Shown: in pieces, positions 1 to 64,000 of the stretch
How positions within the stretch are numbered: position 1 is the first letter of the stretch
Layout: the number at the start of each line of letters is the position of its first letter
From: Sorangium aterium
GTDB lineage: Bacteria > Myxococcota_A > Polyangia > Polyangiales > Polyangiaceae
Direction: 5' to 3'
DNA length: 64,000 nucleotides
NCBI RefSeq assembly: GCF_028368935.1
Contig: NZ_JAQNDK010000001.1
Span: forward strand, 992,001 to 1,056,000
Translations under genes and position numbers: made by a program
Notes under the pieces: generated by a model
What the model was told of the DNA's origin: nothing
Databases searched by the model: none
The model's input: the letters and a program-made list of their open reading frames with translations, nothing else

Positions 1-558
1 TGCTCGCAAGGCGCGCGTGGAGTCCTCACCGTAACGGTCCTTGAGGACCGCCCTGGCGAAGCGATCCAGCTTCTCCGGCGTCTTCAGCGTACGGTCGAGC
101 GCGCCGAAGAGCGCGTCGGTGAAGGCGACAACGTCGATCGCCGCAGGGCCGCCGTCGATCCGGATCCTCGCGCCACGATAGGAGATCTGGCGGGTGTGGC
201 AGGTCCCGCACGTGAACCCGACGTACACCTCGCCCGTCGCGGGATCGACGTCCCTGGCGAACCCCACCGGGAGGCGCTCCGGGTTGTTCTTCGCGTCCCG
301 ATCTTCGATGAAACGATAGCGCGCCACATAGTCGCTCGCGGCGAACCGCTCGGCGCCGTCTTCCCGCTCGAGCGCAAGGAACCACCCGAGCGGGACTAAC
401 CTGGCGCCCTGGGAGGCACGGTAGAAGATCCGGCGCTCCGCTTCGCCCCATCCCTGGTCGAGGTACACGACATCGCCCGCGCCCCGGCCGCCCTTCGCGT
501 GCGCGCAGCCGACCGCCGCGACCGCCGCGAGCGCGATCGCCCCCATCTGGATCCACAT
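1..558 (-). CDS. RoxA/di-haem peroxidase-like cytochrome c, C-terminus cut by window edge
   Basis: The 186 visible codons begin at ATG 558, preceded by a strong GAAGGGGGGAC ribosome site, and run off the left edge with no stop. Residues 1-20 form a secretion signal ending near GCAHA. A covalent haem motif, CGTCH, sits at residues 117-121. Around residues 30-55 comes the sequence YLDQGWGEAERR followed by FYRASQGARLVPLGWF, which I associate with the family annotated as di-haem cytochrome c peroxidase, including the rubber oxygenase RoxA. The protein should be periplasmic or secreted. Members of this family carry a second CxxCH further along, which would lie outside the window. Whether it is a peroxidase, a polyisoprene oxygenase or an electron carrier cannot be decided from the N-terminal part. 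Confidence 0.8.
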   Translation of the reverse strand, partial: MWIQMGAIALAAVAAVGCAHAKGGRGAGDVVYLDQGWGEAERRIFYRASQGARLVPLGWFLALEREDGAERFAASDYVARYRFIEDRDAKNNPERLPVGFARDVDPATGEVYVGFTCGTCHTRQISYRGARIRIDGGPAAIDVVAFTDALFGALDRTLKTPEKLDRFARAVLKDRYGEDSTRALRA

Positions 559-990
559 GACCGTCCCCCCTTCGACAAGCCCCGGCGGCGACGCCCGCGG
601 TCGCCAACACCGCATATCAGAATATGTCGATAGCTCGTTTTCCCTGCTCGGCTCTGTCGAGCACGATGCGGATCCATCCGCGCGCCGCCGCGGTCCATCC
701 ATCCAGAACAGCGCGCAGCGGCGCGACGCCGTCGCAGGGAGCCTACGACCGTACAAAGCCGAGTCAAGCCGCGGGCAGCGAAGGGGGCGACTCCGGTGCT
801 TCGGTGTTTTGGACGTGCGTTGAAAGAGCGGCTTCCCAGGAACTCTGGGGCTCGATGACCTGACGTCAGATCCCGAAAGACCACCGCCCGCGCAGCGCCG
901 CTCCCGGACGCCGCTCGTAGACGCCGCGGGCCGCGACGGGGAGCGCGAGCGCGGGCTGGCTGACGGCCGCCGAGCTGCGACACTCCGCGC
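559..990. other. Divergent intergenic region
   Basis: Gap of 432 bases between the divergently transcribed cytochrome (minus) and alpha/beta hydrolase (plus) genes. It includes a locally AT-rich stretch around 612-650 that could hold promoters. No convincing -35/-10 pair, small gene or RNA was recognised. Confidence 0.4.
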
Positions 991-1911
991 ATGGTCCTCC
1001 ACCGGCGCCCGTTCCTGGCCCTCTGCGCCGCAGCGCTCGCCCCGCGCGCCGCCCTCGCCGACCGCGCCGGCGCCGCGCCGCCCTCGCCGCCCCCCGCCGC
1101 TTCCCCGCCCGCCTTCGACGTCCGCGACCTCCAGGTCCCCGGCGAGCGCGCCCTCGGCCGGCGGTTCACGCTGCTCGTCCCGAAGCACCTCGCCCCGGGC
1201 GAGCGCGTGCCGCTGCTCGTGCTCCTCCACGGCCTCGGCGAGACCGGCGACGAGCGCCTCGGCGCCTTCGCGTGGCTCTCGCGGTACGGCCTCGGGTCGG
1301 CCTACGAGCGGCTGCGCCGCCCGCCGCTCGAGCGCACCTCGCGCCGCATGGACTGGACCGACGCGCGGCTCGCCGAGGTGAACGCCGCGCTCGCGGCGCG
1401 GCCGTTCCGCGGCCTGGCCATCGCGTGCCCCTTCACGCCCAACGTCCACAAGGCCCCGAACCCCTCCGCGGCGCTCGACGGCTACGCGCGCTGGCTCGCC
1501 GAGGTGGTCCTCCCCCGCGCCCGCGCCGAGGCGCCGGCGCTCGACGACGCGGCCCGCACCTCGCTCGACGGCTGCTCCCTCGGCGGCTACGTCGGCGTCG
1601 AGGTGTTCCTCCGCAGGCCCGAGCTCTTCGGCGCCCTCGGCGGCGTGCAGTCCGCCATCAGCGCCCACCGCGCCGCTTCCTATGCCGACCGGCTCGCCAG
1701 GGCCGTCGCCGCGGCCGGGCCGCGCGATCTCCACCTGCTCACCAGCGAGGGAGATCCGTTCCGCGACGCGAACACCGCCCTCGCCTCGCAGCTCGCGAAG
1801 CGGTCCATCCCCCACACCCTCCGCGTCCTGCCGGGCCCGCACGACCAGCCCTGGCTCCGCGAGTCCGGCACCATCGAGATGCTCCTCTTCCACGACCGGC
1901 GCCCGCGCTGA
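991..1911 (+). CDS. Secreted alpha/beta hydrolase (esterase-like)
   Basis: A 306-aa protein with an arginine-containing signal peptide (residues 1-23, cut after AALA) and a Pro/Ala-rich linker to about residue 40. The alpha/beta-hydrolase core carries the oxyanion-side HGLGETG at 80-86, the nucleophile elbow GCSLGG with Ser196, a likely acid Asp255 in SEGDPF and His284 in PGPHDQPW, so the catalytic triad appears complete. The layout matches the putative-esterase group of polyhydroxybutyrate-depolymerase-like or esterase-D-like hydrolases. Substrate is unknown. The signal peptide places it outside the cytoplasm. It stands alone: the next gene, ybaK, starts 124 bases later. Confidence 0.8.
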   Translation: MVLHRRPFLALCAAALAPRAALADRAGAAPPSPPPAASPPAFDVRDLQVPGERALGRRFTLLVPKHLAPGERVPLLVLLHGLGETGDERLGAFAWLSRYGLGSAYERLRRPPLERTSRRMDWTDARLAEVNAALAARPFRGLAIACPFTPNVHKAPNPSAALDGYARWLAEVVLPRARAEAPALDDAARTSLDGCSLGGYVGVEVFLRRPELFGALGGVQSAISAHRAASYADRLARAVAAAGPRDLHLLTSEGDPFRDANTALASQLAKRSIPHTLRVLPGPHDQPWLRESGTIEMLLFHDRRPR

Positions 1912-2035
1912 GCCGGCGCCGCGCGCCCTCGCAACGCCCGCGAGGCGGACGAAGCGGTTCGGCCGGCCTCCGGGCGCTTCTTCACGGTCGTCATCGGCGC
2001 AGCCGGCGCGTATAGGTTGGGCCCGGCCCATCCCC

Positions 2036-2521
2036 ATGAAGACCAACGCCGCGCGCATCCTCGACAGCCTCGGCATCCCGTACGAGCTGCGCACCTACGA
2101 GGTCGACCCGAGCGACCTGACCGCGGGCACCGTGGCCAGGAAAATCGGCCTGCCGCCGGAGCAGGTGTGGAAGACGCTGGTGGCGCGCGGCGATCGCCAC
2201 GGCGTCTGCTTCGCGGTGGTGCCCGGCAACGCCCAGCTCGATCTCAAGGCGATGGCCAGGCTCACCGGCGACCGGAAGGTCGACACGGTGCCGCTGAAGG
2301 AGGTCCAGCCGCTCACCGGTTACGTGCGCGGCGGGGTCACGGCGCTCGGCGCGAAGAAGGCCTATCCCGTCTATGCGGACGAGACGCTCGAGCTCTTCGA
2401 GGTCGTCTCCATCTCGGCCGGCGTGCGCGGCACACAGATCCTCGTCGCTCCCGGCGATTATCTGCGCGCGACCAGGGCGAAGGTCGGCGCCATCGCGTCG
2501 CCAGGCGGCGACGCGGACTGA
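2036..2521 (+). CDS. ybaK: Cys-tRNA(Pro)/YbaK-type aminoacyl-tRNA deacylase
   Basis: A 161-aa protein of the YbaK/EbsC family, close to the family's usual length. These enzymes hydrolyse mischarged Cys-tRNA(Pro) in the cytoplasm as a translational proofreading step. The conserved lysine is Lys46 in VWKTLV, and the glycine-rich GGVTALGAKK loop of the active site lies near residue 103. ATG 2036 is preferred because family homology begins at once (MKTNAARILDSLGI); the upstream open frame is unlike protein. The last codons and the stop lie inside the first unit of a 29-bp tandem hairpin repeat, so the C-terminal SPGGDAD has been written by the repeat. Confidence 0.9.
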   Translation: MKTNAARILDSLGIPYELRTYEVDPSDLTAGTVARKIGLPPEQVWKTLVARGDRHGVCFAVVPGNAQLDLKAMARLTGDRKVDTVPLKEVQPLTGYVRGGVTALGAKKAYPVYADETLELFEVVSISAGVRGTQILVAPGDYLRATRAKVGAIASPGGDAD

Positions 2522-2608
2522 ACGCGTCGCCAGGCGGCGACGCGGACTGAACGCGTCGCCAGGCGGCGACGCGGACTGAACGCGTCGCCGGGCGGCGACG
2601 CGGATTGG
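2493..2608. repeat. Four tandem 29-bp repeats, each a 9-bp-stem hairpin
   Basis: Units lie at 2493-2521, 2522-2550, 2551-2579 and 2580-2608. The first three are nearly identical and the fourth has diverged at a few bases. Each unit contains CGCGTCGCC, a 4-base AGGC loop and GGCGACGCG, a perfect 9-bp inverted repeat. The first unit contains the stop codon of ybaK. There is no T-tract, so this is not a standard intrinsic terminator. It could stabilise the 3' end of the mRNA, act as a nucleoid or protein binding site, or be a recently expanded REP-like element. Confidence 0.9.
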
Positions 2609-2682
2609 ACGCTCGCGCCGCCGGATCCGCGGTATGCTGGCAGAGCTCGCCTCCGGTCCGGCGCCGGGCGGCGACGAGGGAT

Positions 2683-3513
2683 ATGACCAGAGCGGCCTGC
2701 GACGTGCGCGACCCGAGCGAGCTGAGCACCTCCGAGCTGCGGCAGCGGTGCCGGGGCTGCAAGCCGTGGGAGCTCGGGCTCGGCGCGGTCCAGCTGGCCG
2801 CCTCGGCGGCGGCCGGAGGCGCGGTGCTCGCGGCGGCCGGCGCCTGCATTCCGGGGCTGGTCCAGTGCATCAGCGTGGGCCCGGCGCTCGCGGCGGGGCT
2901 CGCGGTCTGGGAGTCGATCGGGGTGGCCAGGGGGTGGCTGCCGGGCGCGGCGTACCGCGATGAGCTCGCGTTCCGCGCGTGGCACGCGGGGCTCTCGCCG
3001 TGGGTCGGGCCGGCAGCGCAGCGTCGCTGGGCCAGGCGCGCGCTGGCGCGCCGGCCCGCGGCCCCCGACTGGCTGCTCGTCCTCGAGGGCATCGCGCCGG
3101 CCGGCGGAGGGCGCCGCTGGGTCAAGGTCGAGCTCTCGCTGTCCCCCTCCTCGGACGGCCCGTTCCGCTCGCAGGCCAGCGCGCACGCGCTGCTGCGCGC
3201 GGACGGCGACGGCGCAGGAGCGCCGCACGAGAGGCGCCTCACGCCCGAGGAGCTCGACGACCTGAGGCGGGCCGTCGCAGAGCTCCCGGAGGGGCTCTCG
3301 CTGGACACCCCCGCTTCGCCCCAGGACCCCGCGGTGTTCAGCGGCCGCTGCGAGCTGCTCATCGCCAGGAGAACGCCGTTCGCCGTGGTCCAGCTGACGA
3401 GCGCGTTTCCGTCGCTCGAGGCGGGCCCTCACGCGCCCTCGCTGTCGCTGCTGCACCGCCTGGTCCAGCTCGCCTGGCGCGACGAGTCAGGTCCGAGCCG
3501 GCGCGGCCACTGA
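2683..3513 (+). CDS. Hypothetical protein with N-terminal membrane segment
   Basis: A 276-aa protein that I do not recognise. ATG 2683 follows GCGACGAGGGAT, a usable ribosome site. After a Cys-containing N-terminus (CRGCKPWELGLG near residue 24) there is a long Ala/Gly-rich hydrophobic stretch, residues about 35-80, probably one or two membrane segments. The rest is a soluble region. Residues about 130-275 contain DWLLVLEGI and VKVELSLSP, a possible beta-rich domain. Its stop overlaps the 3' end of the convergent DUF2243 gene by 27 bases. Confidence 0.65.
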   Translation: MTRAACDVRDPSELSTSELRQRCRGCKPWELGLGAVQLAASAAAGGAVLAAAGACIPGLVQCISVGPALAAGLAVWESIGVARGWLPGAAYRDELAFRAWHAGLSPWVGPAAQRRWARRALARRPAAPDWLLVLEGIAPAGGGRRWVKVELSLSPSSDGPFRSQASAHALLRADGDGAGAPHERRLTPEELDDLRRAVAELPEGLSLDTPASPQDPAVFSGRCELLIARRTPFAVVQLTSAFPSLEAGPHAPSLSLLHRLVQLAWRDESGPSRRGH

Positions 3514-4005
3514 CGGGCGCGCCTCGCGCGTCAGGCGCCGGCCGCCCAGCACGAGCAGGACGCCGGACGTGAGGAAGGCCAGGTCCCAGCCGAGCTGCCC
3601 CGGACCTGGACGGACATGGTGGATCTGCAGGAGGTGATGGTCGATCACCCCCTCGACCAGGTTGAACAGCCCCCAGCCCATGGCGGCGGCGCCCGGGAGC
3701 ATCCGTCCGGGGAGCTCGGCTCCACCCGCGCGCAGCGCGCTCCAGAGCTTGATGACACCTGCCACGGTGAGGCTCAATGCGACAACGCCGAACAGGCCGT
3801 CGGCGAAGATGTTCCGCCTCACATCGTCGATGGTCGCGCCTGGATGGCAGCTGAAGCAGATCAGATGATGCCACTGCAGGATCTGATGGAACAGGATGCC
3901 GTCGATCAGGCCTCCTGCGCCCATACCGAAGATCACCCCCGCCGTCTTCACGGCGCGTGATGTCCTCGTGGCGGCGGTGATCTCGAACGGGCGGGCTGTG
4001 CTCAT
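3487..4005 (-). CDS. DUF2243 membrane protein
   Basis: A 172-aa protein starting at ATG 4005 behind a near-consensus AGGAGG. Four hydrophobic segments are visible. The first contains the family signature GLIDGILFHQILQWHH, and the third GLFNLVEGVIDHHLLQIHHVRPG. The paired histidine motifs suggest metal or haem binding in the membrane, but function is not established for DUF2243. It is convergent with, and overlaps by 27 bases, the preceding plus-strand gene. Confidence 0.85.
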   Translation of the reverse strand: MSTARPFEITAATRTSRAVKTAGVIFGMGAGGLIDGILFHQILQWHHLICFSCHPGATIDDVRRNIFADGLFGVVALSLTVAGVIKLWSALRAGGAELPGRMLPGAAAMGWGLFNLVEGVIDHHLLQIHHVRPGPGQLGWDLAFLTSGVLLVLGGRRLTREARPSVAAPART

Positions 4006-4242
4006 GAAATCCTCCTGAGCGCGCCCCCATGCGAGCGGCAAACCACAGCCGTCGGGCGGCGCAGGACGGATCGCTCGGGCCGGCGGAGCGACCGGTTCGC
4101 CACGCCGGAGCGCGGCGCTTTGGCCGGCCGCGAACCGACGGCGCCCCGACTCGATGGACTGGCCAGCTCGGACCTGGCACGGAGTTGGCACATGCCGAGG
4201 AGAGGAGCCCACGTATCCGCAGAAATCGCTGAAAGGTGCCAG

Positions 4243-5037
4243 ATGGACAATCGAATGAACCCGGAACACGCCGCCGGAACGGCCGAGCCGGAACACCAGG
4301 GTCCCAGGCCGGTCCCCTACACGTACCATGACGGCCGAGAGGATTACCTCCACGTCGGCCGCCAGGAGGGCGCGGAGCTGGATCAGCCCGAGGCGCTGGT
4401 CCCGGCTGCCGAAGGGGTGACTTCACCTGTCCAGGCGACGTCCCTGCCGCCCGAAGCCGCGTCGATGGCCGCCGCGCCGATCGCCTCGCCGCCCGAGGCG
4501 ACGGCGCTGCCGCCCGAGGCGACGGCGCTGCCGCCCGCGGCGATGCCCCGGTCTCCCTGGGCGACGCCTCGCGCAGCGGCGCAGCGCCCTCAGCAGGCGA
4601 GCCGGACGAGCGAGATCGTCACGCGTGGGCTGCGGACCGGCGCCGTGCTGACGGCAGCGACGATGTGCACGATGATGGCAGCGTCCACCCTCAAGCGCGG
4701 ATCGCCCTGGGCCGCCATGAACGCCATGGCAGCGGCGGTCGGCCTCGGGGGTCGCCGCCCGAAGCGCCAGTTCGACCCGGTCGCCACGCCCGCAGGGATC
4801 GCGGCGCTCGCCGGCGGCCTGCTCGTGTGGGGCATCGGCTACGAGAAGGCGCTCGACGCGGCGGGGCAGCGCGGCGGCGCGCTCACGGGCGCGCTGTCGG
4901 CGCTCGGCGGCTTCCTGCTCGACGACCTGGTCTTGCCCGGCCGGCTGATGAAGGGCTTCCGAGACACGATGGGCGTGGCCGGCACCGTCGGCAAATACGT
5001 CGCCCTCGGCGTGGCGAGCGCCGTCGCCCCGCGGTGA
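4243..5037 (+). CDS. Hypothetical protein with Pro-rich repeat and membrane-associated C-terminus
   Basis: A 264-aa protein starting at ATG 4243 after GAAAGGTGCC. The first 60 residues are polar (PYTYHDGREDYLHVGRQEG). Residues about 65-120 are a Pro/Ala-rich region with imperfect tandem repeats of PPEATAL, encoded by 21-bp direct repeats. The second half has hydrophobic Ala/Gly segments (TGAVLTAATMCTMMAAST and GIAALAGGLLVWGIGY) and a Lys/Arg patch GGRRPKRQ. No family was recognised. It may be a membrane-anchored structural protein. Confidence 0.6.
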   Translation: MDNRMNPEHAAGTAEPEHQGPRPVPYTYHDGREDYLHVGRQEGAELDQPEALVPAAEGVTSPVQATSLPPEAASMAAAPIASPPEATALPPEATALPPAAMPRSPWATPRAAAQRPQQASRTSEIVTRGLRTGAVLTAATMCTMMAASTLKRGSPWAAMNAMAAAVGLGGRRPKRQFDPVATPAGIAALAGGLLVWGIGYEKALDAAGQRGGALTGALSALGGFLLDDLVLPGRLMKGFRDTMGVAGTVGKYVALGVASAVAPR

Positions 5038-5117
5038 GCGCGCGGGGCGGCGCTATCGCCGCTGGCGCGGCGAGACACCTCGCGCCGGCGCGAGCGCCGC
5101 CGTGGCACAGCGCCCCG

Positions 5118-5477
5118 CTATCCCTGCCCGGCGGCCTTCCGGTCCTTCGCGCTCGGCTCCTCGTGCTGGGGCAGCGCGCCTCTCGGCTGCGCCGGTTCGG
5201 TCGCGCCGCTCTCTGGCGGCGGCTCGTCCTCGGACGGGGCCGCCGCGCCTGCGCCCGTGGCCTCGGCGCTGGTCTCCCGCAGCTCGAGCGAGCCCGCGGG
5301 ACCGCCGCGGCCCGATTCATCGTACGGCCCGCCGCCGAGCGAGCCCGGCGCGCGGAGCTCGGCGTCCTTGGGGTGCGGCCCGTCGAGCCGGAAGATCCCC
5401 TTCGATTGATCGACCTCGTCGATACGCCCGTTCTCCTGCGCCTGCGCCCCGGACCGCTGCTTGGCCTTTTGCCCCAT
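5118..5477 (-). CDS. Small low-complexity acidic protein
   Basis: A 119-aa protein starting at ATG 5477 behind GGGAGGGGATC. It begins MGQKAKQRSGAQAQ and continues with DQSKGIFRLDGPHPKDAELR, then a disordered Glu/Pro/Ala-rich tail (EDEPPPESGATEPAQPRG). The strong ribosome site supports it as a real gene. No function was recognised; it is predicted to be largely disordered. Confidence 0.55.
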   Translation of the reverse strand: MGQKAKQRSGAQAQENGRIDEVDQSKGIFRLDGPHPKDAELRAPGSLGGGPYDESGRGGPAGSLELRETSAEATGAGAAAPSEDEPPPESGATEPAQPRGALPQHEEPSAKDRKAAGQG

Positions 5478-5578
5478 GATCCCCTCCCTCGCCCGGCGCG
5501 CAGTGCGTCCACCGCACACACGCCCGCCTCGACCCGCCGCGTGCATGCGAGGTGCCGGAGCGCGCCGGCCCCGCCCGC

Positions 5579-6961
5579 TCACGCCGGCCGCGCCGCGCCC
5601 TGCTCTTCCGACGCGGCTTCCACCGCGACCGGCTGGGTGAGCTGCTCCGGCGGCGTCCCGGCGGCCATCTGCTGGGCGATGATGAGCTCGCGCGCCTGCT
5701 GCCGCAGCTTGGGGAGCCTCGCGGCGAACACCGCCGCCGCGACGACGCAGCACGCGCCGCCCGAGGCGACGGTCGCTGGCGCGCCGATCTTGCCCGCGAG
5801 CCAGCCGGCGAGCAGCGCGCCGAGCGGGGCCATCCCCATGAACATCATCGCGTAGACCGCCATGACGCGCCCGCGGAGCGCGTCCGGCACCATCGCCTGC
5901 ACGAGCGTGTTCGACCCCGCCATCTGCACCATCATCGAGAAGCCGACGGGCACGAGCAGGAGCGTCGAGAGCCAGAACGACCGCGAGAGCGCGAACAGCC
6001 CGAGCGCCACCCCGAACCCCGCGCAGGCAGCGGCGACCCAGCGGCCGAGGCCCCGGAGCCGCCTCCGGCTGGCGAGGACGAGCGCGCCGAGCAGCGCCCC
6101 GATGCCCGACGCGCCCATCAGGATGCCGAGCCCCTGCGCCCCACCGCGCAGGATCCGATCGGCGAAGATCGGCATCAGCACCGCGTACGGCATCGCTGTG
6201 ACGCTCACGACCCCGAGCAGGAGCAGGAGCGCGCGGATGGCCCTCGTGCGCGCGACGAACCGGAAGCCCTCGACCGTGTGGGAGAACGCGGAGCCTCGTC
6301 CCGCGGCGGCCGGGCGGGGCGGGACGCGCATCGCCAGGAGGCTCGCGAGCACGGCGAGGAAGCTCACCCCGTTCGCGACGAAGCACCACGCCTCGCCGAT
6401 CGCGCCGACCAGGATGCCCGCCACCGCCGGGCCGATGATCCGCGCGCCGTTGAACATTGAGGAGTTGAGCGCGATGGCGTTGGCGAGGTCCTCCCGGCCG
6501 ACCATCTCGACGACGAACGCCTGCCGCGTCGGGATGTCGAACGCGTTCACGACGCCGAGGAGCACGCTGAACCCGAGGATGTGCGGGACCTGGATGTGCC
6601 CGCTCAGCGTGAGCGCGCCGAGCCCGAAGGCGAGCGCCATCGCGGCGGACTGCGTGGCGAGCAGGATGCGGTGGCGGCTCCGCCGGTCGGCCACGGTGCC
6701 GCCGATCGGGGCGAGCAGGAAGACGGGGATCTGCGTCGCGAACCCGACGGTGCCGAGTAGCAGCGACGAGCCCGTCAGCCGGTACACGAGCCACGACTGG
6801 GCGACCGACTGCATCCAGGTGCCGACCAGCGAGACGAGCTGGCCGGCGAAGAAGAGCTGGTAGTTCCGGTGGCGCAGCGCGCGCAAGAGCGACGCGCCGG
6901 AGCCCGCCGGGCGCTCACCACGACCCGCCGCGGGGAGCGGCTCCGCTTCAGGCTGACCCAT
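5579..6961 (-). CDS. MFS transporter, EntS/MFS_3-type exporter
   Basis: A 460-aa protein with about 12 transmembrane helices. The first helix region reads LVSLVGTWMQSVAQSWLVY, and the loop GGTVADRRSRHRIL between helices 2 and 3 is the major facilitator motif A. NAFDIPTRQAF and a second-half DALRGRVMAVYAM repeat are typical of the MFS_3 exporters related to enterobactin exporter EntS. It should export a small molecule using the proton gradient. No biosynthetic partner is visible next to it. The cytoplasmic tail after residue 410 is Gln/Ala-rich. Confidence 0.85.
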   Translation of the reverse strand: MGQPEAEPLPAAGRGERPAGSGASLLRALRHRNYQLFFAGQLVSLVGTWMQSVAQSWLVYRLTGSSLLLGTVGFATQIPVFLLAPIGGTVADRRSRHRILLATQSAAMALAFGLGALTLSGHIQVPHILGFSVLLGVVNAFDIPTRQAFVVEMVGREDLANAIALNSSMFNGARIIGPAVAGILVGAIGEAWCFVANGVSFLAVLASLLAMRVPPRPAAAGRGSAFSHTVEGFRFVARTRAIRALLLLLGVVSVTAMPYAVLMPIFADRILRGGAQGLGILMGASGIGALLGALVLASRRRLRGLGRWVAAACAGFGVALGLFALSRSFWLSTLLLVPVGFSMMVQMAGSNTLVQAMVPDALRGRVMAVYAMMFMGMAPLGALLAGWLAGKIGAPATVASGGACCVVAAAVFAARLPKLRQQARELIIAQQMAAGTPPEQLTQPVAVEAASEEQGAARPA

Positions 6962-7069
6962 GGTCGCAGTATGGGGACGCCGGAGGCTCGGGAACCTGGG
7001 ATCCGAAGGATCCGAGCGCAGCGGGGTCAGCCGCGCGGCCTCCGGCCGGGCTCCGCCGCGGCGCGCGGC

Positions 7070-7858
7070 TCAGCCCCCGCCCGCGTAGTTGGCGGGCCAC
7101 GCCGCCGAGAGGAGGCCGCCGTCGACGGCGACCTCCTGGCCGGTGATGAACGAGGCCTTGTCGCTGAAGAGGAAGGCGACGAGCGCGGCTACCTCGTGGG
7201 GCCCGCCGACGCGGTTCATGGCGTGGAGCGACGCGGCGAAGGCGCGGCCCTGGGGATCGTCGAGGCGCCAGCCGGCCGTCGCCATCTCCGACTCGACGAC
7301 GCCGGGGCTCACCGCGTTGATGCGGATACCCTTCTGCGCGTACTCGACCGCGGCGGTGCGCGTGAGCGCGACGAGGCCGGCCTTGGAGGCGGCGTAGATC
7401 GAGAGCCCGGGGAAGAAGCGCGACGTGGCCACCGACGCACAGTTGACGATCGAGCCCCCGCCGCTCGCGAGCATGGCTTTGATCTGGTACTTCATGCACC
7501 AGAAGACGCCGCGGAGGTTCGTGTCCATGACCAGGTCGTAGTCGGCGTTGGACAGGTCGGCGAGCGGCACCAAGAAGCCGGCTCCGGCGTTGTTGAAGCT
7601 GCAGTCGAGGCGACCATAGGTGGAGACCGCGGCCTTCACGAGCGCCTCGACGTCGCCCTCGACCCGCATGTCGGCGGTGACCCAGGTGATCTCCCCGCCG
7701 CGATCCTTGACGGCCGCGACGAGCTCGCGCCCCTGCGCCTCGCGCCGCGCGCTCGCGACGACCTTGGCGCCCTCGGCGGCCAGCGCGACCGCCGTCGCTC
7801 TGCCGATGCCCGAGCTCGCGCCCGTGACGATGACGACCTTGTCTTTCAGAGCTCCCAT
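7070..7858 (-). CDS. Short-chain dehydrogenase/reductase
   Basis: A 262-aa classical SDR starting at ATG 7858 behind GGGAGGGATG. It has the cofactor motif TGASSGIG (12-19), NNAG (89-92), catalytic Ser142, Tyr155 and Lys159 (YAASK), and the C-terminal ITGQEVAVDGG characteristic of the family. The arginines in SARRE after the second strand suggest NADP(H). Substrate is unknown. It is transcribed divergently from the lipoprotein gene at 8210. Confidence 0.9.
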   Translation of the reverse strand: MGALKDKVVIVTGASSGIGRATAVALAAEGAKVVASARREAQGRELVAAVKDRGGEITWVTADMRVEGDVEALVKAAVSTYGRLDCSFNNAGAGFLVPLADLSNADYDLVMDTNLRGVFWCMKYQIKAMLASGGGSIVNCASVATSRFFPGLSIYAASKAGLVALTRTAAVEYAQKGIRINAVSPGVVESEMATAGWRLDDPQGRAFAASLHAMNRVGGPHEVAALVAFLFSDKASFITGQEVAVDGGLLSAAWPANYAGGG

Positions 7859-8209
7859 GCTTCACATCCCTCCCGAAGGTGGCCGGCGCCTCCATGACAG
7901 GCGCCGGTGCTCGTGAAACGCCGAGTAAGGAACAACCGTCTTCGACCGTCTGGAACGCAAACGGAGCGCGCAGAGCGGGCCCAAGACGATGCCAAGGGCG
8001 AGTACGAAAGGGAAGGGATTCCGGCGCTCTCCGCGCGGTAACGCGACGCGCACGAGACGCGCAACAGGGCTCCTTGTGCCGAGGTGTCGCGCGTGCGTCG
8101 CCCTGGTTGCGCCGGGCTGCGTGGATGTGGGTCGCGTCACCCTCGACCGAGGCGGCGTCGGCGCGCAGCGCGCGCGGCCGGGGCGGAGTTGGGCTATAGG
8201 CCGGCGTCC
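7859..8209. other. Divergent intergenic region
   Basis: Gap of 351 bases between the SDR (minus) and a lipoprotein gene (plus). It should contain both promoters, but none could be assigned with confidence. The open frames crossing it are Arg-rich and not protein-like. Confidence 0.4.
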
Positions 8210-9151
8210 ATGAACCGACCGTACCTCATCGCCGGGGCGCTCCTCCTGGCCGGCCAGCTCTTCGCGCTCGGCTGCAGCGCCCCCAAGCCGGAGCCCGAGA
8301 TCGCGTCCTCGGCCTCGCAGAGCGGCTATGCGGGGCGCTACCCGGCCGAGCTGCAGGCGACGGCCACGTCGTTCGGCGAGCGCGAGGACCTCTCGAAGCG
8401 CGCCACGGAGCAGTTCGCGTCCTATCCCGACCAGCTCAAGAAGCCGGACTGGAAGCAGGTCCTCGACGTCATCGAGCAAGCGGACGCGGCGGGCCGGAGC
8501 TACGACTACGTGGAGCGCGTGCGCGCCGTCGACGGCGCTGTGGCGTTCTTCAACGACAACAAGGAGGACCTCACCCGCAAGGTGAGCGGCGCCGCGCAGT
8601 ACGTCGTCAAGCAGAAGGGGTGCGACGTCGACGTCACCGGCGCCACGGCGCACGCGCTCGAGGAGGGCGTCGAGCGCCAGCTCGAGAAGTACGTCCGCGA
8701 GCGCAGCGAGGCGCACCGCCGCATCGAGCGCTACCGCGCCTCGCTCGGCAAGGAGAACGCCGCGACGCTCGAGAAGCAGGCCGACGCCGTGAGCTTCGTG
8801 AGCTACGTCGTCCACATCGACATGGTCGAGCACAAGCTCCGGCTCCGCCGGATGCTCGAGGAGATCGAGACCATCAAGAAGTCGATCGACGAGGCGGTCG
8901 AGGCGGAGCGAGCATTCCAGTCCTCGGGCAAACGCACGGACGAGGAGAAGAAGGCGTCGGAGGCGCGCATCGAGGAGCTCGGGCGCAGCAAGGCGATGCT
9001 CGACTCGGCCGCGACCCAGGCGAAGCAGATCGACGAGACGATGGAGGAGCGCATCGCCGCGGCCCAGAAGACCTACCGCGAGGCGATGGACCGCCTGATC
9101 GCCACCCTCCGCAAGAACGCCGGCCTGCCGGCCGAGCCGCGCGACGGCTGA
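8210..9151 (+). CDS. Coiled-coil lipoprotein
   Basis: A 313-aa protein starting at ATG 8210. Its signal peptide, residues 1-18, ends in LFALGC, a plausible lipobox with Cys19 as lipid anchor. The rest is highly charged and helical, with strong heptad patterns (for example about 165-300, RRMLEEIETIKKSIDEAVEA), so it is probably a coiled coil at the inner face of the outer membrane or in the periplasm. No known family was recognised. The gene is followed by the hexamer inverted repeat that separates it from the convergent kinase gene. Confidence 0.75.
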   Translation: MNRPYLIAGALLLAGQLFALGCSAPKPEPEIASSASQSGYAGRYPAELQATATSFGEREDLSKRATEQFASYPDQLKKPDWKQVLDVIEQADAAGRSYDYVERVRAVDGAVAFFNDNKEDLTRKVSGAAQYVVKQKGCDVDVTGATAHALEEGVERQLEKYVRERSEAHRRIERYRASLGKENAATLEKQADAVSFVSYVVHIDMVEHKLRLRRMLEEIETIKKSIDEAVEAERAFQSSGKRTDEEKKASEARIEELGRSKAMLDSAATQAKQIDETMEERIAAAQKTYREAMDRLIATLRKNAGLPAEPRDG

Positions 9152-9206
9152 TCCTCCCGTCCCCGTAGGCGTCAACCAAGCTTCGCGCCGCGTTCTCCTA
9201 CATCCG

Positions 9207-9320
<114 letters not shown>

Positions 9321-9368
9321 TTGGTGACTGATGGTGAGGAGGAGGCCTTGTGGCCGAACGAGCTTGCT

Positions 9369-12300
9369 TCACGCCGAGGGCCCTCCCCACCTCGCCGCCA
9401 TCTCCAGCGTCCGCTGGTTCTCCGGTATCGTGAGGAACCGCTCCCTCCACACCGGATCGCTGATCTTCCCCGCCCTCTCCATCAACCGCTCCCTCGCCGC
9501 CGCGATCGCCGCCGCGCAGTCCGCCTCCATCCCGTTCGCCGCCAGCGCCTCCGCGTAGACGTTCCTCACCGCGGACTCCCCCTCCTCGATCGCCCCGATC
9601 GCGTTCAGCATCGAGAACGCCTCCCCCGCCGCCGACAGCGCCTCGTCGAACCTCCCCAGCCCGAGCAGCGCCCTCGCCCTCGCCGCGACCGCCGCCGCGC
9701 GCAGCGGCGGCGCGCTCTGCAGGATCTCCGCCGCCGCCCTCGCCTCCTGCTCCGCCCCCTCGAAGTCCCGCGCCAGCAGCGCGATCCGCGCGAGGTACGT
9801 CCGCGCGCTCCCCTCCGTGCGCGGATCCCCGAGCCGCTGCGACAGCGCGATCGCCTCGCGCTCGGTCCGCTCCGCCTCCTCGATCCGCCCCCGGTAGCCG
9901 AGGACGTGCCCCAGGTTGCTGAGCGTCGCCACCGCGAGATCGTGCAGCCCCATCCGCTCCGCGCCCGAGAGCGCGCTGCGCAGCACCTCCTCCGCGCCCG
10001 CGAAATCCCCGAGCTCCGCGTGCATGTACCCGACGTTCATGCGGAACGCGCAGGCGTTGCCGCGGTCGCCCGCGCGCTCGAACGCCGCGAGCGCCGCGGA
10101 CAGCCCCGCGAGGCACGCGCTGGGATCGCCGTTCCCGAGCGCCCGGGCCGACCGCGCCGCGTGCAGCCGCGCCACCACCTCGACCTCCCGCTCCGCGAGG
10201 TCCGTCCCGTCGCCCTCGATCGCCTCGATCAGCGCGTCCGCGAACGCGTAGCGCCCCCCGAACACGAGCAGCAGCGCGCCCTCGCCGAGGCACATGTGCT
10301 TCGCCACGAGCGCGCCCTCCGCGTCCGCCGCGGCGGCCTGCGCCGCGCTCATCCAGCGCTCCACCCGCTCGAAGCCGCCCAGCTTGCCCGCGGCCATGGC
10401 GACCTGCTTGATCGCCGAGAACCACGCCGCGGAGCCGGCGGGCAGCCGGTCCACGGCCTCGGTCCCGCGCTGCTCCGCGAGCGCGAGCTCCCCGCGCCAG
10501 ACGTGCGCCTCGGCCTCCACGAGGCGCAGCGCGCCGAGCGCCTGCGCGTTCGGGCCGCACGCGACGCCGCGCTCGGCGCGCTCGATCGCGGCGGCGAGGT
10601 CCTGCGCCCGCAGCGCCTGCTCCGCCGCGCGGCAGTACGCGGCGGCGGCGCGCGAGAGCTCGCCGCCGCGCTCGAAGTGCTCGCCGAGCGCCATCGCGTC
10701 GACCGCGCCCGCGCCCGCGCGCGACAGCCACTCGCCGGCGAGCCGGTGCCCGAGCCGCCGATCGCCCTCCGTCAGCATCCCGTAGGCCGCCTCCCGCACG
10801 ATCGCGTGCTGGAAGCTGTACTCCACCTCGCCGGGCAAGCTGCCCTCGCCGCGCCGGGAGATCACCTCGCGCTGCTCCAGCTCGACCAGCTTCGGCGCGA
10901 CCTGCGCCCCGCCCACGAGCGCCGACACCCCGCCCTGCCAGAACGTCTGCCCGAAGACGCTCGCCGCCCGCAGCGCGCGCCGCGCCTCGATGTCGAGCGC
11001 CTCGATGCGCGCCTGCACCATCGCCACCACCGTCTCGGGCAGGTCGGCGCCCTTGCCGTCGGCCACCGCGCGGAGCTGCTCCTCCAGGTAGAACGCGTTG
11101 CCGTCGGCGCGGTCGACGATCATCGCGAGGAGCTCCGGCGCGACGTCCTCGCCGAGCACCTGGCGCACCAGCCGCTCGCTCGCGCGCCGCGGCAGCCCCG
11201 ACAGCTGCACCTCGTGGACGCCGCGCCCCGCCCAGAGCTTCGGGAAGAGCTCCCGCACCTCCGGCCGGCCCAGCGCGAGCACCATCAGCCGCTGATCGCC
11301 GAGGTTGCGGAGCGCCGAGTCGACGAGCAGCACGCTCGGGAGATCGCCCCAGTGCAGGTCCTCCAGCACGAGGAGCACGGGCCTCGCCGAGCACTCCGCC
11401 CTGAGGAGCTCCTCCCAGGCGACGCGGATCTGGTCGCTCATCAGCACGGGGCTGCGCCGCGCCGCCATCAGCTGCACGCTGTCGCCGTCGGGGAACGGCA
11501 CGCCGATGAGCTCCCCGAGGAACGCCGCGGTGCGCGCCGATTCGGCGTGGCCGTACCGCGCGACGCGCGCGCGGAGCTTGCGCTGCCGCGCCTCGATGGG
11601 CTCGCCCTCGAAGAGGCCGATCGCGCGCCGCAGCGCCGGGGCGAGCAGCGCGAAGGCCGAGCCGGCGCTCATCGGGTCGCCGCGCCCGATCCACACCTCC
11701 AGGTCCTCGCCGCGGTCGCGGAGCCGCCGGATCAGCTCGGAGCGCAGGCGGGATTTGCCTGCGCCCGCGGGCGCGGTCACGAGCACGGCGCTCGGCGTCG
11801 ACTCCTCGACGCAGTGCGAGAACGCCGCCTCCAGGAGCGCGAGCTCGCGGTCGCGCCCGACGCACGGCGTCGGCTTGCCGAGCAGGGGCGGCGTGGAGGC
11901 GAGCTCCTCGCGCTCGCCGTACAGGCGGAGGGCGCCCGCCTCGCGGGTCACGTCGAACCGCGCGCCGAGCAGCCCCGCGGTCACCTCGTCCATGCGGACG
12001 GCGTCCGCGCCGGCCGGCGCGTGCGCGGGCGGCAGCAGGTGGACCGCGCGGTCGATGAGCTCGCCGACCGGCAGCCGCGCGGACATCTCGGCGCGGCCCG
12101 TGACGAGCGCGACCGGCACGCTGCCGAGCAGCGCGTTCAGCGCGAGCGCGCAGCGGGCGGACTGCGCCGCGAGGTCGGTCGGGGCGCCGCCGGCGGTGAG
12201 CACGATGAGCGGCGAGCGGGACTCCAGGATCTCGAGCTCGCCCTGGTAGCGCTCGGCGACGGCGATGAGCGCCTTGCTGCGCTCCAGGTCCTCCTCCTGG

Positions 12301-13259
12301 GAGCGCGTCGCCTCGGCGTCGCCGCTCGCGTCGCGCGCGAGCACGAGGCACATCATCTTGCGCTCGTTCGTGGTGATCTCGCCGCCGCGCAGCGTGTTCG
12401 ACGGGCGGCTGCTCGCGGCGCCGACGCCCGCGTCGTCGAGCGCGAGGAGCTCCGCCGCCACCGCGTCGCCGTCGCGGGGCCGGTCCTTCGGCGGCTTCGC
12501 GAGCATGCGCGCGACGAGGTCGTCGAGCGCCTCGGGCACGTCCCCGCGCAGCTCCCGGAGCCGCGGCGGATCCTCGAGGATGACCTTGATGAGCACCGAG
12601 AGCCCGTCCGCGCCCTGGAACGCCGAGCGCCCGGTGAGGCACTTGAAGAGCACGCAGCCGAGCGAGAAGACGTCGGCGCGGGGGTCGATGTTCGGCTCGC
12701 TGCGGGCCTGCTCAGGCGCCATGTAGCCCGGGGTGCCGAGCATCGTGCCGGGCATGGTGAGGTGCCGGTCCATGGCGCCGAGGCGCACCACGCCGAAGTC
12801 GATGAGCGTGACCCCCTCGATCGCGCCGCCCACGAGGAGCAGGTTGCTCGGCTTGAGGTCGCGGTGGACGATGCCGGCGCGGTGCACGACGCCGAGCGTC
12901 GACGCGATGCGCGACGCGAGCGCGACGCTCTCGGCGATCGTGAGCGACCTGCGGTTGAGCCGCTCGGTCAGCGTCTCGCCGGCGAGCCACTCCATCGCGA
13001 GGTAGGGCTGCCCAGCGTCGGTCGCGCCGTGCGCGATGTACCGCACGATGCCCGGGTGCCGCAGCGCGGTGAGCGCCTCGAGCGCCTCGACCTCGCGCGC
13101 GAACCGGATCGCCTCCTGGAGCCCTCGCCGCTGCAGGACCTTCAGCGCCACCGGCTCGTTCGTGACCAGATCGCAGGCGCGGTAGACGTCCCCCATCCCG
13201 CCCGAGCTGGCGAGGCGCTCGATCAGGAAGCGACGGTCGATGACGTCTCCCACGCGCAT
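9369..13259 (-). CDS. Ser/Thr protein kinase with cyclase-like, AAA ATPase and TPR regions
   Basis: A 1296-aa cytoplasmic protein starting at ATG 13259 behind GGCGGGGACGAG. The kinase domain spans residues 10-275: glycine loop SSGGMGDVY, Lys40, HRDLKPSN with Asp134, DFG at 154-156 and APE at 181-183, so it looks active. Residues about 300-445 resemble a degenerate class-III cyclase homology domain (LVTGRAEMSARLPVG, then IDRAVHLL), without obvious metal-binding aspartates. An AAA_16/STAND-type ATPase follows, with Walker A APAGAGKS (Lys502) and Walker B LLVLEDLHWGD. The last 400 residues are alpha-helical TPR-like repeats (GNACAFRMNVGYMHAELGDFAGAEEVL). Such proteins are signalling hubs common in myxobacteria; target unknown. 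Confidence 0.92.
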   Translation of the reverse strand: MRVGDVIDRRFLIERLASSGGMGDVYRACDLVTNEPVALKVLQRRGLQEAIRFAREVEALEALTALRHPGIVRYIAHGATDAGQPYLAMEWLAGETLTERLNRRSLTIAESVALASRIASTLGVVHRAGIVHRDLKPSNLLLVGGAIEGVTLIDFGVVRLGAMDRHLTMPGTMLGTPGYMAPEQARSEPNIDPRADVFSLGCVLFKCLTGRSAFQGADGLSVLIKVILEDPPRLRELRGDVPEALDDLVARMLAKPPKDRPRDGDAVAAELLALDDAGVGAASSRPSNTLRGGEITTNERKMMCLVLARDASGDAEATRSQEEDLERSKALIAVAERYQGELEILESRSPLIVLTAGGAPTDLAAQSARCALALNALLGSVPVALVTGRAEMSARLPVGELIDRAVHLLPPAHAPAGADAVRMDEVTAGLLGARFDVTREAGALRLYGEREELASTPPLLGKPTPCVGRDRELALLEAAFSHCVEESTPSAVLVTAPAGAGKSRLRSELIRRLRDRGEDLEVWIGRGDPMSAGSAFALLAPALRRAIGLFEGEPIEARQRKLRARVARYGHAESARTAAFLGELIGVPFPDGDSVQLMAARRSPVLMSDQIRVAWEELLRAECSARPVLLVLEDLHWGDLPSVLLVDSALRNLGDQRLMVLALGRPEVRELFPKLWAGRGVHEVQLSGLPRRASERLVRQVLGEDVAPELLAMIVDRADGNAFYLEEQLRAVADGKGADLPETVVAMVQARIEALDIEARRALRAASVFGQTFWQGGVSALVGGAQVAPKLVELEQREVISRRGEGSLPGEVEYSFQHAIVREAAYGMLTEGDRRLGHRLAGEWLSRAGAGAVDAMALGEHFERGGELSRAAAAYCRAAEQALRAQDLAAAIERAERGVACGPNAQALGALRLVEAEAHVWRGELALAEQRGTEAVDRLPAGSAAWFSAIKQVAMAAGKLGGFERVERWMSAAQAAAADAEGALVAKHMCLGEGALLLVFGGRYAFADALIEAIEGDGTDLAEREVEVVARLHAARSARALGNGDPSACLAGLSAALAAFERAGDRGNACAFRMNVGYMHAELGDFAGAEEVLRSALSGAERMGLHDLAVATLSNLGHVLGYRGRIEEAERTEREAIALSQRLGDPRTEGSARTYLARIALLARDFEGAEQEARAAAEILQSAPPLRAAAVAARARALLGLGRFDEALSAAGEAFSMLNAIGAIEEGESAVRNVYAEALAANGMEADCAAAIAAARERLMERAGKISDPVWRERFLTIPENQRTLEMAARWGGPSA

Positions 13260-13724
13260 CTCGTCCCCGCCTTACCTGAGACCTCGCATGAGCCTGCTTA
13301 CAACGGAGTAAACGAACTCGGCCCCGATCGCCAGCGACTCCGCCCGCAGCGGCCGGGCGCGGCGGTTCGCCGGCGGCTGCGAGCCCGTCCAGGCTGTGAG
13401 CTACCCAACATCACTCATCGTGGCGCGGGCGGCGTACCCCTGTATGCCCCGCGCGGAGGGCAGCCGTGATGCCACGCCGGCGCAGCGGAAGCGCCGTCCA
13501 GCGTCGGGTAGCGTGGGAAACAGAGAGACCTGATCTACCTGGATGGGGGCTCGCGCCCCGAGCGCGCTTGCGCGCCTGAGCGCCGGTGTGGGAGGCGCAT
13601 TTCACCCCACCGAGGCAAAACGTCCTGTCCTGTCTCCGGGGCGCGAGCCACGGGGGCGCGTTGCGCTCGTCACCGCGTCTCGGCTCGGACGCCATGGCAC
13701 GACCCCTGCTGGGCTGATGGGATC
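13260..13724. other. Intergenic region upstream of the kinase gene
   Basis: Gap of 465 bases between the kinase start (minus) and a small plus-strand gene. The only open frames are Arg/Pro-rich and lack ribosome sites. Promoters for the two divergent genes should lie here but are not recognisable. Confidence 0.4.
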
Positions 13725-13991
13725 ATGAAGATGAAGCTCTCCAAGAAGCAAAAGAGGAAGCTCAGCAAGCTCGGCCGGAGGGCCCTCCGGCCGGTGGCCG
13801 CGGCGACGAGCGTCGCAGCGGTGTTCGCGGCCGGCCTGTACAGCGGTGAAGCGAGAAACTATCTGAGCAGCGCGAGGACCGCCGTGAGCCGGAAGGTGAG
13901 GGCGTGGGCGAGCGCGCTGGGCGGCTTGAAGCTGGCCAATGGCGTATCGGGGAGAGCTCACCCTGACGTGGAGCTCGCGCAGCCGTCATGA
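13725..13991 (+). CDS. Small basic membrane-associated protein
   Basis: An 88-aa protein starting at ATG 13725. The first 20 residues are very basic (KLSKKQKRKLSKLGRRALR), followed by the hydrophobic segment PVAAATSVAAVFAAGLY and an amphipathic C-terminal half. This looks like one membrane helix with a cytoplasmic basic anchor. Its stop codon overlaps the start of the next gene as ATGA, so the two are probably translationally coupled. No family was recognised. Confidence 0.6.
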   Translation: MKMKLSKKQKRKLSKLGRRALRPVAAATSVAAVFAAGLYSGEARNYLSSARTAVSRKVRAWASALGGLKLANGVSGRAHPDVELAQPS

Positions 13992-14140
13992 AGCCGATGA
14001 AGAAGAAGACCCGCCGTGCCCTCCGGAAGGCGGTCGAGGCGGTGTCGGCGGCGGCCGCGATGATCGCGGTCGAGACGATCGGCTCCGCCGCGGGCAGCCT
14101 GCTGAAGGACGCGCTGAAGAAGCGGCGGCGCGACCGCTGA
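13988..14140 (+). CDS. 50-residue basic protein coupled to the upstream small gene
   Basis: A 50-aa protein starting at ATG 13988, overlapping the previous stop by 4 bases. It begins MKPMKKKTRRALRKAVEAV, has a short hydrophobic centre (AAAAMIAVETIGSAAGSLL) and ends KDALKKRRRDR. It shares with its upstream partner a very basic N-terminus ahead of an Ala-rich hydrophobic stretch, suggesting a related or cooperating pair. Coding status rests on the overlap and the protein-like composition. Confidence 0.5.
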   Translation: MKPMKKKTRRALRKAVEAVSAAAAMIAVETIGSAAGSLLKDALKKRRRDR

Positions 14141-14208
14141 GGCGCGGCGCCGCGGGCCTGCACGAGCACCTCGCGCCTCGGGCGGTCCTGGGGTAGGTTC
14201 GGCCGCCG

Positions 14209-15033
14209 ATGGACACCCGAACTTATTTCCAGGGCAAGAGCGTTCTCATCACCGGCGGTTCGAGCGGCATCGGGCTGTCGTTCGCGAGGCTCGTCGCGGG
14301 CTACGGCGCCGCGGTGACGCTGGTGGCGCGCCGCCGGGCCCTCCTCGACGAGGCCGCGGTGGGCATCCGGCGCGAGCACCCGTCCGCGCGGGTCGACGTC
14401 CTGGAGCTGGACGTCAGCCGGCCGGACGATGTCGCGCGGGCGATGGAGTCGCGGCTCGCCGAGCGGCCGATCGATCACCTCGTGAACAACGCGGGCGTGG
14501 TGATGCCGGGGCGCTTCCTCGAGCTGCCGGTGGACCAGTTCCGGAGCATGATGGACGTGAACTTCTTTGGCGCCGTTCACCTGTGCAAGGCGGTGCTCCC
14601 GGCGATGGCGGCGCGCGGCAGCGGCCATGTGCTCAACGTCTCTTCGCTCGCCGGCGTGATCGGCATCTACGGTTACACGCCGTACGCGGCGAGCAAGTTC
14701 GCGCTGATCGGCTTCTCGCAGGCGCTGCGCGCGGAGATGTGGCCGCACGGCGTGCGGGTGAGCGTGTGCATGCCGCCCGACACCGACACACCGCAGCTGG
14801 CGTTCGAGAACCAGTACAAGCCGGCGGAGACGAAGGCCATCGCGGGCAACGTGAAGACGCTCGAGCCGGACGCCGTGGCGCGCAGCATGGCCGACGGCAT
14901 GGCGCGCGGGCGGTTCGAGATCTACCCCGACGTGGGCTCGCGGGTGAGCGCGATCGCGCAGGGGGTCATTCCCGGGGTGGTCCGGTGGGTCTGCGACAGC
15001 GCGCAGCGGAAGGCCGGGCCGGCGGTGGGGTGA
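14209..15033 (+). CDS. 3-ketodihydrosphingosine reductase-like SDR
   Basis: A 274-aa SDR with cofactor motif TGGSSGIG (15-22), NNAG at 93-96, catalytic Ser146, Tyr159 and Lys163. After the active site it reads PPDTDTPQLAFENQYKPAET, strongly resembling the segment that characterises eukaryotic KDSR/FVT1. The ARRR after the second strand fits NADPH use. It would reduce 3-ketodihydrosphingosine to dihydrosphingosine, the second step of sphingolipid synthesis. Some bacteria, including Sorangium-type myxobacteria, make sphingolipids. No serine palmitoyltransferase gene is adjacent, so the assignment rests on the motif. Confidence 0.78.
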   Translation: MDTRTYFQGKSVLITGGSSGIGLSFARLVAGYGAAVTLVARRRALLDEAAVGIRREHPSARVDVLELDVSRPDDVARAMESRLAERPIDHLVNNAGVVMPGRFLELPVDQFRSMMDVNFFGAVHLCKAVLPAMAARGSGHVLNVSSLAGVIGIYGYTPYAASKFALIGFSQALRAEMWPHGVRVSVCMPPDTDTPQLAFENQYKPAETKAIAGNVKTLEPDAVARSMADGMARGRFEIYPDVGSRVSAIAQGVIPGVVRWVCDSAQRKAGPAVG

Positions 15034-15249
15034 ACGCGGGAGCGATGGAAGGGCGGTAGTTAGGGATACCCGGCGTCTGCCAGATCCGCATGACGTTTCC
15101 AGCGGCCCGGCATGCGCTTGACGCGATCGGGACGGCGTGGCCGCCTCGGCGCCGTGAGGGCTGCGATGGCGCCGGTTCCGAGACGCATTCTCGGGATGTT
15201 GATTCCTCTCTTAACAGCCTCCATGACAAATCCGAGGAGAACCGCACCC

Positions 15250-16266
15250 GTGCCAAGGAACACACGCCGCGTCGCCGCGCTCCCGCTGTGCATCGCCCTG
15301 CTGGCCGGCGCGGCGGAGGGTCGCGCCGAGGCCCCGCCGGAGGCGGTCGCCCGGCTCATGGCGCAGGCGAACGCGGCCGCTCGCGAGGATCGGCTCGCCG
15401 ACTCGCGCGACCTGTGGATGGCGGTCTGGCGGCTGGAGCGCGTCCAGGTCGCCGCGTGCAACATCGGGGCGCTGTCGCTCCGGCTCGGCGACGCGCCGGC
15501 CGCTGTGCGCTGGCTGTCGCTCTGCCAGGAGATCATGCGCGCGCCAAGAACGCCCGCGGAGCGCGCGCTCGTCGCGTCGCGGCTCAGCGACCTGGCCCGC
15601 GCGCGGCAGCTCGCCGGCGAGCTCCACGTGGTCGCCCCCGCGGGCTCGAAGATCACGATCGACGGCGCGCCCGCCGAGATCGAGGACGGCAAGCCCGTCC
15701 CCGTCGCCCCCGGCCACCACGTGGTGCGCGCCATGCTGGACGGCGACGTCGCGACGGCCGAGATCGACGTGCCGCGCGGCGAGGCGCGGGAAGTCGTGCT
15801 CACCTTCGCTGCCCGGCCCGCCGGCGCCCCTGCGCCGCTCCCGGGCCTGCCGGCCGCGCCCGCAGGCGCGACAGCGCCGCCTGCCGGCCCCCGCGCCTCC
15901 CCGCCCGCCCCCCCGCCCCCCCGGCCCGGGCCGCGGCCGGAGCTCGTCGCCGGCGGCTTCGGGCTCTCCGCCACGCTGGCGGCGATCGGCGGCGTGATGC
16001 TCGTCGGCGCGGGGAAGAAGGACGAGGCGGGCGACACCGCCGCGCTCTCCGCAGGGCCAAACCGTTGCTTCCGGCTGACCCAGCCGATCTGCCAGCAGTC
16101 GGCTTCGGCCTACGACGACGCGATCACCTACCGGGGCGTGGGCATCGCCGGCCTCATCGCGGGAGGCGCCATCCTGGCCACCACGCTCGGCTACACGTTC
16201 TATCCGCGCGGACCGGCAGAGATCACGGTGTCGGCCAAGGGCCTTGCGTTGACGAGCACGTTTTGA
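15250..16266 (+). CDS. Secreted PEGA-like/TPR-like protein with C-terminal membrane helices
   Basis: A 338-aa product if GTG 15250 is used, which has GAGGAG ten bases upstream; ATG 15223 in the same frame is the alternative. Residues 1-25 form a signal peptide. An Ala-rich helical region with TPR-like spacing (about 30-120) is followed by a PEGA-like beta domain, LHVVAPAGSKITIDGAPAEI through PGHHVVRAMLDGD. Then comes a Pro/Ala linker and two hydrophobic segments (FGLSATLAAIGGVMLVGAG and GIAGLIAGGAILATTLGY). This arrangement recurs in myxobacterial cell-envelope proteins. Function is unknown. Confidence 0.7.
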   Translation: MPRNTRRVAALPLCIALLAGAAEGRAEAPPEAVARLMAQANAAAREDRLADSRDLWMAVWRLERVQVAACNIGALSLRLGDAPAAVRWLSLCQEIMRAPRTPAERALVASRLSDLARARQLAGELHVVAPAGSKITIDGAPAEIEDGKPVPVAPGHHVVRAMLDGDVATAEIDVPRGEAREVVLTFAARPAGAPAPLPGLPAAPAGATAPPAGPRASPPAPPPPRPGPRPELVAGGFGLSATLAAIGGVMLVGAGKKDEAGDTAALSAGPNRCFRLTQPICQQSASAYDDAITYRGVGIAGLIAGGAILATTLGYTFYPRGPAEITVSAKGLALTSTF

Positions 16267-16458
16267 TGTGCAATTCGACCTTGCGCCTGCTCTGATCGAA
16301 GGCCGCTTCGCACGCTGCGCGATCTTGCGAAAACTTGCGTGACGGCGGCCGCCTGACCGCGGCATACTGCGCCCCAAGACGACCTGGCAGACGACACCCC
16401 GGCGGATTGGGGCCACCTGGGTGCCGGCGCCACAGCCTCGTGCCGGAGGACTGGACGC

Positions 16459-17529
16459 ATGGGTAAACCCATCGCGCGTTGTGCTGCTGCTCTCCTCTTT
16501 CTGATCATCTCGGCGACCTTCTTTGCGTGCGGCGATGGGCCCTACGTGGGTGGAAGGTGCGCGACCACGGACCACTGCCAGTCGGACCAGCAGAATGTGC
16601 CGGGCACGATCTGCATCGATGAGCACTGCGAGTGTGGCGAGCCGGGGAAGGTCATCTGCTGCGCGCGTGGTGACGACACGCCGAACTGCTTCGAGGAGTG
16701 CCGGACCTGCGACGAGTGCGCCGAGGGCACGGAGGCGTGCTCGGGGGTGTCGGCTCCGCCCGGGGGCTGCGAGGGCGACGCGGAGTGCCCCGGCCCGCCG
16801 GACCCGCGGTGCGGCGTCGGGAGGTGCGTGGACGGCGCCTGCGTCGTCGAGATCGAACGAGGGCCGATCGCCTCGCAGATCCGCGGCGACTGCAAGGTCG
16901 AGGAGTGCACGGCCGACGGCCGCGTGGTGAGCGTGGCGGCCGTCGACGCCTACGACGACGGCAACCAGTGCACCCTCGACGTCTGCGAGCTCGACGGGCC
17001 GCGACATCTCATCTTGGATGGCGTCGTATGTCCCGCCTCGGGCTCCGGCCGATGCCATGAAGGCGTCTGCGTGCAGTGTGTATCCGAAGACCCAACGCTG
17101 CAGTGCCCTGCGGGGCTCGTGTGCTACGGCGTGTGGTGCGTACCATCGCACTGCGAGAACGGCGTGAGCGACCCTGGGCTCGGAGAGACCGGATTCGATT
17201 GCGGCGGCCCGTGCCGCCCCTGCCCCTCGAGCGAGCGCTGCAAGGACGACACGGACTGCGAGAGCGGCGTGTGCACGAACGGGAGCTGCATGATCCCGAC
17301 GTGCAGCGATGGGATAAAGAACGGCCTCGAGGCCGGCGTCGACTGCGGCAAGCTATGGTGCCCGCGCTGCCCGGTGGGCGGGGGCTGCGAGACCGGCGCG
17401 GACTGCCTCAGCAGCGTGTGCTGGAGCGGCACCTGCCAGGCGCCCACCTGCACCGACGGCGTGAAGAACGGCGACGAGGCCGGCGTCGACTGCGGCGGCG
17501 AGGGGTGCGCCGCGGCGTGCCCCGAGTGA
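16459..17529 (+). CDS. Cys-rich repeat lipoprotein
   Basis: A 356-aa protein with a signal peptide ending in the lipobox FFAC (Cys24). It contains about 50 cysteines, probably disulfide-bonded, in tandem modules. The last ~150 residues repeat a unit of the form C-x-DGIKNG-x-EAGVDCG-x-C-x-x-C. This belongs to the extracellular Cys-rich lipoproteins expanded in myxobacteria, and is probably surface exposed. No enzymatic motif is seen. Confidence 0.75.
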   Translation: MGKPIARCAAALLFLIISATFFACGDGPYVGGRCATTDHCQSDQQNVPGTICIDEHCECGEPGKVICCARGDDTPNCFEECRTCDECAEGTEACSGVSAPPGGCEGDAECPGPPDPRCGVGRCVDGACVVEIERGPIASQIRGDCKVEECTADGRVVSVAAVDAYDDGNQCTLDVCELDGPRHLILDGVVCPASGSGRCHEGVCVQCVSEDPTLQCPAGLVCYGVWCVPSHCENGVSDPGLGETGFDCGGPCRPCPSSERCKDDTDCESGVCTNGSCMIPTCSDGIKNGLEAGVDCGKLWCPRCPVGGGCETGADCLSSVCWSGTCQAPTCTDGVKNGDEAGVDCGGEGCAAACPE

Positions 17530-17583
17530 TCGCACGGCGGGCAGGACGCCGTTGACAGCCATGAGCTTCGAGGAGAGCACGAC

Positions 17584-17763
17584 ATGAGCAAGCTGCGTTT
17601 CGAGATCTCGATATCGCTCGACGGCTTTGTCGCCGGCCCCGACCAGAGCGCCCAGGACCCGCTCCGGATCGGCGGCGGACGCCTCCGTGAGTGGGCCTTC
17701 GAGCTCGCGGTGTTCCGCGAGATGCATGGCAAGGCGACGCGCCTCGGGTTCGCGAGGCGATAA
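17584..17763 (+). pseudogene. Truncated RibD/dihydrofolate-reductase-family protein
   Basis: A 59-codon frame starts at ATG 17584 behind GAGGAGAGC. It encodes MSKLRFEISISLDGFVAGP, the typical N-terminus of the RibD C-terminal domain/DHFR-like family, followed by a recognisable FREMHG segment. It then stops at TAA 17763, whereas family members are roughly 200 aa. Downstream, another frame shows a short GGGAVTIAR near 17780-17806, resembling the family's later glycine motif, as if most of the gene had been deleted. This is a decayed copy. Confidence 0.7.
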
Positions 17764-18029
17764 GCGCCGTCGTCGGCGGTGGTGCGGTCACCATCGCCCG
17801 CAGTCCACGACATCCGCCGCGCGTCTCCCACCGGGACCTGTCAGGGCCCGACGCCGGTCAACCCCCCACCAACGCGCTGCCGTCGATCAGGGCGCTCCCG
17901 CTTGCCTCGCGCGGCCACGGCGCCGCATGGACACGGCCAGCGCCGGCGCAAGCACCTCGTGCAGGTGCTGACGGCGCTCGTGTGGAAACACGGAATCAGC
18001 GAAGCATCAGGGGAGGACAGGGCCCAAAC

Positions 18030-18392
18030 ATGACGAGCAAGATCATCTTCAAGAATGCCGCGCTGTGGACATGCGTCGCTCTTGGCGCGCGATGGCTCGC
18101 CGGTTGTGTCGTCGACAGCTCACCTTACAACGAGACACCGCAAGACGGCGATCCGTCAGAGACTACGCCGGCCCAGAGCGCCCTCAGCCACGCGCCCCTC
18201 GAGGGCCTCGCCAGGCCAGTGTCCTGGTCTGAGGCTCCTCACGTCTGCGACTTCGGCTTCCTCGGGGGCGCGGCGTGCGACCAGTACTGCAAGAGTCAAA
18301 GGCACGCGTTGTGCGGCTATTGCGAATGGAATGACACCGAGCGTAGAAATCAGTGCCAATGCAAATCGGATCCCCAGCTCTGCTCGCAATAG
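18030..18392 (+). CDS. Small Cys-rich lipoprotein
   Basis: A 120-aa protein starting at ATG 18030 after GGGGAGGACAGG. The signal peptide ends in the lipobox LAGC (Cys26). The mature part begins with a Ser/Thr/Pro linker and ends with a compact domain holding eight cysteines (CDFGFLGGAACDQYC, then CGYCEWN, CQCKSDPQLC), probably disulfide-bonded and outside the cell. It is followed in the same frame by a sugar-binding-protein relic. Confidence 0.65.
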   Translation: MTSKIIFKNAALWTCVALGARWLAGCVVDSSPYNETPQDGDPSETTPAQSALSHAPLEGLARPVSWSEAPHVCDFGFLGGAACDQYCKSQRHALCGYCEWNDTERRNQCQCKSDPQLCSQ

Positions 18393-18677
18393 CCGTTGCT
18401 CCGCAACGAGATCGTGAAGATCCTGCGAAACGGCGGGAAGATACCCGTCTTCGTCGGCATGTTCGCCGTCGACGACGCGACACAGCGCCTTGAGGGCATC
18501 CAGGACGTGGTCACCGCCCACGACATCCAGATCGTGGACAAGCGCGAGGACAACGCCGATCGCGCCGAGGCGCGCGCGAACGTCGAGGACATCATCAACG
18601 CCCGCCCGGACCTCAACGCCGCGACCGGCCTCTGGTCGTGCAACGCCATCGAGGCGCCGCCCGCCGGGGCGGAGTAG
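18393..18677 (+). pseudogene. Fragment of a sugar ABC-transporter substrate-binding protein
   Basis: Directly after the stop of the small lipoprotein, about 93 codons read NGGKIPVFVGMFAVDDATQRL, then GIQDVV, VDKREDNADRA and ANVEDIINARPDLNA ending in GLWSCN. This is the middle of a Peripla_BP_4 ribose/xylose-binding-type protein. The signal peptide, first lobe and C-terminal lobe are missing, and no ribosome site precedes the possible TTG start at 18396. It is most likely an internal gene fragment left by a rearrangement. Confidence 0.7.
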
Positions 18678-18688
18678 CCGCCGCGCGG

Positions 18689-21118
18689 TCAGCCGCGCTT
18701 CGCCGCGCGGCGGCGCACCTTCGAGAGCGCATAGCGGAAGCCGCTCGCCAGGTTGGCGTGCGTCGCCGTCGAGCCGACGTCCAGGCCTTGCCGGACCATC
18801 ATCTGCGCGGCCTCCGGCCGGATGCCGACGAGCACCGCCTCGGCGCCGAGCAGCGCGGCCGCCTGCGCCGCCTCGACGAGCCGGGACGCCGCCGTCGCGT
18901 CGACGAACGCCATGCCGGTGACGTCGATCAGCACGACGCGCGCGCGCTTCGCGTCGATCTCGCGGAGCATCGACGCGATGAAGTCGCCTGAGCGCTGGGC
19001 ATCCATGACGCCCACGACGGGCATCACGAGGATGCCGTCCGCGATGGGCACCACGGGGCTCGAGAGCTCGCGGATGGTCTGGAGCATCGCCGCTTGCTGC
19101 AGGTTGGCGCGCTCGAGCTCCTCGCTCCGCGCGGAGATGCGGCGGAGCAGCCGGGCGTTCTCGACGCCGATCGCCACCGTGCCGGCGACGCGGACGAGGA
19201 ACGCCACGTCGCCCGCGCCGCACGCCTCCCTGCGAGCGCTGCTCAGGACGAGGGCGCCGAGGACGTTGCCGCGGCCTTGCAGCGGCACGGCGATGGCCGT
19301 GCGCGCGCCGTCGTGCGCGGCGGGCAGGGCGGCGTCCGCTCCCCCCTCGGCGGGGTCGATCACGACCGAGCGGCCCGACTCGATCGCGCGGCGCACGAGC
19401 GAGCGCGTCGGGATCGAGACCTGGTCCTCGACGACGGAGCTCGACGGGGACGAGAGCCCGATCATCATGACCTCGATCGCAGGGGCGACGGGCGCGATCC
19501 GCCCGCCGCTCCCGGCCGCGGCCCGGCGGGCGGCCTCGAGAGAGAGGTAATCGCTCAGCGCCGTGGACCAAGGCGTCTGCTCGAGGGTGACGCAATCGAC
19601 GCGGGTGTGGAGGACCCGGGAAGGCGGCAGCTCGGCGAGGGTCGGCCCGACGCCGCGCGTGATCATCCGGTGGATCGTCTCGACGGCGCGGAAGCCCATG
19701 TCGTCCTCGCGCTGGACGATCGTCGCGTGGATCGCCCCCTGCCGGAGCAGGGCGACCGTGCGGGCGACGAGATCGAAGCCGACGATCTTGAGATCCCCGG
19801 CCCGGCCGAGGGCTCGCGCCGCTCGGCCCCAGGACGGCCCGTTGTCCGCGGCGGCGCCGAAGGCGCCCGCGACGTCGGACCGCCCCTCGAGCGCCACCGT
19901 GGCGAGCCTCGTCCCGGCCTCCTGATCCCAGTCGCACGGGATCGTCGGCAGCACCGTGAGGTTCGACCCGAGCGCCGCCTCCCAGAAGCCATCGACGCGC
20001 TCGCGGACGTTCAGCGCGAGCCCCACGGCGCCGAGGGACGCGACGACGCCGCCGCCCGGGAGCAGCCGCTTCATCACCTCGGCCGCCAACCTGCCCGACG
20101 CCACGTTGTCCGTGCCGATGTAGAGCGGCGCCCGGCTGCCCGGCAACGGAGGCGTGTCGATCACGACGACCGGGATGTCCATCTCGGCCGCCTGCCGGAA
20201 CACCTCCTCCGCGCTCTCGGGGTTGCTGGGCGCGATGATGATGCCGGACATGCGGCGGCGGATCGCCTCGTCGAGCAGGGCGCGCTGAGAGCCCTCGCCG
20301 TCGCCGCCGTGGCCGGACCGCCAGTCGATGGAAACGCCGAGGGGCCGCGCGGCGCTGTCCGCGCCGGCGCGGATGTTCTGGAAGTAGGTCGTCGGCTCCG
20401 ACGCCGGAGCCCGGTAGACACGGGCGCAGAGGTCGCCTCGCGCGAGCCCAGGGCCGTCCCCGACGCGGTCCTCCTCGAGCAGCCAGATCTCCACCGTGTT
20501 CCAGCTCGGGTCGAGCTGCACGCTCTTGATGCCGTGAGCGATGGTCTCGATGAGGTCGTGCAGCGCGGGCGTCGTGCCCACCTCGTGGAGAAGCCGCTCG
20601 AACAGGCGGATCTCCTGCGCAGCGCTCGCCTTGTCGTCATAGAGCCTGTGCCGCTCCAGCGCGTCTCCGGCCGTGCCCGCCAGGACGTCGATCGTGGCGC
20701 AGCGCTCCTCGCCCGGAGACGCCATGGTGGCCTGCTCGACGGCGAGATAGCCGGCCGGCTCGCCGCAGAGCTGGATGGGCGCGACCAGGAGCCCGGCGCC
20801 TTCGGGGACGCCGCTGCCCGCCTCGATCGCGAAAGGCAGGTACATCCGGTACCAGGCCCGCGCATCGACGATGCGGCTCGCGTGCGCGGCGTCAAGAGGC
20901 GCCGCAGCGCCGAGCGCGGCCCCCCCGTCGGCGAGCTCTGCGCCGACCGGGACGCGCGAGGAAAACCCAGGTGGCGAGTCGAACCCGACCAGCGCTCTGG
21001 CCACGAAGCGGTCGCCCTCGCGGATCAGCAGGCTGCCGCGCGGCGCGTACGGGAGAACGGCCATGGCCCGCCGCACGATCTGCTGGAGGACGGCGAGGAG
21101 GTCGGGTACCGGACGCAT
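18689..21118 (-). CDS. Cytoplasmic sensor: GAF, sugar-binding-like, GAF, RsbR-type STAS
   Basis: An 809-aa protein without a signal peptide. Residues about 10-160 look like a GAF domain. Residues about 165-530 are a periplasmic-binding-protein/LacI-like fold (RRRMSGIIIAPSNPESAEEV, IDTPPLPGSRAPLYIGTDN, LKIVGFDLVARTVALLRQG). A second GAF lies at about 545-660, then a helical linker and a STAS domain at about 690-800. The STAS part carries the RsbR stressosome signature VVLIDVTGMAFVDATAA with the two Thr positions phosphorylated in RsbR. It likely couples ligand binding to a stressosome-like partner switch; no RsbS/RsbT is adjacent. Confidence 0.85.
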   Translation of the reverse strand: MRPVPDLLAVLQQIVRRAMAVLPYAPRGSLLIREGDRFVARALVGFDSPPGFSSRVPVGAELADGGAALGAAAPLDAAHASRIVDARAWYRMYLPFAIEAGSGVPEGAGLLVAPIQLCGEPAGYLAVEQATMASPGEERCATIDVLAGTAGDALERHRLYDDKASAAQEIRLFERLLHEVGTTPALHDLIETIAHGIKSVQLDPSWNTVEIWLLEEDRVGDGPGLARGDLCARVYRAPASEPTTYFQNIRAGADSAARPLGVSIDWRSGHGGDGEGSQRALLDEAIRRRMSGIIIAPSNPESAEEVFRQAAEMDIPVVVIDTPPLPGSRAPLYIGTDNVASGRLAAEVMKRLLPGGGVVASLGAVGLALNVRERVDGFWEAALGSNLTVLPTIPCDWDQEAGTRLATVALEGRSDVAGAFGAAADNGPSWGRAARALGRAGDLKIVGFDLVARTVALLRQGAIHATIVQREDDMGFRAVETIHRMITRGVGPTLAELPPSRVLHTRVDCVTLEQTPWSTALSDYLSLEAARRAAAGSGGRIAPVAPAIEVMMIGLSSPSSSVVEDQVSIPTRSLVRRAIESGRSVVIDPAEGGADAALPAAHDGARTAIAVPLQGRGNVLGALVLSSARREACGAGDVAFLVRVAGTVAIGVENARLLRRISARSEELERANLQQAAMLQTIRELSSPVVPIADGILVMPVVGVMDAQRSGDFIASMLREIDAKRARVVLIDVTGMAFVDATAASRLVEAAQAAALLGAEAVLVGIRPEAAQMMVRQGLDVGSTATHANLASGFRYALSKVRRRAAKRG

Positions 21119-21234
21119 GCGGGTCGCTCGACGATCTCGCCTGGATCCAGGCGGCCTTCAACAAATTCACGCGCAATGGGTCGATCGCGGGTCGGAAAAA
21201 ACCGCGCTGCCGAGCGCAGGCGCGGCGCGCGCCG

Positions 21235-23022
21235 CTACGGCGATACAGCGGACCCGAACCGCTCGTTGCTCATGCCTCCCGCCCCAGCGAGAGATGCCTG
21301 CGAGCGGTCGCCGAGGTCGCCGCCGAGGTACACGAGGACTTCCTTGCCGCCTCCGAACGCGATGACGAGATCCCCGAGCCCGTCGCGGTTGAAGTCGCCG
21401 GCGCGCGAGATCTTCGTCTCGCGCGTGCCGCTGCGCTGTCCGCTCATCGAGGCGTCGGGCTCCCCGTCGAGGCCCGCGCCGCCGCGGTATACGTACGCCT
21501 TGCCGTTGAGGCCGGCCTCCGGCGCGCCCACCACCATCTCCACGAAGCCATCCCCGTCGAGGTCACCGCTCGATGACACGGTCTGACCGAAGCGATCGGC
21601 CGGCGCCTCGCCGTGGAGCTCCAGATCGGCGGTCGTGTCGAACTCCCCGCCTGGCCCGCCGAGGTACAGGAAGGCCATGTTCTTCCCCGGATCTCCCACG
21701 AGCAAGTCCGCGAACCCGTCTCCGTTGACGTCGCCCGCGCCCACCGCTCGTCCGAGCTCGCCCTCGCCCTCGCCCTCGCCGATCAGCAGGCCGTCAGGCG
21801 TTGTGTCGAGCGCGCCGGCCGAGCCGAAATAGACGTAGACGCGCTGGCTGCCGGGCGCCCCGACGGCGATGTCCGAGAAGCCATCGCCGTTGAAGTCCGC
21901 CGATGCGACCGAGGTGCCGAACTTGCTGCCGCTCTGCACCCCCGAGAACATCGTGTCGGCGACCGTATCGAACGCCTCTGGCCCGCCCCGATAGACGTAG
22001 GCGTTACCCGGCTCGTCGAAGTTGGGGCCGCCTCCCGGCGCGCCGACCACGAGGTCGGCGTAGCCGTCTGCGTCGATGTCCCCGGAGGCCAGCGCGCTGC
22101 CGAACCTGCGCTCATCGCCAGCGAGGTTCCCCGAGAAATCCGCGCTCGCGGCCCACGTCCCGGGCTCCTTCGAGCTCCCCTGGAGCACGCGGACCATGCC
22201 CTTGAGGTCCGCGAAGGTCGTGCCCGCGACCACCGCCTCGGCGAAGCCGTCGCCGTTCAGGTCCGCGGTCGCCACGTTGCCCCCGTAGCCGGCCCCCTCG
22301 ATGGCGCCGCCGGTGCGGTTGTTGATCCCGACGAGGGTCCCATCCGGCGCCGGGTCGAAGCCGTCGCCCGCGCCGCCCAGGAAGACGTAGGCGGCTCCGC
22401 AAGGGATGTACTCCGGGATCTGATACTCGAGCGCCCCCACGAGGATGTCGTCGAAGGCGTCGCCGTTGAGATCGTGGTGCCCCCGTCCCACGTTGATCCA
22501 CCGGACCGCAGAGGGAGCGGAGCAGGCGCCCCCCGAGCACGCGCGGACCCGCCAGTAGACGCGGGCGCCCACGGGAGGAGCCGCGGAGCCCTCGAGATCC
22601 GCGGCCGGCCGCCAGCGCGTCGCCGTCGTCGTCTCGGAGGTGATCACAGCGGCAAACGTCGGGTCCTGACCGAGCTCGACCGTGTATTCGATCGGGTCGC
22701 CTGCGGGCGACACCGACGGCTCCCAGACGAAGGTGGGCCGCCGCGTGTCGGGCACGAGCATCGAGCCGACCGGGCTGTCCTGGATCGGCAGCCTCGGGAC
22801 CGGTGTCGTGGGAGCATGCGGCTCTCCGCCGCCGCCGCTGCCGGCGCTCCCGCCGCCGCCGCCGCTGCCGGCGCTCTCGCCGCCGCCGCTGCCGGCGCTC
22901 GCGCCACCGTCACCGCCACCGCCCGATGCCGGGTCGCGGGTCACGTCCCTGATCCCGAGGAGATCGGCGCACCCGAGGAAGAGGGTTGCGAGCGCAATAC
23001 CCCAGGAAAAAGAGCTCCGCAT
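21235..23022 (-). CDS. FG-GAP repeat lipoprotein
   Basis: A 595-aa protein from ATG 23022, with the lipobox LFLGC (Cys19) and a long Gly/Ser-rich linker. A fibronectin-like region covers about residues 75-180. About seven FG-GAP/integrin-alpha-type repeats follow, with calcium-loop motifs such as DLNGDGFAEAVV, DIDADGYADLVVG and DVNGDGFADLLVG, expected to form a beta-propeller on the cell surface. No good ribosome site precedes the ATG; TTG 23058 in the same frame is an alternative that would lengthen the n-region. Confidence 0.8.
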   Translation of the reverse strand: MRSSFSWGIALATLFLGCADLLGIRDVTRDPASGGGGDGGASAGSGGGESAGSGGGGGSAGSGGGGEPHAPTTPVPRLPIQDSPVGSMLVPDTRRPTFVWEPSVSPAGDPIEYTVELGQDPTFAAVITSETTTATRWRPAADLEGSAAPPVGARVYWRVRACSGGACSAPSAVRWINVGRGHHDLNGDAFDDILVGALEYQIPEYIPCGAAYVFLGGAGDGFDPAPDGTLVGINNRTGGAIEGAGYGGNVATADLNGDGFAEAVVAGTTFADLKGMVRVLQGSSKEPGTWAASADFSGNLAGDERRFGSALASGDIDADGYADLVVGAPGGGPNFDEPGNAYVYRGGPEAFDTVADTMFSGVQSGSKFGTSVASADFNGDGFSDIAVGAPGSQRVYVYFGSAGALDTTPDGLLIGEGEGEGELGRAVGAGDVNGDGFADLLVGDPGKNMAFLYLGGPGGEFDTTADLELHGEAPADRFGQTVSSSGDLDGDGFVEMVVGAPEAGLNGKAYVYRGGAGLDGEPDASMSGQRSGTRETKISRAGDFNRDGLGDLVIAFGGGKEVLVYLGGDLGDRSQASLAGAGGMSNERFGSAVSP

Positions 23023-23461
23023 CGCGCGGAGGGTACTGGAGGCGCGATACGCCCACAAGGCGAGCAGCCACGCGCCGACACCGCGCGTCGAGGAGCGCGA
23101 GCGTGGCGCGTCGCGACGGCTTCGCCGCCCGCGAGGAACGGCTCACGAGATCGACTCATGACGACGCGATCATGAGCCGGGCGCTCGTGGCACAGACAGG
23201 CAGCGACAACACGTCCGCGGGCCCCCTACCAGCGACCACGCCGGAGCACGCGCCGACGCCGAGGAGCGCGCCGGCCCGCGTCACCCCGGCAGCCGAAGGT
23301 CCGCCCCGCCGGCACCGCCCCCGAGCCCCGGCAGCCCAGGGCGAGGAACAGCGCCAGGCCCCGCGCCGCGCCGCGCCGGGCGCTCCCCCCAGCAGCGCTG
23401 CCGCAGGCGCGCACGTTGCAGGGAAAGCACAAAGATCTCGTGGACCAGAGATGAATTCCGC
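23023..23461. other. Divergent intergenic region
   Basis: About 440 bases between the FG-GAP lipoprotein (minus) and the VTC gene (plus). It is Pro/Ala-coding-like in several frames but has no ribosome sites and no recognisable protein. No RNA element was recognised. Confidence 0.35.
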
Positions 23462-24337
23462 TTGCGGACGCGGGTGAAATTTGTGTCATTATTGCGTGGC
23501 TACCGTAACAATTTCGCGACGCGCGGCAGCGCGGCGCTCTTGCCCTTGACGACCGAGGAGGCGAGAGTCCTGGACGTCATCGAACGATACGAGTTCAAGT
23601 ACCTGGTGCCGGAGCGCCTCGTCCCGGATATCCGGGCCACGGCCTGCTCGGTCGGCCGGATTGACCGGTACGCCGGCCCGGACGGCGTGTACCGCATCCG
23701 GTCGCTCTACCTCGACACACGCGGGTTCGACCTCTACTGGGCCAACGCCCGCGAGCAGCGCGACCGCTTCAAGCTGCGGGTGCGCAACTATCCTGGGAAG
23801 ACCAGCCCGGCCTTCCTGGAGGTGAAGCGGCGCGTCCAGGATGTGATCATCAAGTCGCGCGCGGCGGTGCCGGCGAGCGATTGGCGCGATCTGCTCGCGC
23901 CCGGCCGCCCCCCCTCGCTCGATCGGCTCTCGCCGGGCGCGCGGAAGGCCGCGGAGAAGTTCATCGGCGCGTTCCACCGCCACGACCTCAGGCCGGCGCT
24001 CCTCGTCGACTACGAGCGCGAGGCGTACGAGAGCACCATCGACACCTACGCGCGCCTGACGTTCGACCGGAAGATCGTCTGTCAGCGCAGGGAAACGATG
24101 GATCTCGACGCCTCCGAAGGGGGGTGGCGCCCGGTGGACCACCCCGTCCAGACGCAGACGCCCGAGCCCGTCTGCGTGCTCGAGCTCAAGTTCGAGCGCA
24201 GGCCGCCGCCGTGGATGGTGGCGCTCGTGCGACGCCTCGACCTCGTCCGGCACTCGTTCTCCAAGTACTGCTACGGCGTCACCGCGCAGCTGACGCTGCC
24301 GGAGGCGCGGTCGGCCCGGGTCGCAGGGTGGCAATGA
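23462..24337 (+). CDS. VTC-domain (polyphosphate polymerase-like) protein
   Basis: A VTC domain begins at ERYEFKYLVPERLV (around 23579) and continues with YRIRSLYLDT, KLRVRNY, FLEVKRR, DYEREAYES, LTFDRKI, VCVLELKFERRPPPW and HSFSKYC. These include the basic and acidic residues lining the triphosphate-tunnel fold. The start is uncertain. The frame is open from TTG 23462 and has GTG codons at 23474 and 23483, none with a ribosome site. The only strong site, GAGGAGG at 23555-23561, lies 8 bases before CTG 23570, which would place the start just before the domain. The stop overlaps the DUF4956 start as ATGA. Confidence 0.85.
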   Translation: MRTRVKFVSLLRGYRNNFATRGSAALLPLTTEEARVLDVIERYEFKYLVPERLVPDIRATACSVGRIDRYAGPDGVYRIRSLYLDTRGFDLYWANAREQRDRFKLRVRNYPGKTSPAFLEVKRRVQDVIIKSRAAVPASDWRDLLAPGRPPSLDRLSPGARKAAEKFIGAFHRHDLRPALLVDYEREAYESTIDTYARLTFDRKIVCQRRETMDLDASEGGWRPVDHPVQTQTPEPVCVLELKFERRPPPWMVALVRRLDLVRHSFSKYCYGVTAQLTLPEARSARVAGWQ

Positions 24338-25026
24338 TGGACTGGCTCGCGGCGCTCTCGCACGGCGGGGCCGTCGAGTGGCGCGAGGCGCTCATCTCCC
24401 TGCTCGTCGCCTTCGGGCTCACGCAGGGCATCGCCGGCGTCTACATGCTCACGTTCCGCGGCCTCTCGTACTCCCGGACGGTCGTCCAGAGCATGGCGCT
24501 CGGCAGCATCATCACGTGCACGCTCATGCTCGCCGTCGGCAACAACATCGCGGCCGGCATCGGGATCGCGGGGGGCGTCTCCGCGATCCGGTTCCGCACC
24601 ACGCTGCGCGATCCGCGCGACGTCGTGTTCGTCTTCGCGTCGCTCACCATCGGCATGGCGAGCGGCGCGCGGGCCTACGGCGCGGCGATCGCGGGGGCGG
24701 CGATGTTCGGCGTCGCGACGCTCTTGCTCCACGTCACCGGCTACGGGTCGCGCCGGCAGCCGGACGGGCTGCTCCGGTTCGTGGCGCCGGCCGGCCAGGC
24801 CGGCACGGAGATCGCCGGCGCGATCGCGGGCATCCTCCGCGAGCACTGCGGCACCTTCTCGCTCGTCACCCTGCGCGAGGCGGCGCAGGGCACCGTCATG
24901 GAGCACGCCTACCAGATCCGCGTTCGCCACCCCGACCTGCGGGCCGGCCTCGTGACGAGCCTGCAGGCGTTGCCCGGCGTGGCGGACGTGAGCCTGATGC
25001 TCCAGGAGCCGACGCTGGACCTCTGA
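24334..25026 (+). CDS. DUF4956 membrane protein paired with VTC protein
   Basis: A 230-aa protein starting at ATG 24334, overlapping the VTC stop by 4 bases. Several membrane helices occupy residues 15-140 (LLVAFGLTQGIAGVYML, VVQSMALGSIITCTLMLAV). The loop GGVSAIRFRTTLRDPRD is the hallmark of DUF4956, and a soluble domain follows. VTC and DUF4956 genes are often neighbours, and the pair is thought to act together at the membrane, possibly in polyphosphate synthesis. The experimental role is not established as far as I know. Confidence 0.88.
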   Translation: MMDWLAALSHGGAVEWREALISLLVAFGLTQGIAGVYMLTFRGLSYSRTVVQSMALGSIITCTLMLAVGNNIAAGIGIAGGVSAIRFRTTLRDPRDVVFVFASLTIGMASGARAYGAAIAGAAMFGVATLLLHVTGYGSRRQPDGLLRFVAPAGQAGTEIAGAIAGILREHCGTFSLVTLREAAQGTVMEHAYQIRVRHPDLRAGLVTSLQALPGVADVSLMLQEPTLDL

Positions 25027-25127
25027 CCACGGCGACGCACCCTATCCGCTGATGCGCAGGCAGCAATCTCACTCACCCGGGCGCATCACGTCGCGGCCAC
25101 ACCGTGGGAGCCGTGGTAACAGAGCGC

Positions 25128-25514
25128 ATGCACAAGAGTCGCCTGGCTGGGTTCATCATCGACTGCCGAACCGACGATCTCGATAGCGCCGCGCGTTTCT
25201 GGAGCGCGGCGCTCGGGATGCGATCGCGCGGCCGGGACGGCGAGGCGTACGTCCGCCTGGACGCGTCTACGCGCGATCTTTCGGTCGAGGTGCAGAGCGT
25301 GAAGCACGGGAGCCGCGTTCACCTCGACATCGAGACCGACGACGTCGAAGCCGAGGTGCGCCGCCTCGAGCGGCTCGGCGCCAAGCGGATCACGCAGGCC
25401 TCGACGTGGTGGGTGCTCGAGGCGCCGACCGGCCAGCGCTTCTGCGTGGTGAGGACCGCTCACCCGGACGCGCCCGGCTTCTCCACGTGGGACGACGAGG
25501 GGAACCCCGCGTAG
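25128..25514 (+). CDS. VOC/glyoxalase-like protein
   Basis: A 128-aa single-module VOC protein from ATG 25128 (GTG 25104 is an in-frame alternative). Recognisable features are the first strand FIIDCRTDDLDSAARFWSAALG, the VHLDIETDDVEAEVRRLERLGA hinge and the closing QRFCVVRT strand. Metal-ligand positions are only partly populated, so it may be a binding protein rather than an enzyme. Substrate is unknown. Confidence 0.8.
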   Translation: MHKSRLAGFIIDCRTDDLDSAARFWSAALGMRSRGRDGEAYVRLDASTRDLSVEVQSVKHGSRVHLDIETDDVEAEVRRLERLGAKRITQASTWWVLEAPTGQRFCVVRTAHPDAPGFSTWDDEGNPA

Positions 25515-26378
25515 AAGCGGCGGCCCTGGCCCCGACGCCCGCCGTCGGGCAATTCGACGGTGAGCGTCGCGCATCCGCCCGCCGCGCTCCGCATGCCGCC
25601 ATGCGCTGCGACGGAGCGTCGTGCGATGAACAGGCCAAGACCCCACCTCCGGAGCTCCACACGGACGTCGCGCATTCGAGGCGATCGGAGGGGCGATCCC
25701 GACGAGCTCTCCGGGCCGCTCCAGCGGGTGATTCGAGAACTCCATGAGCTCGAAACACGATGTCCTTGATCTCGCGGAGCCCCCTCGCCCCGCGCCCCTC
25801 AAGCTCGTTGGCCACCAGGAGGCCGGCGCCAGCGCTCGCGCGGTGCACACCGCGGCTTCCAGACCTGCAAGTAGCCATGCAGTTCCGCGGATACTGGACG
25901 CGCGCTGACCTCCTGACGTGGCCCGCCTGTGGCCTCGGCGTGCCGGCGCGACAGAGGGGAGAGGCCCAGATCTCCGCCTGAGCCCTCCGGTCGACGCGAC
26001 GTGACGGCGCGCGACGCCCTCGCCCGACGGCGCGGCCGCCAGCCAGGACAGCTCGGCCGGCACGCGCGCAAAGGCCGGCGGCCAGCCAGCCACCCGCGCA
26101 AGAAGCAGAGGCAGGGCGCGCATATCGCGCGCGGGCCGGTGTGCCGGGGTGGCCGCGCTGGCCGGCCATCCTGGACCACCGGGCGGCCACGCCACGGGAC
26201 AAAGCAACGGCCAACAGCCCTGTAACCCGGCTTTTCCGGGGTAAGGCAGCAGGCCGAGATTTTGCAATGCCTCCCGATGGCTCCCGACGCTCGCGGAGAA
26301 ATCGAGGCGAGCCCGGGTCAGCATCAATTTTGGCCCACGTCTGTAGGCTGATGTAGCCAAACGTGGGAAGAGGTTAAC
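25515..26378. other. 864-base region with no intact gene
   Basis: Apart from the histidine-kinase relic at 25534-25645 on the minus strand, no protein-like frame with a start and ribosome site is visible. The right end (about 26215-26378) is less GC-rich and should contain the promoter of the FGE-type lipoprotein gene. Confidence 0.45.
25534..25645 (-). pseudogene. Relic of a histidine-kinase ATPase domain
   Basis: On the minus strand 25645-25534 reads WGLGLFIARRSVAAHGG, then a short gap and CATLTVELPDGG. This is the G2 box and terminal strand of a HATPase_c domain. The preceding N and G1 boxes and the HisKA domain are not found in any frame upstream, so this is the tail of a destroyed histidine kinase gene. 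Confidence 0.6.
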
Positions 26379-27443
26379 GTGCGTATCCTGGGCTTCACGG
26401 TACTGACACTGCTTGGCGTTGCGACCTTGAGCTGCACCGGTCCCTCGTACGGCGACGGGAGTGGGGGCGGAGGTGGAGGCGACGCCCGGCACGCCGAGAT
26501 TCCCGAGAAGTCGGCGGAGATGTCCGACCCGCTGCCGGTCGAGACGCCCGCGACGAAGGCGGAGATGACCGACCCGCTGCCGGTCGAGATGCCGGCGGCA
26601 GAGGTGGAGAACTCGGACCCGCTGCCGGTCGAGCCTCCAGCCGCAGAGAACGACGAGCCGCCGGGCCAGCCGACGATGATCGAGGTGCCGATCGCGCTGC
26701 CCGGCTCGACCCAGGGCTGCCCCGACGGGATGGTGCGGGTGGAGGGCGAGTATTGCAGCGCCGTGGTGCAGGAATGCCTCGAGTACCATCCCGAATGGAC
26801 AAAGCGCCACGGCGAGCCGGGGGTCGCCGCCCGATGCTTGCGATTCCGCGAGCCGTCGCGGTGCGTCGCCGGGAAGACCGAGCATCTCTCGTTCTGCATG
26901 GACCGGTACGAGTACCCGAACGTCCCGGGCGCGCTGCCGCGCACGCTGACCTCGTGGGAGCAAGCCGCCGGGCTCTGCGCGGAGCAGGGCAAGCGGCTCT
27001 GCACCGAGGCCGAGTTCAATTTCGCCTGCGAAGGTCCCGAGTCGCTGCCTTACGTCTACGGCTACGAGCGGAATGCCGAGACGTGCAATCAGGACCGAGA
27101 CTACCGCTTTCCCGACCACTCCCAGCGGCTGCTCCACTACGAAGCGTGCAAGCAGAACGCGCGATGCGCCGCCGAGCTCGCGCGCCTGGACGGTCGCGAG
27201 CCGGCCGGCGGGCGCGCGGAGTGCGCCTCGTGGGCGGGCGTCTTCGACCTGAACGGCAACGTCAACGAGTGGGTGGTGCGCACCGATCAGAAGGCCCCTT
27301 GCCGCAGCGGACTCAAGGGCGGATGGTGGGGTCCGATCCGGAGCGCATGTCGCCCGATGACGACCTTTCACAAGGAAGACGACTACGGCTACGAGGTCGG
27401 CTTCCGCTGCTGCGCGGACGCCGAGACACACCCCGCGGGGTGA
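26379..27443 (+). CDS. Lipoprotein with FGE-sulfatase (SUMF1) domain
   Basis: A 354-aa protein from GTG 26379, six bases after AAGAGG. The lipobox is TLSC (Cys19). Residues about 40-95 hold three tandem copies of a unit centred on DPLPVE, preceded by AEM/VEN variants. From about residue 115 comes a formylglycine-generating-enzyme-type domain: CPDGMVRVEGEYC, FCMDRYEYPN, TSWEQAAGLCAEQGKRLCTEAEF, FDLNGNVNEWV and a final GFRCC. In myxobacteria this fold is often a non-catalytic surface module. Two copper-binding cysteines of true FGEs cannot be confirmed here. Confidence 0.82.
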   Translation: MRILGFTVLTLLGVATLSCTGPSYGDGSGGGGGGDARHAEIPEKSAEMSDPLPVETPATKAEMTDPLPVEMPAAEVENSDPLPVEPPAAENDEPPGQPTMIEVPIALPGSTQGCPDGMVRVEGEYCSAVVQECLEYHPEWTKRHGEPGVAARCLRFREPSRCVAGKTEHLSFCMDRYEYPNVPGALPRTLTSWEQAAGLCAEQGKRLCTEAEFNFACEGPESLPYVYGYERNAETCNQDRDYRFPDHSQRLLHYEACKQNARCAAELARLDGREPAGGRAECASWAGVFDLNGNVNEWVVRTDQKAPCRSGLKGGWWGPIRSACRPMTTFHKEDDYGYEVGFRCCADAETHPAG

Positions 27444-27907
27444 GCGCGGCCCGCGGGCCACGCATCCACCCGGGCTTCTGACTTCGCGCCCGCGCGCCGC
27501 GGGAGCAGCGGTATCCCCCCGAGCGCACGGCTCGGCCATCGAACCACCGTTACAGTTGCAGTTGCAGAGCGGCGGACGGAGCGCACGTCGTTCCGTCGCG
27601 GGCCAGTGAATGCAACGGGACTGTATCAGGGAGCCGATCGCGCGAAGCGCTTGACATCGGATCCCATGTGCATGCTTAAGTCAGATGTCATGCTCGGCCT
27701 CGTCTCGCGCCGGGCATGGCGTGTGTAGATCTTTCTTCGACAGTCACGGTGTGATCGTGCAACGGCCATTGTCGATTGCATATCGCTCTGGCCACAATCT
27801 TACAAATTCGACCCGATGGGCGGCAGGGCTCGCAGACGCAACTCTGTATTATTTATTCGCCTTGAACGCAATCTTGCGGCTCCGCCGGCCGGATCATGGA
27901 GGACCTT
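27444..27907. other. Upstream region of the xylanase gene
   Basis: About 460 bases with AT-rich patches unlike the surroundings (27690-27880). A perfect TTGACA occurs at 27651-27656 but is followed only by a weak -10 candidate (CTTAAG region). A short GTTGCA direct repeat occurs near 27552. Probably the regulated leader of the xylanase gene; no RNA class was recognised. Confidence 0.35.
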
Positions 27908-29386
27908 ATGCGGTTCGATCGCTTATTTGGCCCTGTTTCCTTTTCGTTCGCGTGCTGCCTGGTCGCCTGCGTCATGGAGCCTGCTGACCTCGAAGACAGC
28001 GACGCCCTCGAGTCGGGGTTGAGCAGCCCGGACAACACGATGAAGGCCGAGCTCTCGTTCCAGTCGCAATGGACCGGCGGGTACTGCGCGAACGTGACAG
28101 TGACGAACACGAGCAACGGCCCGGCCACGTCGTGGGGCCTGGTGGTCGGGCTCAACGGCGCCACGCTGGCCAACCTGTGGAACGCGCGCTCCACGACGTC
28201 GGGTGGGCAGCTGAACGTCACCAACGAGAGCTACAATGGCTCGCTGGCCGCGGGCCGCTCGACATCATGGGGGTTCTGCGCGAACGGCACCGGGAGCCCC
28301 ACGATCGTCTCGGTCAAGGGCAATGGCGGCTCGAGCACCAGCACGAGCACTTCCTCATCGAGCAGCAGCAGCTCGAGCTCCTCATCGAGCAGCAGCAGCA
28401 GCAGCTCGAGCTCGTCCTCAAGCTCCTCGGCGAGCAGCGGCGCGGGCGGCGCGGGCGGCGCCGGCGGCGGGGGCGGTGCGGGTGGCTCCGGCGGCTCGGG
28501 CGGCTCGGGTGGCGGCACCCCGACCGGCGCGAAGTTCGTGGGCAACATCACGACGAATGGCGCCGTGCGCACCGGCTTCGCGAACTACTGGAACCAGATC
28601 ACGCCCGAGAACGAGGGCAAGTGGGGCTCCGTCGAGAGGAGCCGCGGCCAGAAGGACTGGAGCAAGCTCGACGCGATCTACAAGTACGCGAAGGACAACG
28701 GCATCGTGTTCAAACAGCACACGTTCGTCTGGGGCGCCCAGCAGCCCGACTGGCTCGCGGGGCTCTCCGGGTCGGAGCAGCAGGCGGCCGTGAGGGACTG
28801 GATGCGGTCGTTCTGCACGCGCTACCCGGATACGAAGTACATCGACGTCGTCAACGAGCCGCCGCCCCACACGACGCCCTCTTACAAGAACGGCATCGGC
28901 GGCGACGGCGCCAGCGGCTATGACTGGATCGTCAACTCCTTCAAGTGGGCTCGCGAGTTCTGCCCGAACGCGAAGCTGATCCTCAACGACTACAACAACA
29001 TCGAGTACGAGAGCGAGCACCAGAACTTCATGCGGATCGCGAGGGCGGTGATCAACGCAGGCGCCCCTGTCGACGCGCTCGGCGCGCAGGCCCACGACGC
29101 ATACAAGCTCAACACCAACACGGTGAAGGGGTACATCGACAAGCTCGCGTCGCTGGGCAAGCCCGTGTACATCACCGAGTACGATATCGGCATCGCGAGC
29201 GACGAGGAGCAGCGCCGGGTGATGCAGGAACAGTTCACGATGTTCTGGAACCACCCTTCCGTCCCTGGCATCACGCTGTGGGGTTACATCGTCGGCTCCA
29301 CCTGGAGGGCCAACACGGGCCTCCAGCAGCCGAACGGCACCATGCGGCCGGCCATGACCTGGCTGATGGACTTCCTCGACCGCTGA
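27908..29386 (+). CDS. GH10 endo-beta-1,4-xylanase lipoprotein with CBM2-like module
   Basis: A 492-aa protein from ATG 27908, five bases after GGAGGAC; ATG 27896 is in frame but overlaps that site. The lipobox LVAC puts the anchor at Cys21. Residues about 45-140 resemble a cellulose/xylan-binding CBM2 (AELSFQSQWTGGYCANVTVTN... ending SWGFCANG). A pure serine tract and a Gly/Ser linker lead to the GH10 barrel, residues about 206-492. The acid/base Glu317 is in DVVNEP and the nucleophile Glu424 in ITEYDI. It hydrolyses xylan at the cell surface. Confidence 0.92.
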   Translation: MRFDRLFGPVSFSFACCLVACVMEPADLEDSDALESGLSSPDNTMKAELSFQSQWTGGYCANVTVTNTSNGPATSWGLVVGLNGATLANLWNARSTTSGGQLNVTNESYNGSLAAGRSTSWGFCANGTGSPTIVSVKGNGGSSTSTSTSSSSSSSSSSSSSSSSSSSSSSSSSSASSGAGGAGGAGGGGGAGGSGGSGGSGGGTPTGAKFVGNITTNGAVRTGFANYWNQITPENEGKWGSVERSRGQKDWSKLDAIYKYAKDNGIVFKQHTFVWGAQQPDWLAGLSGSEQQAAVRDWMRSFCTRYPDTKYIDVVNEPPPHTTPSYKNGIGGDGASGYDWIVNSFKWAREFCPNAKLILNDYNNIEYESEHQNFMRIARAVINAGAPVDALGAQAHDAYKLNTNTVKGYIDKLASLGKPVYITEYDIGIASDEEQRRVMQEQFTMFWNHPSVPGITLWGYIVGSTWRANTGLQQPNGTMRPAMTWLMDFLDR

Positions 29387-29434
29387 CGACCGGAAGCGCG
29401 CACGGCGCGCGTCGAGCCGTGCTATGCGAGCCGG

Positions 29435-30067
29435 ATGTCCAGAGACGTCGAGCTCCAGTGTCGCTGCGGAAAGGTCCACGGATGGCTGCGCGGTGCATCG
29501 CCGGACGCGGTGAACCGCGCAGTCTGCTACTGCGACGATTGTCAGGCGTTCGCGCACCATCTCGGCCGCGCCGACCTGCTCGATGAGCACGGCGGCACGG
29601 ACATCGTGCAGGTGGCTCCTTCGGCGGTCTCGTTCGACCGCGGCAGCGAGCTCGTCGTCGCGGCGCGCCTGACGCCCAAGGGCCTCTATCGCTGGTACGC
29701 GAGCTGCTGCAAGACGCCGCTGGGCAACACGTTGACGCCGCGGCTGCCGTTCGTCGGCATCGTCACCGAGCTGTTCCAGCAAGCCCCGAGCGCGCTCCCG
29801 TGCGACGAGGTCTTCGGCGCGCCGCGCGGCGCCATCATGGGCAAGTTTGCGATCGGCGAGCCGCCGCCCGGGTCGGTGAGGCCGAGCGTGCGCTTTCTCG
29901 CGCACGCGGCCCGGAAGCTGCTTGGCTGGACGCTCCGCGGCAAGGCGTGGCCGCATCCGTTCTTCGATCGCGCGACCAGGGATCCGAAGTACCCCATCAC
30001 GGTGCTGTCCGCGGCCGAGCGCGAGGCGCTGCGCCCGCTGTGCGGCCCGCGTCCGGCGCGCGCATGA
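29435..30067 (+). CDS. GFA/DUF6151-like zinc-cysteine protein
   Basis: A 210-aa protein with an N-terminal CRCGKVHGWLRG followed by CYCDDCQAF and a later ASCCKTPLGNT, a cysteine pattern like the Zn-binding glutathione-dependent formaldehyde-activating (GFA/Mss4) fold. The remainder (RPSVRFLAHAARKLLGWTLRG) matches the layout of the DUF6151 family. It is likely cytoplasmic; the substrate is not known. Confidence 0.75.
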   Translation: MSRDVELQCRCGKVHGWLRGASPDAVNRAVCYCDDCQAFAHHLGRADLLDEHGGTDIVQVAPSAVSFDRGSELVVAARLTPKGLYRWYASCCKTPLGNTLTPRLPFVGIVTELFQQAPSALPCDEVFGAPRGAIMGKFAIGEPPPGSVRPSVRFLAHAARKLLGWTLRGKAWPHPFFDRATRDPKYPITVLSAAEREALRPLCGPRPARA

Positions 30068-30113
30068 CGGGTCGGCTCGAGCTTCCCCCGCTCATTCTCG
30101 CGGCGACGCGGCG

Positions 30114-31247
30114 CTAGCGCTCCCCACGCCCTTCGCGCGGGGTGCCGCTCCAGCGCAGGTCGGCGACGATGGGGAGGTGATCCGAGCCGAGATCCGGGCC
30201 GACCCACGCGCGCTCGGTCGTCCAGCCAGGCCCGGCGAGCACGTGGTCGATGCGGACGCCAAACCAGCGCGTGCGCTTCGTCGCGCCGAACCCCAGGCCG
30301 GCGCGCGAGAACGCGTTCTCGAAGCCCGCCCAGAAGCGCCGGTAGATGGCGCTGTCGACCGGCATGTTGAAGTCGCCGACGACGACGACCGGATAGGGCG
30401 CCTCGTCGACCCACTGCCGCGCGAGCTCGGACTCCCAGACACGCAATGCGATGACGCGGTCGTGCTCCTCCGCCTGCTTCCACAGGCCGTGCATCAGCGC
30501 CTCGATCGCATCGCGGGGCGTCTCCAGGTGCAGGTTGAGCAGGCTGAAGGTGCGCATACCGGGCGGCTCATGGGCGCCCGGCCGTGACGCGTCCGGCAGC
30601 GCGATCGCGTAGCGGAGGATCGCGCCGTGGCCGCCTTTATCCCAGACGTCGCGGCGATCCCTGGACTCGACCTCGAGGAGAGGGTGCCGGCTCACAAGGC
30701 ACATCCCGTGGTCTACGTGGACGGACCACCCCGGGAATGCAGCGCTCAGCTCCTGCTCCGGCGCCGAGCACTCCTGCAGCGCGAGCACGTCGGGCCGCGT
30801 CTCGGCCACGAAGCCCTTGAGTCGATCGATGTTCATGGCGCGGCTCCCCGTGTTGAAGGAGGCGACGCGCAGATCGGCGCTGTCGGCGTCTCCGGAAAGG
30901 GCCCGGAGCGAGAACGTGAAGCCGAGGATCGGCCCGGCCACGATCGCCGAGGCCAGCGCCGCCGGGACGAGAGCGCGGCGCTGCACGAGGAGCGCGGCGG
31001 GCACGATCACGAGGAGAGGGAGGGCGACGATCTGGCGCGGGCCGAAGAGAAAGAGCGTCCCTGGCCACCACCGGTCGCCCACGATGGGCAGGGCGAGCCA
31101 GATCGACGCGACCGCGAGGAGGTAGAGCACGGCGACGGCGAGCACGAAGAACCGCAGCCGGCGCCAGCGTGGTGGGGACGAAGGACGCCTGGCGGTATGC
31201 GGTTGCGGCTCGGACGGCGCATCCCTGGATGGCTCGCGGTGGCGCAT
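30114..31247 (-). CDS. Membrane-anchored endonuclease/exonuclease/phosphatase (EEP) protein
   Basis: A 377-aa protein from ATG 31247 behind GGAGGAAC. Residues about 30-115 contain three hydrophobic segments. An EEP domain follows: LRVASFNTG, DVLALQEC, LNLHLETPRD, VVVGDFNMP and LGSDHLPIVADL, including the catalytic Glu, Asn, Asp and His positions. Such proteins with N-terminal membrane helices are usually phosphodiesterases facing the periplasm. Whether it acts on nucleic acids, phospholipids or sphingolipids is open. Confidence 0.85.
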   Translation of the reverse strand: MRHREPSRDAPSEPQPHTARRPSSPPRWRRLRFFVLAVAVLYLLAVASIWLALPIVGDRWWPGTLFLFGPRQIVALPLLVIVPAALLVQRRALVPAALASAIVAGPILGFTFSLRALSGDADSADLRVASFNTGSRAMNIDRLKGFVAETRPDVLALQECSAPEQELSAAFPGWSVHVDHGMCLVSRHPLLEVESRDRRDVWDKGGHGAILRYAIALPDASRPGAHEPPGMRTFSLLNLHLETPRDAIEALMHGLWKQAEEHDRVIALRVWESELARQWVDEAPYPVVVVGDFNMPVDSAIYRRFWAGFENAFSRAGLGFGATKRTRWFGVRIDHVLAGPGWTTERAWVGPDLGSDHLPIVADLRWSGTPREGRGER

Positions 31248-31366
31248 CGATGTTCCTCCGTCGGCGTGTAGAGTCCGTCTCGACGCGCGGCGGCGGCCAG
31301 AACGCACTCAACCTGACCGGCCGGGCGCGCTGGCGGCCTCCGCTGGCGCCGCCTCGTTCACAAGCG

Positions 31367-32062
31367 TTACGGGCTTCGCCGGCTCTCCTTCTCCGCCGCC
31401 TTCTTGGCGAGAGCCGCTCTGTCCGCCGTCTTCTGAGCGGGAGCCCCCTTCTTCGCCGTTACCTTCTTGGCGGGAGATCCCTTCGTCGCCGTCACCTTCT
31501 TCTCCGGAGTCCCCTTCCCCGATACCACCTTCTTGGTCGGAGACCCCTTCGTCGCCGCCGCCTTCTTCCCCGGAGTCCCCTTCTCCGCCGCGGCCTTCCC
31601 CGCTGCAACAGCCGTCGTCCGCACCTCTCGCCGGCTCACCGCCGCACGGTCTCCAGGAGCCCTTTTCGTCCCAGACTCCCTCGGCGCCGCCCCCTCCAGC
31701 GACTGCAAAGCCCGCTTCGGCGCCACCGCGCGATAGCTCTCCTCGATCCACTCGAGCATCATCGCCTCGGGCACGCGATCCTTCGGCCCGAAGCGCGCCG
31801 TCACCCAGCCGCTCTTGCCGAGGTTGTACCCCGTCGGCTCCGCGAAAGGCAGCATGAGCGCGGCCTCGCCGGACTGCGGGAGCTTGGCCGTGACATGCAG
31901 CTTCCCTTCGTGGGTGTTGAGGAAGACGAAGATCTTCCCGCGCACCTTGGCGACACGGTCGCCCCAGGGGAACTCCTCCACGGCCTCGGGATAGGCCAGC
32001 GCGGCGTCGCGCAGCCTCGCGAGGATGGGCGTGAACCTCGCGTCGTCCTGGCGCATCGTCAT
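31367..32062 (-). CDS. MmcQ/YjbR-family protein with histone-H1-like tail
   Basis: A 231-aa protein from ATG 32062 (ATG 32056 also possible). Residues 1-120 form an MmcQ/YjbR domain (YPEAVEEFPWGDRVAKVRGKIF, GWVTARF, WIEESYRAVAPKR), a small fold thought to bind DNA. Residues about 150-231 are Lys/Ala/Pro-rich with repeats of the form KG[TSA]P-x-KK (TPGKKAAATKGSP, TPEKKVTATKGSP), typical of histone H1 C-terminal tails and bacterial H1-like proteins. The tail is encoded by imperfect tandem repeats at about 31400-31600. It probably binds chromosomal DNA. Confidence 0.8.
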   Translation of the reverse strand: MTMRQDDARFTPILARLRDAALAYPEAVEEFPWGDRVAKVRGKIFVFLNTHEGKLHVTAKLPQSGEAALMLPFAEPTGYNLGKSGWVTARFGPKDRVPEAMMLEWIEESYRAVAPKRALQSLEGAAPRESGTKRAPGDRAAVSRREVRTTAVAAGKAAAEKGTPGKKAAATKGSPTKKVVSGKGTPEKKVTATKGSPAKKVTAKKGAPAQKTADRAALAKKAAEKESRRSP

Positions 32063-32188
32063 CCGGCGAGCGTAAAGCGCTCGCACGACCTCGTAAAGCC
32101 GGAACGGCGCCTGCTCACAGCCCGATCGAGAGCTGATTTCCCGGGTGCCATGAGGTAGGGTGGCGCCTTGCAGGAGCACGTTATCCCC

Positions 32189-33387
32189 ATGTTTTCGCTC
32201 GAGAACCGTGTTCAGGAGTACGCCTGGGGCTCCCGGGACGCCATCGCGACGCTGCTCGGACAGCGCCCCTCCGACAAACCGCAGGCCGAGCTCTGGATGG
32301 GAGCGCATCCGGCGGCCTCCTCGTGCATCGAGCTCGACGGGGGCCGCGAGCGCCTGATCGACGCCATCTCCAGGCACGCAGACGCATTCCTCGGCGGACC
32401 CGCGCGCGATCGCTTCGGCGCTCGGCTCCCCTTTCTCCTCAAGGTGCTCGCGGCCGACCAGCCGCTGTCGCTCCAGGCACACCCGGACGAGGCGCAGGCG
32501 CGGCGCGGGTTCGACGCGGAGAACGCCGCCGGCGTCCCGATCGACGCCCCGGAGCGCACCTACCGCGACCCGCACCACAAACCCGAGCTCATCTGTGCGC
32601 TCACCCCGTTCGACGCCCTCTGCGGGTTCCGGCCGGCCACGGCCCTGCCGGAGGTCTTCGAGCTCCTCGCCGGAGGCCCAGGAGACGCGCTCGTCCCGCG
32701 CAGCGCCGATGCGATCGACGCGGCCGCGGTCGCGCGGCTCGTGCAGGGCCTGCTCGCGCTCGAGCCGGCCGCCCGGCGCGAGCTCGTGTCCTCGGTGGTC
32801 GAGGCGTGCCGGGCGCGCGCCCAGGCGGGCGGATGGCTCGCGCGGGCCGCTGCTGGGCGCTCCGCCTGCACGAGCTCTACCCGGGCGACGTCGGCGTCGT
32901 GATCGCGCTCCTGCTCAACGACGTGCACCTCGAGCCGGGCGAGGCGCTGTACCTGCCGCCGCGCCGGCTGCACGCCTATGTGCAGGGCGTCGGGATCGAG
33001 ATCATGGCGAGCTCCGACAACGTGCTGCGCGGCGGGCTCACGCCGAAGAACGTCAACGTCGACGAGCTGATTCGCGTCCTCGACTTCGCGCCGTGGCGCG
33101 TCGAGCCCATCGTGCCGCGCCAGGTGGGCGTGGAGTCCTTCTATGACACCCCAGCGCCGGAGTTCCGGCTCTCCCGCATCGAGCTCGACGCCGCGGCCCC
33201 CTGGAGGACCGATGACCGCCGAGGCCCCGAGATCGTCCTCTGCACCCGGGGACAGGCCTCGCTGGTCGACGCGCGCGGCGCAGCCCGCGAGCTCCGCCAG
33301 GGTGGCTCGATCTTCGTCCCGTTCTCGTCGGGGAGCTACGTCATCGAGGGCCATGGCCAGTTCTTCCGGGCTACCGTCGGCCTCTGA
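32189..33387 (+). pseudogene. manA: Type I mannose-6-phosphate isomerase gene split by a frameshift
   Basis: Phosphomannose isomerase interconverts mannose-6-P and fructose-6-P. The first part reads from ATG 32189 (AGGAG upstream) and holds the zinc ligands Gln96 and His98 in SLQAHPD and Glu133 in HKPELICAL. The homology then moves to another frame between about 32846 and 32854, continuing WALRLHELYPGDVGVV, PPRRLHAYVQG (third ligand His), NVLRGGLTPKNVNV and the C-terminal cupin strands to the stop at 33387. Translation in the first frame ends at 32902. One missing base (or two extra) explains it. Everything else is conserved, so the mutation is recent, programmed, or a sequencing error. Confidence 0.85.
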
Positions 33388-33582
33388 GGCCACCCCGAGA
33401 GACGCACCGCGACGCCGGGCAGCGGTCGCATTTCCCCGGCGAGAGTTCCCATGAAGGTGGGAAGATCATTGAGCTGTTCTTCCCACCTTGCCATTCCGAT
33501 CCGACCCCCCTCCGATTCCGGCCCCCCGGCCTCTGCCCACAACAGAAGAGGAACAGAGGGCCACAGAGCAAGGGACAGGAGC

Positions 33583-34887
33583 CTAGGACTTCTGTTCTTG
33601 GCGAACGGCTCGCTCCGAGGCGGCTCGCTCCCGCACAGCCCGCGGGGGGATGGCGGGATCTCCCTGGGCGACTGCGGGCTCGCCGCGCGGGGTCTCCTGC
33701 CCGTCCGCGGGCCCGCGCGCGAGCGACCCGGCGGCGGAGCGCCACGTCGCGAGGACGCGCCGCTTCAGCGCGCGGAGCTCGTGCGCGGCGAGCTCCGCGG
33801 CGCGGCGGGCGCTGTCGTTCAGCGAGGGGCGCGCGGCCCGGAGCTCGATGAGCGGCCGCGCCGCTAGCGAGAGGGCCAGTTTGTACTGGCAAGGGCTGTC
33901 CAGAAAATCGTATTCGTGCCGCCCCTCCGCGATCGCGGCGCGGATGGCAAAGGCGTGGATCACGGTCCCGGGCCGGAGCCCCTTCGGCAGGTCGACCCTG
34001 CGCCCGCACTGGTAGAAGTAGATCTTGTTGTCCCACACAAGGTTATAGAGCGCCGCGATGGGCTCGCCGCGCGCCGAGAGCCACGCGAGATCGAGGGCGC
34101 CGCGCTCGAACATCGCGGGCATCACCTCGTCGTGGAACTCGCGAAAGCGCTGCGAGGCGAACACGCCCGCGCTCCCGTCGGCCGACCAGCGTTCGGCGTG
34201 CAAGCGGAGCAGGATCTCGCGCGCGCGCTCGAGCTCCGCGCGCGTCTTCGCCCGCTCGAACGTCAGCGTGCCGCCCGCCCACGCCTCGAGATCGCGCGTC
34301 GAGCGGCGCACGAGGTAGCGGCGCGACGCGGAGAGCGCGCCCAGGTACTTCTCCCAGCTGGACGGCAGCGGGATGTAGGGCGAGGCGTCCGTGACCTCGA
34401 TCCGCGCGTCGATGCCGCGCTGCCGGAGCTCGCGCGAGAGGATCACGGCGAGCGCGCCGTCGGGGCGCATGGCCGGCATCACCAGCTCGTCCCAGGCCCC
34501 GAGCGCCGCGCCCGCAAGCGCGCCGGCGAGCGCGTGCGCGACGTCGGCCTCGGCGCCCCGCTCGGCGATGACACCGAGGTTGCAAGAGCAGACCTCGTCG
34601 GCCTGATCCTCCCCTGAGGCGATGAGCTCCAGCCGGCGGAACTGGATGCCGCTGCGGTGCCGACAGCGGCGCTCCAGCAGCGGGGCGAGGCCGACCAGGC
34701 GGGGCCCATCGAAGAAGAGCGCGGCGCGCAGCGAGCGGCCCTGCGCCCCGAACACGCGCCACCAGGCGAGCATCCAGTCCGGCGTGAGCATCGGCTCGTT
34801 CATCCCGCTCCGCCCCATCAGTTCTTCCCAAGCCCCACGCATCGCGACGAGCTCGGCGACATCGGTCACCAGGTGAAACCGCAGCAT
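33583..34887 (-). CDS. FemAB/BioF2-like GNAT acyltransferase
   Basis: A 434-aa protein from ATG 34887 behind GGGAGGGGGAG. It is of the Acetyltransf_6 (FemAB-like double GNAT) type. WEELMGRSGMNEPMLTPDWMLAWW at the N-terminus and WDNKIYFYQCGRRVDLPKGLRPG followed by GRHEYDFLD and YKLAL are the family landmarks. Members transfer acyl or aminoacyl groups in exopolysaccharide, peptidoglycan-like or natural-product pathways. It ends in a disordered Gln/Arg/Glu-rich tail. It is the last gene of a three-gene operon with a phosphoesterase and an ATP-grasp ligase. Confidence 0.8.
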   Translation of the reverse strand: MLRFHLVTDVAELVAMRGAWEELMGRSGMNEPMLTPDWMLAWWRVFGAQGRSLRAALFFDGPRLVGLAPLLERRCRHRSGIQFRRLELIASGEDQADEVCSCNLGVIAERGAEADVAHALAGALAGAALGAWDELVMPAMRPDGALAVILSRELRQRGIDARIEVTDASPYIPLPSSWEKYLGALSASRRYLVRRSTRDLEAWAGGTLTFERAKTRAELERAREILLRLHAERWSADGSAGVFASQRFREFHDEVMPAMFERGALDLAWLSARGEPIAALYNLVWDNKIYFYQCGRRVDLPKGLRPGTVIHAFAIRAAIAEGRHEYDFLDSPCQYKLALSLAARPLIELRAARPSLNDSARRAAELAAHELRALKRRVLATWRSAAGSLARGPADGQETPRGEPAVAQGDPAIPPRAVRERAASERAVRQEQKS

Positions 34888-34979
34888 CTCCCCCTCCCTT
34901 CCGCACAACCCCGCACGCCGTCCACCGCCGCTCCGCCGGGCCTCGCAGAGGCGCGGCGGCGGCGTCCCTCCCCTCAGCG

Positions 34980-35753
34980 CTATCGTGGCCGCAGGTGGGC
35001 AAGCGCCGCCCGCGCCGCGACGATGCGCTTGTCCAGCCATGTCATTCGATACCCCTCCTCGGCGGCGCGCCGCTCGGCGCGCTCGTGTTCATACGGGACC
35101 CGATGAAACGAGAGCTCCTGTCGCGACGAGTCGAAGAGGGCGAACTCGGCGAGCTTCTCGCGCCTCCGGGCCGCGTCGACCGAGCCGGGGTTGATGAAGA
35201 AGCATTTGCGCCCGCGGTCGAGCGAGATCCGCTCGCCCGTCGGCCGCGGCGTCGCCACCCCCGCCTCGACCTCGTAGAGCGCCTGGACGTGGGTGTGCCC
35301 GAAGAAGCAGATGCGCCCGCTCGGCTCATGCTCCCTGAGGAGCAGCGCGTTCGCCTCGATGTGCGCGGGGCTCACCATGTACTGGCAGGTGTCGGCGACG
35401 CCGCCGTGGATGAGGACGATCTCGCCCTCGATGAGGCGCCGCCTGGGCAGCAGGGCGAGGGCCCGCTTGCTGTCCGTGGAGAGCGCGACGCGCGTGCGCC
35501 GGAGCGCGAACGCCGCCTTGGTGCCGCAACGCTCGGTGCCGATCTGATCGATCGCGATGAGGTCGTGGTTGCCCGCGATCGCGAGGGTCGGCGGCCGCGC
35601 GAGCAGGCGCACGCACACGTCGGAGTCCGCGTTGTACCCGACGATATCCCCGAGGCAGAGCAGGCGCTCCACCCCCCGCTCCGCGAGGAACGCCTGCACG
35701 GCCGAGAGGGCCTCGAGGTTACCGTGAATGTCCGCGATGATCCCGTAGAGCAT
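34980..35753 (-). CDS. Calcineurin-like metallophosphoesterase (YfcE/MJ0936-type)
   Basis: A 257-aa protein from ATG 35753 after AAAGGTGG. All metal-ligand blocks are present: IADIHGNLEAL, CLGDIVGYN, AGNHD, HGG and FFGHTH. It is therefore a likely active phosphodiesterase with two metals. Its first 35 bases overlap the end of the upstream ATP-grasp gene, so the two are translationally coupled. Substrate is unknown. Confidence 0.88.
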   Translation of the reverse strand: MLYGIIADIHGNLEALSAVQAFLAERGVERLLCLGDIVGYNADSDVCVRLLARPPTLAIAGNHDLIAIDQIGTERCGTKAAFALRRTRVALSTDSKRALALLPRRRLIEGEIVLIHGGVADTCQYMVSPAHIEANALLLREHEPSGRICFFGHTHVQALYEVEAGVATPRPTGERISLDRGRKCFFINPGSVDAARRREKLAEFALFDSSRQELSFHRVPYEHERAERRAAEEGYRMTWLDKRIVAARAALAHLRPR

Positions 35754-36972
35754 GGCGCGCCACCTTTCGTGTGATGAATGAGCTGGCCCATCTCGCGAAC
35801 GGCTTCGGATCGTCCCAGGCGAACGCGTCATAGACGGTGCGCGCCCCGGCGACCGTGCCGAGCCAGCCCGCGAGGGACGCGCTGCTGCGCTGCTCCCGGA
35901 ACGCGCGGTAGACACGGTAGAGGTCGAGCCAGCGGTAGCTCGGGGCGGCGCGCGGCGGCGCAGGCGGGCGCCGGCCCTCGACCAGGTAGTCGTACGCGAC
36001 GCGCGGCAGATTGACGCCCGCCGCGGCGCCCACGTGGTTCCACAGGGTGTACCGGGCATTGACCTCGAGGGTGTAGAGCGCGCCGCTCCTCGCGTCGCGG
36101 ACGAGGTCGATCTTGAAGGGCCCCTTGAGCCCAAGCTTCGCGGCGACGTCGCGCCCGGCCGCGGCGACCGCCTCGTCGCCCGTGATCTCGACGACCGCGC
36201 TCTCGCCGGCGAAGGCCGGGTAGGTGCGGAGCTTGCGGCCGCAGAACCACGCGAGCAGCTCCCCTTCATCGTCCGCGAACCCGTGGAACGACACGAGATC
36301 GACGACGCCGCCCGGGATGTGTTCCTGGACAATCAAGTCCTGCTCGAGGCGCTCGAAATGCGGGTGCGCAAGGAGCTCGGCCCGCGTGTTGAAGAGGCGC
36401 GCCTTGCCAGCGCCGCCGAGCAGATCGCGCTGGATCTCGGCCCAGGCCGACTTGCGGCGCGGCTTCACGAGGAGCGGCTCGCGCAAGCTCGCGGGATCGC
36501 CGCCGGGCCGCAGCGTGCGCGGCGCGAGGACGCCTCTCGCCTCGCAGAGGCCGTAGAAACCCTCCTTGTCGAGGAGAGACCAGCACACGTCCTCCTCGTT
36601 GAGGAGGAACAGGAAGTGCTGCGCCAGCGCTCTCCGGTGGCGGTAGACGAGATCGAGCTGCGGGTCGGTGCCGTAGGCCAGCGGGATCCTGCGTCCGAGG
36701 GCGGCGTGGAGCCGCGCCCCGAGGCGCAGCAGGGTCGCTGCAGACGCGGCCCGGCTCGCCTCGTCGAAGCCGGGCACGAGGCACGCGGCGCTCACGTGGC
36801 GCGAGCACAGAACCGCGTCGGTCGGGTCCTTGGTCACCACGATGACCGGGATCCCGGCCATCGCGTGGGGCCGGACCAGGGTGATGTCTCCTAGCACGAG
36901 CGCCGGGGGGCGCTCGGGGGAGAAGCGGGCAACGTCGATGTCCTGTCCGTCCATGCTCACCACGTTTGACAT
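35719..36972 (-). CDS. ATP-grasp ligase
   Basis: A 417-aa protein from ATG 36972 behind GGGGGAGGAC. The N-terminal Rossmann-like part includes LVLGDITLVRPHAMAGIPVIVV. The ATP-grasp part contains LLVKPRRKSAWAEI, LIVQEHIPGG, GPFKIDLVRDARSGALYTLEVNARYTLWN, which holds the Mg-binding Asp/Glu/Asn. It resembles carboxylate-amine ligases of the carbamoyl-phosphate-synthase-like group. It should activate a carboxylate as acyl phosphate and join it to an amine. Followed in the operon by a phosphoesterase and a FemAB-like acyltransferase, which suggests synthesis or modification of an amide-containing metabolite. Confidence 0.85.
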   Translation of the reverse strand: MSNVVSMDGQDIDVARFSPERPPALVLGDITLVRPHAMAGIPVIVVTKDPTDAVLCSRHVSAACLVPGFDEASRAASAATLLRLGARLHAALGRRIPLAYGTDPQLDLVYRHRRALAQHFLFLLNEEDVCWSLLDKEGFYGLCEARGVLAPRTLRPGGDPASLREPLLVKPRRKSAWAEIQRDLLGGAGKARLFNTRAELLAHPHFERLEQDLIVQEHIPGGVVDLVSFHGFADDEGELLAWFCGRKLRTYPAFAGESAVVEITGDEAVAAAGRDVAAKLGLKGPFKIDLVRDARSGALYTLEVNARYTLWNHVGAAAGVNLPRVAYDYLVEGRRPPAPPRAAPSYRWLDLYRVYRAFREQRSSASLAGWLGTVAGARTVYDAFAWDDPKPFARWASSFITRKVARHALRDHRGHSR

Positions 36973-37573
36973 GAGTCCTCCCCCTTCGAGAACCTTTGAC
37001 CGCAGCGAAGATCGATGGCGGCAGCGCTCTGGCCTCCGCTCGGCTCGCGAGCGCCGAACGGCGAGCGCGCCGTCCAGGGCATCGCAAAAACGGACCTGGA
37101 ATGGTCGGAGCCTCGATCCGGCGGATCGACACGAGCGCTGCGACACGCCGCACGACGACATGGCGGACGGCAGGAGCGCGACTCACAATCAGTATACGGT
37201 GAATTTGCTGGCTGACAAGAGAATCGCGCAACCAATGGAAAAGCCAAGGCACAGGGCTGTACGACCAGGATATGGACGTGGGCCGCCGCTCCGAACCGAG
37301 GTGTTCTGCCCGGTGTCCAGGCGGCTGCGCGCCTCGCGAGCGGCGCTCGCCGGGCGCAGATTGGCCGAGGGCGCCTGTTGAGTCGGCGTGTTCATTCGTC
37401 CACGACGTGGATCGGCTTCGGCCAGTCACGAAAGGTGAGCCGTCGGCAGATCGCGCAGGCACTGTAGAGGGCATGCGGTCGCCCGGGTGATGCGCTGGTC
37501 TCCAAGCAAGCGTGGGTGGTCGCCGTTCGGCCTTTGATCACCCATAAGGACGGCGCCACGCGGGCGTGAGGCG
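36973..37573. other. Intergenic region upstream of the ATP-grasp operon
   Basis: About 600 bases with no supported gene. Open frames in it are Arg/Ser-rich without ribosome sites. The only regulatory signal noted is a minus-strand sigma-70-like promoter at 37191-37218. Confidence 0.4.
37191..37218 (-). promoter_or_regulatory. Candidate sigma-70 promoter for the ATP-grasp operon
   Basis: On the minus strand TTGTCA (37218-37213), a 16-base spacer and TATACT (37196-37191) match the -35 and -10 consensus at five of six positions each. They lie in a patch richer in A and T than the surroundings. Transcription would begin near 37184, giving a leader of about 210 bases before ATG 36972. Confidence 0.45.
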
Positions 37574-37930
37574 CTATCCCAGGGCGTCTTCGATCCGGAC
37601 CCGCACGAGGCGCACGCCGGAGGGGATCCGGAGCAGCGTATCCCACCACTCCGAGCCGGCGAAGCGATAACGGATCTGCACCCCGAGCGCGGTCCCGTCG
37701 ACGAGCGCGCGGCGGGCGAGGGCGAGCTCGCCGCCCGCGCTGCCGGCCCGCTGGAGATCCCCTGCGCGGGCAGTCGCACCGGCCTTGAGCGACACCGAGA
37801 CGAGCTCCGCGGCCTCGGCGAGGTCGAAGAAGAGCTGTTCGAGGGTCGCCTCGTCGAGCACCGCTTCCTGCAATGGCGGCATCCGGATCTCAGGCGCGCT
37901 CTCCGTCTCATCCACGGTGTGGAGCTTCAT
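37574..37930 (-). CDS. Small protein of the nitrate-reduction operon
   Basis: A 118-aa protein from ATG 37930, overlapping the duplicated-NapB stop by ATGA. It has no signal peptide, haem motif or membrane helix. The middle is acidic (LDEATLEQLFFDLAEAAELVSV) and the end is ALGVQIRYRFAGSEWWDTLLRIPSG followed by VRLVRVRIEDALG. I do not recognise the family. Position at the end of the napD-napA-cytochrome operon suggests a cytoplasmic accessory or regulatory role. Confidence 0.7.
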   Translation of the reverse strand: MKLHTVDETESAPEIRMPPLQEAVLDEATLEQLFFDLAEAAELVSVSLKAGATARAGDLQRAGSAGGELALARRALVDGTALGVQIRYRFAGSEWWDTLLRIPSGVRLVRVRIEDALG

Positions 37931-38700
37931 GGCCTGTCCGCTCCCATGCTCGGCGGTGGCCACGCGGAGAGGGGCCTGGGCGCGCGCTGATCCAGCTCGG
38001 CCGAAGGCGCGTGGCACTGGGTGCAGCTCTGCCGGTAAGGATGGGTCGAGCGCATCCCGAGGGCGCCATGGACACCATGGCAGCTCGCGCACTCCGAGCG
38101 CATCAGCGTCGGGTGCGGGATCGTCGGCGGCGCGCCCTCGTAGGCGCGGGCGCCTCGCCGCGGCGACGCCATGCCCGCAAAGGTGTTGTCGGGCGGAGGC
38201 GGCGTCTCCGCGAGCGGCCTCGGGTCGGCGCCGACGACATGGCACTGCGTGCAGCTCTCGTAGCGACGGTGGCTCATCCTTGGCGCGGTGAGGTTCGCGA
38301 CGCGCAGCCCGCGCTCGTGGCACGAAAGGCAGTCCGGGGCGCCGAGCTGCTCGATGCGATGCGGTATCGTGGGCGGCGCGCCATCATAGGCGCGGCGGGA
38401 AGCGCGCCGCTCGAGCGCCGCCTCTCGATCGGCCTCCGACTGCTCGACAGGCGCGTAGAGATCGGCGTCCGCCGCCTCGAGCCGGGCGAATGCGCCCTCG
38501 TACATGCCGGCGTTCGGGCCGTGCGCGCGCTCGCGCATGTCGGCGTAGCTGCGCGCCTCGACGCTCGCCGAGGGCGGAGCGGGATCGCCGCGCAGCTCAG
38601 CGACCCCCCGCTCCGTGCCGCGGACCCCCGAGAAGTAGCCCGCCGCCGCGACAGCGACGATCGCGGCGAGGCCGACGTGCAGGCCGCGGGCGTCCTTCAT
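37927..38700 (-). CDS. napB: Tetrahaem NapB-like cytochrome with internal duplication
   Basis: A 257-aa protein from ATG 38700, overlapping the napA stop by ATGA. Residues about 8-24 form a signal anchor. Four haem motifs are present: CLSCH 124-128, CTQCH 150-154, CASCH 204-208 and CTQCH 226-230. The two halves repeat the same plan, RAYDGAPPTIPH ... CxxCH ... SHRRYESCTQCH and RAYEGAPPTIPH ... CxxCH ... HPYRQSCTQCH. PPTIPH plus CxxCH...CTQCH is the layout of dihaem NapB, so this looks like two fused NapB units. It should carry electrons to NapA in the periplasm. Confidence 0.88.
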   Translation of the reverse strand: MKDARGLHVGLAAIVAVAAAGYFSGVRGTERGVAELRGDPAPPSASVEARSYADMRERAHGPNAGMYEGAFARLEAADADLYAPVEQSEADREAALERRASRRAYDGAPPTIPHRIEQLGAPDCLSCHERGLRVANLTAPRMSHRRYESCTQCHVVGADPRPLAETPPPPDNTFAGMASPRRGARAYEGAPPTIPHPTLMRSECASCHGVHGALGMRSTHPYRQSCTQCHAPSAELDQRAPRPLSAWPPPSMGADRP

Positions 38701-41120
38701 CGCGCCTCTCCCCGCTTGCCCTGCGGTTTGCGGCGGATCTTGACCGCGCACTTCTTGTAGTCCGGCTGCTTCGAGAGCGGATCGTACGCCTCGAGCGTCG
38801 CGCGGTTCACCATCACGGTCTCATCGAAGAACGGCACGAACACCGTGCCGGCCGGCGGCGCGCCCCGGCCCTCGATCCAGACAGGCAGCTCGAGCGCGCC
38901 GCGCCGGCTCTCCAGGATCACGACCTCGCCGTCGCCGACACCGAGCCTCCGCGCGTCCTCGCGGTTCATCTCCAGGTACGACTGCGGCATCGCCCGCTGT
39001 AGCTGGGGTATCCTCATGGTGAGCGACCCCGTGTGCCAGTGCTCGAGGACGCGGCCCGTGCACAGCCAGAAGGGATACTCCGCGTCGGGCGACTCGGGCG
39101 GCGGCTCGTAGGGGTGAAACCAGAGGAGCGCCCGGTCGTCCTTCGTCACCGAGTGATAAAACTGGATCTCGTCCTTCGTGGCATAAGGGTCGTCGAACCG
39201 CGCGAAGCGGAACCGCGTCTCCCGCCACGAGCCGTCGGGCTGCTCGACGACGGGCCAGCGCAGGCCGCGCGCCTTGACGTACTCGCGGTACGGCGCCAGG
39301 TCCTTGTGCTTGAACCGGCTGAACTCGCGGTACTCCTCGAAGAGCTGCTCGTCGACGTTGACGTCGTGGTAATGCCTGTAGTCCCAGACCGGCACTCCCT
39401 TGCCGTCCTTCCGGATGTCGAACAGGAAACGGCCGTCCTTGTCCTTCATCCCGGCGAAGCCCATGTCGTGGAGCTTGCGCGCCACGGCGATGATCTGCCA
39501 TGCATCGTCCCGCGCCTCGCCGGGCGGCTCGACCATCTTGAACCACTGCTGCGTGCGGCGCTCGGAGTTGCCGAACATCCCGTTCTTCTCGACCCACATG
39601 GCCGAGGGCAGGACGAGATCCGCGGCGCGCACCGTGGCCGTCGGGTAGACGTCGGACACGATGAGGAATTTGCCCGGGATCTTGCGGCTCGCGTCGAAGA
39701 GCTCGTTGGTGTTCGGCAACGACTGGCCTGGATTGGTCACCATCACCCAGATGGTGTCGATGTCGCCGCCCTGCTCCTTCGGGGTCGAGAAGCGCTTCCA
39801 GAGGTCGACCGTGTGGTAGCCGGGCTTCGGGTTGATCCGCCCCGCGGGCAGGTTCCAGAGGTGCTCGGCCTCCTTCCGGTGCTCGGCGTTCGTGACGACG
39901 AGGCCGCCGGGGAGCCCGTGGGCGAGCGTGCCGACCTCGCGCACCGTGCCGCAGGCCGACGGCTGGCCCGTCAGGCTGGTCGGGGCGTCGCCGGGCTTGC
40001 CGAAGTGGCCGCTGAGCAGGTGCACGCCGTGCACCAGATCGTTGATCGCGGTGCCGCGGGTGTGCTGGTTCATCCCCATGCACCAGAGGCTCGTGATCCG
40101 CAGATCGCGGCGCCCGAAGAGATCCGCCAGCATCCGGATGTCCTTCGCGGCGACGCCCGAGATCGCCTCCACCCGCTCCGGCGTGTATTCGGCGAGCGCC
40201 GTCTTGTACTCCTCGAAGCTCATCGGCTGCCCCTCGAGGGTCGGGGGCTCGGTCCGCTTCCGGAAGTTGCAGAACCGGTCGACGAACGCCCGGTCGAACG
40301 TCCCGCGCTCGACGAGCAGGTGCGCGATGCCGTTCGCGATCGCAAGATCGGTGTTCGGCTTGAAGACCAGCGTGTGCTGGCAGAAGGCCGAGGTGCGCGT
40401 GCGCCGCGTCGTGAGATCGATGAGGAGCACCTGCTCGCCCTTCGATCGACGGTCGACGACGCGCGAGAAGAGCACGGGGTGCATCTCGGCCGGGTTGTTC
40501 CCCCACATGAGGAGGACATCGCACCTGTCGAGATCCTCGTAGCAGCCGGCCGGCTCGTCCACGCCGTAGGTGGAGAGGAAGCCAGTCACCGCCGACGCCA
40601 TGCAGAGGCGCGCGTTCGGGTCGATCTGGTTGTTCCCGAGCCCGGCCTTCACGAGCTTGTTCGCCGCGTACCCCTCGGGGATCGTCCACTGGCCGCTGCC
40701 GTAGAGCGCGAACCCCGCCGGGCTCTGCATCGCGCGCCGCGCGATGATCGCGATGGCCTCGTCCCAGCCGATGGGCTCGAGCTTGCCGTTCCTGCGGAGC
40801 AGCGGCTTCGTGAGTCGGTCTCTGCCGTAGAGGGCGAGGCCGACGTGATACCCCTTCACGCAGAGCAGGCCCTTGTTGACGTCCGCGCTCTGGTCGCCCG
40901 CGACCGCGACCACGCGGCCCCCTCTCACGCCCACCTGCACGTGGCAGCCGGTGCCGCAGAACCTGCACGGCGCCTTGTTCCAGACCACATCGGAGGTGAT
41001 CCCCGCCCCGGGCGCCGCCTGGGCGGCGGCGACGCCGTCCTTGCCCAGCGCGAGCCGACTGGCGGCCACGGTCGCCGCGCCCATCGCGGAGCACCTCAGA
41101 AACTCGCGGCGATCCATCAT
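38697..41120 (-). CDS. napA: Periplasmic nitrate reductase catalytic subunit NapA
   Basis: An 807-aa molybdopterin oxidoreductase from ATG 41120, close to NapA length. It starts with a Tat signal (DRREFLRCSAMGA). The [4Fe-4S] ligands are Cys52, Cys55, Cys59 and Cys87 (CRFCGTGC with 27 residues to the fourth Cys, as in NapA). The molybdenum ligand is Cys173 in NARLCMASAV. Later landmarks are WGNNPAEMHPVLFSR, MGMNQHTRGTAINDLVH, the TGQPSACGTVREVG loop and TGRVLEHWHTGSLTMR. It reduces nitrate to nitrite in the periplasm. The start overlaps the napD stop. Confidence 0.95.
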   Translation of the reverse strand: MMDRREFLRCSAMGAATVAASRLALGKDGVAAAQAAPGAGITSDVVWNKAPCRFCGTGCHVQVGVRGGRVVAVAGDQSADVNKGLLCVKGYHVGLALYGRDRLTKPLLRRNGKLEPIGWDEAIAIIARRAMQSPAGFALYGSGQWTIPEGYAANKLVKAGLGNNQIDPNARLCMASAVTGFLSTYGVDEPAGCYEDLDRCDVLLMWGNNPAEMHPVLFSRVVDRRSKGEQVLLIDLTTRRTRTSAFCQHTLVFKPNTDLAIANGIAHLLVERGTFDRAFVDRFCNFRKRTEPPTLEGQPMSFEEYKTALAEYTPERVEAISGVAAKDIRMLADLFGRRDLRITSLWCMGMNQHTRGTAINDLVHGVHLLSGHFGKPGDAPTSLTGQPSACGTVREVGTLAHGLPGGLVVTNAEHRKEAEHLWNLPAGRINPKPGYHTVDLWKRFSTPKEQGGDIDTIWVMVTNPGQSLPNTNELFDASRKIPGKFLIVSDVYPTATVRAADLVLPSAMWVEKNGMFGNSERRTQQWFKMVEPPGEARDDAWQIIAVARKLHDMGFAGMKDKDGRFLFDIRKDGKGVPVWDYRHYHDVNVDEQLFEEYREFSRFKHKDLAPYREYVKARGLRWPVVEQPDGSWRETRFRFARFDDPYATKDEIQFYHSVTKDDRALLWFHPYEPPPESPDAEYPFWLCTGRVLEHWHTGSLTMRIPQLQRAMPQSYLEMNREDARRLGVGDGEVVILESRRGALELPVWIEGRGAPPAGTVFVPFFDETVMVNRATLEAYDPLSKQPDYKKCAVKIRRKPQGKRGEAR

Positions 41121-41359
41121 GGCTCCAGATCCGAGAAGTCGACCGAGACCACGTCGACGAAGTCCACGCCGTCGGTGCAGAGCACCCGCTCCACGAGCTC
41201 TTCCCCGGCGACCAGGGTCGCTGTCTCGGCGATCGCGGGTAGCCTCGATCCACACGGAGGACCGAGCGAGAGCGCCGCCTCTGCGGCGAGCGAGCGACAC
41301 GCGCGCGCTCGCGCGCTGGGCTCATCGGAGAGCGTGATGACAAGAGCACTGATGGGCAT
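41117..41359 (-). CDS. napD: NapD-type Tat chaperone
   Basis: An 80-aa protein from ATG 41359 whose stop overlaps the napA start by ATGA. It begins MPISALVITLSDEPSARARA and ends with VDFVDVVSVDFSDL, the ferredoxin-like beta strands of NapD. NapD binds the Tat signal of NapA until cofactor insertion is complete. First gene of the minus-strand operon napD-napA-napB-like-small protein. Confidence 0.85.
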   Translation of the reverse strand: MPISALVITLSDEPSARARACRSLAAEAALSLGPPCGSRLPAIAETATLVAGEELVERVLCTDGVDFVDVVSVDFSDLEP

Positions 41360-41630
41360 CGGCACGCCTGGCTGGGGTTGATCGGGTGGATGCGGTCGAG
41401 CGGGTCGAGCGTCGCATCGCGACATCGCAACGTCGCAACGTCCGGGCCACACGATCTCCTCGCCGGAACGCCCGCGCATCGCAGCCTGTCCCTTCGCCTC
41501 ACCGGAGATCCGCGGCGCACGAGGAGCGCTGGGATGCGCAAACGGTGCGTCGGAACGCGCGCCCTGCACCGTGTCGAGCCGCGGGCCTCGGCGCCGCCCC
41601 GGACACGCGTGATGGCACGTGGCGTGCGAT

Positions 41631-42263
41631 GTGGTTCGAGCCGTGCACGCCTCTCTTCATCTTCCTGGAGCCGCCGTGATCCTGGGGCTCCTGTGCGTGG
41701 CGCACGCGGCAGGCTGCCAGGATCGCGACCAGCCGCCCGGGCTGCGCCCCGCGCTCGACGCGACGCCGATCGCCTCCGCCAGCGTCCACCGCCCTGACAA
41801 GCTCTCCGGTGTCTCGACGGACAGGCGGGACTCCCTAGGACGGCCGATCCGCGCGGCGTGCGTGACGTGCCATTCGCTCCGCAGGCCCGATGCGCTGCCG
41901 ACCTCGACGGCGGAGCTCGACGAGTTCCACGTGGGGCTGAGGTTCGAGCACGGCGGGCTGAGCTGCGCCTCGTGCCATGTGATCGGCGAGCAGGACACGC
42001 TGCGCAAGGCCGACGGCACGCTCGTCCCGATGCGCGACGCCATGCAGCTCTGCGCCCAGTGCCACGGCCCCCAGCTCCGCGACTACGCGAACGGGGCGCA
42101 CGGCGGGATGAACGGCAGTTACGCGGGCGGAGCGCGCGTGCGCAACCACTGCGTCGACTGCCACGATCCACACGTGCCGGCATTCCAGCCGTCGATGCCC
42201 GTCCTGCCCCCGCGCGACCGCTTCGTGGCGGCGCCCGGCACAGGAGAAGGAGCCCACCGATGA
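41631..42263 (+). CDS. Tetrahaem cytochrome c lipoprotein
   Basis: About 210 aa from GTG 41631. Possible starts are GTG 41619, GTG 41631 and GTG 41676, the last with GGAG five bases upstream but leaving no basic residue in the signal. The signal ends in the lipobox-like HAAGC. Four haem motifs follow: CVTCH, CASCH, CAQCH and CVDCH, the last in HCVDCHDPH. The pattern resembles small periplasmic multihaem cytochromes of NrfB or cytochrome c3 type. Its stop overlaps the ferredoxin start by ATGA. It likely receives electrons from the NrfD/ferredoxin module. Confidence 0.82.
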   Translation: MVRAVHASLHLPGAAVILGLLCVAHAAGCQDRDQPPGLRPALDATPIASASVHRPDKLSGVSTDRRDSLGRPIRAACVTCHSLRRPDALPTSTAELDEFHVGLRFEHGGLSCASCHVIGEQDTLRKADGTLVPMRDAMQLCAQCHGPQLRDYANGAHGGMNGSYAGGARVRNHCVDCHDPHVPAFQPSMPVLPPRDRFVAAPGTGEGAHR

Positions 42264-43162
42264 CCCAGACAACGAGGCGCGTCGCGCTCAAGGTGCTCGG
42301 AGCCACGCTCGGCGCCTCCGCGTTCGCCCACGCGATGGAGCCGCTCCGCGCGTGGAGCAAGGACCTCTCGCTCGATCAGTTCCTGCAGCGCCACTACAAG
42401 GAGCTCACGAGCGAAGAGCTCGCCGAGGGCATCCGCCGCCTCGAGCGGGAGACGCGCGAGGAGTACGGCCGCGAGGTCACGATCCGCGACATCCGCCCTC
42501 AGGAAGGGGTGCAGTTCGGCTACGCGCTCAGCCTCAGCGTGTGCATCGGCTGCCGCAAGTGCGCCGAGGCGTGCCACGTCGAGAACAACCACGATCGGCG
42601 CACGAACAACTCCTACATCCGCGTGCTCGAGATGGATCAGGGCAGCTTCGACATGGAGAAGGGCGACGCGACGTACGAGCACGCCGTGCCCGCGAAGGGC
42701 AAGTACTACATGCCGGTGCAGTGCCAGCAGTGCGACAACGCGCCTTGCGTGAAGGTCTGCCCCGTCCAGGCGACCTGGAAGGAGCCCGACGGCATCGTCG
42801 CCGTCGATTACAACTGGTGCATCGGCTGCCGCTACTGCGAGGCCGCCTGCCCCTACCACGCGCGGCGCTTCAACTGGACGAAGCCCGAGGTGCCCGCGGG
42901 CGAGATCAACCCGGATCAGGGCTACCTGTCGAACCGCATCCGGCCCCAGGGCGTCGTGGAGAAGTGCACCTTCTGCCTGCATCGGACGCGCGAGGGCCGG
43001 ATGCCGGCCTGCCTCGAGGCCTGCCCCACGGGCGCGCGCGTCTTCGGCAACCTCCTGGATCCGAAGAGCGAGATCCGCTGGGTGCTCGAGAACAAGCGGA
43101 TCTTCGTCCTCAAGGAGGAGCTCGGCACGCGGCCGCGCTTCTTCTACTTCTTCGACGTCTGA
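42260..43162 (+). CDS. Four-cluster ferredoxin subunit (NrfC/DmsB-type) with Tat signal
   Basis: A 300-aa protein from ATG 42260 behind AGGAGAAGG. The N-terminus QTTRRVALKVLGATLG is a twin-arginine signal, so the protein is exported folded. Four [4Fe-4S] cluster motifs are visible: CIGCRKCAEACHVEN, CQQCDNAPCVKVCPVQA, CIGCRYCEAACPYHA and CTFC...MPACLEACPTGA. This is the electron-transfer partner of NrfD/PsrC-type membrane subunits. Operon: tetrahaem cytochrome, this gene, NrfD. Confidence 0.92.
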   Translation: MTQTTRRVALKVLGATLGASAFAHAMEPLRAWSKDLSLDQFLQRHYKELTSEELAEGIRRLERETREEYGREVTIRDIRPQEGVQFGYALSLSVCIGCRKCAEACHVENNHDRRTNNSYIRVLEMDQGSFDMEKGDATYEHAVPAKGKYYMPVQCQQCDNAPCVKVCPVQATWKEPDGIVAVDYNWCIGCRYCEAACPYHARRFNWTKPEVPAGEINPDQGYLSNRIRPQGVVEKCTFCLHRTREGRMPACLEACPTGARVFGNLLDPKSEIRWVLENKRIFVLKEELGTRPRFFYFFDV

Positions 43163-43177
43163 GCGAGCGGAGCCACG

Positions 43178-44452
43178 ATGGGCAAGGACACGCACGCCAT
43201 CACCTACCCGCGCTTCCTCCTCCGGGTGATCGGCCAGAGCTTCGAGGGCTCGTGGCGCTTCTATCTCTGGATGACCGTGCTCACGGCGATCGCCCTCGTC
43301 GGGGCGAACGCCTGGGCCCACCAGCTCGTCGAGGGCATGCGGGTCACCGGCATGAGCGACCACGTCTCGTGGGGCCTTTACATCGCGAACTTCACCTTCG
43401 GCGTGGGGCTCGCGGCGGGCGCCGTGATGATGGTGATCCCGGCGTATCTCTACGACGACCACGAGATGCACGACGTCGTGATCCTCGGCGAGCTGCTCGC
43501 GATCGCCGCCATCGTCATGTGCCTCCTGTTCATCGTGGCCGACATGGGGCGCCCGGACAGGTTCTGGCACATCTTGCCCGGGCTCGGGCGGTTCAACTGG
43601 CCAATCTCGATGCTGACATGGGACGTCATCGTCCTGAACGGCTACCTGTTCATCAACCTGCACATCTCGGGCTACCTCATCTACACGAGGTACCTGGGCA
43701 GGAAGCCGGACAGGAAGTGGTATCTGCCGTTCGTGTTCCTGTCCATCGGGTGGGCGGTGTCGATCCACACGGTGACGGCGTTCCTCTACTCGGGCCTCGG
43801 CGGCCGCCCGTTCTGGAACTCGGCGCTGCTCGCCCCCCGCTTCATCGCCTCTGCCTTCATCACGGGTCCGGCCTTCGTGATCCTGCTGCTCCAGCTCGTC
43901 GCCCGGCTGACCCGGCTGCGCGTGGGCGACGGGCCGATCCGCACGCTCACCTCCGTGCTCCGCGTGACCGTCCTGCTCAACCTGTTCATGCTGGGCTCGG
44001 AGCTCTTCACGTCGCTCTACACGGGCGGCACGCACAGCACCGCCGTGACCTACCTGTTCTTCGGCCTGCACGGCAAGAGCGCGCTCGTGCCTTGGATTTG
44101 GTCGGCCGTCGCGCTGAACGTGGCCTCCGCGGCGCTCCTGCACCTCCCGGCGAGCCGCGGGAGCCGGGCCTTCCTCAACGCCGCCTGCGTCGCCGCCTTC
44201 GCCGGCGTCTGGATCGAGAAGGGCATGGGCCTCATCATCCCGGGCTTCGTGCCGAGCACCCTGCACGAGCTCGTCGAGTATGTGCCCTCGATGGCCGAGT
44301 GGAAGATCACGGCGGGCATCTGGGCCGTGGGGTTCATGGTGCTCACGATTGCCATCAAGGTCGCGCTGACGGTGCTCACCGGCGAGATGGCGGTCGAGCC
44401 GCGCTCCGGTGACACCCGCACAGGCGAGCACGCGCCGCCGCTTATGCACTAG
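43178..44452 (+). CDS. NrfD/PsrC-type quinol-oxidising membrane subunit
   Basis: A 424-aa protein with about ten transmembrane helices, starting 15 bases after the ferredoxin gene. SWRFYLWMTVLTAIALVGANAW, the helix with HVSWGLYIANFTFGVGLAAG, DMGRPDRFWHI and FNWPISMLTWD are landmarks of the NrfD family. It should oxidise quinol and pass electrons to the ferredoxin. No haem ligands are needed. Together with the cytochrome it can replace NapC as donor to NapA. Confidence 0.92.
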   Translation: MGKDTHAITYPRFLLRVIGQSFEGSWRFYLWMTVLTAIALVGANAWAHQLVEGMRVTGMSDHVSWGLYIANFTFGVGLAAGAVMMVIPAYLYDDHEMHDVVILGELLAIAAIVMCLLFIVADMGRPDRFWHILPGLGRFNWPISMLTWDVIVLNGYLFINLHISGYLIYTRYLGRKPDRKWYLPFVFLSIGWAVSIHTVTAFLYSGLGGRPFWNSALLAPRFIASAFITGPAFVILLLQLVARLTRLRVGDGPIRTLTSVLRVTVLLNLFMLGSELFTSLYTGGTHSTAVTYLFFGLHGKSALVPWIWSAVALNVASAALLHLPASRGSRAFLNAACVAAFAGVWIEKGMGLIIPGFVPSTLHELVEYVPSMAEWKITAGIWAVGFMVLTIAIKVALTVLTGEMAVEPRSGDTRTGEHAPPLMH

Positions 44453-44578
44453 CGCTGCTGTGCGGCATGGAGCGCCGCCGGACACATCTCGGGCTCGTCG
44501 CGCTCGGCTGCGGGCCTGACCCGGAGAAGGTCGGCGATGCGCCCCGGGTGGACAGCTCGACCGGCGGCGCTGCCCGGC

Positions 44579-46522
44579 TCACTCGGCGACGATCGCGACG
44601 GAGGCCGGGAGCGCCCCGATCTGCGCCGTGACCACGCCGTCCTCGTACGAGAAGGGCACCGCGCGATCTTCCTCGAAGTCGATCGACGCGGCGGTGACCT
44701 GCGTCGGGCTCGCGTCCACGGGGAAGCTCACCGTCACCCCCTCTTGCTCCACCACGCCTGCGCTGTACTCGTGGTTGATCACGTGGAGCACCGTGCGGCC
44801 GTCCGCGAGCCGCACGAGGTTATGGCTCATCTTCTTCTCGCCAGCGCACGCCTCGGGCTGCTCGGCGGACGCGCACTCCTCGAAGGAGAGGGTCACGGGC
44901 CCGGCGAGGTCCGTCGCTCCGTGGTACAGGCCCTCGTGGGACTTGTAGAAGTCGCGGAAGCGCGCGAAGAACTCCATCATCTCGAGCGCGGTCGCCGTGC
45001 TCTCGTCCGTTGTCGTGTGCAGCGGCAGGGCGAAGTACAGGCCGTTCGCGTAGGCCTCCGCGGCGTAGACGCGGAAATAGTCCTTCCGCTCCTCCAGCGG
45101 GAGCCCGTAGTAGCGGTTCATCATGTCATTGGGCCAGTCCAGGAACAACATCAGGGGCACTTCCTTGCCACCGACGAGGGCTTGAACGCGCTTCGAGCGC
45201 GCCTTGAGCCCCCGCAGAGCGGTCTGGAACGACACGGTCCCGTCGAGGTGCCCCTCCACGACAGGCACCCAGTTCATGCCGCGCGGGCCGTCGCCGTCGA
45301 TGTTCCAGTCGTACAGGCCCACGCTCTGCATGTCGACGAACGGCACGATGCCGTTCGACGAGATGAAGATCTCGCGGCCGTGCTGCTCGCGCGCGTAGCG
45401 GCGGAGCTCGAGCACCACCTCCTGCCAGTAGACGAGCGCCGGATAGATCTCGACGAACGTCCCGACCTGCGGGTCTGGGCGGTTCCCCACGGTCCGACCC
45501 CACTCCTCGACGAGCAGCTCGTTCCCGCTGTCGAAGGGCTTCGCCGTTGCGTTCACGCGCTGGAGGTAGCCGCGGAAATCGAAGCCTCTCCCGGCCGTCT
45601 CCGGCGCTCCTCCGCAGTCGAGCCCGTCCTCGGGGAGGAGATCGAACCCCTGCTGCCAGCCGTCCGGACGGCCGCCGTGCTTGCGACAGAGGTAGTTGCC
45701 GAAGTCCGCGACATGGTGGTCGTCGAACCCCTCGTTGCCATCGTACTCCGCGCCCCCGTAGCCGCCGTTGATCTCGTCGAAGTTCAGCCCGTCGACGCCG
45801 AGGTCGATCTGGAGCTTGCCAATCTCGACGAGCCGCGCCCTGTAGCTCGGGGACGCCATGCTCGACCGGTGGGCGCCTGGCACGATCTGGTCGTGGGCGA
45901 CGAGCTCGCCCGCGGCGTTGCGCGTGGTCTGCTCCCGAAATTGCTCGTCGCTGTCGACCTCGTCGTCGAAGAGGATGGATGCGGTGCTGCCCGCGACGAA
46001 GCGGACACCGCGCTCGCGGCAGCTCGCCAGATACTCGGCGTCATAGTCGTCGGCCTCGATCCCGGTATCGCGCCAGCGCTGCCACGCTCTCGGCACCATG
46101 TCCGGGGCGAGCTCGAGCACCTGGGGATCCGCCTCGTTCACCTCCACCTGGCTGAACGCGAACACCGTCAGCTCCGACGTGTCGAACGTGCCGAACACCT
46201 CGGGGTGGATATCGGGCATGACCGGCGTGATCTCGCCTCCACCCCCCTCTCCCTCCTCTCCCCCCGCCCCGGTCGCCGTGGTTGCGCCCTCGCCGCCCGC
46301 GCCCCCGCTGGACGCCGCCATGCCGCCGCTTCCCCCAGGTCCTCCAGGGCCAGGATCCGAGCTGCACGCGCTCTCGGTCAGGGCGCCGGCCATGACCATG
46401 CATGACAGCAGCCACGACCAGCCTGATCTCCCGGTCCGGGCCGCGCGACCCTGGTACCTATGCGCCGGAGCCTCTCGACGCCCGGCGCCGCCCGCGATCC
46501 CGTCGTTGCGATGAGTTGCCAT
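44579..46522 (-). CDS. Lipoprotein with probable glycoside-hydrolase-like TIM barrel
   Basis: A 647-aa protein from ATG 46522, although a start nearer the signal is possible. The signal core WSWLLSCMVMAGALTESAC ends in a lipobox, then a Gly/Ser/Glu-rich linker. The large domain contains LDQID-like barrel strands: IDLGVDGLNFDEINGGYGG, AREQHGREIFISSNGIVPF and LMLFLDWPNDMMNRYYG. A beta-sandwich seems to follow (RTVLHVINHEYS). Acidic residues at strand ends suggest a glycosidase, but I cannot assign a GH family. Probably surface attached and polysaccharide-acting; the esterase and xylanase genes fit that theme. Confidence 0.6.
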   Translation of the reverse strand: MATHRNDGIAGGAGRREAPAHRYQGRAARTGRSGWSWLLSCMVMAGALTESACSSDPGPGGPGGSGGMAASSGGAGGEGATTATGAGGEEGEGGGGEITPVMPDIHPEVFGTFDTSELTVFAFSQVEVNEADPQVLELAPDMVPRAWQRWRDTGIEADDYDAEYLASCRERGVRFVAGSTASILFDDEVDSDEQFREQTTRNAAGELVAHDQIVPGAHRSSMASPSYRARLVEIGKLQIDLGVDGLNFDEINGGYGGAEYDGNEGFDDHHVADFGNYLCRKHGGRPDGWQQGFDLLPEDGLDCGGAPETAGRGFDFRGYLQRVNATAKPFDSGNELLVEEWGRTVGNRPDPQVGTFVEIYPALVYWQEVVLELRRYAREQHGREIFISSNGIVPFVDMQSVGLYDWNIDGDGPRGMNWVPVVEGHLDGTVSFQTALRGLKARSKRVQALVGGKEVPLMLFLDWPNDMMNRYYGLPLEERKDYFRVYAAEAYANGLYFALPLHTTTDESTATALEMMEFFARFRDFYKSHEGLYHGATDLAGPVTLSFEECASAEQPEACAGEKKMSHNLVRLADGRTVLHVINHEYSAGVVEQEGVTVSFPVDASPTQVTAASIDFEEDRAVPFSYEDGVVTAQIGALPASVAIVAE

Positions 46523-46774
46523 GCGCACAGAAGGCGTTCGCGCCATCCGCCATGTCAAGGCGGCCTGCGCCGCAGCACGAAGCTGTCACAGTGGGAGCTT
46601 CTCAGACAACCACGTCAAATTCCAGCACCACCGCTCGCGCTTCATGGTTGAATTCCGCGTGCGCAGAACGTCGCTCCGCCGACTGGCGGCCTTCATCGCC
46701 ACCTGCGTCCTCGGCGCCGCGCTCGCCTCTTCCCACGGTCCTGCATTCACGATTTGCTCTTGACGGAGACGATC

Positions 46775-48451
46775 ATGCCTATTCGACCTTCATTGTCGCA
46801 CACCATTCTTCTTGGCCTGCTCGCTGCCGCCTGCAGCTCGAGCGAGCCGGCTCTGGAGGGCTCCGGCGGCTCGGGCGGCGCCGGCGGCTCGGGCGGCGCC
46901 GGCGGCTCGGGCGGCGCCGGTGGGTCCGGCGGCAGCGACGCGGCTGCGCCGCTCGTCGAGACGGAGGCGGGTCCGGTGGAGGGCGCGCGCGTCGGCGCGA
47001 CGCGCAGCTTCCTGGGCATCCCGTACGCCGCGCCGCCTGTCGGGGACCTGCGCTGGAGATCGCCCGCGCGGCACGAGCCGTGGACCGAGCCGCGGGCTGC
47101 CGTCGAGGTCGGCGTCCCTTGCCCGCAGATGGACCTGCTCACCCCGGGCTTCAATGAGAGCTCGGGAGAGGACTGCCTCACCCTGAACGTCTGGACGCCC
47201 GAGCGCCCGGCGTCCTCTCCCCTGCCCGTCCTCGTCTGGATTCACGGCGGCGGCTTCGAGCTCGGCAGCGGCGGGGAGGCCGATTACGACGGCCGGGCGC
47301 TCTCCGAGGCGACCGGGTCGGTGGTGGTCACCTTCAACTACCGCCTTGGCCCGCTCGGGTTCCTCGCCCTCCCGGAGCTCAAGTCGGAGGATCCCGATCA
47401 CCCCTCGACGGGCGCGTACGGCCTCGAGGACCAGCGCGCCGCGCTCGAATGGGTCAAGGCCAACATCGCCGCGTTCGGCGGGGATCCGGGCAAGGTCACG
47501 CTGTTCGGCGAGTCCGCGGGCGGCATCAGCGTCTGCATGCACCTGGTCTCGCCCAAGAGCAAAGGCCTGTTCCAGCGCGCCATCATCGAGAGCGGACCGT
47601 GCGACTCCGCCGCGGACGAGGCGGCGGCCAGCGCGCAAGGGCAAGAGCTCGTCGAGGCGCTGGGCTGCACCGACGCGCCGTCGGTCCTCGAGTGCCTGCG
47701 CGGCAAGTCGGCCGAGGAGGTCATGAGCGCGCTGCCGCGGGGCGCGGCCTTCCTCGAGGGCGCCGGCCCGACGTGGTTCCCGGTCGTCGACGGGTGGAAC
47801 CTCCCCGACAGGCCGGGCAAGCTCCTCGAGGCCGGGAGCTTCGAGAAGGTGCCGACGATCCTCGGCAGCAACGCGGACGAGGGCACGCTCTTCGTCGCGC
47901 TCTGGGGCGAGTCCGCGGCGGTCGCCGACGACGCCGCGTTCGAGACGTTCGCCGAGACGCTCGCCCCGGGCCACGGCGAGGAGGTGGTGGCGCTCTACCC
48001 GAGCCAGACCTACGGCTCGGCGCAGGCGGCGGCGATCGCGGCGCTCGGCGATTCGATGTTCGTGTGCCCGACGCGGCGGGCGGCGCGCGCGCTCGCGGGC
48101 GGCGGCGCGGCGACGTATCTCTATCATTTCACCTATGCGCCCGAGAGCTCGCTGCTCGGCGATCTCGGCGCCTTCCATTCTTCCGAGATCAAGTTCGTGT
48201 TTGGCAACCCGACATTGGTGTTGCCGGAGCCGCTGACCGCGGGCGAGCTCGGGATGTCGCAGAAGATCATGGGGTACTGGTCGCGCCTCGCGGCGAGCGG
48301 GGACCCCAACGGCGAGGGCGCCGTCACGTGGCCGAGGTATGAAGCGGAGGGGGACGAGAGCCTCGCCCTCGATCTCGAGATCGCTCCGCAGGCCGGCCTG
48401 AAGAGAGAGCTCTGCGACGCGTGGGACACCTTCGCCACGGCGGCTCCCTGA
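46775..48451 (+). CDS. Type-B carboxylesterase lipoprotein
   Basis: A 558-aa protein from ATG 46775 after GGAGACGATC. The lipobox LAAAC anchors Cys20. A linker of repeated GGSGGA follows, encoded by three near-perfect 18-bp repeats at about 46866-46925. The COesterase domain has FLGIPYAAPPVGDLRW, GEDCLTLNVW, the oxyanion loop WIHGGGFELG, nucleophile GESAGG, a Glu in SNADEGTLF and His in GAFHSSEIKFVFG, so the triad is complete. It hydrolyses carboxylic esters at the cell surface. Confidence 0.92.
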   Translation: MPIRPSLSHTILLGLLAAACSSSEPALEGSGGSGGAGGSGGAGGSGGAGGSGGSDAAAPLVETEAGPVEGARVGATRSFLGIPYAAPPVGDLRWRSPARHEPWTEPRAAVEVGVPCPQMDLLTPGFNESSGEDCLTLNVWTPERPASSPLPVLVWIHGGGFELGSGGEADYDGRALSEATGSVVVTFNYRLGPLGFLALPELKSEDPDHPSTGAYGLEDQRAALEWVKANIAAFGGDPGKVTLFGESAGGISVCMHLVSPKSKGLFQRAIIESGPCDSAADEAAASAQGQELVEALGCTDAPSVLECLRGKSAEEVMSALPRGAAFLEGAGPTWFPVVDGWNLPDRPGKLLEAGSFEKVPTILGSNADEGTLFVALWGESAAVADDAAFETFAETLAPGHGEEVVALYPSQTYGSAQAAAIAALGDSMFVCPTRRAARALAGGGAATYLYHFTYAPESSLLGDLGAFHSSEIKFVFGNPTLVLPEPLTAGELGMSQKIMGYWSRLAASGDPNGEGAVTWPRYEAEGDESLALDLEIAPQAGLKRELCDAWDTFATAAP

Positions 48452-48604
48452 CGGCGCTCGCACGGAGGGCCGCGGCGCGTCGCGCCATGGCCGGGGCACG
48501 GCGTGCGGCCTGCGTGCCTTGCCTCCGGGCCCGCCGCGCGATGGATCCCCGAGCGCAGCCGCCGCGCTCTAAATAGCGATAGATATTATGCTATCCTGAC
48601 CACG

Positions 48605-49237
48605 GTGCTCTCCTCCTACGACCTCGCCGCCATCATGGCCCGCCTCGACGGGCGCGAGGCCGCGCTCGACCTGCTCACGCAGGAGCGCCAGGCCGCTGTC
48701 GCCGCGATCTTGCGGGCGCCTGCGGGACCTCTGGGCACGGCGCTCGACCCTGCGGGGGGCAGGGAGCCCGGGGAGGCCGAGCTCCTCCTGATCCGCCGGG
48801 CCGAGCACCCGGCCGATCCCTGGTCGGGGCACATGGCGCTCCCGGGCGGGCGGCGCGAACCGGCGGACGAGAGCCTGCTCGCCACGGCGATCCGCGAGAC
48901 GCGGGAAGAGGTGGGGATCGACCTCGCGGCGCACGGGACCCTGCTCGCGCGCCTGCCCGAGGTCCCGGCGGTCGCGCGCGGGCGGCGCGCCGGGATGATC
49001 GTCGCCCCGTTCGTCTTCGCGCTGCGCTCCACGCCGGAGCTCACCCTGAGCGACGAGGTGGCCGAGGCGCTCTGGACGCCGCTCGGGCCGCTCGCGCGCG
49101 GCGAGCGCACCTCGCGTTACGCGTACACGCACGAGGGAAACGTCCTCCAGCTCCCGTGCCTGCTCGTGGACGAGCGGGTCGTCTGGGGGCTGACGTACCT
49201 CATGCTGAAGCAGCTCTTCGAGGTGCTCCACCGGTAG
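48605..49237 (+). CDS. CoA-pyrophosphatase-like Nudix hydrolase
   Basis: A 210-aa protein from GTG 48605 (ATG 48635 is an in-frame alternative). The Nudix box GGRREPADESLLATAIRETR plus EEVGI is complete, preceded by WSGHMALPGG, the order found in NudL/PCD1-type CoA diphosphatases. It hydrolyses a nucleoside diphosphate-X bond in the cytoplasm, CoA or a related compound being the likely substrate. An AT-rich patch with TATTAT (48584-48589) directly upstream may be its -10 region. Confidence 0.85.
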   Translation: MLSSYDLAAIMARLDGREAALDLLTQERQAAVAAILRAPAGPLGTALDPAGGREPGEAELLLIRRAEHPADPWSGHMALPGGRREPADESLLATAIRETREEVGIDLAAHGTLLARLPEVPAVARGRRAGMIVAPFVFALRSTPELTLSDEVAEALWTPLGPLARGERTSRYAYTHEGNVLQLPCLLVDERVVWGLTYLMLKQLFEVLHR

Positions 49238-49319
49238 CTCGCGCGGCCGTCGGATCAGCCGGTCTGCCGCGACGTCGCCGGCGTCGTCGGCGTCGTCGGC
49301 GTCTTTTTCCCCTATCCCC

Positions 49320-51392
49320 TCAGAAACCGCCCTCGATCGCGAGCCCAGGCATCGTGATGGGCCCGAGCTTCCGCGGCGTGCACCCGCTGTCGTCGCAGCT
49401 CACGTCGAACACCTCCTTCGCCAGCGTCGCGTTCTGCACGTCGAGCACGAGCCCGAGGTAGCTCCGCGCGCCAAGCGCCCAGCGCTTCGACAGGCGCATG
49501 TCGAGCCGGTAGAACGGCGCGATGCGATCCGGGTGCTCGCGCGGGGGGCGGCCCGGGGCGGCCTCGTCGGCGGGAAAGCCGGTGTAGAAGACATGGCGGA
49601 TCCCGGCGCGCCAGCCCGCGCCGAGGTCGTAGAGCAGCGCGACGTGCGCCACGTGCGTCCGGTCGTAGGCGGAGGGGACCGTCGACTTTCCCCGCGTGCG
49701 CGTGGAGCGCGACAGCGTGTACGACGCCAGGAAGAACATGTCGCGGCGGAGCGCCCCGCGCGCCCCGAGCTCCAGACCGTACGTGTCGCCGAGGCTCCGC
49801 GTGAGGAAGCGCTCCGTGCTGAGGTTCGTGCCGCGGCCCGTCCCGATCGGATCGCTCAGGCCGAGGGTCACCTGTCGAAACACCGTGGCGCTGAAGTTGA
49901 CCGGACCCGCGTCGGCCTCGACGCCGAAGCTCGACTGCAGGCTGCGCTGCAGCCCCCCCGGGATGCCGCCGATCTGGAGCGCCGGCAGCGGGGCGAGGCC
50001 GGGCAGCTGCGAGGCGAGGCCGAGCGCCGGGATGAGCCGCACGTGGTCGCCGACGCCGAAGCGGCCGACGATCCTCGGGTCGATGGCGAGCGCGCTCTTG
50101 CCGAGCGACGTGTAGTGGTCCACGCGCACGCCGGGCGTGAGGGTGGACCGCTCGTCGAGCACGATCAGCGCGTCCGCCCACGCGCCCAGCGCCAGGTCGA
50201 GCCGGCTGCGGAAGAGCTCGGGGAAGCTCTCGTCGAGCTGGGCCGTCCCCTCGGCGGGCGTGTCCTCCTCGGTGGACGCGCCGCCATCGGCCTCGCCGTC
50301 CGCTCCGCTGGGGTGCGGCGTCACCACGTAGCGGTCGACCGCCGCGTCGACGCCCACCCGCAGGAGCGCGCGCCCCGCGAGGATGGGCCGGGCCAGGCTT
50401 ATCCTCGCGTTGAGCTTCCAGGCCTCGGCGCTCTGCACGCCCACCCCGCGCGACCGATCGAGCCCGAGGGTGAGCGCCGACCTGACGCGCGCGCCCAAGG
50501 TGTCGTCGTCGCGGTCGTAGCGCAGGTCCAGGCGATGAAAGTCGCTGTCGAGGAGGACGTCGGTCACCTCGGCGCCGCGCACCTTGCCGATGCTGGCGAG
50601 GTAGTCGTACGCGCCGAAGGCGAAGACGGTGAAGCGCTCCTCCGGCCCGAGCCGGTACGTCATCCGCCCCTGGTAGTCGGCGTAGCCCACATCGACGCTC
50701 GGGACGAGCGCCGACGTGAGCGCCGCGCCGGCGGCGTAATGGCCTCCCACGAGGACATGGGTGTCCCTGTCCATCGGCCCTTCCACGACGCCGCCGAGGT
50801 CGACGAACCGGAGGCTCCCCTCCCCGCGCCAGACGTCGGACGGCGGCGCGCTCTCGGCCTCGATCGCCGCGCCCGCGAGCCGCCCGATGTCCGCGGGATA
50901 GGGGCCGAGGTGCATCTCGACGCGCTGGACCATCGCGGCCGGGATGACGCTGGGGCCGGCGCCCACGTGAAAGAGGAGCGGGACCTGGATGCCGTTGAAG
51001 AAGTAGCCGATGTTCCCCGGCGGCGCGCCGCGGATGTAGTAGTACGGCATGCCGCTCGCGATGGAGGTCACGCCGGGCTGGATCTCGATCGCGCGGTAGG
51101 GGTCGCCGAGGGCGCCGGGCAGCTCGCGGACGTCGCGCCGCGTGAGCGAGACGGAGCCCGGCGGAGCCCGGTTGCCCTCGACGGTGACCTCGATCCCCGC
51201 GGGCGCCGCGGCCGACCCGACGGGAACCTCGGACGCCGGCGGCTCGGCCGGGGCTGCGCCGGGCGCCGGCGTCCCTCCGGTTCCTGCCGATTCACCGGCC
51301 GGGCCGCCTGCAGGCTGAGGGCGCGCCTCGCCAGCATGAAAGGTGGCGGCGGCCGCGAGCGCGAGGGAGAAGAGTGCGCCTGGGGATCTCAC
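49320..51392 (-). CDS. TonB-dependent outer-membrane receptor
   Basis: A 690-aa protein from GTG 51392 with a signal peptide to about residue 25 and a Pro/Ala-rich linker. A plug domain follows (ELPGALGDPYRAIEIQPGVTS, YYIRGAPPGNIGYFFNGIQVP, VQRVEMHLGPYPADIG). The rest is a beta-barrel with alternating hydrophobic strands that ends in EGGF, with the aromatic last residue recognised for outer-membrane assembly. It takes up a ligand at the expense of TonB energy; ligand unknown. A possible attenuator precedes it at 51594-51684. Confidence 0.88.
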   Translation of the reverse strand: MRSPGALFSLALAAAATFHAGEARPQPAGGPAGESAGTGGTPAPGAAPAEPPASEVPVGSAAAPAGIEVTVEGNRAPPGSVSLTRRDVRELPGALGDPYRAIEIQPGVTSIASGMPYYYIRGAPPGNIGYFFNGIQVPLLFHVGAGPSVIPAAMVQRVEMHLGPYPADIGRLAGAAIEAESAPPSDVWRGEGSLRFVDLGGVVEGPMDRDTHVLVGGHYAAGAALTSALVPSVDVGYADYQGRMTYRLGPEERFTVFAFGAYDYLASIGKVRGAEVTDVLLDSDFHRLDLRYDRDDDTLGARVRSALTLGLDRSRGVGVQSAEAWKLNARISLARPILAGRALLRVGVDAAVDRYVVTPHPSGADGEADGGASTEEDTPAEGTAQLDESFPELFRSRLDLALGAWADALIVLDERSTLTPGVRVDHYTSLGKSALAIDPRIVGRFGVGDHVRLIPALGLASQLPGLAPLPALQIGGIPGGLQRSLQSSFGVEADAGPVNFSATVFRQVTLGLSDPIGTGRGTNLSTERFLTRSLGDTYGLELGARGALRRDMFFLASYTLSRSTRTRGKSTVPSAYDRTHVAHVALLYDLGAGWRAGIRHVFYTGFPADEAAPGRPPREHPDRIAPFYRLDMRLSKRWALGARSYLGLVLDVQNATLAKEVFDVSCDDSGCTPRKLGPITMPGLAIEGGF

Positions 51393-51593
51393 GCGGATGT
51401 CGTTAATGCGCCGCCGGGCAGCCGGGAGAACCTCCCCCGTGGCGCCCCGGAATTAGCAAATCCAGGGGCTCGGCGGAAGCCAGGGAGTCCATGCACGCTC
51501 AGCCATCCACGTGCCCTGGACGCCCATCCCGCGTGCAAGGTGCCGATCAACGGCATCGTCGGGCTGCGCGTCCCTTGCCCCGATCCGCGGCAC

Positions 51594-51645
51594 AAAAAAC
51601 GGAGCGCCCATTCGACGGCGGGGGGGGATGCCGTCACGGGCGCTC
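51594..51645 (-). terminator. Intrinsic terminator/attenuator in the TonB-receptor leader
   Basis: Read on the minus strand: GAGCGCCC (51645-51638), GACGGC (51635-51630), a C-rich loop, GCCGTC (51619-51614), GGGCGCTC (51609-51602), then CG and a run of six T (51599-51594). The two stacked stems and the T-tract make a good rho-independent terminator. It lies 200 bases upstream of the receptor start, so it would stop receptor transcription early. Confidence 0.65.
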
Positions 51646-51663
51646 TGGCCTCCGTGTTTAGCA

Positions 51664-51684
51664 GGAGTCGAGCCAAGGCTCTCC
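51664..51684 (-). promoter_or_regulatory. Hairpin upstream of the attenuator
   Basis: GGAG and AGCC (51664-51674) pair with GGCT and CTCC (51677-51684), separated by AA and a 3-base bulge. In the minus-strand transcript this hairpin is made before the terminator hairpin and could be part of an aptamer or antiterminator. The family was not recognised. Confidence 0.35.
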
Positions 51685-51842
51685 CCTTCTCTGTTCCTGG
51701 GGTTACCCTTAAGGATGCCCCCGATACCTTTCGATTCTGAGATCTCTGCTTTCAAACCTGGCATGAGATCCGCGCCCTTGAACATCCCGCCGGGCCTCCC
51801 GCCGCGCCGAGCTCCCCGAGACGCAAACCAGGTCGATTGGAG

Positions 51843-51865
51843 AACGCCGGCGCGGCGTTTCTTTT
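51843..51865 (+). terminator. Hairpin with T-tract just before marR operator
   Basis: AACGCC (51843-51848), loop GGCGC, GGCGTT (51854-51859), then TCTTTT. This is a short intrinsic-terminator-like structure on the plus strand. It directly abuts the MarR operator, so it could insulate marR from readthrough. Confidence 0.4.
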
Positions 51866-51889
51866 GACAAGTACTTGTCAACATGACAA
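51864..51889. promoter_or_regulatory. MarR operator palindrome
   Basis: TTGACAAGTACTTGTCAA at 51864-51881 is a perfect 18-bp palindrome 12 bases before the marR start. Its right half (TTGTCA, 51875-51880) also pairs with TGACAA at 51884-51889 as a second overlapping inverted repeat. MarR dimers bind such sites; autorepression of the marR-VOC operon is the likely effect. The leftmost TTGACA could double as a -35 box. Confidence 0.75.
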
Positions 51890-51893
51890 CTTG

Positions 51894-52376
51894 ATGTCCA
51901 TGACGAAGCTCACCGCGGAGGCGACCGCGCTCAGCGAGCTGGTGATCGAGGTGTTCCGCTTGAATGGTCTGGCGCTCGAGGCCGGGGACGCCCTGGCCAG
52001 GCCGGCGGGGCTCACGAGCGCGCGCTGGCAGGTGCTCGGCGTCGTGGACCATGGCCCGGCGCCGGTCTCGAACGTCGCTCGGACGATGGGGCTGACCCGC
52101 CAGGGCGTGCAGCAGATAGCGGACGCCCTCGAGCGCGAGGGCTTCGTCGAGTACGTCGAGAACCCGCATCACCGCACGGCCAAACTCATCTCCATGACGG
52201 CGGCAGGGCGCGAGGCCCTGCGGCAGGTCGAGGCGCGCCACGCCGCGTGGGCGGACCGGATCGGCAAGCGGCTCGATCTGTCGAGCCTGCGCGCGACCGT
52301 CGATGCGCTGCGACAGGCCGGACGTGTGCTCGAAGAGGACGCGGCGTCGCCCACGCGACCCGCTCGAAAGGCGTGA
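51894..52376 (+). CDS. MarR-family transcription regulator
   Basis: A 160-aa protein from ATG 51894 (second ATG at 51900). No ribosome site is visible and the leader is very short, so it may be nearly leaderless. The winged-helix region reads GLTSARWQVLGVVDHGPAPV, then NVARTMGLTRQGVQQIADALEREGFVEY and NPHHRTAKLISMTAAGREAL, the MarR DNA-binding domain with the basic wing. It probably represses its own operon, including the VOC gene four bases downstream, until a ligand binds. Confidence 0.9.
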   Translation: MSMTKLTAEATALSELVIEVFRLNGLALEAGDALARPAGLTSARWQVLGVVDHGPAPVSNVARTMGLTRQGVQQIADALEREGFVEYVENPHHRTAKLISMTAAGREALRQVEARHAAWADRIGKRLDLSSLRATVDALRQAGRVLEEDAASPTRPARKA

Positions 52377-52380
52377 TCCC

Positions 52381-53091
52381 ATGAGCGAAGCGATGACGAT
52401 TCCCGTGCTCCCGTGCGTGTCGCTGCCCGAGACCCTGGCGTTCTACGGCGCCCTGGGCTTCGAGGTCACCCACCAGCAGAAAGCGCCGTACGTGTATGCG
52501 GCGACGCAACGCGGGGAGGTCCAGCTGCACTTCATGGGCCTCAAGGGGCTGGATCCCACGCAGGCGTACAGCACGTGCCTGGTGATCGTGCCCGAGGTCG
52601 AGCGGCTCCACGAGACCTTCGCGGAGGGGCTGCGGCGGGCGTACGGCAAGCTGCCGATCTCCGGCCTGCCCCGGATCTCGCGCATGAAGAAGGGGCAGAG
52701 CCGCTTCAGGGTTGTCGACGTCGCGGGCAATTCGGTGATCTTCATCCGGCGGGACGCGCCGGACGACGACGACGGGGCCGCCAGGTCGCGCTCGGACTCG
52801 AGGCTGGGCAAGGCCCTACGCGCGGCGGCGCGGCTGCGCGACTTCAAGAACGACGACGCCGCGGCCGCCAAGGTCCTCGACGTGGCGCTCGCCCGGAAGG
52901 GGGCGGACGACCCGCTCGAGCGCGTCCGCGCCCTCGCCGCGCGGCTCGAACTCGCTGTCGCCCTGGGCGAACAGGCGCGCGCCCGCGCCCTGCGCGACGA
53001 GATCGACGCGGCGCCGCTCTCCGGCGAGGAGCGCGCCCAGCTCCAGCCCCAGCTCGACGCCGTGGACGCGCTCCAGGGGTCGCAGCGGTAG
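52381..53091 (+). CDS. VOC/bleomycin-resistance-like protein with helical extension
   Basis: A 236-aa protein from ATG 52381, four bases after marR. Residues 1-120 form a bleomycin-resistance-type VOC module (IPVLPCVSLPETLAFYGALGFEVT ... VQLHFMGLKGLDPTQAYSTCLVIV ... GQSRFRVVDVAGNSVIFIRR). An acidic linker DDDDG and an Ala/Arg-rich helical extension (about 140-236) follow, which is not usual for the family. Co-transcription with marR suggests drug or toxin sequestration. Confidence 0.82.
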   Translation: MSEAMTIPVLPCVSLPETLAFYGALGFEVTHQQKAPYVYAATQRGEVQLHFMGLKGLDPTQAYSTCLVIVPEVERLHETFAEGLRRAYGKLPISGLPRISRMKKGQSRFRVVDVAGNSVIFIRRDAPDDDDGAARSRSDSRLGKALRAAARLRDFKNDDAAAAKVLDVALARKGADDPLERVRALAARLELAVALGEQARARALRDEIDAAPLSGEERAQLQPQLDAVDALQGSQR

Positions 53092-53111
53092 ACTCTCGTG
53101 GTCAGGAGAGA

Positions 53112-53128
53112 GGAGGCGTGAAGCCTCC
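53112..53128 (+). terminator. Hairpin after the marR-VOC operon
   Basis: GGAGGC (53112-53117), loop GTGAA, GCCTCC (53123-53128) lies 20 bases after the VOC stop. There is no T-tract, so its role as terminator is only suggested by position. Confidence 0.3.
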
Positions 53129-53286
53129 GAGCGAAGATCAGGACGTATCGCCAGGTGGAGTCGAAGAGGCGTGACCTAGAATGTTTGCCCTGAAAAATCG
53201 CCTGCTTCGAGCTAGCGAATGATGGCTGGCGCCCTGAATCGTGCGAACACGATATGCATGCCTGCCGGAATCTGGCTACTCAGACG

Positions 53287-55365
53287 TCATGTCGTCGTTT
53301 CATCATACTTCGCCTTGCTAGACTCATCCCAGCTCTCATAGGACGAGTTGTAGACGTCGTCGACCTCGGCGTCGAAATCGTCCCCTCCGTTATCTCGGTC
53401 GTCTGTATCATCCGCAGAAGCCGTGACAGTCGCCGTACCGTGGCGGCGCCGGTAGAGCCGGCCCCAGATGTTCAGTTCGTCACCGATCCGGCTGAGAAGC
53501 TGACGTCGCACAGAGCAAAACTGGATATCGACACCATCAACGTCAACGAGAGGGTGGCCGTCGTTGCCCTTAACCTCGCCAACCGCCTTGAACGCATCCT
53601 CCAGCCTGTCCATCGCATCGCTTAGATCGGCCAGACGGGTCTTGAGTTGCTCCATGGGCGTCGTGCCGGAGCTACGGGCGCGGACCTTTCCCGGAGGCGG
53701 AAACTGCTCGCGGAGATAGATGTCACTAACGACTAAATCGCCAATGCCGTCAGCCCGCTTCCTGACATCCCCCTTCTCATCGACCGCTCGGATGTACTGG
53801 TCCGCAGCGAAGTCCTTGAGCGCTTGCACAAGCTGGTGAATACCGGCAACCGTGCGACGCATTGCATCCAAGACTTCTCCGGGCGTCCGGCGATCCGGCT
53901 GATTGTTATTCGCTGTCCCCCGGTCGGCGTTGAGCCCGCCAGTCACCACTAATGGATACGCCGCCCGCACGGCCAGCTCGAGGGACGCCGGTCCTGGCTC
54001 GGTAATGGTATCGTCTCCGATCGAACGCAGGACGTCGGCCAAGGCTTCCTTCGCCAGCGAATCGGTGTCCCGATCTGTGCTCTCCCACTTTTCGTGATGG
54101 ACAGTCTGACCGAAGGCATGACGCATATAACGACGCACCTGGTCAATCTTCCCGACATCGCCGGCCACAGACCTCACGATGAGAGCTGTGGCCAATTCGT
54201 TGCACATCTTCTTCGTGATCCGCTTCCGTGTGGACTGGCTCGTCACAGCGACACGAATGGCCTCGCTCGTCCGCTCGTCCGTCTGCGCGAACAGCGCCAC
54301 GATCTTGGCGGCTCGGCAGGCCGGGTTATCTGAGAGACGCGCTGCCCTGGCTTCGGTCTTAGTGTAGGCCCCGGCGTAGTAGGCACGCTCGGTCGTAGTG
54401 ATCAGCTTCCGTCGGCACAGCTCATCCAGCACCTCGTCGGCTAGCGACTCATTTTCCGGCCCATCACCCCACGGCTTGGGCGGATCGACGTGGCGGAGCG
54501 CCACAAGCGATTTCACAGCAGTCGGGAACCCAGCCGTGCTGCTCGCATTACGACGAAAGCCGACCAAGATCAGCGCGGGCATCCGCTCGCAACGAAGCGC
54601 GACGAGCTGCTCCCCCGTGGCGATGCCACGTTCATACACCTCGTTCAACTTGCGGTAGTGCGTCCGCAGCTTCTGATCAGGGTCTTCGTAGGGAATGTCC
54701 GAGGATCGAACATTCAACAGGTCATGCACCGCCGTTGTGCGAGAAGAGCCTTCGACAGTCGTCGGCACCGTGACCGGGGCCGATCCATCATCGTGAAGAT
54801 AAGTTGTTGCCGCGACCCACACTGCTTCCATCACGCCCTGCGATGCGATGGATACACGCCAATCGTTCTCCGCGAGCACATAGTCCGCTGCCTGAGCCGA
54901 AGCCCATTCGAGGTGGTGCCTAGATTCAATCTCAACAACCAGTTCGGGAGAGGTTTCGAGCTTGTCCTCGGGTGAGCGCGGCTCGGGCACCGGTCGGAAT
55001 CTGGAATCCTCACCCGCGGTACCCGGTTCGACCGCGATTGGATGCTTACGCGAGGGGCCGATCCGTGGATTTCTAGGGTCCGGCATGATCCGCCGAGACC
55101 AGACGATCGTGCGAATGCCGAGAACCGTACCTCCCGGAACCGCTATCTCTTCGACCTGGGGATCTGCAGCATCACCAATGTACTTACGGACAGCAGAGGG
55201 GTCCACGACAGCATTGGCAACCGCGTCAGCAGCTGGCCCGGACAAGCCAAAGGCTTCAACCAGTCGCTCCGAGAGGGAACGACGGGCCTTGGCATTGGCG
55301 TAGTCAGGTAGCCTTTCGACCGGACGCGGAAGGACGTGGTCGTCGGCCGAATAGAACTTCTTCAT
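53287..55365 (-). CDS. 692-aa ParB-fold-like protein on a compositionally distinct island
   Basis: A 692-aa protein from ATG 55365, eight bases after AAGGTG. Base and codon use are clearly less GC-rich than the neighbours. The N-terminal third resembles a ParB/Srx-type domain: VLGIRTIVWSRRIMPDPRNPR, an ELVVEIESRHHLEWASAQAADYV block, VEGSSRTTAVHDLL (compare the EGxxRxxA of ParB-like proteins) and LRCERMPALILVGF. The middle is helical and the C-terminus is acidic (DDTDDRDNGGDDFDAEVDDV). I recall similar proteins in actinobacteria, so transfer is likely. Function unknown; DNA-binding or nucleotide-dependent roles are possible. Confidence 0.7.
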   Translation of the reverse strand: MKKFYSADDHVLPRPVERLPDYANAKARRSLSERLVEAFGLSGPAADAVANAVVDPSAVRKYIGDAADPQVEEIAVPGGTVLGIRTIVWSRRIMPDPRNPRIGPSRKHPIAVEPGTAGEDSRFRPVPEPRSPEDKLETSPELVVEIESRHHLEWASAQAADYVLAENDWRVSIASQGVMEAVWVAATTYLHDDGSAPVTVPTTVEGSSRTTAVHDLLNVRSSDIPYEDPDQKLRTHYRKLNEVYERGIATGEQLVALRCERMPALILVGFRRNASSTAGFPTAVKSLVALRHVDPPKPWGDGPENESLADEVLDELCRRKLITTTERAYYAGAYTKTEARAARLSDNPACRAAKIVALFAQTDERTSEAIRVAVTSQSTRKRITKKMCNELATALIVRSVAGDVGKIDQVRRYMRHAFGQTVHHEKWESTDRDTDSLAKEALADVLRSIGDDTITEPGPASLELAVRAAYPLVVTGGLNADRGTANNNQPDRRTPGEVLDAMRRTVAGIHQLVQALKDFAADQYIRAVDEKGDVRKRADGIGDLVVSDIYLREQFPPPGKVRARSSGTTPMEQLKTRLADLSDAMDRLEDAFKAVGEVKGNDGHPLVDVDGVDIQFCSVRRQLLSRIGDELNIWGRLYRRRHGTATVTASADDTDDRDNGGDDFDAEVDDVYNSSYESWDESSKAKYDETTT

Positions 55366-55698
55366 TTTTGTAGCACCTTGCGCTTTGGCGGCCGACAGCA
55401 GCAAACCCGTCGGGGAACCCTCTCGGCCGCAATCTGTATGATTGCCAACACCGAGGTCGCAAGGGCTCAGTGATCCCTGCAAATCCCCCTCCTGCGTACC
55501 GAGCAGTGCTCGGCGTTACCGGAGGCGGCAACAGCACCTTCAGCCATCTCCAAGACGTACGAGGGGCACGGGGATAAAGCCGAGCGTCTCGCGTAGCCGC
55601 CCCCGTCAAGCCATGTGACGGGGTGAGATGACACAGGTAGCCGTGTCGCGGTCGGACGAACCTTACTCGTGTTGCGTTCGGAGTTCAAGCCCTCGGCT
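55366..55698. other. Island flank without a recognised gene
   Basis: 333 bases between the ParB-like start and the annotated 3' end of tetR. It shares the less GC-rich composition of the island. Open frames on the minus strand (for example 55467-55688) lack ribosome sites and homology. It should contain the promoter of the ParB-like gene. Confidence 0.4.
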
Positions 55699-56415
55699 TC
55701 ACTTTTCCTCGCCGCGCGAACTGCGGCGAGCGGGATCAGAACAGCCAGCCGAGCGAGCAGGTTCAGCTTTCAGCGTTCGCTTTCCACATCGGGACTTACC
55801 ACGAACGTCTTCTTGTCGAGCCCCCATCGAGTACGTGGCAGATTGGTCCTCAGCCAAACGCAGAGCTCGCTCGTCCTTGGCCAGGAGCTCGAGCGCGCGA
55901 TCGAGCGCGAGCCCTAGCGAGCGCGCGCCATCGACCGAGAGGTCGGAGAAGAGCATCTGCGCGCCGATGAAAGCCGCGTACTCCAGCCGCGCGAGCACCA
56001 GGGCGGCCCCGCGCGCGCTCCCCCCGGAGGTGTACAGGGACGCGAGGTAGTCGACGCGGCACGCGTCGACCCGCCGGAGCACGGCCGCGGCGCGCACGTC
56101 TCGGAGCGCCCACGCCCGCACGGCGAGCTCGAGCCGGCCGTCGAGCGAGCGCACGACCGCGGAGAGCCGCTGCCGCTTCTGCTCGGGGCTCCCGCCCGCC
56201 TCGGCGTGGTGGATCGGGGCCGACGTCTGCCGCTCCTCCCAGCGAGCGAGGAGCGCCGCGAGGAACGCCGCGATGTCCTCGAAGTGATGATAGAACGAGC
56301 CCTTCGTTCGCCCGAGCCTCGCGCAGAGCCCGTCGACCGTGAGCGCGCCCTCGCCGCCGTCGCGGAGCGCGTCGAGCCCTTGGTCGAGCCAGTCGTTCCT
56401 CGAGGTGCGCGCCAT
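55699..56415 (-). CDS. TetR-family regulator with abnormal C-terminal tail
   Basis: A 238-aa protein from ATG 56415, six bases after the DUF3995 stop. The helix-turn-helix is LTVDGLCARLGRTKGSFYHHF in residues about 27-47, followed by the helical ligand/dimer domain to about residue 187 (ALDRALELLAKDERALRLAEDQ). The last 50 residues (SATYSMGARQEDVRGKSRC and on to SSRGEEK) are basic, low-complexity and unlike TetR proteins. They lie in the island's sequence, so the native stop has probably been lost at the junction. It should repress the DUF3995-tetR operon at 57024-57047. Confidence 0.85.
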   Translation of the reverse strand: MARTSRNDWLDQGLDALRDGGEGALTVDGLCARLGRTKGSFYHHFEDIAAFLAALLARWEERQTSAPIHHAEAGGSPEQKRQRLSAVVRSLDGRLELAVRAWALRDVRAAAVLRRVDACRVDYLASLYTSGGSARGAALVLARLEYAAFIGAQMLFSDLSVDGARSLGLALDRALELLAKDERALRLAEDQSATYSMGARQEDVRGKSRCGKRTLKAEPARSAGCSDPARRSSRGEEK

Positions 56416-56420
56416 GCGGG

Positions 56421-57008
56421 TCAGTCGAGCGTGGCGCCCGCGACGGCGGCCGCGAGGGCGAGCGAGAGCGGCGAGTACACGAGGCGGTTCAGCCGATGAT
56501 ACGGCAGCGCGCGCGTGCCGGGCCGCAGGCGCGCGTCGAAGTAGCCGCCGACGCCCCGCGCCCCGAGCACCAGCGCGACGGCCCACGCGCCGGGCCGGAG
56601 CAGGGTCGGCGAACCGCCGCGGCCGTACCGCTGGGCCAGCACCAGCGCGGCCGACGACGCCAGGAGACACGCCACGACGAGACACGCGCCGAGGGAAGGA
56701 AAGGGGCTCCCCTTCGGCAAGCCGACCACCATCTCCACCTTCTCGTGCCGAGCATCCCCGGGCCACGCACCTCCCAGACCCCAGTAGACGTGAATCGCCG
56801 CGAGCACCCCGAGGGCGCCGCCCGATGCCAGGGCGAGCACGTCCCGCCGCGGGACGCCGACGCCCAGCCCCCCGGCCGCGCACAGGATCGCGAGCAGGCC
56901 AAGCAGCGTCCACGGCGACACCCCGTGCGGCGCTCCGGGCCGGGACACGCCGGCGACCAGCACGATGAGCGCGGCGACGACCGCCGCGCCCGAGAGACGA
57001 GGATCCAT
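56421..57008 (-). CDS. DUF3995 membrane protein
   Basis: A 195-aa protein from ATG 57008 with five hydrophobic segments. Landmarks of DUF3995 are ALGVLAAIHVYWGLGGAWPG, LGACLVVACLLASSAALVLAQ, GARGVGGYFD and LPYHRLNRLVYSPLSLALA. Function is not known. It is first in an operon with tetR (5 bases apart) under the palindromic operator 16 bases upstream. Confidence 0.85.
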   Translation of the reverse strand: MDPRLSGAAVVAALIVLVAGVSRPGAPHGVSPWTLLGLLAILCAAGGLGVGVPRRDVLALASGGALGVLAAIHVYWGLGGAWPGDARHEKVEMVVGLPKGSPFPSLGACLVVACLLASSAALVLAQRYGRGGSPTLLRPGAWAVALVLGARGVGGYFDARLRPGTRALPYHRLNRLVYSPLSLALAAAVAGATLD

Positions 57009-57023
57009 CTTGGCCTCGCTTTC

Positions 57024-57047
57024 AAACCATACCATACGGTATGGTTT
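57024..57047. promoter_or_regulatory. TetR-type operator
   Basis: The left half AAACCATACCAT (57024-57035) and right half ACGGTATGGTTT (57036-57047) match as an inverted repeat at 11 of 12 positions. A shorter perfect palindrome, CCATACGGTATGG, lies inside. It begins 16 bases upstream of the DUF3995 start in an otherwise GC-rich context, as expected for TetR autoregulation. Confidence 0.75.
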
Positions 57048-57580
57048 GGACCTGGACAAGCGCCTGCTCCTCCCGAGCGCACGGCGCAGAGACCCGTCGG
57101 CGGCGCGTACGCCACGGACGCTCCGGAGCCACGGGAGGCCCTCGGCTCCTGAAGTTGCTCTCGCCCGCAGCCGCTCGCGCTGCCCAGCGCCTCCCTGCGC
57201 GCCGCCCGCCACGCCCGGCGCGGCCTGATCCCGCCGGCAGCGCGGCAGCGCCACCGTGCTTTCCACCATCCAAGGTGAGATTCTCACGAAAAGCGCTCGA
57301 CCAACAATTGCTGATAATTTCTCGTGGCCTATCGAAATATACTCAATTCATCGTGCCTTAACGACAAGATTCAGCTTCCTTGGCCCCGCCGACCCAAGTA
57401 TGAAATACGCATGCGAGCTCTCCTTGGCTCCGGAGTGACAAGGGCGCCGCGCGCCCCCGGTCGGGTCGCCTCGCCGGCGTGAAAGGAGCAGGAAGAGAGA
57501 GGCTTGGGGCTGCGCCGAGCGATCGTCGCGGTGCCCCCTGCCGAAGAGCCGAAACGCGACACGCGAGAAGGACCATCACG

Positions 57581-58648
57581 ATGAGGAGAAGGAAGGACCC
57601 GTTCGGCATCGCGCTCGCGCTCGCCGGCGCCGGCGCCGGCGCCGGCAGCTTCGCGGGCTGCTGGGAAGGCGGCGCTGTCCAGATCTATTCGTGCAACGAG
57701 CCGTGCTTCAGCCTGGATGCTCACGAGTGCAATGATCCGTGCCCCGTGTGCGACGGCGCGTGCGTGCCGCCGCCGGCCCCCGGGTTCGACGCTCCCATCC
57801 TGCTCTGGAGGGGCGACGCGACAGGCGGGACGTCCCCACCGGAGTGCCCGGCGGAGGCGCCGGATCTCGTGTTCGACGGTTACAGCGGCTTCGACGGCGA
57901 GCACACGTGTCCGACGTGCCTTTGCACGAAGCCCTCCTGCGAGCTGCCGTCAGGCCTTGTGGGGAGCGCCTCGGCGACGTGCGACGGGACGGCGTCCACG
58001 TCGTTCGCCGCCCCCGAGGGGTGGAGCGGCGCGTGTACGGCGCCGGACGCGGCGACCTCGGGCGAGATCGGCTCGTTCCTCATCCCGGCGCCGACCGTGA
58101 GCGCGTGCGCCCCGACGCACGATCCCGGAGGAGCGCCGCCCGGGCTGGCCGCCCCCGCGAGCACCCGGGTGCGCGCGTGCACGGGCACGGCCGACAAGGA
58201 CAAGTGCAGAGATCCCTCGAGGATGTGTGTCGCGGCCCCCAGGCGGCGGTCGGGGGGCTTCACGATGTGCATCCGCTATCTCCAGCAGCGCACGCCGGAG
58301 TGCCCTGAGCAGTATCCCGATCTGCTGGCCGCCGCCGAGCGCTTCGACGACACGCGCAGCTGCACGCCGTGCGCGTGCGAGGAGCTCGAGGACGCCACGT
58401 GCTCCGCGCTCGTCTCGGTCTACGAGGACGGCGGCTGTCGCGAGCTCCTCGGCGCAGAGATGGTGACGATGGCCGGGCCGAAGTGCGTCGCGGGGCCGGA
58501 TCTGCGGCTCGAGAGCATGGCGGCCCGATGGATCAGGGAAGACCCGGGCAGGTGCGCCCCGACCGGCGGAGTCGCCGTGGGCCAGGTGACACCGGAGAGC
58601 CCGGCCTACTATTGCTGCCAGTCGGACGAGGTCATCCCTATCTACTGA
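57581..58648 (+). CDS. Cys-rich lipoprotein
   Basis: A 355-aa protein from ATG 57581 after GAGAAGGACC. The n-region RRRKDP precedes an Ala/Gly-rich core and lipobox FAGC (Cys27). The mature protein has around 30 cysteines (YSCNEPCFSLDAHECNDPCPVCDGAC; HTCPTCLCTKPSC; CTPCACEELEDATC) in disulfide-type clusters. Long Pro/Ala spacers separate them. No enzyme motif is seen. Surface-exposed lipoproteins of this composition are common in myxobacteria. Confidence 0.72.
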   Translation: MRRRKDPFGIALALAGAGAGAGSFAGCWEGGAVQIYSCNEPCFSLDAHECNDPCPVCDGACVPPPAPGFDAPILLWRGDATGGTSPPECPAEAPDLVFDGYSGFDGEHTCPTCLCTKPSCELPSGLVGSASATCDGTASTSFAAPEGWSGACTAPDAATSGEIGSFLIPAPTVSACAPTHDPGGAPPGLAAPASTRVRACTGTADKDKCRDPSRMCVAAPRRRSGGFTMCIRYLQQRTPECPEQYPDLLAAAERFDDTRSCTPCACEELEDATCSALVSVYEDGGCRELLGAEMVTMAGPKCVAGPDLRLESMAARWIREDPGRCAPTGGVAVGQVTPESPAYYCCQSDEVIPIY

Positions 58649-58777
58649 TGACCCCGCCCGCCAAGGGCTGTTCGAGCTGTTCGACCCGGACGCCCCTTTG
58701 AGCGAGGGTGCGAGTTCGTGTACCCGTGCGCGCGCTTCGCGGCTATAAGAGCGAATCACGCGAAAGGGAGAGCGGAT

Positions 58778-59767
58778 ATGCGAATCGCACGAGGGTGCTT
58801 CTGGATCGCGCTCGCGGCGGCCGGCTGCAGCGCGTCCAACCGCGGCACGTCCGCGACGGAGACCGACCCGTCCTCGGGTGCCGAAAATAGCAGCGTAGCG
58901 AGCGGCGCGGGCGGCCAGGACGATCCGTTTGGCTCCGGGGCCGGGATCGGCGGGAACAGCGGAGACATCGGGAGTGGGGACAACGGGAGTGGGGCCCCGA
59001 ACAACGGGTGCATCGAGCGGGCCTCCCTCGTGTATGTGCTCTCACAGGACAACGAGCTCTACAGCTTCAGGCCCGATCGTAAGGAGTTCACGAAGATTGG
59101 TGTCCTGGGGTGCCGGACCGGCATGGATCCCAACTCGATGGCGGTCGATCGCAACGCGGTGGCGTGGGTCAACTATGTGGAGGCCGACGACAGCGAGGGG
59201 ACGTTGTTCAAGGTCAGCACCGAGGACGCGAGCTGCGAGCCCTCCGGGGCCACGCTCTCCGACGGATGGGCCCGGCTCGGCATGGGCTTCTCGAGCGACC
59301 TCTCGCGCCCGGACACCGAGGAGCTCTTCGTGGCAGGCGCCACCAGCACGCCGGGCATCGGGCTGGGGAGGATCGAGGGCGCGTCGGTGACGCCGGTCGG
59401 CGAGTTCAGCGGCTCGATGCGCGACATCTCGGCGGAGCTGACCGGCACGGGGGATGGACGCCTCTTCGGCTTCTTCACGACCACCCCGGTGCAGCTCGCC
59501 GAGATCGACAAGGACACCGGCGAGATCATCGAGGCCACGGACCTGCCGGGCATCGAGACCCCCAGCTCCTGGGCGTTCTCGTTCTGGGGCGGCGACTTCT
59601 ATTTCTACACCGCCCCGAGCGAGCTCGGGTCCCCGTCGCGAACCACCAACGTGAGCCGCTATCGCCCGTCGGACGGCTCGATCGACACGGACTACATGAC
59701 GGACATCGGCTTCCGCATCGTCGGCGCCGGCGTCTCGACCTGCGCCCCCCTCGATCTGCCTCGCTAA
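58778..59767 (+). CDS. Beta-propeller-like lipoprotein
   Basis: A 329-aa protein from ATG 58778 after AAAGGGAGAGC. The lipobox AAAGC gives Cys17 and is followed by a Gly/Ser/Asp-rich linker. The C-terminal 250 residues show repeated short strands (LVYVLSQDNELYSFRPDRKEF, NAVAWVNYVEAD, DGRLFGFFTTTPVQLAEIDKDTG, NVSRYRPSDGS) as in six- or seven-bladed propellers. No catalytic motif was recognised. Confidence 0.7.
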   Translation: MRIARGCFWIALAAAGCSASNRGTSATETDPSSGAENSSVASGAGGQDDPFGSGAGIGGNSGDIGSGDNGSGAPNNGCIERASLVYVLSQDNELYSFRPDRKEFTKIGVLGCRTGMDPNSMAVDRNAVAWVNYVEADDSEGTLFKVSTEDASCEPSGATLSDGWARLGMGFSSDLSRPDTEELFVAGATSTPGIGLGRIEGASVTPVGEFSGSMRDISAELTGTGDGRLFGFFTTTPVQLAEIDKDTGEIIEATDLPGIETPSSWAFSFWGGDFYFYTAPSELGSPSRTTNVSRYRPSDGSIDTDYMTDIGFRIVGAGVSTCAPLDLPR

Positions 59768-59943
59768 AGAGGGCCGATCGGAGGAGCCATCGGGACGGAG
59801 GAGCTGGGGTTGTCCCTGATGTCATCGGGAACGGAGCCGTGAAGCGCGCTCCCGGCGGGACAGCCATCTACCGGTTCGGCATCGCCGGCATCACGTTGCG
59901 CGTGGCCGATCGGGCACACCCGGTCGGGCGTCGAGGTGTTGCG

Positions 59944-60552
59944 ATGCGGATGAACCTGCTCCCCGGGCGCGCTGTCTGGCTACTCGCGCTCGCGCTGTCG
60001 CTCACCGCGGCGTGCGGGACGGCGCCGGCCGCCGAATCCCCTGCGCGCGAGGACATCTTCCGCGCCGCGGGGCCGAACGAGTTCATCCTGCTGACCGCCC
60101 GGGGCGAGCTCGTGAGCGCCGACATCGAGCCGGGGCGCGTCGTCGGCCCGGACGTGAACCTCGGCGTGTACGCCGCCGATAGGGGGCGCGACGGGCAGAC
60201 GGTCCGGGGCGTGGCGTTCGACCAGGCCGTGAACGTCACCGCGACGGGGCAGCGCGCGGCCGGCACCGTCGGCGCCATGCCGCTGGAGCTCTCGGTGACC
60301 CGGGCGGAGGCAGGGCTCCACGCGCGGGGCCTCCTGGCCGGCGCCCTCTCCGACTACCGGCTGGACGAACGGCAGCTCACGGGCACGATCGGGCGCTGTA
60401 GCTACGAGCTCACACGGACGGGGCGCACCTACGAGGGGTCGCGGAGCTGCGAAGGCCGGCCGCATCACGCGACCGTCCTCCTGCCCCGCGGGCTGTCCTC
60501 GTGGAGCGACGCCGCGCTCGCAGCCAGCCTCGGGCTGCTCCTTGGCGCCTGA
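59944..60552 (+). CDS. Small lipoprotein
   Basis: A 202-aa protein from ATG 59944 after GAGGTGTTGCG. The lipobox LTAAC gives Cys22. The mature part is beta-rich (VSADIEPGRVVGPDVNLGVYA, VNVTATGQRAAGTVGAM, DERQLTGTIGRCSYELTRTG) and ends in a hydrophobic segment (AALAASLGLLLGA). No family was recognised. Confidence 0.6.
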   Translation: MRMNLLPGRAVWLLALALSLTAACGTAPAAESPAREDIFRAAGPNEFILLTARGELVSADIEPGRVVGPDVNLGVYAADRGRDGQTVRGVAFDQAVNVTATGQRAAGTVGAMPLELSVTRAEAGLHARGLLAGALSDYRLDERQLTGTIGRCSYELTRTGRTYEGSRSCEGRPHHATVLLPRGLSSWSDAALAASLGLLLGA

Positions 60553-60745
60553 GCGCGCCGCGGGCCGCCCCGTCGCGTGGGCGGTGGTGAATGACAGGCC
60601 GCGCAGCGGCTGCTAGAGCTCGGGGCGACCCGGCAAGAAAGACGAAGCGCGCCGGAAGCCCGTCGGGTACGGAAGGGCCGACCCTCCTGGACCCCGGGCC
60701 TCGGCGGCCCTTTCTTCGCCCTCGCGCGGCACCCCCTCTTCATCC

Positions 60746-62104
60746 GTGACGAAGCCCAGATCCGATGGCAACGCGCCGGGCAGGCCGGCCCCGGCGACTT
60801 CACCGAACCTCCTCGAGGGACGCTCCGCGCCCATCCCGGTCGGGCCGCGCCTCGAGGCCGTGCTCGAGCTCGCCTACCGCGCGCGCCGCGCGGTGCTGCT
60901 CGAGGGGCCCACGGGGATCGGCAAGAGCGAGCTCGTCCGTCAGCTCGCCGAGCGGCTCGGCATCGCCACCGTCGTGCTCGATCTGAGCCTCCTCGAGCCG
61001 CCCGACCTCGTGGGCCTGCCGGTCATCCGGGACGGCCGGACCACCTACGCGGCGCCGTCGGTGCTTCCCCAGGACGGCGCCGGCATCCTGATGCTCGAAG
61101 AGCTCAACCGCGCGGAGCGCTACATCCAGCAGCCGGCGCTCCAGCTGCTCAGCGCCCGGCGGCTGCACGAGTACGAGCTTCCCACGGGGTGGGTGTGCTT
61201 CGCCGCCGTCAACCCCGAGTCGGCCGATTACCAGGTGACCCCCCTCGATCGCGCGCTCCGCGCGCGGTTCCTTCACCTGAACGTCCGCGCCGACCGGGCG
61301 TCCTGGCTCGCCTGGGCGCAGGTGAACGGGCTCCACCCGGGCGTGATCGCCCTCGCGCAGGCGCACGAGCGCGTCCTGGACGACGTCCCCCCGCGCACCT
61401 GGACCTATGCGTCGCACGTGCTGAGCGCGCTCCGCCCCCAGGAGCTCGCGGACGGCGTGCTCCTGCGCGACACGCTGGGCGGGTACCTGCCCCCGAGCTG
61501 GGTCGAGCTCCTGCTCGCGTCGAAGGACACCTGGTCGACGCGGCTGCCGTTCGATCTGCGCGCGCTGCTCGCCGATTACGGGCCGAGCTCGCCGGCGGGC
61601 AAGGTGCTGCGCGGGGCGCGCGAGCGCGGGGAGACCGACCGGTTCGACGAGGTGACGACGCGGCTCGCGCCGCTGCTCGAGGGGCCCGAGGTCGGCGTGC
61701 TCGCGGCGCAGCGCAAGCTGTCGCTGGGCGCGTTCGAGGCGCTGCTCGCCGACCTGCCCGGCGACCACCGCGAGCGCCTCCAGGACGCGCTCGGCGGCAA
61801 CGCGACGGCCACGCAGCTCATCGACGTCCGCCCCGAGGAGCTGCTCCAGAACTATGCGGGCAGCGCCGCCGAGCAGAAGGTGCTGGCGTGGCGCGCCGAT
61901 CCGCTGCGGCAGCACCGCGTGGGGCTCGTCGTGACCGCGCTGTCGGCGCACCTCGCGCAGCAGGCGAAGCTCGTCGACGTGCGGCGGAGCAACGTCGCGC
62001 GCGTGTGCCTTGGCCAGCTGCTCGCGCAGCTGCCGGAGCGCTGGGCCCTCCGGCTCGCGGGCGCGCTGAAGAAGCACGGCGTCACGCCGGTCCGGCCGCA
62101 ATGA
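60746..62104 (+). CDS. MoxR-type AAA ATPase
   Basis: A 452-aa protein from GTG 60746. Walker A is LLEGPTGIGKSELV (about residues 51-64), Walker B GILMLEELNRAERYIQQ, sensor CFAAVNPESADYQVTPLD and an arginine-finger region RALRARFLHL. This is the MoxR/RavA-like branch that works with vWA-domain partners as chaperone or remodelling ATPase. Its stop overlaps the start of the DUF2201 protein as ATGA, so the two are made together. Confidence 0.9.
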   Translation: MTKPRSDGNAPGRPAPATSPNLLEGRSAPIPVGPRLEAVLELAYRARRAVLLEGPTGIGKSELVRQLAERLGIATVVLDLSLLEPPDLVGLPVIRDGRTTYAAPSVLPQDGAGILMLEELNRAERYIQQPALQLLSARRLHEYELPTGWVCFAAVNPESADYQVTPLDRALRARFLHLNVRADRASWLAWAQVNGLHPGVIALAQAHERVLDDVPPRTWTYASHVLSALRPQELADGVLLRDTLGGYLPPSWVELLLASKDTWSTRLPFDLRALLADYGPSSPAGKVLRGARERGETDRFDEVTTRLAPLLEGPEVGVLAAQRKLSLGAFEALLADLPGDHRERLQDALGGNATATQLIDVRPEELLQNYAGSAAEQKVLAWRADPLRQHRVGLVVTALSAHLAQQAKLVDVRRSNVARVCLGQLLAQLPERWALRLAGALKKHGVTPVRPQ

Positions 62105-63345
62105 GCGAGGCGGCGGGGCGCGGCGGGCGCGGCGAGGTGTCCGAGGACGCGCTCGCCGCGTGGCTCGACGCCTTCGTGCGCGATCCCGGCTTCCTGGAGA
62201 AGTACCCCTGCTACGCGGCGATCCTCGCGCGGCTCGCGCCGGTCGCGGACCCCTCGGTCAAGCGCATGGCCGTCTCGCTGTTCGATGGCCGCTTCTTCCT
62301 CCACGTCAACGTGGAGTCGTTCATGAACGAGCCCGTGTTCCTGCGGGGCGTGCTCCTCCACGAGGTGCACCACGTCGCGCTCGGGCACCTGTGCCACCCC
62401 AAGTTCGCGGGCGCGGACGAGCCGGAGCTCATGGACCTCGCCCTGGAGATGTCGGCCAACGAGTACATCGAGGAGCCGCTCCCCGACCCGATCCGCTGGC
62501 AGCCCTACGCCTCGATCGGCCTGCGCGGCGGCCAGAGCACGCTCGAGCGCTACGAGCTGCTCGTGAGCGCGGCGCGCGAGGGCAAGCTCCCGCAGCGCGG
62601 CGGCGAGGCCGTCGACGATCACCGCGTGCTCCGGCGCCCCTCGCGGGAGCCGGGCGCTGTGGAGCAGACGCGGCAGCTCCTGCTGCGCGCCGCCGAGGAG
62701 GCGGACGCGCTCGCGGAGGACGGCGATCCGGCGGACGTGCCCGGCCTGCTGCTCGCGGGCAAGACGCCGGGGCGGCTCATCGAGGAGCTGACGGACGCGC
62801 TGGGCCCGCCCGCGCACCCGCTCGACTGGAAGACCGCGCTCAGGATGTTCGTGGCGAGGGAGCGCGCGCCGGTGCACACGTACGCGCGGCCGAACCGGCG
62901 CTTCCCGGGCCGCGTCGGCGAGGTCCCCGGCAGGACGTACGCGCCCCGCGCGATCACGAAGCCGTCGGTGCTCGTCGCGATCGACACGTCGATGAGCATG
63001 CGGCGCGAGGAGCTCTCGGAGATCGCCCGGCAGCTGCAGGTGATGAGCGAGTCGGCGCGCATCACCGTGGTCGAGTGCGACGTGGAGATCGGGCGCGTGT
63101 ACGCGTTCGACGGGCGGCTCGACGAGGTCGGCGGCCGCGGCGGGACCGATCTGCGTCCGGTGTTCGCCCCGGAGTTCCTGGCGGCGCGGAAGGTCGCCGG
63201 CGTGATCTATTTCACGGACGGCGCGGGGCCCACGCCCCCGGCGCCGCCGCCGCTCCCGGTGCTCTGGATCCTGACGAAGCCGCAGGATTTCGCGTGCCCG
63301 TGGGGCGAGCGTGCGTGGCTTGCGAGGAAGCCTCGGCCAAGGTGA
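62101..63345 (+). CDS. DUF2201 protein: metallopeptidase-like plus vWA domain
   Basis: A 414-aa protein from ATG 62101, overlapping the AAA ATPase stop. Residues about 80-95 contain LLHEVHHVALGH, an HExxH zinc motif with a third His two turns later, as in putative metallopeptidases of DUF2201. A middle helical region follows. The C-terminal vWA-like domain starts at VLVAIDTSMSM, with the MIDAS Asp-x-Ser-x-Ser conserved, then GRGGTDLRPVF and IYFTDGAG. It is the partner of the AAA ATPase, which may deliver or unfold substrates. Confidence 0.88.
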   Translation: MSEAAGRGGRGEVSEDALAAWLDAFVRDPGFLEKYPCYAAILARLAPVADPSVKRMAVSLFDGRFFLHVNVESFMNEPVFLRGVLLHEVHHVALGHLCHPKFAGADEPELMDLALEMSANEYIEEPLPDPIRWQPYASIGLRGGQSTLERYELLVSAAREGKLPQRGGEAVDDHRVLRRPSREPGAVEQTRQLLLRAAEEADALAEDGDPADVPGLLLAGKTPGRLIEELTDALGPPAHPLDWKTALRMFVARERAPVHTYARPNRRFPGRVGEVPGRTYAPRAITKPSVLVAIDTSMSMRREELSEIARQLQVMSESARITVVECDVEIGRVYAFDGRLDEVGGRGGTDLRPVFAPEFLAARKVAGVIYFTDGAGPTPPAPPPLPVLWILTKPQDFACPWGERAWLARKPRPR

Positions 63346-63419
63346 TGTGAAGGCGGCGCGCGAGGGCGCGAAGGCGCCCGCGCGGCGTGGGCTCGCCGCG
63401 CGGGCTCGGACTCGGGGCC

Positions 63420-64000
63420 TCAGGGCGTGCTCGCCGGGTCCGCCGGGTCGCTCCCCGCGTCCTCCTCGTCACCGTCGAGCGCCCCATCGCCGTCGCGGTC
63501 GAGCGCCATCCGCGTCCCCGAGCCGGGCGGCGCGCAGGTGAAGGTCAGCGCCTTGTTCGGCCCCGCGATCGCGCGCAGCGCCGCCGCGCTGATCGCCGGG
63601 CTCGCCGCCCTGTCGGGCAGGAACGTGCCAGCGCCCTGTTGATAGAGGAAGCCCTGCTCATCCCCGTGGAGGCGGACCTTCGCCACGAGATCGCACTCCC
63701 CCACGTCGGCGCGCGCGATCAGGAGATCCACGCGCAGCTCGGCGGCCGTGTCGCCCGCGCCGGCGAGCGTCGCTTGCTGGCCCACGATGGGCGCCAGGTT
63801 GCTGTCGAAGGCGTGAAGGTACTTGGTCACCTGATGACGCAGCACCTCGCCCGCCGCCCCCGGCGGGAAGCCGGCGACCCCCGGCGCCTCGTTGAAGCCG
63901 TTCTGATCGTGGAAGCGGAAGACCGTATCCATCGTCCCGTCGTGGCCAAAGCCGAACCCGCGGATCTGGTCGCCCTGGAACTCGAAATTCCGGTTGTTGA
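63420..64000 (-). CDS. C-terminal part of a large secreted Ca-loop protein, cut by window edge
   Basis: About 193 codons of the C-terminus; the start lies beyond the right edge. The visible part reads NRNFEFQGDQIRGFGFGHDG, RFHDQNGF and TKYLHAFDSNLAPIVGQQ, and ends with DRDGDGALDGDEEDAGSDPADP, a thrombospondin/dockerin-like calcium-binding loop. This suggests a secreted protein of the FG-GAP/YncE or hydrolase-associated type; the family was not recognised. Confidence 0.6.
   Translation of the reverse strand, partial: NNRNFEFQGDQIRGFGFGHDGTMDTVFRFHDQNGFNEAPGVAGFPPGAAGEVLRHQVTKYLHAFDSNLAPIVGQQATLAGAGDTAAELRVDLLIARADVGECDLVAKVRLHGDEQGFLYQQGAGTFLPDRAASPAISAAALRAIAGPNKALTFTCAPPGSGTRMALDRDGDGALDGDEEDAGSDPADPASTP

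Follow-up and report, generated by a model that had tools for sequence, protein, structure and literature searches.

The locus described in the present study lies on contig C1 of the 13.47 Mb genome of Sorangium aterium, inside a window of 64,000 nucleotides (the whole stretch of DNA that was analysed), and its nearest kin among the survey rows are Polyangiaceae MAGs. A predicted periplasmic nitrate reductase and a cytochrome-ferredoxin-membrane subunit module are encoded on opposite strands, as follows:

37574..37930, minus strand: X117, a 117-aa conserved accessory protein recognised from the alignment of its relatives, without a Pfam or NCBIfam match
37927..38700, minus strand: tandem NapB, tetrahaem, 257 aa (PF03892 match, four CXXCH)
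38697..41120, minus strand: napA, 807 aa (Tat leader, [4Fe-4S] and Mo-Cys (C173) motifs)
41117..41359, minus strand: napD-like gene, 80 aa, likely NapA chaperone (from its position and ATGA overlap with napA)
41360..41642, no strand: divergent intergenic region with the presumed promoters of both operons (from the sequence layout alone)
41643 (or 41619)..42263, plus strand: tetrahaem c-type cytochrome, module subunit, possible lipoprotein (four CXXCH)
42260..43162, plus strand: Tat-leader DsrO-like ferredoxin whose sequence shows four cysteine motifs (NF045797 DsrO)
43178..44452, plus strand: DsrP-type (NrfD-family) membrane subunit, putatively quinone-binding (NF045798 DsrP)

Each junction on the minus strand, from the napD-like gene through napA and the NapB-like gene to X117, is an ATGA overlap. 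On the plus strand, the cytochrome and ferredoxin genes share such an overlap, a 15-base gap separates the ferredoxin gene from the NrfD-family gene, and the cytochrome gene has two possible GTG starts, 41619 and the likelier 41643. An initial annotation of this DNA had described two tight operons lacking napC, napG and napH, and this description agrees with our results: every gene lies where it had been placed, and none of the three missing genes was found at the window locus.

Nitrate reductase proteins and the DsrOP-type module

The window NapA scored 880 and 852 bits with the NCBIfam NapA models, slightly under the cut-offs of 904 and 930.6, and matched three solved periplasmic nitrate reductases at E values of about 1e-210. 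When the window was aligned with 114 related loci, the Mo-Cys was observed in 115/115 rows, each [4Fe-4S] cysteine in 114/115, and the L of the signature ARLCMAS in 115/115. The window NapA thus carries the Tat leader, [4Fe-4S] cysteines and Mo-Cys of Nap, and the predicted function of window-type NapA proteins is that of a nitrate reductase. The 80-aa protein matched no family in the Pfam or NCBIfam scans; however, 4 of its 10 relatives matched PF03927 NapD (E 0.0016-0.0063, under its cut-off), and 35 napD-like sequences aligned with E. coli NapD in hhalign (E 2.4e-4, probability 44). Because the relatives, and not the window protein itself, resemble NapD, the earlier name napD is retained only as napD-like. 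The NapB-like protein matched Pfam NapB PF03892 at 54.1 bits (cut-off 25.1) in three stretches, and four CXXCH motifs together with four more invariant His (114, 144, 196 and 220) were present in 115/115 rows, including the window. Therefore, the initial annotation was correct in calling this protein duplicated; it passes the Pfam cut-off, yet it is a tandem with four haem motifs and not the dihaem NapB of Nap.

The membrane subunit reached 437.6 bits with NF045798 DsrP (cut-off 350) and 22.8 bits with NrfD TIGR03148 (cut-off 347.6). The subunit that had been called NrfD thus belongs to the NrfD family, but to its DsrP branch and not to the NrfD type, and it is the sole DsrP over the cut-off in its own genome. 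The ferredoxin scored best with DsrO NF045797 (189.7 bits, just under the cut-off of 200). The quinone site of D. vulgaris DsrP1 consists of Tyr52, Asp106, Ser124 and Asp129 (Calisto and Pereira, PMC8076601), and the counterparts in the window DsrP, placed by their spacing to the published positions, are Y68, D122, S144 and D149, with Tyr-Asp and Ser-Asp spacings of 54 and 5 that agree with the D. vulgaris list. These four residues are invariant in 101/101 nap-linked DsrP rows. Of the quinone and ion-path residues listed in the same source, 17/20 were matched in the window DsrP, with a penalty-corrected score of 13 against a maximum of 7 in 1000 shuffles (0/1000 as high), and the counterpart of R152 is kept in only 12/101 nap-linked rows. 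Modules without NapA conserve the quinone residues almost to the same degree; since most residues are equally kept there, the match speaks for quinone binding and not for nitrate.

The tetrahaem cytochrome of the module carries four CXXCH motifs and four more invariant His (104, 111, 161 and 185, numbered from 41619) in 109/109 rows, including the window, and the extra His of both cytochromes, that is, of this protein and of the tandem NapB, would be consistent with bis-His ligation. With PF03264, the NapC/NrfH family, the window cytochrome reached 13.5 bits (E 0.06) against a cut-off of 24.1, and a relative in genome G234 reached 21.9 bits alone and 25.8 bits with its frame neighbours. Because the G234 protein approaches or passes the cut-off, a distant kinship of the module cytochrome with the NapC/NrfH family is possible. 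Lipoprotein status was rejected as a general trait of these cytochromes, the loose lipobox pattern being found in just 43/108 rows. As to complexes of known composition, no genes for DsrM, DsrK or the trihaem DsrJ lie beside the module in the window, which sets it apart from DsrMKJOP, and it also differs from NrfABCD, since the NrfD score is below the cut-off and NrfA sits with NrfH on contig C4. In joining homologues of DsrO and DsrP to a cytochrome with four His-His haems, the module corresponds, by description, to the dsrOhPh-tetrahaem loci.

Conservation of the locus and NapC-family genes among relatives

For the survey, a scan of contigs with the window NapA gave at least 574 loci, of which the best 80 were taken. 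Phylum labels among those best 80 were Myxococcota, Planctomycetota, Verrucomicrobiota, Acidobacteriota, Candidatus Sumerlaeota, Hydrogenedentes and some others, the Hydrogenedentes contig stopping before the position of the module. A second sample of 377 Myxococcota genomes gave at least 86 NapA matches, one of them the window's own, in 84 genomes; the surroundings of the other 85 matches were examined. The pooled 165 loci contained 141 distinct NapA proteins, which fall into 115 of window type (65-80% identity to the window, which is itself outside the 115) and 26 nearer to E. coli NapA (at most 50%), with a gap between the two groups. Sampling by NapA likeness favours close kin, and the family may extend beyond the sample. 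Gene content was determined by comparing open frames with blastp (E<=1e-5).

Among the 115 window-type loci, the tandem NapB was observed in 114, the tetrahaem cytochrome in 108, the ferredoxin in 107, DsrP in 105, X117 in 88, a NapD-like protein in 57, an E. coli NapG-like protein in 41, NrfH in 2 and NapH in 1, and the E. coli NapC query matched in 0/115 by blastp. The contigs of the 10 loci without DsrP end 100 to 2035 bases upstream of napA (within 2.1 kb), and in two of them the ferredoxin is visible before the cut. Because all ten are cut by contig ends, the sample holds no counterexample to the linkage of NapA and DsrP, and the neighbour search proposed in the initial annotation, which asked for the same gene set around the NapA of relatives, gave the result that its authors expected. 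In the 105 loci, the module is divergent in 71, colinear just upstream of nap in 30 (with frame distances between -127 and 333 bases) and on the strand of nap but downstream of it in 4.

Within the 377 genomes, DsrP lies at most 10 kb from 63/86 NapA loci of both types. NapA and DsrP were found together in 75 genomes, NapA alone in 9, DsrP alone in 37 and neither in 256, which corresponds to an odds ratio of 58 (p 2.6e-40) by a statistic that ignores relatedness. Two NapA candidates were scored per genome, and at least the window-type NapA of G108 (L191) was missed; since the NapA list is incomplete, the true number of NapA may be higher than counted, and that of DsrP-only genomes is at most 37.

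A link to nap for all DsrOP modules was considered and rejected, as 67/130 DsrP matches in the 377 genomes have no listed NapA within 10 kb. Modules without NapA stand beside multihaem cytochromes in L189, L190, L193, L199 and L200, and thus the module as a kind is not nap-specific. Cytochrome d1 genes adjoin the module in L197, so that its partner there could be a nitrite reductase. DsrP also occurs in 10/26 of the loci with an E. coli-like NapA. In a quick DsrP tree without bootstrap, the 101 nap-linked rows need 2 label changes (shuffled mean 23.9), and the nap-linked rows are adjoined by the modules of two loci with an E. coli-like NapA (L111 and L112); 5 of the 7 tree-length DsrPs from such loci fall elsewhere, among modules with other neighbours. 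Distances of NapA and DsrP (Mantel r 0.49) and of NapB and the tetrahaem cytochrome (r 0.68) are correlated, with 0/999 permutations as high, but this result is weak because co-inheritance alone yields matching distances. Fragments, for example DsrPs of less than about 330 aligned residues, were excluded from trees and distances, and 99 rows had all five proteins.

The X117 alignment revealed the invariant residues Q85, Y88, W95, D97, T98 and R110, and the AlphaFold2 model has a mean pLDDT of 88. Foldseek found no PDB match to this model at E<=0.001, and VIA-align gave a best Z of 6.5 with mixed folds (sensor, LOV/PAS and EagT/DcrB-type entries). The family scans, the model and the two fold comparisons thus yielded no trustworthy relative from which a function could be taken. 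X117-like genes adjoin DsrP without NapA in L187 and L198, and for this reason the partner of X117 may be the DsrOP module rather than NapA. A ferredoxin gene of the NapF/NapG kind lies between NapB and X117 in 52 of the 88 loci with X117, the window being without one, and several of the inspected NapF/NapG-like ferredoxins carry an SRR motif.

The genome of the window was also searched for the usual quinol dehydrogenases of Nap. All 21 PF03264 candidates were scored, and the single match is the NrfH beside NrfA on contig C4; the best NapH frame, of 646 aa on C4, reached 42 bits against a cut-off of 213. Neither NapC nor NapGH was found in the window, and its genome has no NapC-family match other than NrfH and no NapH over the cut-off. 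According to the initial annotation, a co-regulated napC homologue elsewhere in the genome would speak against its reading; a family member does exist, but it is this NrfH. None of the 86 NapA loci has a PF03264 match (E<=1e-6) on its contig at a distance of up to 20 kb, contig ends limiting the stretch covered. Of 60 genomes with a window-type NapA, 31 had no PF03264 match at E<=1e-6 and 29 had one, and among the 29 near-complete genomes (at least 95%) 18 had none. These first passes scored at most 9 candidates per genome for PF03264, at most 6 for NapH and, in another pass, at most 5. Both searches were repeated on the 31 PF03264-negative genomes with all candidates scored. For PF03264, 0 matches were found at E<=1e-6, 9 at E<=1e-3 and 6 over the cut-off (24-29 bits), one of these six being the module's own cytochrome in G234 (its place compared with L152). 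Thus, 25/31 genomes are without any match above the family cut-off, and the count for near-complete genomes falls from 18 to a stricter 15/29. NapH passed its cut-off in 2/31 rechecked genomes and in G186 among the other 29 (at most 6 candidates scored). The E. coli positive control was matched in both genome searches. The absence of NapC asserted in the initial annotation is thus seen beyond the window, in the relatives' loci and in many of the genomes with a window-type NapA.

Possible route of quinol electrons to NapA

Gene content, protein families, conserved cofactor and quinone residues, the fixed linkage and the many genomes without NapC-family or NapH genes are established. Herein, we propose a distinct nap system in which a DsrOP-type module feeds quinol electrons to NapA through the tandem NapB, and we assign this reading a probability of roughly 0.85. 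Quinol would be oxidised at a P-side pocket of the DsrP-type subunit, and the Fe-S clusters of the DsrO-like ferredoxin would relay the electrons to the tetrahaem cytochrome, from which they would move to the tetrahaem tandem NapB and finally through the [4Fe-4S] cluster of NapA to the molybdenum, where nitrate would be reduced to nitrite. The eight haems of the two cytochromes might bridge what NapC and a dihaem NapB bridge elsewhere, so that the module would stand in for NapC and NapGH, and the NapD-like protein, perhaps with X117, would serve maturation. In Sorangium aterium, nitrite could be carried onward to ammonium by the NrfAH encoded elsewhere. We infer complex formation, the order and direction of electron flow and the quinone type. 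The suggestion in the initial annotation that quinol electrons reach NapA through an NrfD module is well supported as an inference by the linkage and the absence of NapC, with the module now recognised as DsrOP-like.

Several observations count against this model. The module also occurs without NapA, and six of the 31 rechecked genomes have weak PF03264 matches over the cut-off. The own genome encodes NrfH and has a match to cytochrome b as well as two frames that weakly match the NrfD family, and in Shewanella the NrfD-type SirCD replaces CymA for several acceptors, nitrate not being among them (PMC11434368). NrfH or another NapC-family cytochrome encoded elsewhere might feed NapA while the DsrOP module serves something else, given that the one PF03264 match of the own genome is an NrfH, that such a match (E<=1e-6) exists in 29/60 genomes with a window-type NapA, and that in Campylobacter jejuni nrfH appears to take the place of napC (PMC3475470). 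However, a substitution between NapC and NrfH has been called unlikely (PMC12285233), 18/29 near-complete genomes, or 15/29 by the stricter count, are without such a gene, and the fixed linkage of the DsrOP module would be left unexplained; we consider this account very improbable.

A supply of the tandem NapB by a bc1 complex or alternative complex III through soluble cytochromes, like that by Qcr in C. jejuni, where the principle was demonstrated (PMC6195509), appears only slightly less improbable. The own genome has one PF00033 match (C2:1872962) and the weak NrfD-family frames on C5 and C1, which are perhaps ActC-like, but neither candidate lies near nap, whereas the DsrOP module adjoins nap in the window and in every one of the 115 relative loci whose contig reaches that far. 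In the least probable account, the cytochrome-ferredoxin-NrfD module acts after Nap as a terminal enzyme, for example a nitrite reductase. PMC10732223 put forward this hypothesis for a related six-gene cluster and located a similar cluster downstream of Nap in OFTM8 and OFTM33. The four CXXCH motifs and four invariant His of the module cytochrome (109/109) fit four bis-His haems with no open site, and NrfA is encoded separately in the own genome and in L160; both argue against a terminal enzyme.

Beyond the feeding of NapA by the DsrOP module, a bolder and rather doubtful extension is that the locus represents a fifth nap architecture, spread over at least five phyla, in which DsrP would move protons along the conserved ion paths and make the system electrogenic without bc1. 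The Nap of C. jejuni fed by Qcr is electrogenic (PMC6195509), and QrcD, another member of the NrfD family, may transport protons from the N side (PMC6303296). In those groups, the energy yield of periplasmic nitrate reduction would need revision should the module move protons.

Relation to known systems

Within the open-licence literature searched, with the subscription operon surveys behind PMC13223375 outside it, no statement of a DsrOP module feeding NapA was found, and the available text of PMC5317091, PMC12780646, PMC10949509 and PMC9386147 gave none either. A whole NapA lineage fixed to a DsrOP module in place of NapC therefore seems new within that literature. The newness is limited to this lineage-wide claim, because the module has been published and two pairings were drawn in 2023 without such a reading. 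That 2023 paper placed a cluster of the same kind as the window's downstream of Nap in the Planctomycetota MAGs OFTM8 and OFTM33 (PMC10732223), which by isolate name are our survey loci L034 and L038, and gave it a possible role in respiratory electron transfer; a related cluster of six genes was read as NrfAH-like, and the word "NapC" is absent from the text.

The feeding of Nap in NrfH-bearing organisms has been called less understood (PMC12285233), and the present model offers a concrete, testable answer for Nap systems in which NapC is missing. It also changes the reading of nap genes in Myxococcota, Planctomycetota and Verrucomicrobiota, because a screen based on napC would miss a nap system fed by a DsrOP module. 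Moreover, it points to a possible role for one lineage of DsrOhPh-tetrahaem modules.

A review of May 2026 distinguishes four nap operon types, napEDABC, napDAGHB, napCMADGH and napAGHBFLD (PMC13223375). The window shares NapA, a NapB-like donor and a NapD-like chaperone with these classical operons; unlike them, it is without NapC, NapG and NapH and has a tetrahaem tandem NapB, a DsrOP-type module and X117. The constant tandem NapB, the common X117 and the fixed module, none of which appears among the operon types given in that review, support the distinct Nap type suggested in the initial annotation.

NrfBCD, Geobacter CbcSTU and Shewanella SirCD resemble the module in combining a ferredoxin with an NrfD-family quinol dehydrogenase that passes electrons on, but they serve other acceptors (PMC12285233, PMC11434368), CbcSTU and SirCD being compared by description. 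DsrMKJOP (DsrP1 branch, PMC8076601) has DsrO- and DsrP-type subunits with the same quinone residues and most of the same ion-path residues; the window module differs in having no DsrM, DsrK or DsrJ beside it and a cytochrome with four haems instead of three. A locus of similar composition was described in March 2026 for cable bacteria and others, in which DsrO and DsrP homologues occur with a four-haem His-His cytochrome; its function was called unknown, and electron transfer from the quinone pool to the periplasm was proposed (PMC13047784). Cable bacteria add a TMH1 gene, and Nap is unmentioned in the section of that paper on the locus, the comparison being made by description. Unlike the dsrOhPh locus as described there, the window-type module is fixed to NapA and the tandem NapB.

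Occurrence of X117 and composition of the window-type nap loci

The last gene of the window's napD-like/napA/NapB operon encodes a conserved protein, designated X117:

37574-37930, minus strand, X117, 117 aa

Family scans matched it to neither a Pfam nor an NCBIfam family, and fold comparison gave no clear match. Relatives of X117 were observed in 88 of the 115 window-type nap loci, and in two further loci (L187 and L198) they adjoin DsrP without NapA. A NapF/NapG-like ferredoxin gene lies between NapB and X117 in 52 of 88 window-type loci (e.g. L002, L003, and L017) and is absent from this position in the window. Less than 3 kb from the window-type cluster of L160, whose contig equals that of L005 in length, NrfH and NrfA are encoded (2647-4580), and together with the nap genes they form a compact nitrate-to-ammonium island. 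Beyond the DsrP module, the window carries three neighbouring genes:

44579-46468, 629-aa protein with a lipoprotein-like start, for which no Pfam family was found
46772-48451, carboxylesterase
48503-49237, NUDIX gene

DsrP modules with other neighbours

In five loci from the window's family and class (L189, L190, L193, L199, and L200), proteins with 6 to 28 CXXCH motifs adjoin the DsrP modules, which suggests that these modules serve extracellular electron transfer. In L197, two cytochrome d1 domain proteins flank a DsrP module (2086-3423 and 10082-11908), and it may therefore also serve NirS-type nitrite reduction. In a quick tree built without bootstrap, the DsrP of L052, a metagenome-assembled genome labelled Leptolyngbya sp. 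PLA1, clusters on very short branches with that of Planctomycetota locus L064; this organism label is probably wrong.

Relation to NapC, NapG, NapH and the E. coli-like loci

A 642-aa protein of L183 (6077-8002; G000:C4:426343-427248, in the window's own genome), adjoining a 330-aa Tat-leader protein, weakly resembles NapH and NapG and was rejected as a NapH because it fails the NapH cut-off. The cytochrome-ferredoxin-DsrP trio was also observed in seven E. coli-like NapA loci (L097, L098, L102, L103, and L110-L112), most with NapG/NapH, and five of the seven DsrPs fall in another clade of the tree. The module's tetrahaem cytochrome in L152 (G234:C48:106259-106675) weakly resembles the NapC family (21.9 bits; 25.8 when frame neighbours are included), and these scores hint at a distant kinship between the two.
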